A stretch of 64,000 bases of DNA from Lactarius indigo (Eukaryota; Basidiomycota; Agaricomycetes; Russulales; Russulaceae), in the NCBI GenBank assembly GCA_025766275.1, contig JAFKAC010000063.1:281903-345902 (forward strand). The letters run 5' to 3'. Under the pieces are notes generated by a model. It saw nothing but the letters and a program-made list of their open reading frames with translations, did no database searches and was not told the DNA's origin. The position numbers and the translations under genes were made by a program. Shown here piece by piece: positions 1-64,000 of the stretch (position 1 is its first letter; each line of letters starts with the position of its first letter).

Positions 1-3000
1 TATTGCGCCTTTACGAGAAGCGGCGAGCACTTCAGGATATCCTTCTCGGAACGCACGAGATGATGCCTGTAGAATCCCGAACTGGTTCGTCCCTATCAGT
101 AACCTCGCTTGTTCGAATAGCTGAACATCTCGGGTGTAGACGTCCCTTTTCTTCTCTCCAACGACGACAGTCAAGCTGAAGAGTCAACCCAACCGGTCAT
201 GCTCTACTTGACGGTCGTCGTGTCGCCTGCGGACTCGGAGAATGCTCTCAATGACGCCGACGAAGCTATGATGACAATCAGTCTCTCGAATAGATTGGGT
301 GGTGTCCTTGAGAGGATCAAGTGGGTGATGGATACTGTGAGCTCAGTTGCAGAAGTGCGTGTGATGTCCTTTTCGCCAATCCTTCAGTAAGCTTAATTTG
401 GTGTTCAGCTTCACCCGTATGCGAAGATGGCATATAGTCTACTTTTCGCGATCCCAAAGGTGATCTGTTTGCGCTATTGTCGGATTTCGAAATTCTCATA
501 TTATGTTTATCTGGATGCTAGACACTCCTGGAACAGTTTCAACGCGATGACAACATCCGAACGTTACTTGTCGCCATGCACGAGGCGTTTGATTTCGCAA
601 ACCAGAAAGACCGTTTTAAGACTATAACCATCGAGCGTGTTCCGAGGCAGGCGCAAATCCTTACGCTCATGTTGCAGCATGTCTGTAATTGCTGTGACTT
701 CATCCAATCGTACGCGAAGAATTCGCATTTATGTACGTAATATTTGTCTCTCCCAGTGGCCAACATCAACATACGGTTTTTAGGGAAGCGGATGTTGAAG
801 ACTACTGGCAGCGGAGTGGACAAAAAGATCGAGGACTTTCGGACTACCCTTCTCGAACTGCACAATGTTTTCTTGGATGAAGCTACGATCACCACGGAGA
901 TAACTGTACTCCAAATTCTGGACGATGTAGGAATAATCTCGGCCAATGTCGGCATAATTTCGGCCGACGTGGGAACGATTTCGGCCAACGTCGGCAAGAT
1001 TTCAAGTCATCTTGGCGGGATGGCTTCCCAGCTGAAGTGGGTGTCTAACCAAGTCTTGGATGCTGGTACGTAGCCCTTATATCTTGAGGGATCATCGAAC
1101 TGAGGGTTGTCACAGATATAGACGCGAAAATCAGAGAAATCCCATATGGCACAGGCTCGCGATTCACACCCGCAAAGGGTTGTCTTCCGGGAACACGCAC
1201 AGCGTTCTTGGACTATATTGTCGATTGGGTGAACGATCCCACTTCCGACCGTTGTCTCGTTCTTTTCGGCGAAGCGGGCACAGGAAAGTCCTCGATTGCG
1301 CATGAAATCGCTCGTCGCTTCGACAACATGCATCGTCTTACGTCATCATTTATCTTTTTGCGGAAGGAGCAATCCAAACCTCATCACCTCTTCACGACCC
1401 TTGCTCGCGATCTCTCCGACCGCTATCCTTCGTTTAAAGCCGCGCTCGGAAGGGTCGTGAAGGACAACTCCTCTCTTCGAGTCGGCACACGTGACTACGC
1501 TACCCTGTTTCAATCCCTTATCCTCGAACCGCTTAAGGATCTGCACATTGTTGGACCTATTCTCGTCGTAATCGACGCCCTGGACGAGAGCGGAGACGCA
1601 GCTGGCAGGACGGGATTACACACATTTCTCGCCGAAAACATCATCAGACTTCCATCGAATTTCCGCGTGTTAATCACTTCGCGACCGGAGGACGGCATCG
1701 AGTCTGCGCTCGATGGAGCGCAATCAGTCGAGATCAAGCTCATGAGGGACGCGGAGCTGGCTGCTAAAACACACGACGACATCCTTGCGTTTCTTCTGGA
1801 GAAACTCCATTCGAACCAGCTCAGACGTCATTGCGACGCGCTGGCGAAGAAGGCCGAGGGACTGTTCCAGTGGGCCGCGGTTGCTAGTCAATTCATCTTA
1901 GAGCCTCCCGAGCGCTTTGGTTTCGACAGGGAAAAGGTTATAAGCCATCTTCTCAAACCTGGTGCAAAGCGCGGTGGGCAAGATCCTTTGGACGAGCTTT
2001 ACAAAGAAGTGCTCGAAGGCTACTTCACAGCCCCAGAAGCCCGGATTCTATTCCGCTCTGTCGTGGGACAGTTGATAACTTCAATTGAGCCACTCAGTAT
2101 CCACTCCTTGATCACTCTAAGACGACACGCCGACGACGAAGATGACAACGACGACGACGACGATATCGATTTCGACGACAACTACGATGACGATGACGAG
2201 GGTGATGACGACGACAACAACGGTGGCGGTGCCGTTATTATATTGCTCCGCCGCCTTGGCTCCTTGTTGAGCAATGTCAATTCATCCGATCAAAGTCTTC
2301 CCATCACTCCTCTCCACACATCATTCCGCGATTTCCTCACAAATAAAGAGAAGAGCGGCGAATTTTTTGTCAATCTTCGTGACACTCATCGTCAATTGAC
2401 CCATTTCTGTCTCAATCTACTACTCAAAGACCTCAAGTTCAACGTTTGCAATCTCGAGACATCATATCTGGCGAATGAGGACGTGCCAGATCTTCCCTCT
2501 CGCGTGGTTAAATATATCCCACCTGCTCTGTCATACGCCTGTCGTTTCTGGGACGACCATTTGGAACATATTGGTTTCGAAACCGATCTGTTTGGAAAAC
2601 TTCGAGTTTTCTTCGAGAAGAAACTCCTATTTTGGCTGGAGGCCCTTAGCTTGACTAATTACGTAGGTCTTGCTTTGGCGGCGTGCTCGGCTCTGAAGGT
2701 GTGGTTGGCAAAGTGGTTGACCTCCGGTCAACATGTGAGTATAAATCAATTGTTAAATTGATGAAGGCGATATACTAATAACCGCGATCGTGGCAGGTCC
2801 CTCATGTGGAGTTAGAGAAATTGGGGTCATTTGTCAACGATACCTCCGTGTTCGTACGGTATTTCGGGGGGGCTATGGCAAAGAGCGCACCACACATCTA
2901 TCTTTCTGCTCTACCATTTGCGCCAACTGGTTCCCTTGTCTCTGCACACTATTCCAGTTCATTTCCTCGAACCTTACTCTTGGAACGTGGGAGATTGTCT

Positions 3001-5175
3001 CATTGGCCGTCGTTAGAGCTGGCAATTTCAACCGTTGGGGGCGAAGTCGGTTCCGTTGCACTCTCACCAGACGGCCAGCGCATCGTCTCAGGTTCGCAAG
3101 ATGGGACAATTAGTGTGTGGAACGCCACGACAGGAGAGACGGAGGCAGGTCCATTGACTGGACACGCAGATTCAGTCTGGTCTGTGACATTCTCGCCGGA
3201 CGGCCGGCGCATCGTCTCGGGTTCGTGCGATTGGACAATACGTATGTGGAACGCCACGACCGGAGAAACAGCGGCAGGCCCATTTACCGGACATACGTCT
3301 TCTGTCTGGTCTGTGGCGTTCTCACCGGATGGCCGGCGTATCGTCTCGGGCTCGGCCGATCAAACAGTTCGTGTGTGGAACGCCACGACTGGAGAGCCTG
3401 AGGGAGGTCCATTTACTGGACATACGGGTGCGATCTGGACCGTGGCATATTCTCCATGTGGCCAGCGCGTCGTCTCATGCTCATTCGATGGGACAATTCG
3501 CGTGTGGAACGCTACGACAGGAGAGATGATGGCGGGCCCGTTTACTGGACACTCGTCGTCAGTCAGGTCTGTAGCCTTCTCGCCAGATGGCCTGCGCATC
3601 GCCTCGGGCTCACGTGATCGAACTATTCGTGTGTGGAATGCCGCGACGGGAGAGACTGAAGCCGGCCCGTTTACTGGTCACACGGATTCGGTTAGGTCTG
3701 TGGCATTCTCGCCAGATGGCCAGCGCCTCGTTTCAGGCTCGCACGATCGAACAATACGTACGTGGAACGCCACTACTGGAGCGACAGAAGCAAGCCCATT
3801 CACTGGACACGCGCGTTCAGTCAATTCTGTGGCGTTCTCACCAGATGGCCAGCGCATGGTCTCAGGCTCGGGTGATCGAACAATTTGTGTATGGAACGCC
3901 GCTACGAGAGAGACAGTGGCTGGCCCATTTATAGGTCATACAGATTCGGTCAATTCTGTGGCATTCTCGCCAGGTGGCCAATACATTGTCTCAGGTTCGC
4001 AAGATGGGACAATTCGTGTGTGGAATACCACAACAGGAGTGCCGTCGGCAGGCCCATTTACCGGACACGCGGACCCGATCAGGTCTGTGGCATTCTCGCC
4101 GGATGGGCAGCGTATCGTTTCGGGCTCAGAAGATGAAACAATTCGTGTCTGGAGCGTTACTACGGGCGAGATAGCAGTCGGCCCATTCACTGGACACACA
4201 GATTTCGTTTATTCTGTGGCATTCTCGCCAGATGGCCAGCGCATCATCTCAGGTTCGCATGACCAAACAATTCGTATGTGGAATGCCACGACGGGAGAGA
4301 CGGAGGTGGGTCCCTTCACTGGACACACGTCTCCGGTCTTGTCTGTGGCATTCTCGCCGGATGGCCAGCGTATCGTCTCAGGTTCATCTGATCGAACGGT
4401 TCGTGTGTGGAACGTCACGACGGGAGAGTTAGAGGCAGACCCATTAATTGGACATACGAATTCGGTCTGGTCGGTGGCATTCTCACCAGATGGCCTGAAC
4501 ATCGTCTCAGGCTCGGCCGATAAAACAATTCGTGTGTGGAACGCCACTACGGGAAAGACGATGGCAGGCCCATTTTACGGACACATAGATCGGGTCAGGT
4601 CTGTAGCATTCTCGCCAGATGGCCGGCGCATCGTCTCAAGCTCGGAAGATCGAACAATTCGTGTGTGGAATGCCACTACCGGAGAGACAGTTGCAGGCCC
4701 GTTTACTGGACATACGAATCGTGTCTATTCTGTAGCAGTCTCGTCAGATGGTCGGCACATCGTCTCAGGTTCGCACGATCGAACAATTCGTGTGTGGGAC
4801 GTCTCAGCTACAGAGACGGCGGCTGGCCCAACTGGGCATGTAGATTCGGTCGAGTCTGTAGCATCCTCCCCAGATGATCAGCCCATCGTCTCATCAGAAC
4901 GCGGGTCAATTCGCACATTAAACCCTACGACAGGTCATAGGGTAACTACAAGACCCACCGACTTCACCGACCAATCCATTATTAACGACGAGGGATGGAT
5001 ATGTGGTAGCGATGGCGAACTTTTAGCGTGGATCCCTCTAATACACAGGGCCCATCTTCACCGCCCAAGCAATGTATGGGTTGCTGGCGAATATGAAACC
5101 CGAATTGATCTATCTACTTCCGTACATGGACACAGTTGGACCACTTGTATTAATACTGGGATAGAACCGCTATAG
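1..5175 (+). CDS. C2-NACHT-WD40 NLR-type receptor (NLR1), 5' end outside window
   Basis: Fungal NLR-like STAND protein of the HET-E/HET-D type, expected to act in the cytosol as a signalling NTPase in non-self recognition. Exons in the window: 1-84 (partial), 140-354, 409-459, 522-732, 784-1065, 1116-2734 and 2797-5175, all in phase. The first exon is the end of a C2-like domain, by alignment with NLR2 at 45537. The NACHT exon shows the P-loop GEAGTGKSS near 1275 and a Walker B-type ILVVIDALDES near 1560. The last exon carries 14 WD40 repeats of 43 residues (3040-4840), then one decayed repeat and a conserved tail. Compared with NLR2 and NLR3 it has a long Asp-rich insert and extra VG-I-S repeats before NACHT, and its WD repeats are more diverged, so it is an older paralogue. 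No frameshift seen. The ligand cannot be read from sequence. Confidence 0.88.
2128..2232 (+). repeat. Asp-codon-rich tract inside NLR1
   Basis: A run of GAC/GAT codons encodes an insert of about 30 residues, mostly Asp with some Asn, Glu and Gly, between the helical region after NACHT and the WD40 part. NLR2 and NLR3 have only a short Asp stretch here. It looks like trinucleotide slippage within a flexible linker. Confidence 0.8.
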
Positions 5176-5539
5176 CAATCCGTAGTCTTTTAGGTCCTCC
5201 GACCTATGATTGAATGTAACATATTGCTCATCGAGGCCAGATCGAGGCAGTGCGACCGGTTGGACAGCTTTGCCTTAGTCTCGGTGGTTGGGACAGAGCC
5301 CGGCTAGACGCCGTAAAAAGTTGACTTTATTCGCCCTTAAGTCACCAGCCGTTGACTCGAGCTGGGCTGAGACCCGGCGTTCATGCCTCGGGGCAAGCTC
5401 CCCGACGTGGCTGGTCGAGCTCTTGATCGGGCTGGCCGGGAATATCAGCTTCGAGGTCATTGTTGTTGAGGTAATCGCAACTCATAACGTCCCCAAGACA
5501 GTGCTAGGACTGCATCGTCTTTTGGGAGAAATCAATTTT
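5176..5539. other. 3' flank of NLR1, no gene
   Basis: The first tens of bases resemble the 3' flank of NLR2 and NLR3 (aatccgtag followed by a T-rich stretch and tttag). From about 5430 the sequence resembles 7570-7810, the downstream flank of the second RING pseudogene. No supported reading frame. Confidence 0.5.
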
Positions 5540-7480
5540 CAGGATATGGTAGTTATTGAGATGCTGAAGCAGACTGCGCTCATACGTTCACGTGCTAAAT
5601 GTGCGTGCAGCGCGAGAGTCGCACAGCCCCGTAGTGTGTCAGGAAAGAGTGAGGTACAAACGCAAAGGGGCGCAGTGCTCCTGGCCCGGGCCCTGGTCAG
5701 GAGCGAGCGCCAGTGGCGGTCAGTGGGGCCCTGTTCCTCCATCTTGTGCTGGCGCTGGCGCCGCAACCGCGAGGTGCGACGTTCGGTCGGTTCGCCACCC
5801 ATAGGCATCATCTCCGTCGCCTGGAAATATAACGGAAAATAAAATAGAAACGCCGGATATAAGCAAGGAGGAGCGGTGATGTGCGGTTTCTTACCGTTTC
5901 GGCGCGCGCAATTTCCGGTCCCGCAGACGATGTCGGGGGGACGTCATTCTGAATGCCCCGCCTCTCGAGCGGCGGCGATGGCCAACTTCTGTACACCTCA
6001 AGGTCGTGGTGCTCCACCTCCATCTATGTCTCCGCCTTAGCGCGCCGCGTTCTAAACTTGAATCAGCGGGAAGGTGTCGGGAATTACGCAGGTGTCCGAG
6101 CGCAAGATTGACGTACCCCGCGACGAGGTCTGCGTGGGGCCCCAGCGCGGCCGCCACGAGGCCAGTGTGCTAAACGCACGTCACGCCGGTCGGTACGGCG
6201 CGCGGACGCGTCGAGCGCGGTGTACGCGAACGCCAGTGCGAGCCGCTGGCAGTGACTGCCGTGCGCGGTGGCTAGGGCCGTGGGCGAGCGACCAGGACTT
6301 GGTGAGTGAGAGGTCAGGGTTCGGCGCGTGTGGAAGTACTGCACTGCTGATGCATGAGCGTCAAGAGGCGGGATTTCTGGCGAATGAAATCTGTGTTAGT
6401 GCGTGTGGGAGGGTACATAGACGTGCCGCCGAGGGTCGTGAGCATGCGGAGCTCGCCTGCAGGTGCCCGCGCCGGCCGGTGGTGATAGGGACGTGGGTTA
6501 CGGCAGCGGAGGACGTCGGGCACGAGCGCGGGGATGTCATACTTTGAGACGGCTGCGGGAGGTGTGAGTAGCATTCACGTGATGTCGCCCTGATCGGTGA
6601 TGGAGACGTGCTTCGTCTCGTGTAAATGCGGGGAGGGCGGGACGTGACGGGTGCTGCATGTACCAGTAGGAACGAGAGTGGGGATGACGATCAGAAGGGC
6701 AGGGCGGGGCGCAGGGTGGGGATGGCGCAGCCAATGGAGAGGAGGTGGATATGTTGTGACTTCAGATATGAATATAGGGAGAGCGTGTGGGATGATTTGG
6801 GGGGAGGGAAACTTACATATTCCCGAAAAAACGTAGGTGGGGGTCTTTGGCGGCCTAATCGAAGTTGTGTGTGCAGTTCTGGTGGGCGGTCCAGTGGACG
6901 CCGCTGAGAGACACGATGCCAGGCGGAAGGAGGTCATACCTTGACTTCGAGATGGTCTGGCACAACACCGGTTGTAGCGAACGAGACCGCGAGGGGTCCA
7001 TAGTCTATCATAGATGGTATATCTAATTGGGAACCGAGTGCTGAGTACTGAGCACGTCACTCATCGACAAGACACGAGTGCAACGTAGAAAGACGACGGG
7101 CCTCCACCAACGATCGCCAAATTGAGAGGTTGCATGAACGCGGCAGTGTCTTGCCCGAGCAAACTCAGTCAACTATAGCCCGAATACGACCACTGTGGGT
7201 TTCTTTATTTTCACATATACGAGTCGTGACATAAACCGATCATGTATGTATAGTTAGTTATTTGAGCGGGCTGAGGCCAAGCCGAAGCGCTCGGATTCGA
7301 AGACTTCCTGAAGCATCCGCGGTGGGAAGGGTCCGAAGTGTTTGAGGCGCGATAAGACAAATGGGACAGTGAGACAGTATAAATGTGCCCTATTGTCTGG
7401 AATGTTCTCTGCACTGGCACGCGTCCTTCCTTCTCGAGGACGCGTGGGCCGCGGGCCGGAAATGAAGTTGTCGCGTTTGT
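5540..7480 (-). pseudogene. Broken RING-H2 membrane E3 ligase gene, copy A
   Basis: Relic of a fungal transmembrane RING-H2 ubiquitin ligase (luminal domain, one membrane span, cytosolic RING). Reading the minus strand from high to low coordinates gives a segment with HFGPFPPRMLQEV (about 7370-7300), a remnant of the cytosolic linker near 6020-5950 with EVYRSWPSPP and GIQNDVP, and the C-terminal exon DFQATEMMPMGGEPTE near 5825. These match copy B segment by segment. Copy A lacks about 300 bases around 5907 relative to copy B, and the missing part is the RING itself. The frame is interrupted repeatedly. Family assignment rests on copy B and on remembered features of this basidiomycete family. 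Confidence 0.55.
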
Positions 7481-7579
7481 CCCCGGGCCGATACGACAAT
7501 CCGATGCAGATGGGTCAGAATGGCGTCAGGATGCGCGCCGCGGAGCGAAGCAAGCTCCGCAGTAGAGCTAATTGTGCTG

Positions 7580-9250
7580 ATGGAATATATCAGCTTCGAG
7601 GACATGGTTGTTGAGGTCACCGTCGATGCGCATAACGAGAGAGGAAGCATCAAGGGAAGCACAAAGAACAAGATGGGGAAGACAGTTTGAAGAAATTGCC
7701 ATCGCGTCCAGCTGTGAACAACGCATAACGTCCCTAAGATAGTACCAGAACCTCGGACCGTCTTTAAGGAAAATGAGCTTCAGGTGACAGTAGTGATACA
7801 GATATCGAATACATAGATTACGAATGAGTCCGAGAAAACCGACGCAGGGTACAAACGCAAAGGGACGAAGGGATGTAGAGGGTGTGGCGAAAAGACTCTA
7901 CGCAGACGTGATTGTGTCGCGTACGCAACCTGGAAGTGAGACCTGTCAGTGCCCCTAGCCCGGGCCCTGGCCAGGAGCAAGCGACGGCGGCGGGTCAGTG
8001 AGGTCCTGTCCCTCCATCCTGTGTTGGTGGCGGCGCCTCGGAAGCGCAGGTAGTACGCGGTGGCTGCGAGGCGCGATACTCAGTTGACTCGCCACCCGCC
8101 GGCATCGTCTCCGTCGCCTGGAAATCTGATGGAAAATAAATTTAAAAAAAACGCCGCATAAGCAGAGATGGGCGGTTTCTTACCCTTTCGGCAGATTGGA
8201 CTAGCCATGGGTCGACGAACACATGATGGAAGACGTGCTTGTCTTCGCACGATAGCCCGTGCACGTCGTCGCTGTCGTTAAATTTGACGATGTGGACCGG
8301 GCACGTCCCCAGCGACTGACCGACTCGGGCAGCCGGGTCCGCCTGAGGTGGCCCTCAGCGCCGAACTGGAAGGCCCACCTCGAGGCCGCGCTCGCGGGAC
8401 GTCAACTACAGTCGCTCTGCGTCATCGCCATAGACGGCTACGGAACCCGCGCTACGTCTTCTCTGCACCCACCCCTGTCACCGTCACGGCGGGCGCGGTT
8501 TCCAGTCATGCAGACGCGGGGACGTTGTTCTGAATGTCCTGCATCTCGGGCGTCGGCGATGGCCTATTTCCGTACGCCTCCAAGTCCTGGTCCTTCCCTT
8601 CCGCCTCAAGACGTGGCGCTCCATAGTGGAATCAGCAGGAACGTGCGCATAGCATGTCGCCGCGTCCTGGTGGCGCTGGTCCACCCACGTCTCCTGAACC
8701 GGCAGCAGCGCGATAGCGTTCTGGGTGCCGGACGGCGCGGATAATCTGTGACAGATGGTCAGAGTGTGAGCATTCCTGTATTCCTAGGCGGCACCAGGTA
8801 AACAAAAGTGCCTACATCGGTGATGACGAGTCGACGACCACAGCGAACAAGCCCACAATGTACCCGGTGATACCATAGAGGGTGATCTGGATTATCCGTG
8901 CGAGTGAGTCGTGGAGACGTCAGTGGCAGGAAAGATGTAGCATACAGTAAAACCAGATTATTGGGACCGTACCGTCACAAGAAGACCTGTCTCCAGGATG
9001 GAGGCCCTCTCGATTAACGTAGACCGGCCCCCTCCATATTCGAGCAGGCTGAAGACAGGCCGAAGTGTTCGGGGTCGAGGGCTTCTTGAAGTATCCGCGA
9101 TGGGAAGGGGCCGAAATGTGATAAGAATGGGACAGTGAGGCAACACATATCCTATCGTCTGGAGAGCTCTGCGCTGGCACGCGCATTCGACGTCCTACTG
9201 GGGAGGTCCTCCGGGCCGATATGACAACTTTCTCCCGTAAGCACGCTTCC
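7580..9250 (-). pseudogene. Broken RING-H2 membrane E3 ligase gene, copy B
   Basis: Second tandem copy of the same gene. Minus-strand order: HFGPFPSRILQEALDPEHFG (about 9130-9070), a hydrophobic span IIQITLYGITGYIVGLFAVV (about 8890-8830), IIRAVRHPERY (near 8730), KDQDLEAYGNRPSPTPEMQ (near 8600), a decayed RING (8310-8190), and the C-terminal exon DFQATETMPAGGESTE near 8120. The RING remnant reads TCPVHIVKF...SCEDKHVFHHVFVDPWL. The second Cys of the CPxC pair is His and the Cys before VDPWL is Phe, so zinc binding would be lost. Stops interrupt the frame, for example before FHYGAP. The motif order fits an E3 ligase; function is very unlikely. Confidence 0.6.
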
Positions 9251-10625
9251 AACACGCTTCCCAGGCCCATTCAGCACCAACCGCGGACATAGTAGCCAAG
9301 TTTATTTTAAGTCAACCCCTGCTTCGACCTAACCGAGTTCAAGTTGGTTGTTGTCCAGCCTGAGCGTGCGTTCCCACCCAAGCTCTCGGGGCCTCTGGTT
9401 GCGTAACGGGACGAACGCTTCAATTTTGCTGGATCGTCTCACTCTTTTTTCGCCATAGTCCAGCCGAGCATTAGCCATCGGCGTGGTAGACCACTGGCTG
9501 ACTCGACCCAAAGTTGCCATTCCTAGCACGATACCCAGGTCCCCAGATGTCAACACCACCCCAACATATCGTATGGACTGTCCCGGAATAAACATGGTTC
9601 CAAAAAGAAAAAAAAAAAACAGATAGTACGGGTTTGTTGCGCCCTTCTCGCTTCTGGGTCTTCACTCCTGCGCACGTCTGCCCCGCTCGCAAGACATGGG
9701 AGGCACGCGGCGGACAACACGACACACCGTTTCGATCATTCAGGTAGAGTCAACTGCGGCCCAGGCCCTTGATGCTGTTTCAATGTTCTATCGGTGTTTC
9801 TGTTACAAGGATCGAATTTCTCTGTTCAGGCCCTTTTCTCACCATTGGTGATATCTCACTAGACTATGACGCACTGCGGTGTGGATGCTCAACTCGCTTA
9901 GCCTTATAGGCCGATAAACGCGGCGTGAAACCTCAGACGAAGTTATCACTGACACACCCCCCTGATCACCGTGGAAGCACGTCTCACACTGCACGCCGAG
10001 CAGAGTGATCAGTCAAATATAACCCGCATTAGAAATTCTCCGGAGCATTATAGTGATCTAAAACCATAGGCCCCGACATTATTTTGTCTAGCAATCACGA
10101 GTGTCCACGGTCCACGGACATGTCCGCTGACATAAACATAGGCAGACAAGGGCTTATCTACACTCTTATCTTAGTATTTTCCTCCGAGTCGGAGTCCTGG
10201 GAGTCTTGTTCAAGTTTAATTTACCCACGGAGCCTCCTCAAACTGTGCCTTGCAACGTGACTTGTGTCATAGTCCTTCCTAAATCCTGTGACCTACAGTA
10301 CGAGTTCCCGTGCTACGTTTCGCTGAGATCTGATGTTCTCGAGCTCTGAGCCCATTATCTCTCACGTTGGTTCCATTGGAATATCTTGGCGCACCGAATA
10401 CTCGGCAATCCTCTTGTAGATGTAACATACGTATGGAGTTACAGACTAGCGGGCAGTTTCTTAATCAAACATTCAAGGAGATCGTGACTTGGGCTGCAAG
10501 GATATAAACTGGAAGGGTTGACCCCTAGTCCCTCACCAACATCTCTCACAAGCTCTCTTCTCCTATACAACACCAACGTACTCGCTTCTGAATTTTTTCT
10601 GTTCACCCAACTTCTCTAAATACAT
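9251..10625. other. Intergenic, no gene recognised
   Basis: Short open frames occur on both strands, but none shows a family motif, consistent splice sites or coding-like composition. A poly-A run lies near 9605. The 3' part, AT-richer and without ORFs, should hold the promoter of the gene starting at 10626. Confidence 0.5.
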
Positions 10626-11576
10626 ATGGCCATCATCGACTCCTTCAAGTCTAACGCCACCAGCGTAGAGGTACGCCTTGCCGGTACTTTGCTCTTCGTC
10701 GAGGGTCATAAACGCTTGCCATAGTTCTCGTGGCCCGCCGAACTGACTGGTCTTGAACGCATCATGCTTTCGGCCCGCGGTGAACTTCAACGTTTGCTCA
10801 GGTTGGTCACTTCCTATGCTTTATTTTTGTCATGACCAGTTCTAAACTTAAAACTATGCGACGCAGTGCCTTCTTTTCTCGCACCATCAACATCAAAACT
10901 ATATATGAACATACTTCGCCTCGTACACACACCGCCTCGCCGGAGGAGCCCATAACCCAGCGTCGCGAGGTCTACCTTCTCTGCGGCGGGAAGACCGCCT
11001 GCATTGCGACGAGCGAAGTAATCATCACCGCGCCTCTCCCCGAACGACTCTTCCTCGACGAGAAGTTCGCCATCGGGCAGATGTTCCGCAAGATGCAAAC
11101 GCCGCCCCAGTTCGCGCTCCTAGACTGTGGTGTCAAGGTCGAAGACGGCAAGGACACCCTTTGGCGGCGGTACACCTTGACCACCGAGGGCTTTGTGTGC
11201 GACATTACGGAGGTGTTCCCCGACCGAGACATGTTTAAGCTCTGTGAGCAGTGGCTCGACGAGGAGCGCGTGAATGCGCCAAAAGCCGAAGCGGAGAACA
11301 GCAAGCACCGGTATGCTTCAAACGCTGTTCTCATTCACGTTTAATCTCCCCCCCCAAATTACTTGTATCTCTCTGACAATCGGACTTTGCGCTGGTGATC
11401 CACGTGATTCGACGTATCCCTTTCTGCGACGCATGTTTTACTTACCATACCGTATTACCCTCTTTTAATCATGATTTCAATGTCGCAGGCAAGATACGCA
11501 GTTGGTGGGAAAATACCTGTATGTCATGCCCGATCTCGCGTATGTGCCAACGGAGATAAAAGTGACCACATTTTGA
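10626..11576 (+). CDS. Unrecognised 217-residue protein, four exons
   Basis: Exons 10626-10670, 10725-10801, 10867-11310 and 11489-11576 total 654 nt and keep one frame through three introns of 54, 65 and 178 nt, each with GT-AG ends. The protein begins MAIIDSFKSNATSVE. Further conserved-looking stretches are FSWPAELTGLERIMLSARG, REVYLLCGGKTACIATS, LWRRYTL and CDITEVFPDRDMF, and the end is KYLYVMPDLAYVPTEIKVTT. It is acidic to neutral with no signal peptide or membrane span. I do not recognise a named family. The LWRRYTL to CDI-EVF spacing loosely recalls chorismate-lyase-like folds, which is only an impression. It is convergent with the NmrA-like gene, 304 bases from its stop. The clean splicing makes a real gene likely. 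Confidence 0.72.
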
Positions 11577-11880
11577 AATTCGAACTGGCAAACCCACGTG
11601 CGTCATCGATAGGCGTGGCGGCAACACACACCGCAGCCAACTATGAGATGTAAGTTACAAGAGGCATTACGGAGCTAGAAGCCGGATCGGACGATTTTGG
11701 TTCCGTGGTTGTCCCCGCGCCTTCCGACGTCGATGACGAGCCATCGCTACGACCTTCCACTGAACAGATGTCTATGTGGATGGGCTGAAAATAAACATGG
11801 GCATGGTTCTCTGATTTTCTAGTCTAGCTCGTACGTGCAACACGAGACGAATAGTAAGTTGCTTCGTCTCCCACGATCGT

Positions 11881-12939
11881 TCACTTCCTCGGCGCGATGA
11901 TGTCGAGAACCTTCGTGGGGTTCCATTCTGGGTAGAGACCGTTATCGGGTATGCCGTTCGTCCCGTCCGTCGCCCAGTTGAGATGCAGGTATGCGTCGAA
12001 GTCCTGCGTGTTCTCCGCGACTTTCGCGCGCAGCGAGTCAAGTGAGCGGTAAGTCACGTCGAGCTTCTTGCCGGTGCGTTCCTCGTAACCCTTGAATATC
12101 TCATTGAACGACTGCGAGGCGTCACCGGTAAGCGCAAAATGTTTTGAGAGATGACTAACAAGTCGGAACATACTGCACGGTCGCCCTCGAGACGGAGGGT
12201 CTGGTTCTGTAGCCGCGCCGCAGGGGCGTGAACGAGGACATATGCGAGGAAGCGCGCCGCATCGCTACGCGTGGTGAACGAGACCGGCGAATTACCATCG
12301 CCGCCAACGGCAACATTCCCACTTGCCACATCCAGACCCACGGCCCTGTATTCCCCAGACGTGCCAATTAACCAGAGGGAAAGACAAAAACCGCCCTGCA
12401 AAGCAACGTACCCGATCCACGACACATCCGCGAACGGGCCCGTGTACACCAGCAGCAGCGGGGGGCCCACCTCGCGCAGCTTGGCGTGCAGCGCGCCCTT
12501 GAGGCCGAGCAGGCTATCGTTGAGGTGGTCCGTCGGCCCGCCAAACTCACTCGGGATAAAGACGTGCGCGCCGGCAGCCTTGGCCGCCTGCGCGATGTGC
12601 ACCTGTAAGTCGATCACGGACAGGCTGATCGTGGAGATGACGACGTGCGCGCCGGCGAGCGCGGTCGTGAGCGCGGACACGTCGGTGAATTCGGCGGCGG
12701 CGATGCGCACGCCTTGTGCCGCGAAGGCCTTGTTTTGCTCCTTGTCTTTGGATGCCTGGGTGGTGTGCGTCGGACCTTGTTAGCTGGACTGGCGCGGACA
12801 AAAGGATAAGACATACGGGGCGCGTCACGATTGTGATCTCCTCAACGGCACCCGCTGCTTTTTGCTTGAGCAACGCCTCGATGATGAAGCTACCGACGTT
12901 GCCCGCGCCTACGACTGCGAATTTCTTGAAGCCAGACAT
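11881..12939 (-). CDS. NmrA-like / isoflavone-reductase-like NAD(P)-binding protein
   Basis: Three exons on the minus strand (12939-12817, 12755-12174, 12111-11881; introns of 61 and 62 nt) encode 311 residues. The N-terminus FAVVGAGNVGSFI is the glycine-rich dinucleotide-binding loop of a Rossmann fold. Further on come HVVISTISLSVIDLQ and AGAHVFIPSEFGG, the latter typical of NmrA and isoflavone/phenylcoumaran-reductase-like proteins, and LLLVYTGPFAD. The C-terminal half has YLHLNWATDGTNGIP. Expected to be a soluble cytosolic NAD(P)H-binding oxidoreductase or redox sensor. The substrate cannot be told: NmrA itself is a nitrogen regulator, but most basidiomycete relatives are uncharacterised reductases. 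Length fits the family and no defect was seen. Confidence 0.88.
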
Positions 12940-13708
12940 GTATGTGGTCGTGATATGTTGGGTGGATAAGTGTGCTGAGAGGTGAACGCCGCCCAGAGCG
13001 GGGGGCCTTTATCTAGTACTGGTAAGGCAGTGTCGAGGACACATCAGTAATTCTGATGCGAGGACGCGCAAAGTCCCTCCTCCGATCTCTGACTACTATT
13101 GTGTAGAGAAGACTCTGCCATACTCGGCCGTTGGATGTGATGGCCGCGCTCGCACTAATCACGTCCGAACGAAACGGGAGTAAAAGTGGGGTACTGTAGT
13201 GGTACTGTAAATCGGTCAGCGGTTTGCCTGGAATTGCGCAAGCCCAGAAAGAAAATTCGTCAGTGGACGTACACCAAAAACGCAACCATTCCCATTTGTT
13301 TGGCACTTTCGCCTTCAATTCTGCCTTCGGCCGGGCTCTCCAAACGAGCCATATACGCCTCCGCGGATTTGGGCTGCCGGGGGTGACTCTCTGCGGACAT
13401 CTCCTCATCACGCACTTGGAAAAGGATGTCGCTGTATAAGACGCACTGCCTGGTGCTGAGGGAGGGAGGGACTATGGGAAGCCTGTGTTCGTTCGTTCGT
13501 TCGTCCGGAAAGGAAATGTATAGTTAGAAGCTGACGTTATCAGGGTCGCGTCAGCATTTTGTGACGCCACGCATGGGCCTATTGGCCACGACGACAGATC
13601 GTGCCAGTCGCCCTTCGGCAAGCGCTTGCCAGTGTTCCTCCCTCGCACTCTCAAGGACCCGTTCGATCCACCCACTCACCTTCTAACCCGCGTATCATAT
13701 CTAAAACG
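12940..13708. other. Divergent intergenic region with a GTTC microsatellite
   Basis: Upstream region shared by the NmrA-like gene (leftward) and GOT1 (rightward). A short GTTC tandem array lies at about 13487-13506. The frames present (for example 13013-13411 minus) have no recognisable motif and are judged non-coding. Confidence 0.5.
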
Positions 13709-14363
13709 ATGTGGCTAACAGACATGCAAAGTCAGTCTCTTGCATTCTCTCTATTTACGCTCTTGTACTCACCTTGGGTGTGTGCAGAAATCGGGGTCGG
13801 GCTGACCTCGTTCGGCGCGCTCTTCATGCTGCTCGGCGTCGTGCTCTTCTTTGACGGTGCACTCCTCGCCCTCGGAAACGTGCGCAGCCGCCATTTCTTC
13901 CTTAGTCCATAAACCGTCCACGCACCCATGCACGCACACGCAGATCCTCTTCCTCGGTGGCCTCTTCCTCATCATCGGCCCACAAAAGACGTTCTACTTT
14001 TTCGCGCGGAGGAACAAGTTACGCGGGACCGCCTGCTTCCTCGGCGGCATCCTCCTTGTCTTCCTCAAATGGCCGACCGTAGGCGTGTTGGTCGAGATGT
14101 TCGGCTTTCTCAATCTGTTCGGGTGCGTTGTTGTTACCCCGTTGCGCGTGCGTGTTGCCTCAAAGCTTTATTTTTTTTTTCCAGAGATTTCTTCCCTGTT
14201 ATCCTCACCTTCCTCCGTCAATTGCCCTTCATCGGCCAGTTTCTCAATCTGTCGTATGTTCGCCCTGTACGCCGCGCTTCCTCACCTCGCGCCTATTCAC
14301 TCATGCCGCCACGCGTTTCAGTTTGTGGACCGTTTTGCAGGCTCTCGTACCTCTGTAGTATGA
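13709..14363 (+). CDS. GOT1: Golgi transport protein GOT1
   Basis: Five exons (13709-13730, 13788-13879, 13944-14122, 14185-14266, 14322-14363) encode 138 residues, the usual length of Got1. Got1 is a small four-span membrane protein of ER-derived vesicles and Golgi that supports fusion of transport vesicles. The sequence shows the expected hydrophobic hairpins: IGVGLTSFGALFMLLGVVLF, then ILFLGGLFLIIGPQKTFYFF, RGTACFLGGILLVFLKWPTVG and the end LPFIGQFLNLSY...VDRFAGSR. The start MWLTDMQK matches the short cytosolic N-terminus of the family. The donor at 14267 (gtacgc) was chosen because it alone preserves the VDRFAGSR tail. Its stop faces that of the MFS gene 231 bases away. Confidence 0.93.
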
Positions 14364-14594
14364 CCACACCTATTACGCCTGTTTATTGGCGCTTTGCCCT
14401 GCCAGATCGCGCAGCTACAATCATAGACGTCATTGCGTGTCATCGAGTATCTCTGAAGGCGCAAAATATACAAATTATAAGTAAATTAAACGCAAGAAAC
14501 TTCCCCGTCTCACTCCCTGCTTCCCTCTCACACTCTCATCCCTACAACTCAGTTGAACCCAGATACGTACTACTTGCGGTGTGGCAAGGAGCTA

Positions 14595-16751
14595 TCACGC
14601 CTTTTCCACTGAAGCGTGGTCCTTCTCAGACACCTCTGCTCCCTCCTTGCCCCAAGACGCCTCAGTCATCGTATCCGCCACGGTGCCACGGTTGGCGACG
14701 TGGAACCCTGATTTGACCGCCTCGTTGACGACGAGGCCGCTGTGTGTGTGTACGTGTTCAGCAGCCCGAGTCTATGATACCGACGGTAATGCGGAGACGT
14801 ACATGGCGTATGCAGTCATCGCAGTAAAGCCCGCAAGCGGGACCAAGTACGAGCGTCGCGTGTATGCATTGTCTGCCAGCGCACCTTGGGCGGACGGGAA
14901 CCACGCGCCTCCTCCCACCCCCTGGATAGCTCGTTCAGCGCTTGTCTTTTTTTTGGCGAGGGAGAATGAAGGGTCAGGACGCTTGCACGCACCATAACGA
15001 TCAAACTTGACCCGCGCTTCGTGTGCTTCCCTAGACCGCGCGTTCCGAGCGTGAAAATGCACTGCGGCGGGATCCGTCAGCATGCGCACAAGAGGGGGGG
15101 CGCACAACCGCGAGAGACGCACCGGATAGCAGATACTCTCGAAAAAGAAGAGCAGGTAGAGGCTAGCGATGCCGCGGTTGCCCGTGCTGAGCGCGGTGCC
15201 GAGGCAGCACGACATGCACGCAATGCCGTAAGTGCTGAGCAAAAATGCAGTGTCGACGAAGCGCAGGAGCGCGGCGCCGATGAAGCGCCCGCCAGTGAAC
15301 GTAAGCTGACAAAACGCGAACATGAGGCTCGCGTGAGAGTGGGTGATGCCTACACCCTGGTCGACGAGGTAGTTCACTGTGAAGGAGGCGACGCCGACCT
15401 GTGCGCCTCTGTAGAACCCACAGGCGTGTCGTTTGAGCTACTAACGTAGATAAAGAGACAAGGAACAGAGCACGCACACATAACAGGTCTGCGCGATAAA
15501 GCCGAAGATGCAGCGGTACTGCTTGTAGAAGGGCCCCAAGTCTGCCGCTTCCTCGCCGGACGTAGCAACGAGCTCGCGCGTGAGTGCCTCCTCCGTGATC
15601 TCCGGCAGGTCACAAAAGCTAGACAAAGATCACCGCAATCAGCATCCCCCAAGTTGGCAGCCCAAAGGATGGGGGCGGCGACTCACTAGAAGAGCACATT
15701 GAGGAGGACGCCGAGGCCGGAAACGGCGAGGTAGACCCATTGGACGGTGTCGAGCGTGGTGGCGTTCTTGCCCTTAAAAAAGTAGGTCGAGGCGATGAGC
15801 GGGCCGGCGAAGGAGGCGATACCCTGGAAGCCCTGGCTGATGTTGAGCCGCATTGCAGCGTAGCGCGGCGTGCCGAGCACGGTGATGTAGGAGTTGGCTG
15901 CCACCTCGAGGCAGGAAAGCCCACAGCCAATAACAAAGGTGCAGCCTACGAAGCCGCCATATCTCTCGAATTTGGCCGATGGCCAGAAAAAGATCGCGCC
16001 TTCGGTCAGGTGAGCGGGGCACCTGAGTGAGTGCGGTAAAACATTTATTTACCGAGGGAGTAGAGTGTCAAACCCAGGTGAATCCCTTTCTAGTAACGGG
16101 TGCGGCAGTAGGTCAGGAATCAATGGCGATAACCCCGCGGGATGGGGGTTCTAACGACGCTCCACACCTTATATCCGAAACGCCGCATCTGTCAACCGTG
16201 GAGTGAGAACATGAAACCACAGAAGTAGTAAGATGGACGTACGAATATTCCCGCAAACGGTGAGAACACTATATACGCTCCCTAATCCGTCTATGGTCAG
16301 CGGCGCGTCCTCTCGGGAAAATGAAATCACGGCTACGTACAAAATACGCAACCTGGAGCATCGTACTCTGCAATTTAGTGATTCCGAACACCTGCTGGAA
16401 ATGCGCATTCAAGACATCGAGGAGCTGTAAACAGGTTAGGAAAAAAGGTGTAACAGCGAGTCCCGGCAGAACCCCAGTACTCACACCATATGAGAATCCC
16501 CCTACACGAAACGTGCTCAGCCCGCGAAGATAAAAAAAGACAAGAACTCGGAGCCTATACTCACACGTAAAGAACAAGGTCGTGACAAGCGAAAAGGCAA
16601 ATAGCCAACGAGTGAACGAAAGTTCGCTTCCTGTGGCACCACCAAGAAATCAGCGATGTCCGCCCGGGCTTTATCATTCGTAGCCAGAGCCGAACGAAGT
16701 CCACACACCTGTTAGGCCTCCGCCGCTAGTCGCTGGAGTTGGATACGCCAT
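14595..16751 (-). CDS. MFS sugar transporter of the fucose-permease type
   Basis: Thirteen exons (16751-16709, 16630-16565, 16501-16485, 16424-16341, 16281-16243, 16188-16168, 16089-16053, 15999-15687, 15618-15478, 15408-15123, 15061-14993, 14921-14785, 14739-14595) total 1398 nt, 465 residues. Hallmarks of the FucP-like MFS group are LFFTWGFSYGLLDVLNAHFQ, SCLEVAANSYITVLG, SQGFQGIASFAGPLIAS, YVGAQVGVASFTVNYL and GVGGGAWFPSAQGALAD. The protein should be a 12-span plasma-membrane proton-sugar symporter with a hydrophilic C-terminal tail. Substrate is unknown; fucose, glucose or galactose are known for relatives. Exon 3 is only 17 nt, exon 6 is 21 nt and exons 5 and 7 are under 40 nt, so automated annotation would easily break this gene. 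No disabling change was found. Confidence 0.87.
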
Positions 16752-17536
16752 GACTGACTCTGGGGATAGAGGCGAAATAAGTGCGATCCGTACAGGGGAC
16801 TCCGCGAGCGATATCGCAGCACACAAAGCACAACCTCACACGAGCCGTTCGTTTAAAAGCCTGCCAGCTCACACCTCTCGTATGGGGCATCAAAAAAATG
16901 TCATGGAGATGGAAAAATGTCGCGCCGACGATCGAGCCGAGGGGAGACTTCTGCAGCTTCGAATATGGGGCCTATTTCTGGACCACGGGACAGTCGTGGC
17001 ACTTCCGGACCATGGTTCTTCGGAGTGCTCGTGACCAGTGTCATTTCTGGGGCGTAACCACCGTCCAACGCGGGGCTCGTGATCAACTTGTATATGAGCA
17101 GTCAATATACTCTTCGTACACAGACGGTCACCGGTCTAGTCAGATGGCTTCTCGCTTAGGCTTAAAACTTAGTAAAAACCGGAAAAAGGACACTGTTCCT
17201 GAGACCCGAGGGGTGTACTGTTTTCGCAGTGGGATCTAACATGTCCGAGTGCGGAGAAGCCCAAATAAGAAACAGAGGCCACAAGGAGTTGCCAGATAAC
17301 CTGGCAAAGTCGAAGATCGGTTCACGAGCGCATGACCACCGTAAACAGTTATCAGGGTGTCGGACGCGATGCGATCAGACCTCCAGACAGGCGTTGACCC
17401 CCCCTCGTACTGAAATTGGCACTGGCGTGCAGGTGGGGGTTTGTCCAAAGTCGTCGTGATAGTGCAACGTAAGAATAACAAAACAACACACAGTGTGATG
17501 CATCCGCCAAATGGTTAGCCGGACCCGGCAGCGGAT
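16752..17536. other. Intergenic between MFS gene and RPL12, no gene recognised
   Basis: The 5' side of the MFS gene and the 3' side of RPL12. A plus-strand frame of about 150 codons (16781-17239) has no motif, no matching splice sites and an unusual composition, and is not accepted. No repeat was noticed. Confidence 0.5.
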
Positions 17537-18198
17537 CTATTCATCCGGTACATCAATCTCCCCCGCATTGATAGCATCGATTACATCGTGTGGCGGCCGA
17601 CCATCGACGGTGCATCCGACGGACTGCGCGGTGCCTAGGATCTCCTTGACGCCTCCAGAGAGATCTTTCGCGAGGGACTTGTACTTCATAGTCCGCGCGA
17701 TCTCATAGATCTCGTCGAGCGCGATGTTTCCAGAGTGCTTGATGTTTTTCTCTTTTTTACGATCCCGTGGGGGCTCTGCGGGAGCAAGGCCAACGTGAAC
17801 ACGAGCACAAGTAGGAGAAGTGATAGGGTGTACCCTTGAGCGCCCGGATGACGAGCGAAGATGCAGAGGGAACAACGGAGACCTGGGCTTGACGGTTCTG
17901 GATGGTGAGCTGCACAGTAACGCGCAGACCCTTCCAAGCAGTGGTCGCTTTTGCGATATCTTCACCGACCTTCTTGGGAGACTGTATGCTGCATTAAATA
18001 CTGCGCGAACGGTGTAACGATACGGTGCACGCACGAGACCGAGAGGACCGATTTTCGGTGCAAGGGCTGACGAAGCGCCAACCTCACCACCGGTCGCTCG
18101 GAGGTAGATGATTTTGACTTCGTTGGGGTCCTGGGAACGCGCCAGTCAAAATGTGCGTCACAACGAACCAAACCTGCACATACGACTTTTGGGGCCAT
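17537..18198 (-). CDS. RPL12: 60S ribosomal protein L12 (uL11)
   Basis: Four exons (18198-18184, 18130-18035, 17981-17834, 17775-17537) encode 165 residues, the normal eukaryotic L12 length. The start [20 protein letters not shown], the segment [19 protein letters not shown], the middle [19 protein letters not shown] and the C-terminal [20 protein letters not shown] are diagnostic. It belongs to the cytosolic large-subunit stalk base, where it binds 28S rRNA and helps recruit elongation factors. The first exon is just five codons, common for fungal ribosomal protein genes. It is head-to-head with the cyclin gene. Confidence 0.97.
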
Positions 18199-18473
18199 CG
18201 GAATGGTCTTGAAGTAGGGGTGAGATGAAAGATGGTGGACGACTAGACACAACAAGGTTTGAGCTCCGAAAGGGAGAACTGTACAGTACGTGGGAGAATA
18301 ATGCGAGGGGAGTAGGGTACGGATAATTTGATTTGATTGTGAATTTTGATGGGGTTGTCATTTAATTTTGCTGTTTTTGTTGGAAACGTTCATTCGATTC
18401 GATTCGGTCGAGTTGGAAGAAACAAATCCTCTTTGAGCGGCGGCCTCGGTAACGGGCTCGGTGCAATGGGTGC
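18199..18473. promoter_or_regulatory. Shared upstream region of RPL12 and the Pho80-type cyclin
   Basis: These 275 bases separate two divergent start codons and must hold both core promoters. T-rich stretches (18330-18380) are present. No specific factor site can be named. Confidence 0.45.
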
Positions 18474-19626
18474 ATGGAATCTGCACGCAGGGTTGGTCTA
18501 CCGCCCGCCTACGAGGACGCCGACATCGATGCTCTCTGCCAGCTCATCGGTGCGTCCTGCCCAAATTCTAACAAAAAAAAGAAATTATGATAAATCTCTA
18601 CACGATAAACAGCGCTCATGCTCGACCGCCTGATATCCATCAACGACCGTATCCCGCTTTCACCGTGTGTATCCCCACTCTCCCTTCCCAACGTGGTCAA
18701 ACACACCGATCTGATTCGTCCCAATTTTTTTTTCTCTCTTTTTTCTACTGCCATGATTCGATAATGCACGGTCCACTTGATCCAGGGAGAGCATCTCGCG
18801 TTTCCACTCTGCGTCTGTACCGCAGATCTCCATACTCGACTATCTCCGGCGCATCGTGCGTTTCACCAATCTCGAGGTATGCCCTTCATCCGTCCCTCCT
18901 TCCGTCCGATAAACTAACCCCAAAAAACCACAGAAGACCTGCCTACTCCTCGTCCTACACTACATCGACCAGATCTGCGCGCGCGAGCCCACCTTCACGA
19001 TATCCTCCCTGACCGTGCACCGCTTCATCATCTCCGCCGTCTCCCTCTCCTCCAAATCTCACTGCGACGCGTTCTGCACCAACGCGCACTACTCCCGCGT
19101 CGGCGGCCTCGCCCCAGCCGAACTCGCCCGCCTCGAGCGCGCCTTCCTCGCCGCCATCGACTGGCGCCTCGCCTGCACCCGCGAGGTCCTCCAGCTCTAC
19201 TACGTCAACCTCGTCGCGCACTCAGGGGGCAGGTTCTACATCCGTTCGTCCTCATCCTCCGCTTCCTCCGCCTCCTCCACCACCGCTCCTACCACCGCAA
19301 CCACCGCAACCACTACTATGACTGCTATTGCAACTGCTATCGAAACCAATGACCCTACCTCTACGGGGGGTACACCCGGGAGCAACCCCGGCGCCTCGGC
19401 CGACGAAACGATGTTCGATTCACCGGAGGACGGCGACGGCAGCGGCGGCGTGACGTCCGATAGCGGCAGCGCGAGCATGGGCGCGATATCCCCCGCGTTC
19501 GTGGCTGCCGCAGGGCCGCCCCCGCCGTCGTTCGCTGGACTAGGGACAGGTGCGCCGGCGCCGAGCGTCGAGCAGAACATGGCCTTTGCGCGATTTCAGC
19601 AGCGCGCCCAGGGCGAGGGGGGCTGA
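18474..19626 (+). CDS. Pho80-type (PHO85 partner) cyclin
   Basis: Exons 18474-18549, 18613-18664, 18786-18876 and 18934-19626 encode 303 residues. The start was set at 18474 because it is the ATG in frame with PPAYEDADIDALCQLI. Then follow MLDRLISINDRIPLSPES, SILDYLRRIVRFTNLEKTC, LLLVLHYIDQICAREPTFT and SKSHCDAFCTNAHYSRVGG, the Pho80/Pcl cyclin box, ending with FLAAIDWRLACTREVLQLYY. Such cyclins activate the Pho85 CDK in phosphate signalling, glycogen and cell-cycle control. After the box (from about residue 145) the tail is low complexity (Ser/Ala/Thr/Gly/Pro) and probably disordered. Which Pho85 cyclin subgroup it belongs to is not resolved. Confidence 0.88.
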
Positions 19627-20041
19627 TTCTTTCTCCGCAAAATTTTTTTTTTCTTTCGCGGTTCTTTATGTCTTTTTCTTTCCACGCTTTCGAATTCTTT
19701 TTTTTTTGTCCTGTTTTTCACACAATGACACGCAGACAGATAGCAGCAGGCATACATACAGACACAGACAAACGAAAGGCAGTGTTTCTTGTAAAAAAAA
19801 GCATTTCTTTTTTTTTTTTTTTTTCAATGTGCTAAAAAAATCGCGCTTTGGTTTGTCTTATGTATAAACGCTCTAATCAATATCAGGTCCAAGTCGACCA
19901 ATGCACGCTTGTGCTGGAAGCACCGCAGGGTGCCGGAGAATGTGATCAGAGTTTTCGCCCTCGGGGAGCTTGACTGGATAATGCGAGACCGAGCCAGGTG
20001 GTCTCACCACTTTACAATCATGTCAGTTTTGCGTGGTCATC

Positions 20042-20290
20042 TTTGCAAACCTCCACGAGGCCTTTCGAAGGCGTTCTTAGAGTCAAAACTTTTCATTTGT
20101 CAGGCGTTTGCACCGAATCCGCCCACTCAGCCCCTGAGGCCAAGAGACCTCTCTTTGAAGTACCTTATCAATCCAAACCTCATCAACCTAAAGACAGCTT
20201 CGAAAGAATGCCAGCGCTCAACACCATTATTGATGCCAAACCCGGTTACACAAGTCGTCAATTGAGAGCGTTTGACTTGTGAGCGTCGAA
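20042..20290 (+). repeat. Left arm of an imperfect inverted repeat
   Basis: The reverse complement of this arm aligns with 20664-20995. Shared blocks include ctctcaattgacgac, aataatggtgt, ttaggttgat versus ttcaggttgat, cttcaaagag, cctcaggggctgag versus ttcaggggctgag, and gcctgacaaa near the outer end. The arms flank a spacer of about 370 bases. Confidence 0.7.
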
Positions 20291-20663
20291 GCCGGTATGG
20301 CATGGCGGTCGTCTTGAAGAAACACAGTGAGCATTGAGCAACGTGACGGTGGCGGGTCAAATATCCCAACATGGACGCACCTGGTTTGTTCGAGTCGATT
20401 TCCGGCGCCTCGCTCACTGGCAGTCGCTATCACCTCGATAGTCCGATCTGCACTTGCTGCGGCCACAGGTTGACTAGTTGATCAGGGCTCCGCCGCACCT
20501 GCCCTTCGTCCTGACCCTCGGACAGATTGAATTGCACGGGCTCCGGGATACAAGTGGTAAACTTCCCTTGTACTGAAGCAGACCATTTGTCCTTTTGAGC
20601 ACCAACGATGTAGTTCGTGCCCGTGTAGATCCTAGTTTGAGCAGACTCGAGAAAGAAGACATG

Positions 20664-20995
20664 AGACACTCACAAGTCGGACGCTCTCAATTGACGACTG
20701 GCGTAACCAGGTTTGCTAACAATAATGGTGTCAAGCGCTGGCGTCCTTTCAAAGCCGTCTTCAGGTTGATTGATGGGGCACTTCAAAGAGGGGGGGTACC
20801 TTCAGGGGCTGAGCGGGTGCCATTTTTGTTGACACCATTTGATCAGTATACAGTAAGGCGGATTCAGTGTAAACATTCAATCCGTCCGAAAACGCTAGGC
20901 TGGCCCAGAGCATTGCTACCTGGGCCTGACAAACGTACCAAAAAAAACGTACATTCGAAAAGTTTGACACCTTCGAGAGGCTTCGTGACTCCGAA
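20664..20995 (-). repeat. Right arm of the imperfect inverted repeat
   Basis: Partner of 20042-20290 in the opposite orientation. It is longer, carrying extra sequence near 20825-20920 relative to the left arm. The arrangement suggests a fold-back or MITE-like element, or an inverted local duplication. I could not define target-site duplications. Confidence 0.65.
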
Positions 20996-22647
20996 AAAAA
21001 GGTCCAAAACGCCATTAGAATCCTCAGGGGAGGGCGGCGCCTCAAGAAAAAATCGTTTCAAACCATCCTTAGGGTCCTTTCTAGGCGCGCCACCCACATG
21101 TATACGTTCAAAGCGTGTGATCGGCAGCAGCAGATTGTCCGGATTGCTTCAAAGGGACGAGCGAAAAGTAAAACGAGGTTCTCGATGCACGTTCCCTAAG
21201 CAGAAAGCCACTTTATTGACGGATTCGGTAGGTACAGCCAAGGGGCAGAGCGAGCGAGACAGATGAGGGGCAAAGACGGAAAAGAAAAGGAAAAGATGCG
21301 ATCTATCCGAAACGTTCGCGCACCGCACACGATGTACTCAGGCCAGCGGTGGCGTCACCACAAATGTATTCGACGCTCACGTACCATGTGTCACGACGTG
21401 ACCATGTCACAGTCACACAGGTCACCGTGGTGGCCACCGCGACGCGTCTCGGGCCCGGGACATAGTATCAGAACGATGCCAAAAGATTAGCTAGTTTTCC
21501 ATTACCCTGCGAAAGCGTCCAAAGCTGTGACAGAAAACGACGCCGATGAGAAGACATGACGATTCTTCATTTTTGTGCACAGAATAGGGGCCTACACTGC
21601 CTCCTAATCTCAGTCTCAGAGTCGTCTCAGACCCTGTGTACGTTCTTTGCGCAGCACGCATACAGTATGGAGCTCTGATCGGTTCGACCGACCGCAAATT
21701 TTGAATCTGAGACCGGTACCACACCCAACAAAAATAGGGGTGTGTGTAATGTTTACTCACGTACTCGTAAAAAAACGTAAAGAAAAGGGGCGTGAAGGGG
21801 AGGAGAAATGGACATGAAAAATGAAGGTGAGGGGATGTTTGCGGCTGAGACAAAGAATATGCAAGCCAGGTTGAAAAAAAAAAAAGCGAGACACTGGTTT
21901 CATTGATATTGATTGAAGAGGATGTGTTTGTTGTTCTTTAAGTTAGTCTGATATAGTGGGAAAAAAGAAGAAAAAGCGACGACAGGCAAGGGCCGTACAC
22001 TGATAAAGAACAAAAAAAGGAGTATCAAGTAATCGTAGGTAAAGGTAGAGGTTTTTAATAAAGAAAAAAACCCGGCAAGGTGTACAAGGAACGGCGCGTC
22101 CAGTGGCATGCATGCGACAGGCGAAGAGACGAAGAGGATGGAGCCTGGTTCTACTACAAAGGGTGGATGGATGGGTGAATGATATTTTTTGCGAGAGTAA
22201 CGTGCGTTCGACGAACGCGTGCGAGAGATAACGGAAAATGAGGGGTGTGGTTGGTGGGAATGAGAAAAGTGATTAAGCGATAGTACAACAACGCTCGCGC
22301 GCAATGAAGGGAGGAGGCTGGGCTTTGTGGGATGAATTAGAAAAGACATGGGAAAGGAGCGGTGTAATGTGGCGACCAGGAGGGGCAGGATAAACCAATG
22401 ACGCGGGCGTGCTTTGCGCGTCGTGTGCGTGTGACCGCATAAAAGTGGTTTCGCCACAACGACAACGCAACGCACGACGAACCCAATATAACCGGTGGAG
22501 AATCAGGTAGAAAAAGAAGAACAATAAACACCCGTCGGGGACGTACGGGAAGAACGTAAACAGAGATAGGACAGAGAGACGCTTCTCATAACCCATATCT
22601 GATAAGGGAGGAGACTTGAACCGGCAGATGGGAAGAGCTTATCAGTG

Positions 22648-25600
22648 TCACCGCCTGAGAGCGGAGAGCATCTTGGCGAGCGCGTTAATCTGCGCCTTGT
22701 GCACCTTGGGCGCATCACCCCCATCCAGTCCTTGCCCCTGCCCCTGGGTTCCCTGTCCTTGTCCCCCCGAGCCCTGCTGCTCCGCCGCCAGATCCGTCGT
22801 GCTTGTCGCCGCATCCTGCCTGAACTGCGGGTGATGAGGGCGCTCGTTGATCGGCTCGAGTGCACTCTTGACCCCTCCGCTCGTCGCAGGCTGCTTGCCC
22901 TTCCCTCCACGTCCCGCACGCTTCCGCTCACGCGGCTGCGGCGGTGCACCAAAGATGTCCATCTCTCCCTTCTGATGGAGTTCGCGAGGCGCACACCCGA
23001 GTTCCCACGGGACACCGGTCATCACTGAGGGCCGACCGGTCAACAGATGCATCCCAGGGATGAATTGTGAGGGGCCGGGGAAGTACGTACGCTTGATGTT
23101 CGGTGGCGGCCGTCGTGGCAGTCCGTTACTATTATTGTTCACCTGTGGTGGACATCCCTTATTCGAATGAACAGAGGAAGCCAGGCTTGAGGAAGAGAAG
23201 GTAGGGCTCTGGGGATTGCGCCAGTTCGTGCTCGACGAGGCGGATGAGGCGGAAACTGAAGTAGCAAATGTCGATACTGAGCGCACACTCTGATTGCTGT
23301 ACCGTGTGAATGCGCTCGACGACGTGTTGGTACTCGACATCGAGTTTCGCCAATTGCTGGACGTGGTCGAGCTCGAGCTTGAACTGCTCGCCAATGGCCG
23401 GCCACTGAGCGTACTCGTCGGCGACGCCCCACGCCGCGGCGGTGACTGGGACAGAACCTCCGGATGTCCTCCCACCCGACCCCGCAACGATGACTGCAGA
23501 TGCAACGGCGGTACTGGAGGGGCTTGTAATGGGGAAGGTGCTGGGGGAGTTGTCGGGTTCAGCCCCATGATTAAGTTGGTCACATTCGTCGCGCGTGCAG
23601 AGCCAGACGTCGAATTGGAACGGGTACTGCGAGAGTCGGACCGCGTGCCAGTGATCGCCTCGCCGGCGCTCTTCCCAAAGGACAATTTCCACTTGCTCGG
23701 CTTTTTCGTGACAGGTGTTGGTACCGGGGCAGGCTGAGGAGTTGGAACATCGAGGAAGGATTGGGTAGAGGCCGTAGTCGAGCGCGTCTGGCGGCTGAGC
23801 TCACGCACGAGCGTTTGAGACGCCATCGCGAGTCGTTCAGACGTCTGGGTGTGGTCCGTCGGTGGCGTCATGCCCTTGCCCTTCCTCCCACGCTTCCGCC
23901 GCTTGGTCGTAGAAAGAGAGCGGACAGATGGAGAAAGCCCATCCTCCGCTTGTTGTTGCTGTTGCTCTTCGTCCTCATCCTCCTCATTAAGTACGAGGTC
24001 CAGTGCGGGAGGATGCGTGCCATCGGAACCGTCGTGATCGAGAACGGGGTCCACAGGGGTGTTTTGAGAAATAGCACGAAGAAGAGCAGGTGGCCGGCGG
24101 GGCGAGCCACCGGCGACGGAAGCCTGACGAGAAGACGGGCGGCGGGAAGCCGGAGCGGAGGCGATCGGGTGTCCGGGAATAGACGCCGTGGAGGGAACGC
24201 GGGAATGTGTATGTGTCGCCGGTTGCGACGCTCCCATGAGCGTGGGCAAATCACGGATCCAGACGCCAAACTCGCGGGCACCAATGCGCTGTGAATCGTC
24301 GGTAGGATCCTCGAGGATGCAGAATACGTTCTCGACAAGGAAATTAGCAACAGGTAGAGTCATACCGGCGAATCGCCGCATAAAAAAATCGGTTGGATTG
24401 GAAAGATACTGATTGAAAGAAGAGCATTCGCCCTTTGCCGTGTCCGTCCATGGATTGTAGTGATACAGCCTACACGCGATTAACACAGGTGAGCGACGAT
24501 CCCGAGAAGCAAAGGGGAAAAAAAAAAAGATGCACGACGGCACGTAACGTACATGTTGATGAGGACAATGCCGAGAGACCATACATCCGCGGCACGGGGC
24601 TTGTAAACAGGGGCCACGTTGTTTCTGCACTCTGTGAAGAGAGATAAGCCGTGAGAAGTAATGCTAGTGAAGGATAGGGGTCGTACCGAAGCTCATGTAC
24701 GGAGCACTTCCGCAATCCATGTCAGATGAGACAGCGTCGCGAGTGGAGAGTCCAAAGTCGGAGAGCTTAACGACGACTTTGCGCTCGCGAATACCATCTT
24801 GATTGAGCGTCCACCCGTCGGTAACGATAAAATTCTCCGGCTTGATGTCGCGATGGAAGACAGAGGCGTCGTGGCAGGTGGCCACAGCCTCACACATCTG
24901 GGCGAACATGGAAGCGATCAGACGGAGACGGGTGTAGGACAGCAACTGAGATGGGTGAAGTGACGAGAGAAGACCGGGAGTGGGGGGAGTGTGGTTCAGC
25001 GCCGGATCGGAAGTAGGATCGACATCGTAGTGATCGCGGGCCTGCTCCAGAAAGTAGAACAGATCTTGACCGGGAACAAATTCGAGAAGGAGAAGGAGAA
25101 ATGCAGAAGTTTCGAAAGTGCGATGCAAGGTGACAATGTTGGAGTGCACAGGAATTGACTGATGAATCGTCGCCTTATTTATTTTTTGGTGAGAACCCGA
25201 ACTGAGCTAAGATTAGTTACGGGACATACCTCTGTGAGCTGAGAAGCGAGTTCTTCTTCATCGAGGTCGGCCTTGGATAAAAGCTTGATAGCGTATTCAC
25301 GGCCGTACTCGGTCGGAGGAGACCGAGACACGGAGGCATCATCCAATTCGAGGCGACCCCCCGGATAGAAATGATCGTCCTCGGAAGGTGGAGAACGGCA
25401 AAGAACCTCACGGACGAGATATACGACGGCGTAGCTCCCAGTACCCAATTTACGAATGACTTGAAATTCTGTCGCCGGTTCTTGATGGTCAGGAACGTGC
25501 TCAGAAGAACTGTTTGCGACGAGACGGAGGGGTTCGCCGAGAAGGGGAATTCCCTCGCCAACGATGTCACCGTGGGAAAGGACGTCCTCGATGTGGGAGG

Positions 25601-25949
25601 AGAAGGAAGAGTGCTCCTTGGAGGAGGAAGGAGGCTTGGGGAAGTCGTTACGGTGGGAGGAATGATGGGAGGGACGAGGGACGACCTGAGGAAGGGTAGA
25701 GGGAGGGAAAGAGGGGGACGGTAAGGAAGAAAAAGAGGTGGAAACGGATAGGGACGGGGAGAATGACAAGCGATCCTGAGACAAGTCGGTGTCGACGCTA
25801 CGCTTTTGGGTCAAAGGTACGACGAGACGACGAGGACCAGACTTTGAAGGGACATTAGAGAGGAACCTAGGGGTACTGGCGACGGAGGACGATTTCTTTC
25901 GGCCATCTTCGAAGGCGAACGGGGAAGGGTGGGCTGTGTACTGCAACAT
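22648..25949 (-). CDS. KSP1-like serine/threonine protein kinase
   Basis: Four exons (25949-25230, 25173-24687, 24631-24553, 24469-22648) encode 1035 residues, close to yeast Ksp1. After a Ser/Pro-rich N-terminus of about 165 residues the kinase domain starts with FQVIRKLGTGSYAVVYLV. It contains the lysine motif YAIKLLSK, the catalytic loop VFHRDIKPENFIV, KLSDFGLST and the distinctive DCGSAPYMSFECRNN, followed by AADVWSLGIVLINMLYHYNP. The long C-terminus is Ser/Thr/Pro-rich, with a Glu/Gln run and GQGQG repeats near the end, probably disordered. All catalytic residues are present. Ksp1 relatives act downstream of TORC1 and PKA in nutrient signalling; a role here is inferred. The 5' leader is extremely pyrimidine-rich on the coding strand. 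Confidence 0.85.
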
Positions 25950-27088
25950 GAGGGGGGAAGGGCGAGGGCTGGTTGATAACCACCGACGACTTGCTCAAGA
26001 GGAGAGGAAGGCTCGGAGGTGTATCTGTTCAGACGGAGACCTGCTGAGAGTCTGATTAGAATGGCATGCAGCTTGGCGAGCAAATTCTTCTCCAAAGATG
26101 GGGAAAGCAGAGTGAGGAGAGGGGAGGAGGAGAGAGAGAGGAGAGAAGAGAGGATGGGGAGGGAAGTAGCCCCGGGGGAGGGGTTGGAGGATGGGGGATG
26201 GAGGAGGAAGAGGAGGAAAGAGGAGGAGAGGAAGGAGACGGTCGGCGGAGGGTGGAGAGAACTGATCTAGTGTAAACTATACGGAGTGAGCGAGTGACCG
26301 TGTGCGTTTGTTACGGGTTGGCTAATAGCGGGGCTTGAATTTAACAATGTAGTCATGCGGTGTGCTCAGTGAGTCCCCGCCGACGTTAGCCCGCCGTCTC
26401 GATTTTATTCTATTTCACTCCATACTTGGTTAACTAATTGTATAATCCGGTGATCGCAGTGTAGCCGACAAGGCCACGGATTAAGTGCGACCATGTGCTC
26501 TCAGCGCTTCTTTGCCATACTGTTCTCTCGTACCTTTACCTACAAGCACGCGCTATTCGGCCATACCACCTCTATTCCCTTCACCCTACTACGTACCATA
26601 CTCGTTCCTTCACGATCACCCCATCACACCTTCGTCGCAAGGTGCCTCGCACCGCTTAATTGTTCGCTTCTACCTCGGCGACCAAGTGTTACATATACAA
26701 ACAGTACACATGTTCACACGTGTTGTAGTTGTACGGTACTCTAGTCCCAGAGATTGAGAACTGAGGTTGCCACGCGCTCGCCGCCCGCAACACAGTGTGT
26801 CAGGATCTCGCTTCACATACATAAGCACCCGAATAAAGCTTACGTTTACTCTCCTACTGTACTCGCCCACTGATCTCGCGGCACGATCAGCCCAGGCGAG
26901 GCCCTTGCTCTCTGCCCAAGCTAAGCTCGATCGACTGCCTGCGGACGAAAGACAGAAGGGGAAATGAAAATTATTGCCGTCCAATCCGTACGGTACGGTT
27001 CCGATTAGCGGTACCGGCAGCAGTTCACGCCGCGTGTCCGTGTTCGACGCTAAGACCATTAAGATCATCCGTCCCATCCCCCATCTCC
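25950..27088. other. Upstream region of the KSP1-like gene, no gene
   Basis: Lies between the kinase start codon and the UTP6 stop. It contains the polypurine tract listed separately, then mixed sequence without a convincing frame. The last part is probably UTP6 3' UTR. Confidence 0.5.
26095..26275. repeat. Polypurine/polypyrimidine tract
   Basis: About 180 bases of nearly unbroken purines on the plus strand (G/A, rich in gagga and ggagg), so a CT-rich strand in the direction of the KSP1-like gene, starting about 145 bases upstream of its ATG. CT-rich blocks are common in basidiomycete core promoters and leaders, but this one is unusually long. Confidence 0.75.
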
Positions 27089-29225
27089 TCACCGCTGATC
27101 ATCACGCTGCTGTTGCCGCACGACAGCAGCCCATCGTTGCGCAAGTCCGGCGCCACCCACTGCCCCATGTGCCCGCGCGATCACCCGCATCGCCTCGTCC
27201 CCGCGCCCTTTCCTCTCCAACAGCCACTTCGCCCACGCCAGCGTCGCCTCCTCCACATCACCCGCTCCCCGCCAATACTCGTACACATCCCGCAGTAGCG
27301 CCTCGTGCCCCTCCGTGTCCACCGCCGCAAGCACGCCAAACGCCCGCGCCCACACCGCTGCGCCAGGCAGGCACCGCCGTGCAACATGCTCTACGCGCTC
27401 CCGCCGCGCTGCGGCGCTCGGTAGCGCGCCCAGCGCATCTACGAAGCGCATTAGCAGCGCCTGATGGACGTCGCGCAGTGCAGCCACGTCCGCGCGCATG
27501 CTCTCGGCCAACAGCGCATCAAGCCCCTCCTCATGCTCACTCTGCTCCGCGCACCAGAGCCAGATCTCCACGCATGCCGGTACCGCTCTGCGGGCGCTCG
27601 CACCCGCCGCCGACGCCGAGTCGGCCGTGCCGTGTGCGGACTCGGCACGCAGACGAGCGAGCCAGACGCGTGTGTCGGACTGTGCGGCGGAAGTATAGCG
27701 CGCTGCGATGCGTAGGATCCTGTGCGGGGCAGCTGGGGGTTTTGGCAGGTCCACAAGTGTGATGAGTACACGGATGTGTGCGGCGAGGAGTGCGGCGACC
27801 GGTGGCGTGTTGCTTTTTCTTTGACGTTTGATGAGCGCGTGTAGGCCGCCCACTAGATACAGTTTCTGTCACCAGCAAAATCATATATTTTTTTCGGCGT
27901 CAGCAAAAAGGAATGAAGGGTTGGTTCGCGATCGTACCAGGTGTGTGTCGACGTCTTCTTTCCCACACCACTCTTCGATGAATTGGGCGTACGCTGTTGC
28001 CATTTCTTCGGGCGGCTGTTGCCCCGCTGCGTCCAGCGCCTTGAGCATCTCCTCGTTGGCACGCCTCAATGCATCGACCAATGCGCCACCCGCGAGCTCC
28101 TCTGCAGACGTAAGTGCCAGTGCCTGTGTCGCACGCAGCACAACCGCAGACGCATCGCCCGGCAACGTCTCGGCTAAGCGCTCGTGTAGGTGGTCCAGCA
28201 AAGCGCTTCTTAAAGCCTGCTTGACAGGATATCCCGCAATGACTTCTTGCAGACTCTGAAACAGACCGATCGTCGGTAGAGCTGTAATTCATAGCGGAGT
28301 TTTTGTGCTCGAAAAACGAAAAACGAAAACGAGGTTTCGCTATAATTTTCAAACTCACCTTTGGCCGCACTGTCGATCGCCTGGCATACAATCGCTCCGT
28401 CCATGATCGCCCGCCGCGCCGCGTCGCCCATAGCCTGTTCCTCGGCCCTGTCAACGCGCTCACCCTCACCCTCCTCCCCCGAGGCTGAATCTGAATCGAG
28501 CGCAATCCCGAGTACGTCCCAGCGCCGACGCATAGCCTCGACAAAGCCAAGCTCTAGACGGACGTACTCGCGCCACATCTCCGTGCTGCTTGCGTTGAGC
28601 CTGAGCCCACGGAGCAGCAGTGAACGCGCGGCGCCCATGCCGCCGTGGGCGAGCTCATGTGCCGCAGCGAGCACGTAGAGCGCAGGGGTGCGTGGATGTA
28701 GTTGCACTGCCCGCGCGGCGATGCGCCCCGCGAGCGCACGGGCACCCTCGCGCTGCGCTAGCCGCAGGTACTGTAGCCAAAGCGAGACATCCGACTTGAA
28801 CTTTTGCAGGGCACGCTCGAAGATATGGAACTGCCTGCGTGTCAACGCGTAGTCCGATATCGACGGCGGTGATTTGGGTATCTCTTTACGTGTGCTTTTA
28901 GTTTTTATGTCGTTGGTGGTATGTATGAAAGGGACGCACTGAGGCGCGCTGCGCGTTTGCGCCGGAGGGCCTCGAGGCCCATTTCGTAGGCTGCGTAGCG
29001 CAGATAATCGTTCTTGTTTGGAATGCGCCGCACGAGTGCCATCTCGAATGCCGTGCGCTTTTTGAGGATGTGCTTGATCTCGGAAGATGAGAAGAGGCCC
29101 TTCTCACCGAGGTCTTTCAGCTCGGCGAGCATCTACCCGCACGGCAAATAGGTCGTTCATACCCGCGACACGTACTAAGGAACACGACTGCGCACCTGCT
29201 CTTGCTGAAACTGAACCCTCTCCAT
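27089..29225 (-). CDS. UTP6: U3 snoRNA-associated protein UTP6 (HAT repeats)
   Basis: Five exons (29225-29196, 29132-28940, 28883-28359, 28245-27938, 27865-27089) encode 610 residues. The N-terminus MERVQFQQEQMLAELKDLGE, then IKHILKKRTAFEMALVRRIP and KNDYLRYAAYEMGLEALRRK, is the conserved UTP6 domain. RRQFHIFERALQKFKSDVSL and WLQYLRLAQREGARALAGRI begin the HAT (half-TPR) repeats, which continue to the C-terminus. UTP6 is a subunit of the UTP-B part of the small-subunit processome, needed for 18S rRNA maturation in the nucleolus. Acceptors at 28246 (aag) and 27866 (gacag) were chosen because they keep the frame. The third intron (28246-28358) is the least certain. The sequence is Ala-rich and GC-rich in the last exon. 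Confidence 0.87.
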
Positions 29226-29354
29226 GTTTGTTGTGATGTTATCGGTCGGAGCAAGTGGAGACGGTGTTGGCCGGCCCGGATATTTGAGGAAAAAAAGGTT
29301 CGAGGCTTTGTTGGCCGCTTTCCCCCTCTTTTCAATCGTACACCAGACCAGATA
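29226..29354. promoter_or_regulatory. Short divergent promoter, UTP6 / TCO89-like
   Basis: Only 129 bases separate the two start codons, so the genes very probably share promoter elements and may be co-regulated. Both products are tied to growth (ribosome assembly, TORC1), which suits co-expression, but that is inference. Confidence 0.5.
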
Positions 29355-31039
29355 ATGCCGACAAGAGCTCACCGACCGACTCTCGCCCGTACACACTCGA
29401 GAAGCTCCTCGGGGGGCTCTTCCAAGGTCGTTCTCAACCTCCAGCTCACTCAAAAGGAGCCCGTCCTGCCTAAGATCGATAAGGCAAGACGCACCAGCCA
29501 CACTTTTGAGGTGTGTCACCGTTTCCCCTCCGTCACCCCCACAGCACGTCCGAACTCGTGGAGCTCGCTCACGTCACCCTTTGCTTCTCTCTTCGGATTA
29601 CCTCTTCATGAACTACTGACGTTCAACTTCGTTTCTGACAGCCTGCCGGACGTACGAATGTCTTGCGAACCGGGAGCACTGTGCGCGTGCAATCACGCGA
29701 GCATGTCCCCAGTGCCGCACCGCGTCGCGCCGCGACGAACCCACCCCCATCCCGGGGCGGAAAGCCCAAAGCCGGCTTTACCATCGCGGCATCGACCGTG
29801 GCGAGCGATGACGAGGACGAGTGGGTCTCAAGTGAGAGCGGCGCGGCGACGCCCCTAGACGACGCGTCCGGTGACGAGGGTTCAGGTAGGAAAACACCAC
29901 AAGAGCAGCAGTCTCCAACTACCCCCGTCGACGCCGCTGGGAACGGTCAGAACGCCGCATTTGTTCCTAGCACTACTCCGCGTGCAGAACCCACACAACC
30001 CCGTCCGCGCGTGCAGACGAACGGTTTCACCGTGCGTCAACCTCCCGTCGCAGCTCCCCCAGCACGAATACCCTCGCCGTTACAACATCCACCGCAAGAA
30101 CAGGAGCCCTATCGCCAGCAGCAGCCCAAACATCCATCTTCACAGCCACCAGGCACCACCCCGCAAGATGTCACCCAACCATCCCCATTACAACAGCCCC
30201 GCCGTCCGCCTTCACATATTCTAGACCAGCCGCATTCGCGATCTCCGACATCGCCGCCACGTACACCGGAGGCAGTGCCCCGTATAAGCGGTGCTCGCAC
30301 AGAGCCTCCAACGCCGACTTCCCCGCGCTCAGATCGCCATTCGTCCACCAAAGCCCGTCCAGCGTCCACGCGCTCGCTCATAGCCGACCACACCCACGCT
30401 CTCCGCCCACACCCGCTCATCCGCGGTCAGTCCTTCGGCCACGGACACCTCGCGCCGCTCAAGGTAACGCCAGATGCCGCACAGGTGCAGCTGTCCTCGT
30501 CTCCGCCCTTCCACGCAGCCTCTTCGTCCCCAACGAGCATCCGCACAGTGCATACTCCACCACAGGCGACAAGCTCCCCAGGCGCGCACTTCTCAAGCGC
30601 GATCTTCCGCCGCCCCTCGACGTCCTCTGCTCGCTCAGTCTCAACGCTCCCCATACAGCAGCAGCCTCTCACGCCCATCGAGCGCGCACGCACCACGTCC
30701 ACACTCTCCACCGCCTCGTCCTCCACCGTCTTCTCGTCCCTCGCGCATTTCCCTTCAACCCGCGGCCCCTCGGCTACCTCTGCAGCAGCTGCTGCTGCTG
30801 CGGCCGCGGCCGCGGCGGCAGTGTCGACTGCGCAGACACCTCCCCTCGTTGTGCACTTCCCGTCGCAGAATGCACATCATCACGCGCAGCCGGAGACTGT
30901 GCATTCGCTCCTCCCGCCGCCGTACGTGACGCCGCACTTTACGATCCTGCAGTGGCGTAGCCCGATTCGGGAGTCCCATGCTCGTGTCGTGCGTGCGCGC
31001 GACGCAACGCAGCGCGGCGGCCGACGCGGCGGCGCATAG
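29355..31039 (+). CDS. TCO89-like protein (TORC1 subunit family)
   Basis: Two exons (29355-29510, 29642-31039) encode 517 residues. The N-terminus (MPTRAHRPTLARTHSRSSSG) with VVLNLQLTQKEPVLPKI, followed later by KPKAGFTIAASTVASDDEDE and WVSSESGAATP, is the pattern I associate with basidiomycete members of the TCO89 family, an accessory TORC1 subunit at the vacuole. The rest is Pro/Ser/Thr/Gln-rich and probably disordered, with a 15-residue alanine run near 30780-30823 encoded by mixed GCT/GCG/GCC codons. No enzyme motif is present. The assignment is moderate: the coding call is strong, the family name less so. Confidence 0.68.
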
Positions 31040-34000
31040 TATCTAGAAGGCTGTTCGAAGCCCACCCAAATTGGCAAGGATTCTTCATGTCATCCATACT
31101 GTCTATAACATTCTTTCCTTTTCTTTTTTTTTCTTATGCGTTTTGCATCAGACTGTACAGTATTTGATTGCTTTTTTTGCTGTCCGGCCTTTGGTTGTAC
31201 TTACCCCCCTTACTCTTCTTCGGCCCATTTGTTCGCTTCATGTTTCCACGCGCACACCAATCGAGGTTACCCATTCCAATGTCTCGAATTCCTTATTGCT
31301 GTACTACTCACACTTCCCCTGGCCCATGTAATAATGACGAAAGACGAACGAACAAAATAAGGAAGGAGAAGAAGAACCACCGCGAAGTCCGGCCGTATGC
31401 CCGCTTTCACGTCGCAAATTTATCCTGTTTTGCATTTGCGTTTTTTTTGTTGTTTTTTTTTGTTCCTCCGCTCGTTCCCATACGAGTATGGGCACGCAAG
31501 GACAACACGTAGATCACCGAAGGCGTTTCATTCAACGGGGGTATTTGTATACGATACGATATGTGCCTAGACGTCCATGCTGCCTGTCAACGCCCAAGAG
31601 GGACCGCACCTACCAACATCGTATTATGCCCATTGTATCACAGTGCGACACGTGCAAAATGGAATTCCAAAAGGAACAAAAAAAAAAGAGAGAGAGAGAG
31701 ATACCTGGTGTTGACGATAACGACGATGTGCCAATGCACTTTGCCAACAAGCCAAGAGCGGAAAAAGTCAAATGTCGAAACAAAAGGGCAAAACTCGCCG
31801 GCTTGCGTCCGCAGCAGCTTCCCTTCTTCCCTCTCCCCCCTCCGAACAGATAGAAAGGTGTAAATGTAAATGGAAGTTCCCAGGAGAGGAATGGCCACGA
31901 GGGCGACCCAACGACCCAAGTGATAAAAAAACAGAACAAACTTAAGCTTTTATGCCCGTATGGGCGAATTCGTTCCCATGTCGGCGGACGATTTGGGTGA
32001 GGGCATGTGCGAGCTGTCAGGAGTGTTTGTCAGTCGGCGAAGTCCGTCTCTCGTAACACTCGTCTGAAATTATCTGGCACGTGTGGTCGTCTCGTAAACG
32101 CAGAGGTCTCATGTCTGGTTGGGAATATCATAGAAACGTTGGCACTGGAGTTGAGTTATACGCCGATGGTGTGCCGGTACACGTTGCTTGGCACATGGTG
32201 TTCCGATCCTTTATTCGGCACCGCCGACTCACAATGTTTCTCTCACGGCTGTGGATACATTGCTGTGCTGGCTGTGCATTTTAAGTAGTAGCGTTCCAAC
32301 TATATGAAATTTTTTTGAGCTTCTCTAGAAAGGGGCTCCTCAAAAGATAAAGGGATGCATTCAAGAGGGAGATAGTGTTACATAAACAAGATTGTTCATC
32401 ACTGCACCGACGGCGGTCTGCGCATACTATAGATAACACATGTAAGTTAGGGCACGCGAATTGATGGATTCGAACGCTCTGGGCTTCAAGAGGTATTTGT
32501 AGACACACAATTGCGTTGCATAGCAGCGGTCGAGCTCCGCGGGACGCATGGCGCGTTGCTGCGTGGTGCCCACCTTTTTTTTAAAAAAAATATAGGGTTG
32601 CGTTCGCGCGGATTGACATATATTCGCATCATTGAAATAATGTACGAATGTCGTTTTCGCGCGAAGTGGAGCATCAGAACCTCATTAGGCCTCATTGTGT
32701 TGTTTTTGACCCGCCTCGGAGTTCTTGGTCCTCGGCCGCGGCGCTTAATGTCCGAGTCGGCCTTCCTCCACGAGAGGTATACAGTAGTATACCCTCGGTG
32801 ATGGCCATCTGTGTCGTTCTTTTGTGTTTTGTTTTGCGTTGCGTATGTGGGGGGGGTGCTTTGCACTAATAACATCCACAGACGCTCTGACTCGGAACCC
32901 TTCAGAGCGCTCCGTTCTTGCTCTAGGCTCTCCGGGTGCGATTACCTTTTAATTTATTTTTAGATTCACTCCTCAACTTTGCGCCGCTAACTGCAAATCA
33001 TCGACCCCCTGCTTTCCCATCTCATTGACTAGCCGCGAATGCGCGGGCGTACTACAAACCCGGGCCCATATTGCGACTCGCAAAACTGTGAACCGTGTCC
33101 GCTTACGGGCTGACTAGTAGTAATACGCGCCGTTATTTTTATCGCGCTGTCATCCCCCTGGCCGATCTGCGCCGTTTCACGCTCCTGTGGCGCAATCGAG
33201 CCTAGACCACCTTTCCTCGGCTCCCAAAATCGGAGATGCGAGAACACAACTGCAAACAAGAGAAAGGAAGAACAGCCTCTAGTGGGTCTAGCCCGCGGGT
33301 AGTACGGTACGAGCACGGCGAAAAAGTGCTGCCTTGCACCGCTGTGCCGATCTCCAAGTAAAGTTATCAAAAGCTCGAAGCGAATCACCTGCCAGTGCAG
33401 TCCTTTGCGCTGATAGCCTGGCATAGGGAGTAGCATAATACGCTCAGCCATCTGCTTGCACGTTTTGTAGATGATCCTATCATTAAACCGTATCAAAACG
33501 TGTTCCGCATGGCATCGTGGATCACCGGAGCCATCACAAGACGATTTACAACCCACTAGTGCTCAAGATTGGACTCGTGCTCCTGCTCCGGTGACCTATC
33601 AGTGCTATAGGGTCTTGTGGAGCGCCGCGAGGAAGCGTGTGTGCGCGGCGCACTATTGTCTCTCGACAATTTCCACATGACTTGGCTCCAAAAGCGCAGT
33701 CACTGGTGGCGTCGTCGTTATTTCCGAGAACGCTTCTTAGGACCATTTATGGCAACTTCTCTGCGGCCTCTTAGGTGTCGCACTCGCGATACGCTCTCCT
33801 GTGACACGTATCGCTTCCGCCGAGTACCTTTGGTTGGCGCACCGTATCACCGTTTCTGGGTCATGTGTATCGCGGCTGCGGGTCCTTACTGGTTTTATAC
33901 TTGGGGCTCCTTTAATCCGTTTTATGCTAAGGCTCTGACTACGTGGTGTTTTGGCGCTCTACGACATCATGACTGCGATTGCGATCAACTTCGGAGCGGG

Positions 34001-37000
34001 TGATGTGTGGTTTGCTTACTAAAACCTTTCAGCTTTCATCTTTTGGACTTTGTCAAATACCTGGGCTGGCGTGTTCTCGGCGTGCAATGGAGTAATATTT
34101 CCGAAGGTACGCTTCCGGAAGACGAGACAAAACATTGTATCTCCTCAGATGCAATGCTTCTCGAAGCCTCCACTCCACTTTGTTGCAAAGGGTCTACTTG
34201 AAGACGGCAAACCATTGACATAGAGGCCGTCAAGGAGCGAGGCCCTGTCGGAGAAGAACCAACCGCCAAAATCGAAGATTTCGGGGCATGGCTTTTGCCC
34301 AATGACGTCTGTTGTATAGGGCACAAGACCTAGTGCGTAATGTTCAGCAGTTTCCTACTTCTCAACGATTTCAGGACACAGTCGAATACCCTCTCCGTGG
34401 TGTATCAGATAATGAGTTACAAGAGTATCGACGATGTCCACAATAGCATGTCAGTCTTGCCGACCTCCATGAGAAACCTGGAAAATTTGAGGTCGCGGTG
34501 CTTGTCTTTCGTCGCTTGACTTAGTGCCAGCTACTAATGTTCAATCCATCTTTGTGCGCCTTGGGGTGCCCTCGGCCACCAATGTTAATGATTGCTTGTA
34601 ACCAACACCGACGCCGCGTTTTGTAAAGACCCTGAGAATCTTACGCTATCGAAACTGGTGTTATCCACACTTCTGCTAGCTTAACTTAAATCCCCAGGAC
34701 TGCTGTTGTAGAGGGGTGAAAAGGCTAAAAAGACCAGCCTTGCCTTCGTAAACCAAGGTTCCCGAGCTTATGTCCTTTGAACCTTTCTAAAGTATGAACG
34801 ATCGAAGGTTGGATCGAAGCATCGCTATTCAAGAGCATGCGGTCCAGCGCGACGTAGACGCAAGAGATGCAAGAACCAGTGTTCCGACTTCCGACTGATA
34901 AACCTGATGCAATGGATTTTGCTCGGTCAATCCAGCTGCTCGCAGTCTTGGGCAATTCGTGATTGGATTAATGGAGGTATGTTGGTCTTTAGGGTAACTA
35001 TGACGTTTCGACTGCGTCTTACCACATCTGTTTGAAAGGCTTATGAAATTCACAACGCAGCCTAAACATGTACGTCGTCTCCATACAGCCAAACGGTGCG
35101 TGCCTGTAATGTACGCCAGTTTGCTTCTGGCGTTAGCGACAACATGAACTTTGAATATCGAATAGTGGGGTTCGATGGGGGCGCACGTCACCTCTACTGT
35201 CATGCGACCTACTAGAAAACTCGGGAACATTCTGCGCTCCTCGGAAGTGTACAACCCTTCAAGGAGAATGACGACACACTATTTCACTATTTCCCGCACA
35301 CCCACTTCCCCGCGGAACTTGTAACCATCGACGGGCATCAAGAAGAATCCTTCGTCGATAAGATAGTGGACGAACGGCGCCGCAGAAGAGGCACGCAATT
35401 GCCCTGCACTAGTACGACGGCGCGGCGGATACCCGGAAGGAGATAATAGCTACCAGCAAAAGAACTTGAATGCCGCGAGCCCTTGACATCATCTAACAAG
35501 CATAGGAAGGTGTTTTCCCGAAGAAGAACCGACGCGTTTGTTCTCTCCCCTTTCTGGACTTTCTCACCCTTCTCCAATCGCAATCGTACGCCTGGGCCTT
35601 ACGTTACCCCTTTCAGTATATGCATCCTACCAGGGGAGGGCAAGTAGACACCGCCCTTCCGATTGGCCGACTCCATGGCTCCGCTCTCATGGCCAGTGAT
35701 GGGAAGCGCGCTGCCGTCAATAACCTCAAGGCGCGTTTGGTGTCGGGTTCGCCCTGCGCATAAGGGGGCTACTATGACCCAGGATTTATTATCGGCGTCC
35801 AATCGACCTTAGCTGTTAACCTCAAGCTTAGCGCAGGGGTCACTAATGAACAAGTCGTACTGACCGGCGTACACATCCAACTTGACAGTCGTCACGAAAA
35901 CCTTGACCGTCCTGGAAGTTTCTCGTATCGTGCCTTAACAACTATGCGCAGAGCGTACGATACCACCACCGCATCTGAGCCCATGAAAATACCTGCGCGT
36001 GTGGAGTGCAACTACCAGACGCAGAAGTCTGCCGCTATCCTCTACTAACTGCTACTTCAACGCGCTCTTCTGAAATTAGATTGTGCGCGATCCGTCTCTG
36101 TGCTTTCTTTTAACGCAACGCAGATCGGGAATCATTGAGTAGCGATCCGGATTCCAGAACGCTTGCTCTTTGTCGCAACGACAATAACCCCTACATATAT
36201 CCCCAAATTCCTGACAACTGTCGTGTTGGGTTCATCGTTTGCGTGTGGTCGACTAGCGGAAGTATGCTCATGGCTATGCTCACATACATACGTCGCTCAC
36301 CGTTCCGTGTGTGATACAAGTATGATGTAGTTGTTCCAACATTCCACTGGCATTAGGTATGTGAATCGGATTTCCCCTCAGCCGTCGACCACGTCTGGTC
36401 CCAGTTGAGGTGTCCTACCCACGCAGGAAACGAGATAACCTAGGAGTCGCCCAGTGAGTCCTTCTACATTCACAAGTGTAATGTTTGCTCGCTTCCCCTC
36501 TCAAGTGGCGATCGTGATACGGCTGACCTATCGGTATATCGTACAGCGCCCAAGGCATGCATACAAGTATGATTATTCTCCTTGTATCCCGGCAAGGGCC
36601 TTGCTGCGGATGGTTACGTGGGCGTTAGCGTACCGTATGTATGAACGCATACATGCATGCGCGCGTACTTCCGTCGTTCGCTTCGTTTCTTTTCGTCTCA
36701 ATGATACTCAGAACTGCAGTGCAATGGCAGGACTATGCGAGCATATTTCCTCTACACAGATTTCTCCGCATCGGCTCGATGCACAACTTCTGCAAGCAAT
36801 CCTCTGGATCCCTCCAAGTAGGGTCGTCACCTCAAAGCGCCGCTCCTCTTACTATCTTGCGCGTCTCGTATTGACGGTGCTCAGTTGATAATCAAGGTCA
36901 CTTGGCGTTTGGGAACTGACACCTTCGCGTGGCCGACCGCCAGGTGGTACCGCTCACTGTCTGGTGCGAGCCTGAAGCTTACATGGAGGTACATGCTGTT

Positions 37001-40000
37001 CCTTTGGTGGACTTACGCGCGGATGAATAGCGGCCCCAGGCCCCTGTGCCTTTGCGCGACCTCACCTTAAGGCACGCAGTTGCCAATATGTACGGGAATA
37101 CGCCCCTACCGCGCTGCTACCACCGTGCGTGCCCAATATGTCATCATCACTTCACCTGCCTTCCACGATGTCTAGGAACACAGACAAGGTACGCCTGAGG
37201 CGTCGTGTGCCTTGCCCTTCTCAGACCGCGAACTCCTTTTGTGTCGTATTACAGTATAGTACTTCAAGGCGTTCTCGGCACCGTGCGCCACCAAGGCATC
37301 ACAAGTCGAGCCCACGCGGGGGATTGGCGCACGTGTTGGTCCATGTTCCGCGCCGCACTACCCCACCGCGTGGAGCCAGAGGGACCTGGCCCCCGTACCT
37401 CCCGAATCGGACTGCACCCGGGGCCGGTAAAATTACCTCGCTGCGTGGTGCGACCGCGCCCATTCCCCACGGGTCTCACGGCTCCATACATTTCCCGACC
37501 AATCCTGCACGTGCCAAAACGTCGCTTTCCCGCGGTCGATTATTGCCAAGGAATACTGTAATACATCGCTATGTCGAGACCGACACCATTTTACGACAGG
37601 CGACATGCGGTGACGACATTTTTTTCCCGTCGGTTTTGTGGCCGTACGTCGTACGTCACACTTCATCCGACTCGCCTCGTGCTCGGCCGACAAACAAAAA
37701 CGAAAACAAAGGAGAGGACGAACACGACTAGCCTACTCAACCATTCGCAGTTGTGGGGTCAGTCTTTCTCTCCTCTCCTTTCCAATTTTTTTTTCTTTTT
37801 TTTTTTTGGGGGGGGGACGAAGACCGAGGCTGGGGTTGGGCTATGCCAAGCCAGTGGGGTACAATGCTATCGTTCACGCGACAATCGGCAGCGGTGTAAT
37901 GCAGTCTCTGGGCACGACTCGGGCGCCGCGGCGTCAAATGACGCTGTGCGATTTGCATCTCTTCCTGTCAAATCACTTGATTACTGTACCCCACTCCACC
38001 TAAAATCAAGGGTTTTTCTCACCATGCGCTATTTTCTATTGAGTTGGTACGGATTTCGGAGCGGCTCTGTTCTCCCCCTTTCAAAGGGATACTACGCGGT
38101 CCCGGAGGCGGAGTTCGGGGCACACCTCAGCACTTTTCCGGCCGGAGGTTGATCCGCACAGAACGGGGCTAGCTGTTGTCACGGAGGGTGGTATCGCCGG
38201 TTTGCACTGTGCTGGTGCTTACAAAGAGCACGCCGTGTTATTTCGGATCACGTATGATGCCTGTTGTACGCTGAAGACGACATCTTCTCTTTCGTTTGAA
38301 GGGGAATGTGACTTCATATGACATTTTGTGCCACCACCCTATCTTTTTGCGCCTTCTTGATGTGTCGGGCTGTCGTAGCCGCGGCAGGGTGGAATATATT
38401 GAAAAGTGCGGCGTCTCTGCAGCAGAGACACGTGCGGGTGCAAATGATACGGAGAAAACAGATGGAAAGTTGGTAAGCCGGGAACATGTGACAGCGGCCC
38501 TGGGGAAATAAGGAGAATAAAAACGTTGCGGGAATAAGAGCCGGCCGAAAGTGCGGTGTGTCACTGAGTCCTCCTCCCACTGTCAGGGATGCGGGAACGC
38601 AAGTCTCATGAGCGGTAGCGCTGCGGAACAAACCTGATCGGAGGCTATAGGACGGACGCCCTGTCATTCGTGTTTCGGGCTGGGGCGTGCCCAAAAGCCG
38701 CACATTTCCTAAGGTTCGGTGCGTCAAAGTCACCTGTGGCCGTCGTGCTAAGTTCCGAGGTAGTCTCCCCCCTACCCCCAAACCAAAATAAAATACCATA
38801 GGGACACGTAGAGTTGATTGCCTTCCTGGAGATGGTACACGTTTCGAGAAGTTCCGGAAGATATAGAGCGCGCGTCGAGCACAGTGTCCCTCTGCGCGCT
38901 GGGGCGTGCCTTGTAGGTGTTGAGTTGAACTATCTCACGTTGGAAAATTCAAATTGTTAGTGCCAGGTATCTCATAGAGGAAGACGATGCAATATTGCGG
39001 AAAGGGGATGCAGACATGAAGGGGGTGACAGTGGTGGTGCCATAGTTTGCGGCGCCGCAGGCGACAATACGTGTTCCGGTTGTTTCTTTGTTTCCTTGGC
39101 TGAGTCATGTGAGACGACCCAGTCTGTTGTTTGTGCAAACAAGACCTTGGTGACGCATACAGAAGCCGCCGGGCGTGTTCACACGAGTGGGGAGAGGATG
39201 ATGATGTGCCTTTCGTCATAGGTACCGAACGCCCACAGAACGAAGGGGTGACAGTCTGTGGTTGTACCGCCGACCGCTAAGCCGAATGAGGAAAAGTCCG
39301 TACCGCAGCACCTAAGAGCGATCGGGATAATGGTTGGCCCTGTACAGCACGCTCAATCCTTTACTATCTTCGATAGATGAAAGCTCAATTAGTACTGTAC
39401 TTCGGCTGTGGCGCGAGCGAGAGAATTTAGAGAAAGATGCGGAAAGTATGTGGGGTAATCTGGAGAAATTTGACATCATGCAATCAACATCAAAACGCCC
39501 GGGCGAGAATATGCCGTTATGATGATGTATGCGTGTGGCCATACCGGGTTTCACGTCGTCAGCCGGAACTCGATCCGAGGCATCAAGAGAGGGTGACACA
39601 GCATTTCCGTACGGCTGGCCAGTTGGGTGTTGTTGTGTGGAGGAATGAAGAGCATTGTTTCTAGTTATAGTTCTAGTTGTTCTGGTTCCAGTTCGATCGG
39701 GACGCGCATACATCTTGGACCTGCGCAACGTGGCTGTACAGGGTGTGTGAGAAGGGGCGATTGAGAGTCTCGGCACTGGACACTCTAGACACGGGTCCCG
39801 ATTCGGGTAATATTTTAATTATTTTTTGTTAGTCAAATCCTCCTCAGAGCATTTTTGATTCCGGAAGGGTCACGTGATGCAATTACTAGTGCTTGCTTGC
39901 CTGCGTTGAAATCGAATTGACCTCGACCTTGACTCGCCTTTTCCCTTTCCCTTCCCCCTCCCTTTTTCCTTTTCCTTTTCCCTCGGCTTCGACCCGACCT

Positions 40001-40034
40001 TTTAACTGAAATTCGACTGTGCCTTGACCCAAAT
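31040..40034. other. 9-kb region without a convincing gene
   Basis: Only short frames (mostly under 130 codons) are open, none with recognisable domains or coherent splice sites. The first kilobase is T-rich (3' flank of the TCO89-like gene). Poly-T and poly-G runs lie near 37785-37817. One decayed frame at 35644-36048 is listed separately. No terminal repeats, reverse transcriptase or transposase motifs were found, though old degraded elements could be present. The last 200 bases are CT-rich (39940-39990) and should include the PDK1 promoter. Confidence 0.5.
35644..36048 (+). pseudogene. Possible decayed coding relic, unrecognised
   Basis: A single plus-strand frame runs for 134 codons with only one internal stop (TAA at 35761) before the final TAA. 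The peptide has coding-like composition (for example DTALPIGRLHGSALMASDG and DRPGSFSYRALTTMRRAYD), unlike the neighbouring sequence. No start codon, splice context or family was found. Confidence 0.25.
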
Positions 40035-43000
40035 ATGATCACCGTCGAACCGCCAACTCCTTCGCCTGAACTACCAACTCACAAGCCCTCCTTGGCTGAC
40101 CTCAGTCGAAATGCATCGGTCATATCTTCCTCCTCCTCGTCTAGTTCCACCACCTCCCTAGTTCTCCCCGTTCGTCCCCGCCCAATACGAACATTCTCTT
40201 CACCTCGCTCTCGGAGCCCTGGGGGTCCACCAACTCCAAAGGCGTCTCGACCCCCCGCTTACATCACCCGCGAGCTCGGCATCGCGGATCAGCCTATAGA
40301 TTCACCTGCCGGTCGCTCTCGCGCCAACTCAAAGTCCAAGTCTCGCAGTAGCTCAGCGAATGGTCGTCTCAGCGCAGACGATTTCGAATTCGGTGACATC
40401 CTCGGCGAAGGATCATACTCCACTGTGCGTTTTCTCTCTTTGTCACTTTCTCCACCTCGCACCGCCTTGCTTACATGCTACTGATCGTATAGGTGATACA
40501 TGGCACTCACCGCGCAACGAGACAAGAATATGCCATCAAGGTCCTTGACAAGGGTCACCTCAAGCGCAACAACAAGCTCAACACCGCTCTCGCTGAAAAA
40601 AACACCCTCGTCCGCCTTGGCTCTGGTCATCCGGGCATCGTGCGTTTACATTGGGCTTTCCAAGATGATTGGAGTCTTTGTGAGTCTCCACTTTCTCTTA
40701 CCTTGTCCGTCAAGTGGTAGCCGGCCGTCGCGACCGTGGTCCTCTGGCTACTACCGAAGATTTTCCGTCGCGATCGTCGTCCCCTCGGGCTGCCTCCAGT
40801 AGGCGCTCGCTTCCTGCACCCACCCTGCGTACCGTAATTGGTTGCAACCGCGCCGTCCATTTCGGTATTGTTGGGCAACAAGCCCCCGATACTCATGCCC
40901 TCTCTCCCGTGCTCGGTTGACAAACCGATCGTTGTGGCGTCCTGAAAGAGAATGTTCACGTCACTTCGGGGCGATACGTTTCACTTTTGGTGTCTGTGGG
41001 TTCTCGTGTGCATGCCTTTGGAGACCTACATCGCTTCTTTGCTTGACAAGGGTTCTGAGTAGCTGCCTGCTGACACCTTGCCCAGACTTTGTCCTTGACC
41101 TCGCACGTAACGGAGAACTCCAAAGTCGGATCTCGCGCATGGGCTCACTGTCAACGACATGCGCACGATACTATACTGCCCAGCTTGTTGATGCCCTCGA
41201 CTACATGCATTTACGTGGCGTCATCCACCGGTGCGCACGTGTCGCTCCCTTACTGTTCCCCACTTGTTGATCCCCGTTGCCAGCGACCTCAAACCGGAAA
41301 ACTTGCTGCTGGACGATGACTTCCGAATCAAAGTTACGGACTTTGGAACCGGAAAATTAATCGATGTGCCACGTTCGTTTCTTCTTCATTTCGTGGATGG
41401 CGAAAAGGCCTCATGTTATCGTTCTAGCCGAGCGTGCGACCAAGACATTTGTCGGTACCGCGCAATACGTCTCTCCGGAGTTGCTCGAAGCAAATGAGAC
41501 TAGCAAGAGGTATGGCACATCCATTCAGCTGATTGCTTATTCGCGGTATGGCTGATGTTGCTTGTGAATTAGTTCGGACTTATGGGCACTGGGTTGTGTG
41601 CTATACCAAATGATCGCTGGTCGATTCGCGTTCCAAGGGTTGTCCGAGTATTTGACATGGCAAAAGATCAAGCAGCTTGACTACACGTTTCCTGAGGGCT
41701 TCGATCCAGAAGCTGCCGACCTCGTGCGACGCCTCCTGGTGCGCTTCACCCTGAATTAATTTGTCAATTTGTGCTCATGGATTGTCGGCATAGGTACGTG
41801 ATCCACTGGAGCGATTAGGCGCCGGTCTAGCTGGGAGCGATTATTCGATGGAGGAATTGCGCGCGCACCCATTCTTTGTGACTATTCGCTGGGACACACT
41901 CTGGGATGACCCGGCACCACCACTAGAGACGGGACTTGTACGACGCGAACCGGCACCCGCTGATGAATGGGATGATGTCGGGGCGACTTGGGATGAACTT
42001 GTCGGTCCAGATGGGAGCGACGACGAAGACGAGGACGACGGAAGCTCGGACAGCCCACATCCGCATCCACATGCGCACGTGCGCTTACGAGTACCCGGGG
42101 ACGACGGGATCGAGTGGGCCCCTGATGCACAGGCGTACGTGTCACCACCCGCCATACCACCTGAAGAAATAGGACCGCACGGGGAAATGCCAGATTACGC
42201 GCGCGAAGCACATCCTCTACTCGGGGCCGTCGACGGTGTAGGTGCCTCGATGGCCACGGGTGGTGATGTCGAGGATGCACAGGGCGAGCACTCGGATGGC
42301 ACCGGCACGGATGGGACTGTCAGTGGGACTTACGGGATACACTTTGCTTTGCCCGGGATTGACAGAGTGTCGAAGAATACAGGTCCGGGCACGGGCGCGG
42401 TCGCGGTCGCGGGCGACGCGGCTACTGGCGAGGCTACTGGCTCTGGCGTGCGTCCTGGTCCTGGTCACGGTCCTGGTCCCGGACCAGGGAAAGACAAAGA
42501 TGAGGAGGGGGCGAGCCCGGTAAGTTCGAGCACAGAGACGGGAGACGGAGAGGGAGGAACGGCCGCGGGCGAGGCGCCGCCGCGGACCAGTGCACCGCTG
42601 CGCGTACCACGTGCCGTGCGCGATTCGTACGCTACGAGCTCGTCGGACGGCAGCCCCGTTGAGAAGCTCAGCGCTGCGCTCGAGGCGATGGGGATTCACC
42701 GAGGCAGACTGCGGACGCGAAGCCCAACGCCCGCGCGCACGACTCCTCCATCCGCGTCTATCGAGTCCCCAGACTGGTACGCCCCCATCTCCTTCCTCTC
42801 CGTGTCAGGCGCCTTATGACGACATTGCGCGCTATTTTAGGGCGTCTGCGCTAAGCGCGGGCGAGACGATTCTGTTCCATGCTCCCGTGGGCGAAACGGC
42901 ACTGAAACGGCGCACGTCGCGACTCCTGCTACCGCTGCCTGTAGCGCAGCGCAAGCCGAAGGTGCGCGAGCTCGCGCTGACGAGTCATCGGCTGGTATGC

Positions 43001-43405
43001 CTCAAGCCGCTGAAGAGCGGTCGTGGGGTCGGGATCAAGGCTGAGTTTGCGCTGCGCGAGGCACAGGCGCCGCCATCGACGGGCCGTGAGAAGCGCACGA
43101 AGAGCGACGAGGCGCGCGGGACGATCACGGGGGTCGAGCGCAAGAGCGCAAAGGAGTTTGTCGTGTTGACCGTGCGTACAGACGCTCGTGTGCGCTGACC
43201 GACGTGCTGACGTGATGTGCGACAGACGGCCAAGTCGGCCTTTTTTGTCGTCGACAGCGAGACTGCGGCAGACGGTTGGGTCCGGCGCATAGCAGAGGCG
43301 CTGCAGCAGCACGCTACGCAACATCGCGAGCACAAGCCGTCCACAAGCAACAACAACAATAGCAACAGCAACAATAATAACAATGTCAGCGCTGCACGCA
43401 CATAA
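40035..43405 (+). CDS. PDK1/Pkh-type AGC kinase with C-terminal PH-like domain
   Basis: Nine exons (40035-40424, 40493-40679, 41086-41230, 41284-41372, 41428-41509, 41573-41738, 41794-42776, 42841-43171, 43226-43405) encode 850 residues. After a Ser/Pro-rich N-terminus, the kinase domain begins DFEFGDILGEGSYSTVIHGT. It has YAIKVLDKGHL, the catalytic loop HRDLKPENLLL split across an intron, VTDFGTGK and the PDK1-typical activation loop TFVGTAQYVSPELL, then SDLWALGCVLYQM. A 300-residue Gly/Asp/Pro-rich linker leads to a PH-like domain (GETILFHAPVGETALKRRTS onwards) and a poly-Asn tail. PDK1 phosphorylates the activation loops of other AGC kinases at the plasma membrane or eisosomes. The 406-nt third-exon intron is far longer than its neighbours. 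The DNA from exon 7 onward is duplicated at 52892. Confidence 0.9.
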
Positions 43406-44060
43406 TTTATCGTCGTTTTTATATGCCTCCAGTGTTCGCCGTGGATCTCAAACTCGTTGCCCTTCGCCCCTCGCTCTTCGATCTTCGTCCCTGTAAATGT
43501 TTCTAATCCATCACCGACAACTACCACTACGCACACTCGCACCCGCACCCGTACTCGCACACCATCGGCACCGTCAACACCAAAGTCACCCGCTGCAACC
43601 GAATCCACGAGCCCTTCACTTCCTCTCTTCTCCTCAATATCCCCCTTTTTTTTCTCTACCATCCCAAAACGAATACGGCAAGCAAGCAAAGGCGTAAACT
43701 CTGTACATGATTAGGGGCAATTTCGGTAACTTATGATTCAATTTTTTTTTGGTGTTTAAGCTTGCAGGAAGGGCAGGGTGACTCACGAGTGTTTTGGTTC
43801 TCGTGCGGAGCTAACGAACGACGATCCCTTGGTTTTTCCTTAATTTTTTGTGGACCCGGTTTTTGTTATATCGCGCACAGACCGAATGTTTCCGTTTAAA
43901 AGTGTCTATTTATTTTGCTGCATTTTCTTTTCGTTCAATACCATCCATCCATTCGCAATCAGGTCTCTTTGTAAGTTTTCCAAAAAAGAGTATTTGGATT
44001 GAGGGTACGTGTAAAGTCAAAAGATACTTTTTAGATTTCGGTCTTAGATTTGGAGGTTGT
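43406..44060. other. Convergent 3' flanks of PDK1 and ILV6
   Basis: Contains both 3' UTRs, with T-rich runs near 43640 and 43740. No gene. The first 400 bases are identical by eye to 54409-54815 in unit 2. Confidence 0.6.
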
Positions 44061-45337
44061 CTAGCCGGGAGGGAGCAAGCTCGCGTCGACAGTTGACCCT
44101 GCTTCACTGGAGGTGTCGTCATCGGCCAACCCGGCGATAGGGGTGCGCGGCATAGCCATCAACCCTGAAAAAACAGCAGACCTCAGCACAAAAATGACTA
44201 GTGCTAAAAAAACAAAACACACCAGTGCGCGCAGATTCGATAATCCCGAACGGCTTCACGAGGGCAAGGAACGCCTCAACGCGCGACGTCTTCCCCGTCA
44301 TCTCGACGATGACGCTATGATCGCTCACGTCTACCAACCTCGCGCCAAACTGGTTCGCGAGCGTGTGCAGCGAGTGCAGATGCTGATGCCGCTGGCGCAG
44401 CGCCTCGCTCGGCGTGAGGGGCTTCCCGCCCTCCTCTCCCTCCGATGCCGCCGGCGTGGGGGACGGCGAAGGCTGCGGGCGCGTGGACTCCTCAAAGTGG
44501 CGCGCGAGGGCCATCTCACGCTCGAGCTTGGTCTGCTCGGCGTGAGCACGGTGCGCGGCGCGCGGCTCGTGCGAGGGCCCGCCTTCGAGCTGGTCCTCGA
44601 GGTACTCGGGCCCCAGGATGGACACTTTGACGAGGAGGAGCTCGCGCGAGATCGTGCGCGTCTCTGTGTAGTCTAGTACGGCCCACACTGGCACCTGTGC
44701 AAGGGTTTGTGAGGGAGGGATGATGGTGGTTGAAGGTGGAGGGAGAGGGAGAAACGCACGAGGTCTTCGAGCTGTCGGCGTGCTTGCTCGACGACGCCGT
44801 CTTGCCCGCTGATGACGATGCACATACGACTTAGGTCACGTATCTCGGTGCGGCATACGACGAGCGAGTCGATGTTGAATCCGCGGCCTGCGAGAATCCC
44901 GGATACGCGCGACAGCACACCAGGCTCGTTCTGGACGAGACAGTTGAGCACATGCCTGGACAATAAGTTTCGTCAGCCCCGCGCAATGAAAAAAATAAAA
45001 TAGTAAACACGTGGCCGTATCGAAATAAAATGAGAAAGAAAAAAAAGAAAAAAAAAATTGCTACTTACTTTTTGTACGGCTGTAGGCTCGGTGGAGGTGT
45101 GTTGTAGAGGATGTTCGTCACTGCCTCCTCTGCAGATCGTGAACGCGGTAGGTCCATCTTTGGGAGGGGCGGAGGCCTGACCTTGTGCGACGTCTTGTAG
45201 TCGAGCGCGGACGTCGAGTCGTCGATCGGAGGCGGGGGCTTGGGAGGAGTTCCATCGGATAAGACGCGCACCGTCGAGGACAGCCCCCGCGTCGTAGAGA
45301 GGGTTCTTGAGATCACGCGAGCCCGAGCAGCGAGCAT
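44061..45337 (-). CDS. ILV6: Acetolactate synthase regulatory (small) subunit, copy 1
   Basis: Four exons (45337-45069, 44955-44760, 44694-44223, 44164-44061) encode 346 residues. The first 40 residues (MLAARARVISRTLSTTRGLS) are Arg/Ser-rich and look like a mitochondrial presequence. The ACT domain follows: HVLNCLVQNEPGVLSRVSGI, LAGRGFNIDSLVVCRTE, LSRMCIVISG. The C-terminal regulatory domain has RELLLVKVSILGPEYLEDQL, LANQFGARLVDVSDHSVIVE and VEAFLALVKPFGIIESARTG. Ilv6 stimulates the catalytic subunit Ilv2 and confers valine feedback in the mitochondrial branched-chain amino acid pathway. An insert rich in Ser, Pro and Glu separates two parts of the C-terminal domain. It is head-to-head with NLR2, 199 bases between starts. 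Confidence 0.93.
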
Positions 45338-45536
45338 TTTTGTAAGAGGTTTTGTGGATGATGCGAGCGAGTGGGAGTTGCCCCTGGACTTGTCAGGTTG
45401 ACCAAGTCGACGTATGATCGACGACCGAGGCGACCGTCACGCGATGCATCAGGTGACCTGCTTGGCACGATCCTGGGCGGCAGCATGAACAATAGCTAAC
45501 TCTACTGTACGACTCTAACAACCAAAAACATCTAGT
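45338..45536. promoter_or_regulatory. Divergent promoter between ILV6 copy 1 and NLR2
   Basis: 199 bases between the two start codons. Compared with the copy at 56345 it shows small indels: a 9-base difference around gaccgaggcgaccgtc and others near the cacgatcctgg segment. No named binding site was recognised. Confidence 0.5.
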
Positions 45537-48500
45537 ATGGCTGCTCCACAACGCCGGCATATTTCGTGCGTAAATGGCCATTTACCCATGACCTTTTTGA
45601 TACATATGACCCACTACTCCAGCCCGGGTCCCTCGGCATCGCAAGATCTCAGAAGAGGGTCCCTCGATCCCCTTTTGCGTGTTCTGATACCCGGCCAAGA
45701 ACCGTCCTTGGACAACCCTCGAATCCCAGAACCGCAGGGAGGCCCATCCCAGCTCCGTGTTGAGGTGACCGGTATGTACTTGAGTCCTAACTGGCCTGGC
45801 CTGTTGATTCCCCGATAAGCATTTTAATGTCTCTTTTAGTCCTCCGGGCACACAACCTCCCTCGTCTCAAGAATGTTTTTGGCCTGAAGTTCTTTGTTAT
45901 TGTCGCCAGTCAGGCGACAGAAAAGAAGACACCAAGTGTTTCGACTAAGAGGCAGACGGCGAGGTGGGCTGAGAGCCTTGGAGCCTTGTAAGACATCCCT
46001 TTCAGTCCTCTTCTTCGGCTGAGAGTTCTGTTCAGCACTCTGCAACCGTCTACACCTCTTATACTACGTCTTTATGCGGAACGGTTCGCACGTCAGGATA
46101 TCCTTATCGGAACACATGAGATGATACCCGTCGAATCCCAAATCGGTTCGTTTCTTATTAGAAACCCCACTTGTTCCACCCGCTAACATCTCGAGTAATA
46201 GACACTCCTGTCGTCCTCACCAACGGCGACAGACAGGATGGACAGTTGATCGAGCCAGTCATGCTCTACTTGACAGTCACTGTGTCACCGAACACAACTT
46301 CCCATCCGATCTTGCCCATCAACCCCCCCACTTCGCAACCGATCAAAATCGACGACGAAGCCGAGAGGCCCTCTATACCACAGGACTCCACGATCCCTAC
46401 TTGTTCCACCGTCACCACCGGCTCTGAAACTGTCTCACCTGCCGAGAATGCTCTCCATGGCGCCGACGAAGCTTTGGCGACAATCAATCTCTCGAACACA
46501 TGGGAGGGTACTCTTGAAAGGGTCAAGTGGGTGATGGATATCGTGGGCCCAGTCGCAGAAGTGCGTTACAACCTCCCTGCGAGCCAGTACTTGACTGAAC
46601 CGAACTTCGCCCTCAGCTCCATCCGTATGCAAAGATGGCACACACTCTACTTTTTGCGATCCCCAACGTGAGCTCCTCGCTCCATTGTCGGTTTGAAAAT
46701 GCTTATGTTTATTTGGTTGCCAGATCCTCCTAGAACAGTTTCAACGCGATTACAACATTCGAACTCTGCTTGTTGCTATGCACGATTCCTTTGATTTCGC
46801 GAACCAAGAGGACCGTTTCAAAGCTATCAGGCGTGATTCCAAGCAGGCGCAAATCCTCACGCTCATGTTGCAGCATGTCTGTAATTGCTGTGACTTTATC
46901 CAATCATACGCGAAGGATTCCCAATTCTGTACGTAATAATTACCCATTTCAGTGCCTAACGTAAACATGTGGTTTTCAGGGAAGCGAATATTGAAGAATA
47001 TTGGCAGCCAAGCCGACAAACAAATCGAGGACTTCTGTACCACCCTCCTTGAACACCGAAGGGCTTTCTTAGATGAGGCCGCCATCACCACAGAGATAAC
47101 CGCACTCCAAATCCTGGACGATGTGGGAATAATCTCGGCCAGCGTGGGCAGGATTTCAAGTCAGCTTGACGGCATGGTTAGCCGGCTGAAGTGGGTGTCT
47201 AGCCAAGTCTTAGACGCTGGTACGTAGTCCTGATACATTGAGGGTTCTCGACCTGAGGATTGCCATCACAGAACTAGATGCAAAAATCAGAGAAATACCA
47301 TACGGAACGGGCTCGCGATTCACACCCGACAAGGGTTGCCTTACGGGAACACGTACGGCATTCCTGGAGTTCATTGTCAATTGGGTGAACGATCCCTCTT
47401 CCGAGCGTTGTCTCGTTCTTTTCGGGCAAGCTGGCACGGGAAAGTCATGTATTGCGCACGAGATCGCACGTCGCTTCGATAAAATGCACCGCCTTACGTC
47501 ATCGTTTATCTTTTTGCGGAAGGAGCAATCCAAGCGGGAAGCTTACCACCTTTTCACGACTCTTGCTCGCGACCTCTCCGACCGCTATCCTTCATTCAAA
47601 GCCGCGCTTGGAAGGGTCGTGAAGGACAACTCCTCTCTTCGAGTCGGCACACGTGACTACGATACCCTGTTTCAATCCCTCATCCTGGAACCGCTTAAGG
47701 GCCTGCACATCGTCGGTCCTATACTTGTTGTGATCGATGCCCTCGACGAGAGTGGGGATGCGACCGGTAGAACTGGATTACACACGTTTCTCGCTAAAAA
47801 CCTCGTCGGGCTCCCATCCAACTTCCGCGTCCTCATTACCTCGCGGCCAGAGGACGGCATCGAGTCGGCGCTAGTCGGGGCGCCATCAGTCACGATCAAA
47901 CGCATGAACGATTCTGAGCTGGCCGCCAAAATGCGTGACGATATCCTCGCCTTTCTTCGGGAGAAGCTCCCCTCGGACGAGTTCAGAGATTACGGCGACG
48001 ATCTGGCAATGAAGGCGGAGGGATTGTTTCAGTGGGCAGCAGTTGCTAGTCAAATCATCCTAGACCCTCCTGGGCGCTTTGGTTTTAACAGGAAAAAGGT
48101 TATAAGTCATCTCTTAAAGCTCAGTGCAAATCGCGATGGACAGGACCCCTTGGATGAGCTATACAAGGAAGTCCTTGAAGCATACTTCACAGACCGAGAA
48201 GCACGACTCCTATTTCGCACTGTCGTGGGACAGCTCCTCACTGCAATTGAGCCCCTCAGTATCCGCTCCCTGACCACTCTACGACGACACGCCGACGATG
48301 ACGGTGATGCCGTTGTTATATTACTCCGTCGCCTTGGCTCGTTGTTGAGTAATGTCAATTCAACCGAAGAAAATCTTCCCGTCATTCCCCTCCACACATC
48401 ATTCCGCGATTTCCTTACCAATAAAGAGAAGAGCGGCGATTTTTATATCGGCTCTCGTGACGCTCATCATCAATTGGCCCATTCCTGTCTCAATCTACTG

Positions 48501-50996
48501 CTTAAAGACCTCAAATTCAACATCTGTAATCTCGAAACGTCATATCTTGCCAATAAGGACGTCACAGACCTCAGCTTCCGCGTTGATAAACACATCCCAC
48601 CTGCGCTGTTGTACGCGTGTTGTTTCTGGGATGATCATATGGAACACATTGGTTTCGAAACCGATCTGTTTAGAAAACTTGGCAGCTTCTTCGAGAAGAA
48701 ACTTCTGTTTTGGTTGGAAGTCCTCAGCTTGACAAGTCGTCTGGGTCTTGCTTCGGCAGCGTGCTCGGCTGTGAGCATGTGGTTAGCCTCTGGTCAAGCC
48801 GGTAAACAAGGTGTAAGTACAATTGTTGATCCGATGATGAAGGCAAAGAACTAATAATTACAATTGCAACAGGTTTCTCAGCCGGAACTAGAGAAACTGA
48901 GGTCATTGGTCCATGATGCGTCTGTATTTATACGGCATTTCGGGATGCCCATGGCAAAGAGTGCTCCACATGTCTATCTTTCTGCTCTACCATTTGCGCC
49001 GTCTCGTTCTCCTGTCTCTGCACATTATTCAAGCTTATTTCCTCGAATATTACGGGTGGAACGTGGACGATTTTCTCATTGGCCATCATCGGAGATGGTG
49101 ATCCCAACCATTGAGGGTGCGGTCCTTTCCGTTGCAATCTCACCGGATGGCCAGCGCATCGTGTCAGGCTCGAGCGATGGAACAATTCGTGTGTGGAACG
49201 CCATCACGGGAGAGACAGAGGCAGGACCATTTTTTGTTCACACGGATTCGGTCTTGTCTGTGGGATTCTCGCCAGACGGCCAACGCATCGTGTCAGGCTC
49301 GTTCGATGGAACAATTCGTGTGTGGAACGCCAGCACGGGAGAGATAGAGGCCCACCCATTTACCGGTCACACAGATTCGGTCACGTCTGTAGGATTCTTG
49401 CCAGATGGCCACCGTATCGTCTTCGGCTCGCGCGATCGAACAATTCGTGTGTGGAACGCCAACACGGGAGAGATAGAGGCCCGCCCATTCACTGGTCACA
49501 CGGATTTGGTCTCGTCTGTGGGATTCTCACCAGATGGCCACCGCATCATCTCAGGCTCGGACGATGGAACAATTCGTGTGTGGAATGCCAGCACGGGAGA
49601 GATAGAGGCCGGTTCATTTACTGGTCACACGGGCTCAGTCTTGTCTGTGGGATTCTCGCCAGATGGCCAGCGCGTCGTTTCAGGCTCAAGCGATGAAACA
49701 ATTCGTGTGTGGAACGCCAGCACGGGAGAGATAGAGGCCGGCCCATTTACTGGTCACGCGGGCTCAGTCTTGTCTGTTGGATTCTCGTCAGATGGCCAGC
49801 GCGTCGTGTCAGGCTCAAGCGATGAAACAATTCGTGTGTGGAATGCCAGCACGGGAGAGATAGAGGCCCACCCATTTACTGGTCACACGGATTCGGTCTG
49901 GTTCGTGGGATTCTCGCCAGATGGCCAGTGCGTCGTGTCAGGCTCGGACGATGGAACAATTCGTGTGTGGAACGCCAGCACGGGAGAGGCAGAGGCAGGA
50001 CCATTTACTTGTCACACAGATTCGGTCTCGTCTGTGGGATTCTCGCCAGATGGCCACCCCATCGTCTCAAGCTCGAACGATGGAACAATTCGTGTATGGA
50101 ACGCCAGAACGGGAGAGATAGAGGCCGGCCCATTTACTGGTCACACGTCTTCGGTCTCGTCTGTGGGATTCTCGCCAGATGGCCAGCGCGTCGTGTCTGG
50201 CTCGGACGATGGAACAATTCGTGTGTGGAACGCCAGAACGGGAGAGATAGAGGCCGGCCCATTTACTGGTCACGCGGGCTCAGTCTTGTCTGTGGGATTC
50301 TCGCTAGATGGCCAGCGCGTCGTGTCAGGCTCGCACGATGGAACAATTCGTGTGTGGAACGCCAGCACGGGAGAGATAGAGGCCGGCCCGTTTACTGGTC
50401 ACACGTCTTCGGTCTTGTCTTTGGGACTCTCACCAGATGGCCAGTGCGTCGTGTCAGGCTCGGACGATGGAACAATTCGTGTGTGGAACACCTGCACGGG
50501 AGAGATAGAGGCCAGCCCAATTATTAGTCACTTGGATTCAGTCTCGTCTGTGGGATTCTCGCCAGATGGCCAGTGCTTCGTGTCAGGCTCGGATGATCAA
50601 ACAATTTGTGTGTGGGACGCCAGCACGGGAGAGATAGAGGCCGGCCCATTTATTGGTCACACGTCTTCGGTCTCGTCTGTGGGATTCTCACCAGATGGCT
50701 ACCGCATCGTCTCAGGCTCGGACGATGGAACAATTCGCGTGTGGAATGTTATGACAGAGAATACGGAAATTGGAAGCCGCGTCAACTTTGCTTACACCCT
50801 GATCGACGAGCAGGGGTGGATAGGTGGTAGTGGAGATGAACTCCTTATGTGGATCCCGGAAATGCGTAGGGCCAATCTTCATCGCCCGAGTAATATCTGG
50901 GTTGCCGGCAAATATGAAACCCGCCTTGATCTTTCGAATTTCGTACATGGGCAAAGTTGGACAGATTGTATTGATCTCGATAGAACGCTACAGTAA
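45537..50996 (+). CDS. C2-NACHT-WD40 NLR-type receptor (NLR2)
   Basis: Nine exons (45537-45771, 45840-45987, 46036-46145, 46202-46560, 46617-46667, 46724-46928, 46980-47219, 47272-48812, 48873-50996) encode 1670 residues. An N-terminal C2-like domain (RVEVTVLRAHNLPRLKNVFG, then FARQDILIGTHEMIP) is followed by a helical region (LLFAIPNILLEQFQRD). The NACHT domain has P-loop GQAGTGKSC at about residue 501 and ILVVIDALDES near 600. Thirteen 43-residue WD40 repeats of the type SVGFSPDGQRVVSGSDDGTI follow, then a conserved tail ending in HGQSWTDCIDLDRTLQ. Expected to be a cytosolic STAND sensor: WD repeats bind a ligand and NACHT oligomerises with ATP. The C2 domain suggests membrane or lipid contact as output. 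No frameshift or stop. Confidence 0.92.
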
Positions 50997-51229
50997 TCCG
51001 TAGATTTTCTTTAGGCGATCTGAAGTGTAATGTGACCTGCTTCCAGTTGATGATATTAACTCATTGTGGACACGCTAACAGCTCAGTCTGACGGTCGTCA
51101 CCGGCATGGTGTCGAAGCTTTGCCACCAGGTAACGTGAGTTTGTCGGGCGATAAATTTCACCGACATGCACAATGGCAAAGAAAAGTAACTAGTTCCTTG
51201 CGACGCCAAAGGCCGTCTCCCATCGCCTC

Positions 51230-52300
51230 TCATGTGAACCGAATGTCAAAAAACATGACCAAAAACGCAATCGCGACGACGACGACGATCGACATTGTCA
51301 GACACGTCGCGAGTGCCTTTCCGCAGTGATCCCGCATGCGCATGCACTCCCGCTTCATCACGTCCAGGTTCACACCCACTTTCTCCTCTGCGATGCTATG
51401 CGAAGTACCCCGTGGTCCGCTGCCAGCGCGCCGGAGAAATGTTCCGCGTTCCGCTGCAGCTGGGCTGCCACCTGCGCTAGCTTTTCCTGCAGCGCTGTGC
51501 TGTTACGCAACGGCGCAAGTGCAGACGCCGCGTCGCCCCCAGTGTTCGCGCGCTAGTTGTAGACCGCATCCGATCCGGCAGCAGAAAGGCGTCAGACTCA
51601 TCGACCAAAACAAGGAGGGTGGTGCGAGACGTTGGTCCGTTGGCAGACTGGGTGTCTATGTCAATAGGGTCTTCGGTCTGAATGCTTCTCGAACGAGCGT
51701 CTCTGGGGAGAGGCTGTGAGATTCTGAAGTCTTCGAGTCTGTGGACGTACATCGGGAGGATACCAGGCCCACGACGGTCGCCTTATGTGGTGCTGCAAGA
51801 CTACTCCATCGCCCATAACTTTTTACGGTTGCGTTTTGAATGGCGCGTACTCGGACAAAAACTCGACCTCGGGAGACTCGAAGAGGGTGCCCACGAGTGA
51901 GACTCTGAATGTAATGAGAAACCACGGGTGTAAAACGAGTAAGGGAGTGACGCACCGCTCTTGCAAAGGCTCGTTGCGCTTGTGTAGAAGGTGCTTGATG
52001 GCGAAGTTTCTGAAGCGCACGAGGTGTTGTAGTGTCGCTTTGTAGATGTCATTTATTGCTTATAGTGATGACTGAGTCGATAGCCGGGGTAAACAGCGAA
52101 AAGCTGGAGTATGATGTCTGCCAATCGCGGTCGGTTTCGAACACACTGCCTCATGAATAAAAAAGTCCCAGACGCGACGTACTGGTAGGCGTCTCAGCAA
52201 CTTGATTATCTGCTCATGCGTGCTGGAAACAGGGCCTGTGACGGCCGCTGGTATGAACACGGGGGATGTTAGGAGAAAATACAAGGGGACAAGATAACGG
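51230..52300 (-). pseudogene. USE1-like ER SNARE pseudogene, copy 1
   Basis: Minus-strand segments fit a Use1-type t-SNARE (ER, Golgi-to-ER retrograde fusion): STHEQIIKLLRRLP near 52215, TLQHLVRFRNFAIKHLLHKR near 52010, the SNARE-motif part LAQVAAQLQRNAEHFSGALA near 51450, then VNLDVMKRECMRMRDHCGKA and a C-terminal anchor IVVVVAIAFLVMFF ending at the stop at 51230. Near 51391-51402 the coding strand carries a 5-base duplication (cgcat-type), shifting the frame between the SNARE motif and the anchor. No intron can repair it. About 76 bases present in copy 2 (62780-62865) are missing here. Upstream exon borders are uncertain. Confidence 0.55.
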
Positions 52301-52551
52301 CATTCGCACCGCAGAGCCTCTGTAGCGTTCGAGCGCCTAATACTCAAAGTGCTTAAACGTCTCCCGATCGATGAAGTACTGGCGATGGCGCCAATACTTT
52401 GTCATGCGTTTCTCGGATCCGCTGACCGCTCCCAGTTACAGCAAGTCCAGGAGAGAAAGGTGACCGTTCTGGGGAACGTAGCGGCATGCCCCTGGGCGGG
52501 CCGGCACTGTGGTTCAGAACCAGAATCACCACGGCTACACAGATCACAGCC

Positions 52552-54408
52552 ATGGCAGAAAGCCCAGCGATTCCCCCAACACTACTATCTGCGATACAGG
52601 AGACGTCTATGCCCGACAACATTCAAACCTCGAGTCTACACCCTTTCTCCTCTTCAAGCGATAAAACCGTCGCTTTCCTCCACGCGCTCCTTGACACCAC
52701 GGCACGTGTCGCGCAATCCGTGACACTGCACTCGACTACAGCCGTGAATGACTCCAGGACAGTTTCGCTACTCCGCGAGCAGTCCACCGGGCAGCACCTA
52801 CTCCACCTGGTACCCCTTTTGTATATGATGTGCCCGTCCCGGTGCAGGTTTCTCTGACCTCACCTCAGTCTCGTACACAGGTGGCGAAAACCTGGGACAC
52901 CCTCTGGGATGACCCGGCACCACCACTAGAGACTGGACTTGTACGACGCGAACCGGCACCCGCTGATGAATGGGATGATGTCGGGGCGACTTGGGATGAA
53001 CTTGTCGGTCCAGATGGGAGCGACGACGAAGACGAGGACGACGGAAGCTCGGACAGCCCACATCCGCATCCACATGCGCACGTGCGCTTACGAGTACCCG
53101 GGGACGACGGGATCGAGTGGGCCCCTGATGCACAGGCGTACGTGTCACCACCTGCCATACCACCTGAAGAAATAGGACCGCACGGGGAAATGCCAGATTA
53201 CGCGCGCGAAGCACATCCTCTACTCGGGGCCGTCGACGGTGTAGGTGCCTCGATGGCCACGGGTGGTGATGTCGAGGATGCACAGGGCGAGCACTCGGAT
53301 GGCACCGGCACGGATGGGACTGTCAGTGGGACTTACGGGATACACTTTGCTTTGCCCGGGATTGACAGAGTGTCGAAGAATACAGGTCCGGGCACTGGCG
53401 CGGTCGCGGTCGCGGGCGACGCGGCTACTGGCGAGGCTACTGGCTCTGGCGTGCGTCCTGGTCCTGGTCACGGTCCTGGTCCCGGACCAGGGAAAGACAA
53501 AGATGAGGAGGGGGCGAGCCCGGTAAGTTCGAGCACAGAGACGGGAGATGGAGAGGGAGGAACGGCCGCGGGCGAGGCGCCGCCCCGGACCAGTGCACCA
53601 CTGCGCGTACCACGTGCCGTGCGCGATTCGTACGCTACGAGCTCGTCGGACGGCAGCCCCGTTGAGAAGCTCAGCGCTGCGCTCGAGGCGATGGGGATCC
53701 ACCGAGGCAGACTGCGGACGCGAAGCCCAACGCCCGCGCGCACGACTCCTCCATCCGCGTCTATCGAGTCCCCAGACTGGTACGCCCCCATCTCCTTCCT
53801 CTCCATGTCAGGCGCCTTATGACGACGTTGCGCGCTATTTTAGGGCGTCTGCGCTAAGCGCGGGCGAGACGATTCTGTTCCATGCTCCCGTGGGCGAAAC
53901 GGCACTGAAACGGCGCACGTCGCGACTCCTGCTACCGCTGCCTGTAGCGCAGCGCAAGCCGAAGGTGCGCGAGCTCGCGCTGACGAGTCATCGGCTGGTA
54001 TGCCTCAAGCCGCTGAAGAGCGGTCGTGGGGTCGGGATCAAGGCTGAGTTTGCGCTGCGCGAGGCACAGGCGCCGCCATCGACGGGCCGTGAGAAGCGCA
54101 CGAAGAGCGACGAGGCGCGCGGGACGATCACGGGGGTCGAGCGCAAGAGCGCAAAGGAGTTTGTCGTGTTGACCGTGCGTACAGACGCTCGTGTGCGCTG
54201 ACCGACGTGCTGACGTGATGTGCGACAGACGGCCAAGTCGGCCTTTTTTGTCGTCGACAGCGAGACTGCGGCAGACGGTTGGGTCCGGCGCATAGCAGAG
54301 GCGCTGCAGCAGCACGCTACGCAACATCGCGAGCACAAGCCGTCCACAAGCAACAACAACAATAGCAACAGCAACAATAATAACAATGTCAGCGCTGCAC
54401 GCACATAA
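52552..54408 (+). CDS. Chimeric gene: gene X 5' exon fused to PDK1 C-terminal/PH region
   Basis: Model: 52552-52809, 52869-53779, 53844-54174, 54229-54408, 559 residues. The first 86 residues (MAESPAIPPTLLSAIQETSM onward) come from an unrecognised gene X, whose other copy starts at 63782. A 59-nt intron (gtaccc donor, ctgac branch-like motif, cctcag acceptor) is followed by SRTQVAKTW, and from 52892 the frame continues exactly in the PDK1 frame (DTLWDDPAPPLETG). Everything after this matches PDK1 residues 385-850, including the PH-like domain and poly-Asn tail. The kinase domain is absent. An alternative acceptor at 52847 (38-nt intron) also keeps the frame. If spliced as modelled, the product could bind the same lipids or partners as PDK1 without catalysis. 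Expression is unknown; it may instead be a silent 3' remnant. Confidence 0.6.
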
Positions 54409-55063
54409 TTTATCGTCGTTTTTATATGCCTCCAGTGTTCGCCGTGGATCTCAAACTCGTTGCCCTTCGCCCCTCGCTCTTCGATCTTCGTCCCTGTAAA
54501 TGTTTCTAATCCATCACCGACAACTACCACTACGCACACTCGCACCCGCACCCGTACTCGCACACCATCGGCACCGTCAACACCAAAGTCACCCGCTGCA
54601 ACCGAATCCACGAGCCCTTCACTTCCTCTCTTCTCCTCAATATCCCCCTTTTTTTTCTCTACCATCCCAAAACGAATACGGCAAGCAAGCAAAGGCGTAA
54701 ACTCTGTACATGATTAGGGGCAATTTCGGTAACTTATGATTCAATTTTTTTTTGGTGTTTAAGCTTGCAGGAAGGGCAGGGTGACTCACGAGTGTTTTGG
54801 TTCTCGTGCGGAGCTAGCGAGCGACGATCCCTTGGTTTTTCCTTAATTTTTTGTGGACCCGGTTTTTGTTATATCGCGCACAGACCGAATGTTTCCGTTT
54901 AAAAGTGTCTATTTATTTTGCTGCATTTTCTTTTCGTTCAATACCATCCATCCATTCGCAATCAGGTCTCTTTGTAAGTTTGCCAAAAAGAGTATTTGGA
55001 TTGAGGATACGTGTAAAGTCAAAAAGATACTTTTTAGATTTGGGTCTTAGATCTGGAGGTTGT
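54409..55063. other. Convergent 3' flanks of chimera and ILV6 copy 2
   Basis: Copy of 43406-44060. Identical by eye up to about 54815, with scattered substitutions and single-base indels after that. No gene. Confidence 0.6.
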
Positions 55064-56344
55064 CTAGCCGGGAGGGAGCAAGCTCGCGTCGACAGTTGAC
55101 CCTGCTTCAGTGGAAGTGTCGTCATCGGCCAAACCGGCGATAGGGGTGCGCGGCATAGCCATCAACCCTGAAAAAACAGCAAACCTCAGCACAAAAAAGG
55201 ACTAGTGCTAAAAAAAAGCAAAACACACCAGTGCGCGCAGATTCGATGATCCCGAACGGCTTTACGAGGGCAAGGAACGCCTCAACGCGCGACGTCTTCC
55301 CCGTCATCTCGACGATGACGCTATGATCGCTCACGTCTACCAACCTCGCACCAAACTGGTTCGCGAGCGTGTGCAGCGAGTGGAGATGCTGATGCCGCTG
55401 GCGCAGCGCCTCGCTCGGCGTGAGGGGCTTCCCGCCCTCCTCTCCCTCCGATGCCCCCGGCGTGGGGGACGGCGAAGGCTGCGGGCGCGTAGACTCCTCA
55501 AAATGGCGCGCGAGGGCCATCTCGCGCTCGAGCTTGGTCTGCTCAGCGTGGGCGCGGTGCGCGGCGCGCGGCTCGTGTGAGGGCCCGCCTTCGAGCTGGT
55601 CCTCGAGGTACTCGGGCCCGAGGATGGACACTTTGACGAGGAGGAGCTCGCGCGAGATCGTGCGCGTCTCTGTGTAGTCTAGTACGGCCCACACTGGCAC
55701 CTATGCAGGGGTTTGTGAGGGAGGGATGATGGTGGTTGAAGGTGGAGGGAGAGGGAGAAACGCACGAGGTCTTCGAGCTGTCGGCGTGCTTGCTCGACGA
55801 CGCCGTCTTGCCCGCTGATGACGATGCACATACGACTTAGGTCACGTATCTCGGTGCGGCATACGACGAGCGAGTCGATGTTGAATCCGCGGCCTGCGAG
55901 AATCCCAGATACGCGCGACAGCACACCAGGCTCGTTCTGGACGAGACAGTTGAGCACATGCCTAGACAATAGGTTTCGTTAGCCCCGCGCAATGAAAAAA
56001 AAAAAAAAAAGTAAACACGTGGCCGTATCGAAATAAAATGGAAATGAAAACGAAGAAAAAAAAAGTGCTGCTTACTTTTTGTAGGGCTGTAAGCTCGGTG
56101 GAGGCGTGTTGTAGAGGATGTTCGTCACCGCCTCCTCTGCAGACCGTGACCGCGGTAGGTCCATCTTCGGGAGGGGCGGGGGCCTGACTTTGTGCGACGT
56201 CTTGTAGTCCAACGCGGACGTCGAGTCGTCGATCGGAGGCGGGGGCTTGGGAGGAGTTCCATCGGATAAGACGCGCACCGTCGAGGACAGCCCCCGCGTC
56301 GTAGAGAGGGCTCTTGAGATCACGCGAGCCCGGGCAGCGAGCAT
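55064..56344 (-). CDS. ILV6: Acetolactate synthase regulatory (small) subunit, copy 2
   Basis: Exons 56344-56076, 55961-55766, 55700-55229 and 55167-55064 again give 346 residues with all splice sites preserved. The acceptor before exon 3 is atag instead of acag, still valid. The presequence, ACT domain and C-terminal regulatory domain are intact, with few substitutions against copy 1 (for example Ala for Thr in the presequence and Gly for Ala in the PTP-ASEGEE linker). Both copies therefore look functional, which would double the dose of a feedback-regulatory subunit unless one is silent. The exon-2/exon-1 intron is A-rich and differs in length from copy 1. Confidence 0.92.
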
Positions 56345-56547
56345 TTTTGTAAGAGGTTTTGTGGCTGATGCGAGCGAGTGGGAGTTGCCCCTGGACTCGT
56401 CAGGTTGACCAAGTCGACGTATGATCGACGACCGTCACGCGATGCATCAGGTGACCTGCTTGGGTGAAGGGCACGATCCTGGGCAGCAGCATCTATGCGA
56501 ACAATAGCTAACTCTACTGTACGACTCTAACACCAAAAACATCTAGT
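56345..56547. promoter_or_regulatory. Divergent promoter between ILV6 copy 2 and NLR3
   Basis: 203 bases, homologous to 45338-45536 but with several small indels, including inserted bases before and after the cacgatcctggg segment. These could change expression of either neighbour. Confidence 0.5.
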
Positions 56548-59500
56548 ATGGCTACTCCACAACGCCGGCATATTTCGTGCGTAAATGGCCATTTACCCAT
56601 GACCTTTTTGATACATATTACCCACTACTCCAGCCCGGGTCCCTCGGCATCGCAAGATCCCAGAAGAGGGACCCTCGATCCCCTTTTGCGTGTTCCGATA
56701 CCCGGTCAAGAACCGTCCTTGGACAACCCTCGAGTCCCAGAACCACAGGGAGGCCCATCCCAGCTCCGTGTTGAGGTGACCGGTATGTACTTGAGTCCTG
56801 ACTGGCCTGGCCTGTTGATTCCCCGATAAGCATTTTAATGTCTCTTTTAGTCCTCCGGGCACACAATCTCCCTCGTCTCAAGAATGTTTTTGGCCTGAAG
56901 TTCTTTGTTACTGTCGCCTGTCAGGCGACAGAAAAGAAGACACCAAGTGTTTCGACTAAGAGGCAGACGGCGAGGTGGGCTGAGAGCCTTGGAGCCTTGT
57001 AAGGCATCCCTTTCAGTCCTCTTCTTCGGCTGAGAGTTCTGTTCAGCACTCTACAACCGTCTACACCTCTTATACTACGTCTTTATGCGGAACGGTTCGC
57101 ACGTCGGGATATCCTTATCGGAACGCATGAGATGATACCCGTCGGATCCCAAATCAGTTCGTTTCTTATTAGAAACCTCACTTGTTCCACCCGCTAACAT
57201 CTCGAGTAATAGACACTCCTGTTGTCCTCACCAACGGCGACAGACAGGCTGGACAGTCGATAGAGCCGGTCACGCTCTACTTGACAGTCACTGTGTCACC
57301 GAACACAACTTCCCATCCGATCTTGCCCAACAACACCCCCAATCTGCAATCGACCAGAATCGACGACTCGCCTTCTAGAGAAGCCGAGAGGCCCTCTATA
57401 CCCCAGGACTCCACGATCCCTACTCGTTCCACCGTCACCACCAGCTCTGAAACTGTCTCACCTGCCGAGAATGCTCTCCATGGCGCGGACGAAGCTTTGG
57501 CGACAATCAACCTCTCGAATACATGGGAGGGTGCTCTTGAGAGGGTCAAGTGGGTGATGGATATTGTGAGCCCAGTTGCAGAAGTGCGTCGCAACCTCCT
57601 TGCGAGCCGGTACTTGACTGAGCCGAACTTCGCCCTCAGCTCCACCCGTATGCAAAGATGGCACACAGTCTACTTTTTGCGATCCCCAACGTGAGCTCCT
57701 CGCTCCATTGTTGGTTTGAAAATACTTATGTTTATTTGGACGCTAGACCCTCCTAGAACAGTTTCAACGCGATGACAACATCCGAACCTTGCTTGTTGCT
57801 ATGCACGATTCCTTTGATTTCGCGAACCAAGAGGACCGTTTCAAAGCTATCAGGCGTGATTCAAAGCAGGCGCAAATCCTCACGCTCATGTTGCAGCATG
57901 TCTGTAATTGCTGTGACTTTATCCGATCATACGCGAAGGATTCCCAATTCTGTACGTAATATTTACCCATTTCAGTGCCTAACGTAAACATGTGGTTTTC
58001 AGGGAAGCGAATATTGAAGAATACTGGCAGCCGAGCCGACAAACAAATCGAGGACTTCTGTACCACCCTCCTCGAACACCGAAGGGCTTTCTTGGATGAG
58101 GCCGCCATCACCACAGAGATAACCGCACTCCAAATTCTGGACGATGTGGGAATAATCTCGGCCAGCGTGGGCAGGATTTCAAGTCAGCTTGACGGCATGG
58201 TTAGCCGGCTGAAGTGGGTGTCTAGCCAAGTCTTAGACGCTGGTACGTAGTCCTGATACATTGAGGGTTCTCGACCTGAGGATTGCCATCACAGAACTCG
58301 ATGCAAAAATTAGAGAAATACCATACGGAACGGGTTCGCGATTCACACCCAACAAGGGCTGCCTTACGGGAACACGTACGGCGTTTCTGGAGTTCATTGT
58401 CAATTGGGTGAACGATCCCTCTTCCGAGCGTTGTCTCGTTCTTTTCGGGCAAGCTGGCACGGGAAAGTCATGTATTGCGCACGAGATCGCACGTCGCTTC
58501 GATAAAATGCACCGCCTTACGTCATCGTTTATCTTTTTGCGGAAGGAGCAATCCAAACGGGAAGCTTACCACCTATTCACGACTCTTGCTCGCGACCTCT
58601 CCGATCGCTATCCTTCATTTAAAGCCGCGCTTGGAAGGGTCGTGAAGGACAACTCCTCTCTTCGAGTCGGCACACGTGACTACGATACGCTGTTTCAATC
58701 CCTCATCCTGGAACCGCTTAAGGACCTGCACATCGTCGGTCCTATTCTTGTTGTGATCGACGCCCTCGACGAGAGTGGGGATGCGACCGGTAGAACGGGA
58801 TTACACACGTTTCTCGCTAAAAACCTCGTCGGGCTCCCTTCCAACTTCCGCGTGCTCATTACCTCGCGGCCAGAGGACGGCATTGAGTCGGCGCTAGTTG
58901 GGGTGCCATCAGTCACGATCAAACGCATGAACGATCCTAAGCTGGCCGCCAAAATGCGTGACGATATTTTCGCCTTTCTTCGGGAGAAGCTCCCCTCGGA
59001 CGAGTTCAGAGATCACGGCAACGATCTGGCAACGAAGGCGGAGGGATTGTTTCAGTGGGCGGCGGTTGCTAGTCAAATCATCCTAGATCCTCCCGGGAGC
59101 TTTGGTTTTAACAGGAAAAAGGTTATAAGCCATCTTTTAAGGCCCAGTGCAAATCGCGACGGACAAGGCCCCTTGGATGAACTATACAAGGAAGTCCTTG
59201 AAGCATACTTCACAGACCGAGAAGCACGACTCCTATTTCGCACTGTCGTGGGACAGCTCCTCACTGCAATTGAGCCCCTCAGTATCCGCTCCCTGACCAC
59301 TCTACGACGACACGCTGACGATGACGGTGATGCCGTTGTTATATTGCTTCGCCGCCTTGGCTCGTTGTTGAGTAATGTCAATTCAACCGATGAAAATCTT
59401 CCCGTCATTCCTCTCCACACGTCGTTCCGCGATTTTCTTACCAATAAAGAGAAGAGCGGCGATTTTTGTGTCAGCCTTCGTGACGCTCATCATCAATTGG

Positions 59501-62142
59501 CCCACTCCTGTCTCGATCTACTGCTCAAAGACCTCAAATTCAACATCTGCAATCTCGAAACGTCATATCTTGCCAATAAGGACGTCACAGACCTCAGCTT
59601 CCGCGTTGATAAACACATTCCACCTGTGTTGTTGTACGCGTGTCGTTTCTGGGGTGATCATATGAAACACATTGGTTTCGAAACCGATCTGTTTAGAAAA
59701 CTTGGCAGTTTCTTCTCGAAGAAACTTCTGTTTTGGTTGGAGGTCCTCAGCTTGACAGGTCGTCTGGGTCTTGCTTCGGCAGCGTGCTCGGCTGTGAGCA
59801 TGTGGTTCGCCTCTGGTCAAGCCAGTGAACAAGGTGTAAGTACAATTGTTGATTAGATGATGAAGGCGAAGAACTAACAATTACAATTGCAACAGGTTTC
59901 TCAGCCGGAACTAGAGAAACTGAGGTCGTTGGTCAATGATGCCTCTGTATTTATACGGCATTTCGCGATGACCATGGCAAAGAGTGCCCCACATGTCTAT
60001 CTTTCTGCTCTACCATTTGCGCCGTCTGGTTCTCCTATCTCTACACATTATTCAAGCTTATTTCCTCGAATATTACGGGTGGAACGTGGACGATTTTCTC
60101 ATTGGCCATCATCGGAGATGGTGATTCCGAGCGTTGGGAGTCCAGTCATTTCCATTGCAATCTCACCGGATGGCCAGCGCATCGTCTCAAACTCGAGCGA
60201 TCGAACAATTTGTGTGTGGAACGCCAGCACGGGAGAGATAGAGGCCGGCCCATTCACTGGTCACACGGATTGGGTCTGGTCTGTGGGATTCTCGCCAGAT
60301 GGCCACCGCATCGTGTCAGGCTCGGACGATGGAACAATTCGTGTGTGGAACGCCAGCACGGGAGAGATAGAGGCCGGCCCATTCACTGGTCACACGCATT
60401 CGGTCAGGTCTGTGGGATTCTCGCCAGATGGCCGCCGCATCGTGTCAGGCTCGTCCGATGGAACAATTCGTGTGTGGAACGCCAGCACGGGAGAGATAGA
60501 GGCCGGCCCATTCACTGGTCACACGTCTTCGGTCTTGTCTGTGGGATTCTCGCCAGATGGCCACCGCATCGTGTCAGGCTCGGACGATGGAACAATTCGT
60601 GTGTGGAACGCCAGCACGGGAGAGATAGAGGCCGGCCCATTCACTGGTCACACGCATTTGGTCAACTCTGTGGGATTCTCGCCAGATGGCCACCGCATCG
60701 TGTCAGGCTCGGACGATCGAACAATTCGTGTGTGGAACGCCAGCACGGGAGAGATAGAGGCCGGCCCATTCACTGGTCACACGTCTTCGGTCTTGTCTGT
60801 GGGATTCTCGCCAGATGGCCACCGCATCGTGTCAGGCTCGCACGATCGAACAATTCGTGTGTGGAACGCCAGCACGGGAGAGATAGAGGCCGGCCCATTC
60901 ACTAGTCACACGGATTGGGTCTGGTCTGTGGGATTCTCGCCAGATGGCCACCGCATCGTGTCAGGCTCGCACGATCGAACAATTCGTGTGTGGAACGCCA
61001 GCATGGGAGAGATAGAGGCCGGCCCATTCACTGGTCACACGGATTCGGTCTTGTCTGTGGGATTCTCGCCAGATGGCCACCGCGTCATGTCGGGCTCGGA
61101 CGATGGAACAATTCGTGTGTGGAACGCCAGCACGGGAGAGATAGAGGCCGGCCCATTCACTGGTCACACGTATTCGGTCAGGTCTGTGGGATTCTCGCCA
61201 GATGGCCACCGCATCGTGTCAGGCTCGAACGATGGAACAATTCGTGTGTGGAACGCCAGCACGGGAGAGATAGAGGCCGGCCCATTCACTGGTTACACGC
61301 ATTGGGTCTGGTCTGTGGGATTCTCGCCAGATGGCCACCGCATCGTGTCAGGCTCGGACGATGGAACAATTCGTGTGTGGAACGCCAGCACGGGAGAGAT
61401 AGAGGCCGGCCCATTCACTGGTCACACGTCTTCGGTCTTGTCTGTGGGATTCTCGCCAGATGGCCACCGCATCGTCTCAGACTCGGACGATGGAACAATT
61501 CGTGTGTGGAACGCCAGCACGGGAGAGATAGAGGCCGGCCCATTCACTGGTCACACGTCTCCGGTCTTGTCTGTGGGATTCTCGCCAGATGGCCACCGCA
61601 TCGTGTCAGGCTCGTCCGATCGAACAATTCGTGTGTGGAACGCCAGCACGGGAGAGATAGCGGCCGGCCCATTCACTGGTCACACAGATTCGGTCAACTC
61701 TGTGGGATTCTCGCCAGATGGCCACCGCATCGTGTCAGGCTCGGACGATGGAACAATTCGTGTGTGGAACGCCAGCACGGGAGAGATAGAGGCCGGCCCA
61801 TTCACTGGTCACACGTCTTGGGTCAGGTCTGTGGGATTCTCGCCAGATGGCCACCGCATCGTGTCAGGCTCGTCCGATCGAACAATCCGCGTGTGGAACG
61901 CTACGACCGGAAATGCGGAAACTGCAAGCCACGTCGACTTTACTAACCACTCCGTGATCGACGAGCAGGGGTGGATATGTGGTAGTGGAGGTGAACTCCT
62001 TATGTGGATCCCAGAAATGCGTAGGGCCAATCTTCATCGCCCGAGTAATATCTGGGTTGCTGGCGAATATGAAACTCGCCTCGATCTTTCGAATTTCGTA
62101 CATGGGCAAAGTTGGACAGATTGTATTGACATCTCGATATAA
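56548..62142 (+). CDS. C2-NACHT-WD40 NLR-type receptor (NLR3)
   Basis: Nine exons (56548-56782, 56851-56998, 57047-57156, 57213-57583, 57640-57690, 57747-57951, 58003-58242, 58295-59835, 59896-62142) encode 1715 residues. The C2 and NACHT parts are close to NLR2 (same P-loop GQAGTGKSC and IDALDES motif), with a four-residue insertion (SPSR) in exon 4. The last exon holds 14 WD40 repeats that are almost copies of one another at DNA level. Variation is concentrated just after GHT (DW, HS, SS, HL, YS, HW, SP, SW), two residues later (W, R, L or N before SVGFSPDG) and in the S-D-G/R-TIRVWN turn. The tail is conserved to the end. No defect seen. Repeat number (14 versus 13) is the main size difference from NLR2. 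Confidence 0.92.
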
Positions 62143-62387
62143 CGCTACAGTCATCCGTAAATTTTCTTTAGGCGATCTGAAGTGTAATGTGATGTGCTTC
62201 GGATTGATAATATTAGCTCATTGAGGACACGCTAACAACTCAGTCCGACGGTCAGTCACCGGCATGGTGTCGAAGCTTTGCCACCAGGTCACGTGAGTTT
62301 GTCGGGCGATAAATTTCACCGACACGCACAATGGCAAAGAAATGTAATTATTTCCTTGCGACGCCAATGGCCGTCTCCCATCGCCTC

Positions 62388-63530
62388 TCATGTGAACCGG
62401 ATGACAAAAAACATGACCAAAAACGCAATCGCGACGACGACGACGCTCGTCATTATCAGACACGTCGCCCCGAGTGCCTTTCCGCAGTGATCCCGCATGT
62501 ACATGTGCTCCCGCTTCATCACGTCCAGGTTCGCACCCATTTTCTCCTCTGCGATGCGATGCGAAGTACCCCGTGGTCCGCTGCCAGCGCGCCGGAGAAG
62601 TGCTCCACGTTCCGCCGCAGCTGGCCTGCCACCTGCGCTCGCTCCCCCTGCAGCGCTGTGCTGTTACGTAACGGCGCAGGTGCAGACGCCGCGTCGCCTC
62701 TAGTGTTGCGCGCGCTAGTTGTAGACCGCGTCCGATCCGGCAGCAGAAAGGCGTCAGACTCGTCGGCCAAAACAAGGAGCAGGCCCACGTCCGCCGCAGC
62801 TGCGGCTGCGGAGGCCTCTGCATCTTCAGTGGTGAGAAGAAACGTGCGAAGGTGGTGCGAGCCGTTGGTCCGTTGGCAGATCGGGTGTTTGCGTCAATAG
62901 GGTCTTCGGTCTGAATGCTTCTCGAACGAGCGCCTCTGGGGAGAAGCTGTGAGATTCTGAAGTCTTCGAGTCTGTGGACGTACATCGGGAGGACAACAGG
63001 CCCACGACGGTCGCCTCATGTGGTACTGCAAGACTATTCCATCGCCCATAACTTTTTACGGTTGTGTTTTGAATGGCGCGTACTCAGACAAAAACTCGAC
63101 CTCGGGAGACTCGAAGAGGGTGCCCACGAGTGAGACTCTGAATGTAATGAGAATCCACGGGTGTAAAACGAGTAAGGGAGTGACGCACCGCTCTTGCAAA
63201 GGCTCGTTGCGCTTGTGTAGAAGGTGCTTGATGGCGAAGTTTCTGAAGCGCACGAGGTGTTGTAGTGTCGCTTTGTAAATGACGTTTATTGCTTATAGTG
63301 ATGACAGAGTCGATGGCCGGGGTAAATAGCGAACAGCTGGAATATGATGTCTGCAATCGCGGTCGGCTTCGAACACACTGCCTCATGAATAAAAAGCGCC
63401 AGACGCGACGTACTGGTAGGCGTCTCAGCAGCTTGATTATCTGCTCATGCGTGCTGGGTACAGGCCCTGTGACGGCCGCTGGTATGAACACGGAAAATGT
63501 TAGGAGAAAATATAAGGGGACAAGATAAGG
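62388..63530 (-). pseudogene. USE1-like ER SNARE pseudogene, copy 2
   Basis: Copy of 51230-52300. It keeps STHEQIIKLLRRLP, LQHLVRFRNFAIKHLLHKR, LLLVLADESDAFLLPDRTRS, AQVAGQLRRNVEHFSGALAA, NLDVMKREHMYMRDHCGKAL and the hydrophobic anchor VVVVAIAFLVMFFVIRFT, ending at 62388. The 5-base duplication is also present (gcgatgcgatgcg on the plus strand near 62551) and breaks the frame between the SNARE motif and the anchor. It retains an Ala-rich segment lost from copy 1. If the frameshift were a sequencing artefact in both copies, this would be an ordinary SNARE gene, but two independent identical errors are unlikely. Confidence 0.55.
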
Positions 63531-63781
63531 CATTCGCACCGCAGAGCCTCTGTGGCGTTCGAGCGCCCAATATTCAAAGTGCTTAAACGTCTCCCGATCG
63601 ATGAAGTACTGGCGATGGCACCAATACTCTGTCATGCGTTCCTCGGATGCGCTGACCGCTCCCAGTTACAGCAAGTCCCGAAGAGAAAGGTGACCGTTCT
63701 GGGGAACGTAGCGGCGTGCTCCTGGGCGGGCCGGCACTGTGGTTCAGAACCAGAATCACCACGGCCACACAGATCACGGCC

Positions 63782-64000
63782 ATGGCAGAAAGCCCAGCGA
63801 TTCCCCCAACACTACTGTCTGCGATACAGGAGACGTCCATGCCCGACAACATCCAAACCTCAGGTCTACATCCTTTCTCCTCTTCAAGCGATAAAACCGT
63901 CGCTTTCCTCCACGCGCTCCTCGACACCACGGCACGTGTCGCGCAATCCGTGACACTGCACTCGACTACAGCCGTAAATGACTCCAGGACAGTTTCGCTA
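63782..64000 (+). CDS. Gene X, unrecognised, 5' exon only (cut by right edge)
   Basis: Open from the ATG at 63782 to the window end (73 codons): MAESPAIPPTLLSAIQETSM, later DKTVAFLHALLDTTARVAQS and HSTTAVNDSRTVSL. Compared with 52552-52770 I count eight codon differences, of which seven are synonymous in this frame and one changes Ser to Gly, strong evidence that this strand and frame are coding and were constrained. No family recognised. The N-terminus is probably disordered, followed by a helical stretch. Confidence 0.6.
   Translation, partial: MAESPAIPPTLLSAIQETSMPDNIQTSGLHPFSSSSDKTVAFLHALLDTTARVAQSVTLHSTTAVNDSRTVSL

Follow-up and report, generated by a model that had tools for sequence, protein, structure and literature searches.

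The window analysed here is the terminal 64 kb of contig C252 (345,902 bases), from the 90.3 Mb, 291-contig assembly of Lactarius indigo, a member of the Russulales. At 40035..43405 (+) it carries a PDK1 gene with an open frame in 9 exons, whose spliced translation (850 aa) matches the orthologs P0121-P0123; two of its intron boundaries, both upstream of the tail described below, were set with these orthologs in view. Self-comparison of the window, where as in the cross-contig comparisons the matches listed were filtered by length and identity, revealed a tandem duplication of ~11 kb. Copy A of the unit (41889..52892, +) extends from the 3' exons of PDK1 through ILV6 and a NACHT/WD40 gene into the 5' part of MED1, and copy B (52892..64000, +) follows directly until the contig stops at 64000, 122 bp short of the unit end. 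In their longest aligned stretch (B side 52892-61769) the two copies are 94.9% identical over 8890 columns. Copy A holds part of ILV6, the acetolactate synthase small subunit (44119..44514, -; Pfam ALS_ss_C, 6.2e-17), and the NACHT-type (NPHP3_N)/WD40 gene, recognised by open frames and Pfam, occupies two large open frames in each copy (47484..50996, + in A; 58507..62142, + in B). WD40 arrays lie at three places in the window (3046-4900, 49120-50750 and 60140-61900), with a 129-bp unit (43 codons) that is similar within each array; they resemble fungal NACHT-WD40 genes, which show concerted repeat evolution.

At the junction of the two copies, MED1 runs into PDK1 as a predicted chimera of 559 aa, MED1(1-94)::PDK1(386-850), all of it on the forward strand. 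Exon 1 (52552..52809), supported by spliced translation and orthologous N-termini, is MED1 exon 1 with 86 codons, and is followed by the 59-nt MED1 intron (52810..52868, GT...CTCAG). Exon 2 (52869..53779) contributes 8 further MED1 codons, bringing the MED1 share to 94, and from 52893 continues as the PDK1 tail. Alignment across the joint at 52892/52893 places MED1 sequence ending in GCGAAAACC against PDK1 sequence starting with TGGGACAC, with one shared C (1-bp microhomology); the peptide SRTQVAKTWDTLW has been named for detection of the chimera. Two PDK1 introns are preserved from the parent gene, of 64 nt (53780..53843) and 54 nt (54175..54228), which flank exon 3 (53844..54174), predicted from an ortholog to encode the first part of a PH fold. 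Exon 4 (54229..54408) encodes the end of that fold, an Asn-rich C-terminus and the stop TAA. The initial annotation had described a reading frame that crosses 52892 in the PDK1 frame, preserves all later PDK1 splice sites and totals 1680 nt, divisible by three and without internal stop. This account holds: exon sum and translation agree on four exons of 1680 nt with a single terminal stop, the tail splice sites fit the orthologs P0122 and P0123, and the frame crosses as described, with the refinement that 94 MED1 codons precede the joint. An in-frame joint would be expected by chance in one third of cases.

The parent of the 5' part, left unnamed as gene X, we identified as MED1 (Mediator complex subunit 1) from its named homologs. 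A search recovered 132 relatives among 7996 scored candidates; the best of the 120 listed come from Lactarius species, and many of the farther relatives listed carry the name Mediator complex subunit 1 in a source record. The Pfam profile PF10744 (Med1) matched neither the MED1 read-through nor the genome, and was equally silent on 14 of 14 controls. The same homologs fit the proposed 86-codon exon and 59-nt intron. Eleven of the 15 fetched pass straight from ...HL to S-TQV-type residues, that is, with the 59-nt intron removed, and donor and acceptor are both present in contigs C35, C24 and C272. Among the remainder, P0025 is a more remote homolog and P0011 departs from this pattern; P0001 implies an AG 21 nt upstream and P0023 one 12 nt downstream. 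Each of the corresponding acceptors in the window (AGs 52847, 52868 and 52880) keeps the frame, and unspliced chimera RNA would reach a stop at codon 101. We had considered that exon 1 and the intron were wrongly drawn, given a 1-nt insertion in C35, other single-base differences in C24 and C272 and an 'intron' that can be read as protein in another frame; we rejected this because the homologs show exon and intron as first drawn.

The initial annotation had also proposed a kinase-less product with a PH tail, and the domain content bears this out. The PDK1 (3-phosphoinositide-dependent protein kinase 1; yeast Pkh) family profile matches the human PDK1 kinase at 6.4e-107, and Pkinase is found in 24 of 25 relatives, all full-length, and is absent from the tail-only P0132. 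The chimera itself gave no match against Pfam, so it has no AGC kinase domain; it keeps the PDK1 linker and C-terminal PH-fold domain and, unlike PDK1, lacks the kinase domain except for its last residues. By sequence the tail matches PH_3 weakly (E 0.16, below the cut-off), and among the 25 relatives PH is detected in 2 and PH_3 in 1. The model of the orthologous tail P0132 has a PH fold, and by this modelled fold the chimera tail would likewise form a C-terminal PH-fold domain. A basic b1-b2 loop, KRRTSR...RKPKVR, can be read from the tail sequence. On the MED1 side the chimera keeps the first 94 of about 615 residues, the first intron and the 5' region and, unlike MED1, lacks over four fifths of the full length.

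A second contig, C35, aligns with the window over 29.9 kb at 96.7% identity and is taken as its allelic haplotype without the duplication. Among the matches listed, the gene order PDK1, ILV6, NACHT/WD40 gene, MED1 occurs on C35 one time, and MED1 continues there without a break across the position at which the window returns to PDK1 sequence. The parents are thus neighbouring and single on C35, and in the window both breakpoints fall inside genes and leave one open frame. The duplication, the open frame and the unduplicated C35 agree with the earlier proposal of an in-frame chimera born from a duplication behind the 5' region of another gene. The fusion is missing from C35, and a search of the genome for the 25-mer across the joint, tolerating up to 3 mismatches, gave one occurrence. 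In a whole-chimera search none of 103 proteins, of 7991 scored, exceeds 84% coverage, roughly what the PDK1 part by itself makes up. A search with the joint (residues 64-128) gave 74 matches among 112 candidates, none beyond 75% coverage, and in all eight at 74-75% the sequence ahead of the joint is the normal end of the PDK1 kinase. No database protein with the fusion was found, in a database whose clustering at 90% identity could hide one. None of the literature titles listed concerned MED1, PDK1 or NLR genes in Lactarius, none of those listed was by its title an account of the L. indigo genome, and we make no claim that the fusion is unreported. An L. indigo strain, MG109, appears in a table of PMC9713418.

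The relationships among the two copies and C35 are mosaic. In the first 2 kb of the unit, A and B differ at 12 sites, A and C35 at 28, and B and C35 at 30; at 42889-43888 A and B differ at only 2 of 999 aligned sites. Past the first 2 kb, A-B divergence often equals or exceeds allelic divergence, and at 45858-46845 copy B is nearer to C35. Across 41889-64000 the nearest neighbour among the three thus changes along the sequence, which points to gene conversion, interallelic recombination or exchange among copies or alleles. Dating the duplication by A-B divergence was abandoned because the copies are mosaics.

The initial annotation had raised the idea of a new gene whose kinase-less PDK1 tail could compete with PDK1 for lipid or partners. 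In a stronger form of this idea, such a PH-tail protein is expressed from the MED1 5' region, competes for membrane lipid or partners and is kept by selection. Codon changes in the tail lend the stronger form some weight: the B branch has 7 synonymous and 0 nonsynonymous changes, A has 1 synonymous, and C35 has 9 synonymous and 4 nonsynonymous. Seven of seven synonymous changes on the B branch would have a probability of 0.7e-4 to 2.5e-4 without constraint, and at the B-branch synonymous rate ~19 amino-acid changes would be expected (using 377 synonymous and 1018 nonsynonymous sites, derived from site fractions) where 0 are seen. In addition, the 1517-bp tail is free of indels among A, B and C35, and the MED1 part of copy A differs from copy B in one of 73 comparable residues. 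However, the changes may predate the fusion: had two different alleles been joined by the duplication, they would be normal PDK1 polymorphism that built up in an intact allele. Sequence exchange between A and B, with which the near-identical kilobase above would fit, would give the same pattern, and the allelic contig lacks the chimera altogether. A random change in the tail creates a stop with a probability of 0.022-0.027, so the lack of a stop, with A and B differing at eight codons, says little, and a young duplicate would keep its frame and splice sites without selection. The B-branch pattern is the sole selection signal and cannot be dated to after the fusion. Since the mosaic points to exchange among copies or alleles, we do not claim selection on the fusion, and we regard a selected gene as unlikely.

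We also considered a misassembly close to the contig end, in which copy B was joined to copy A in error and the fusion would be absent in the cell. Two features count against a genuine fusion: C252 ends 11.1 kb beyond the joint, and it does so just short of a complete unit. No contig was found to carry the MED1 3' part of the window's haplotype, and for the single 6-kb stretch tested further downstream the sole match was C35 itself. Against a false join, copy B is neither A nor C35 (to which it is 96.4% identical). The other allele pasted in tandem is ruled out, as A, B and C35 all differ from one another in sequence; at least one haplotype therefore carries two copies, whether or not the join is right. 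Moreover, the A-B differences are mostly substitutions and B has large open frames, and a false join inside two exons that keeps the frame would be a coincidence, though the frame alone has a chance of one third. Taken with these points, an artefact appears quite improbable.

We therefore favour, as the probable explanation, a genuine, young, haplotype-limited chimeric gene that arose as a by-product of NLR-like gene duplication, with plausible expression and putative function. One L. indigo haplotype would have undergone the 11-kb tandem duplication of PDK1 (3' exons)-ILV6-NACHT/WD40-MED1 (5' part), and end-joining with one-base microhomology would have linked MED1 exon 2 with PDK1 exon 7 at a codon boundary. 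NLR-like genes, as a class, turn over by duplication; as the unit holds such a NACHT/WD40 gene, turnover of this gene most likely gave rise to the duplication, and the fusion would be its by-product. The event would have spared the upstream PDK1 frame and, in the second copy, preserved an open start of MED1. In the window PDK1 is indeed open, and MED1 exon 1 of copy B (63782..64000, +) stays in frame for 219 nt, where the contig ends. The copied MED1 5' region, which is in both units, probably drives transcription of the chimera, and the chimeric mRNA is probably spliced like those of its parents to give the 559-aa kinase-less protein. We postulate that this product could sit at membranes without signalling; it may equally be barely expressed, a young by-product without settled function. 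That it acts as a functional PH-tail decoy on one nuclear type of the dikaryon, dampening PDK1/Pkh signalling, seems very doubtful; were it true, a pathway central to growth control would not be the same in the two nuclei of one mycelium.

When the two ends of a tandem duplication lie within different genes, the 5' end of one gene is brought to the 3' end of the other. Excerpts of two reports describe chimeric genes at tandem-duplication breakpoints in Drosophila yakuba and D. simulans (PMC5460883, PMC4503668). Like those chimeras, as far as these excerpts go, the present one has breakpoints inside two genes and is found in only some chromosomes; it differs in its basidiomycete host, in having the conserved regulators MED1 and PDK1 as parents, in the presence of duplicated and unduplicated haplotypes in one L. 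indigo assembly, and in being a predicted gene. In basidiomycetes, a spermidine synthase-saccharopine reductase fusion is reported, in several species according to the title (PMC10051792). To judge from this partial account, both are natural in-frame fusions of two genes in mushrooms, whereas ours is on a single haplotype, with no duplication-free fusion and no enzyme activity kept. The favoured reading would offer the birth of a chimeric gene with its before (C35) and after (fused) alleles in one assembly, and with conserved regulators as parents and an open frame, the expression and retention of such accidents become directly testable.

MED1 is normally single-copy. In Lactarius, where other species were compared as proteins, it is multi-copy: the matches listed include five from L. 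sanguifluus on a 165,131-base contig and three from L. deliciosus on a 779,674-base contig. In L. indigo, a paralogous block ILV6-NACHT/WD40-MED1 is present on C24 and C272 among the matches listed, at about 80-88% identity piecewise. These two contigs share about 96-98% identity over long stretches outside repeats, and by this similarity look allelic to each other. No PDK1 tail was found with this block; DNA and protein searches of the genome for the tail matched only the two C252 copies and C35. MED1 on C35 (L009, about 5800-8010, minus strand) shows single-base frame changes relative to homologs, which on sequence could be either decay or assembly error, and the C272 and C24 copies (L035, L036) each have a TAG inside the matched stretch. 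No complete open MED1 was seen among the copies found in the assembly. Lastly, three protein models of Lactarius quietus (P0128, P0132 and P0141) have the PDK1 tail but no complete kinase domain, which may reflect either a site prone to repeated breakage or the way the models were annotated; the partial P0128 begins with DTLWDEP, a single residue beyond the breakpoint of L. indigo.
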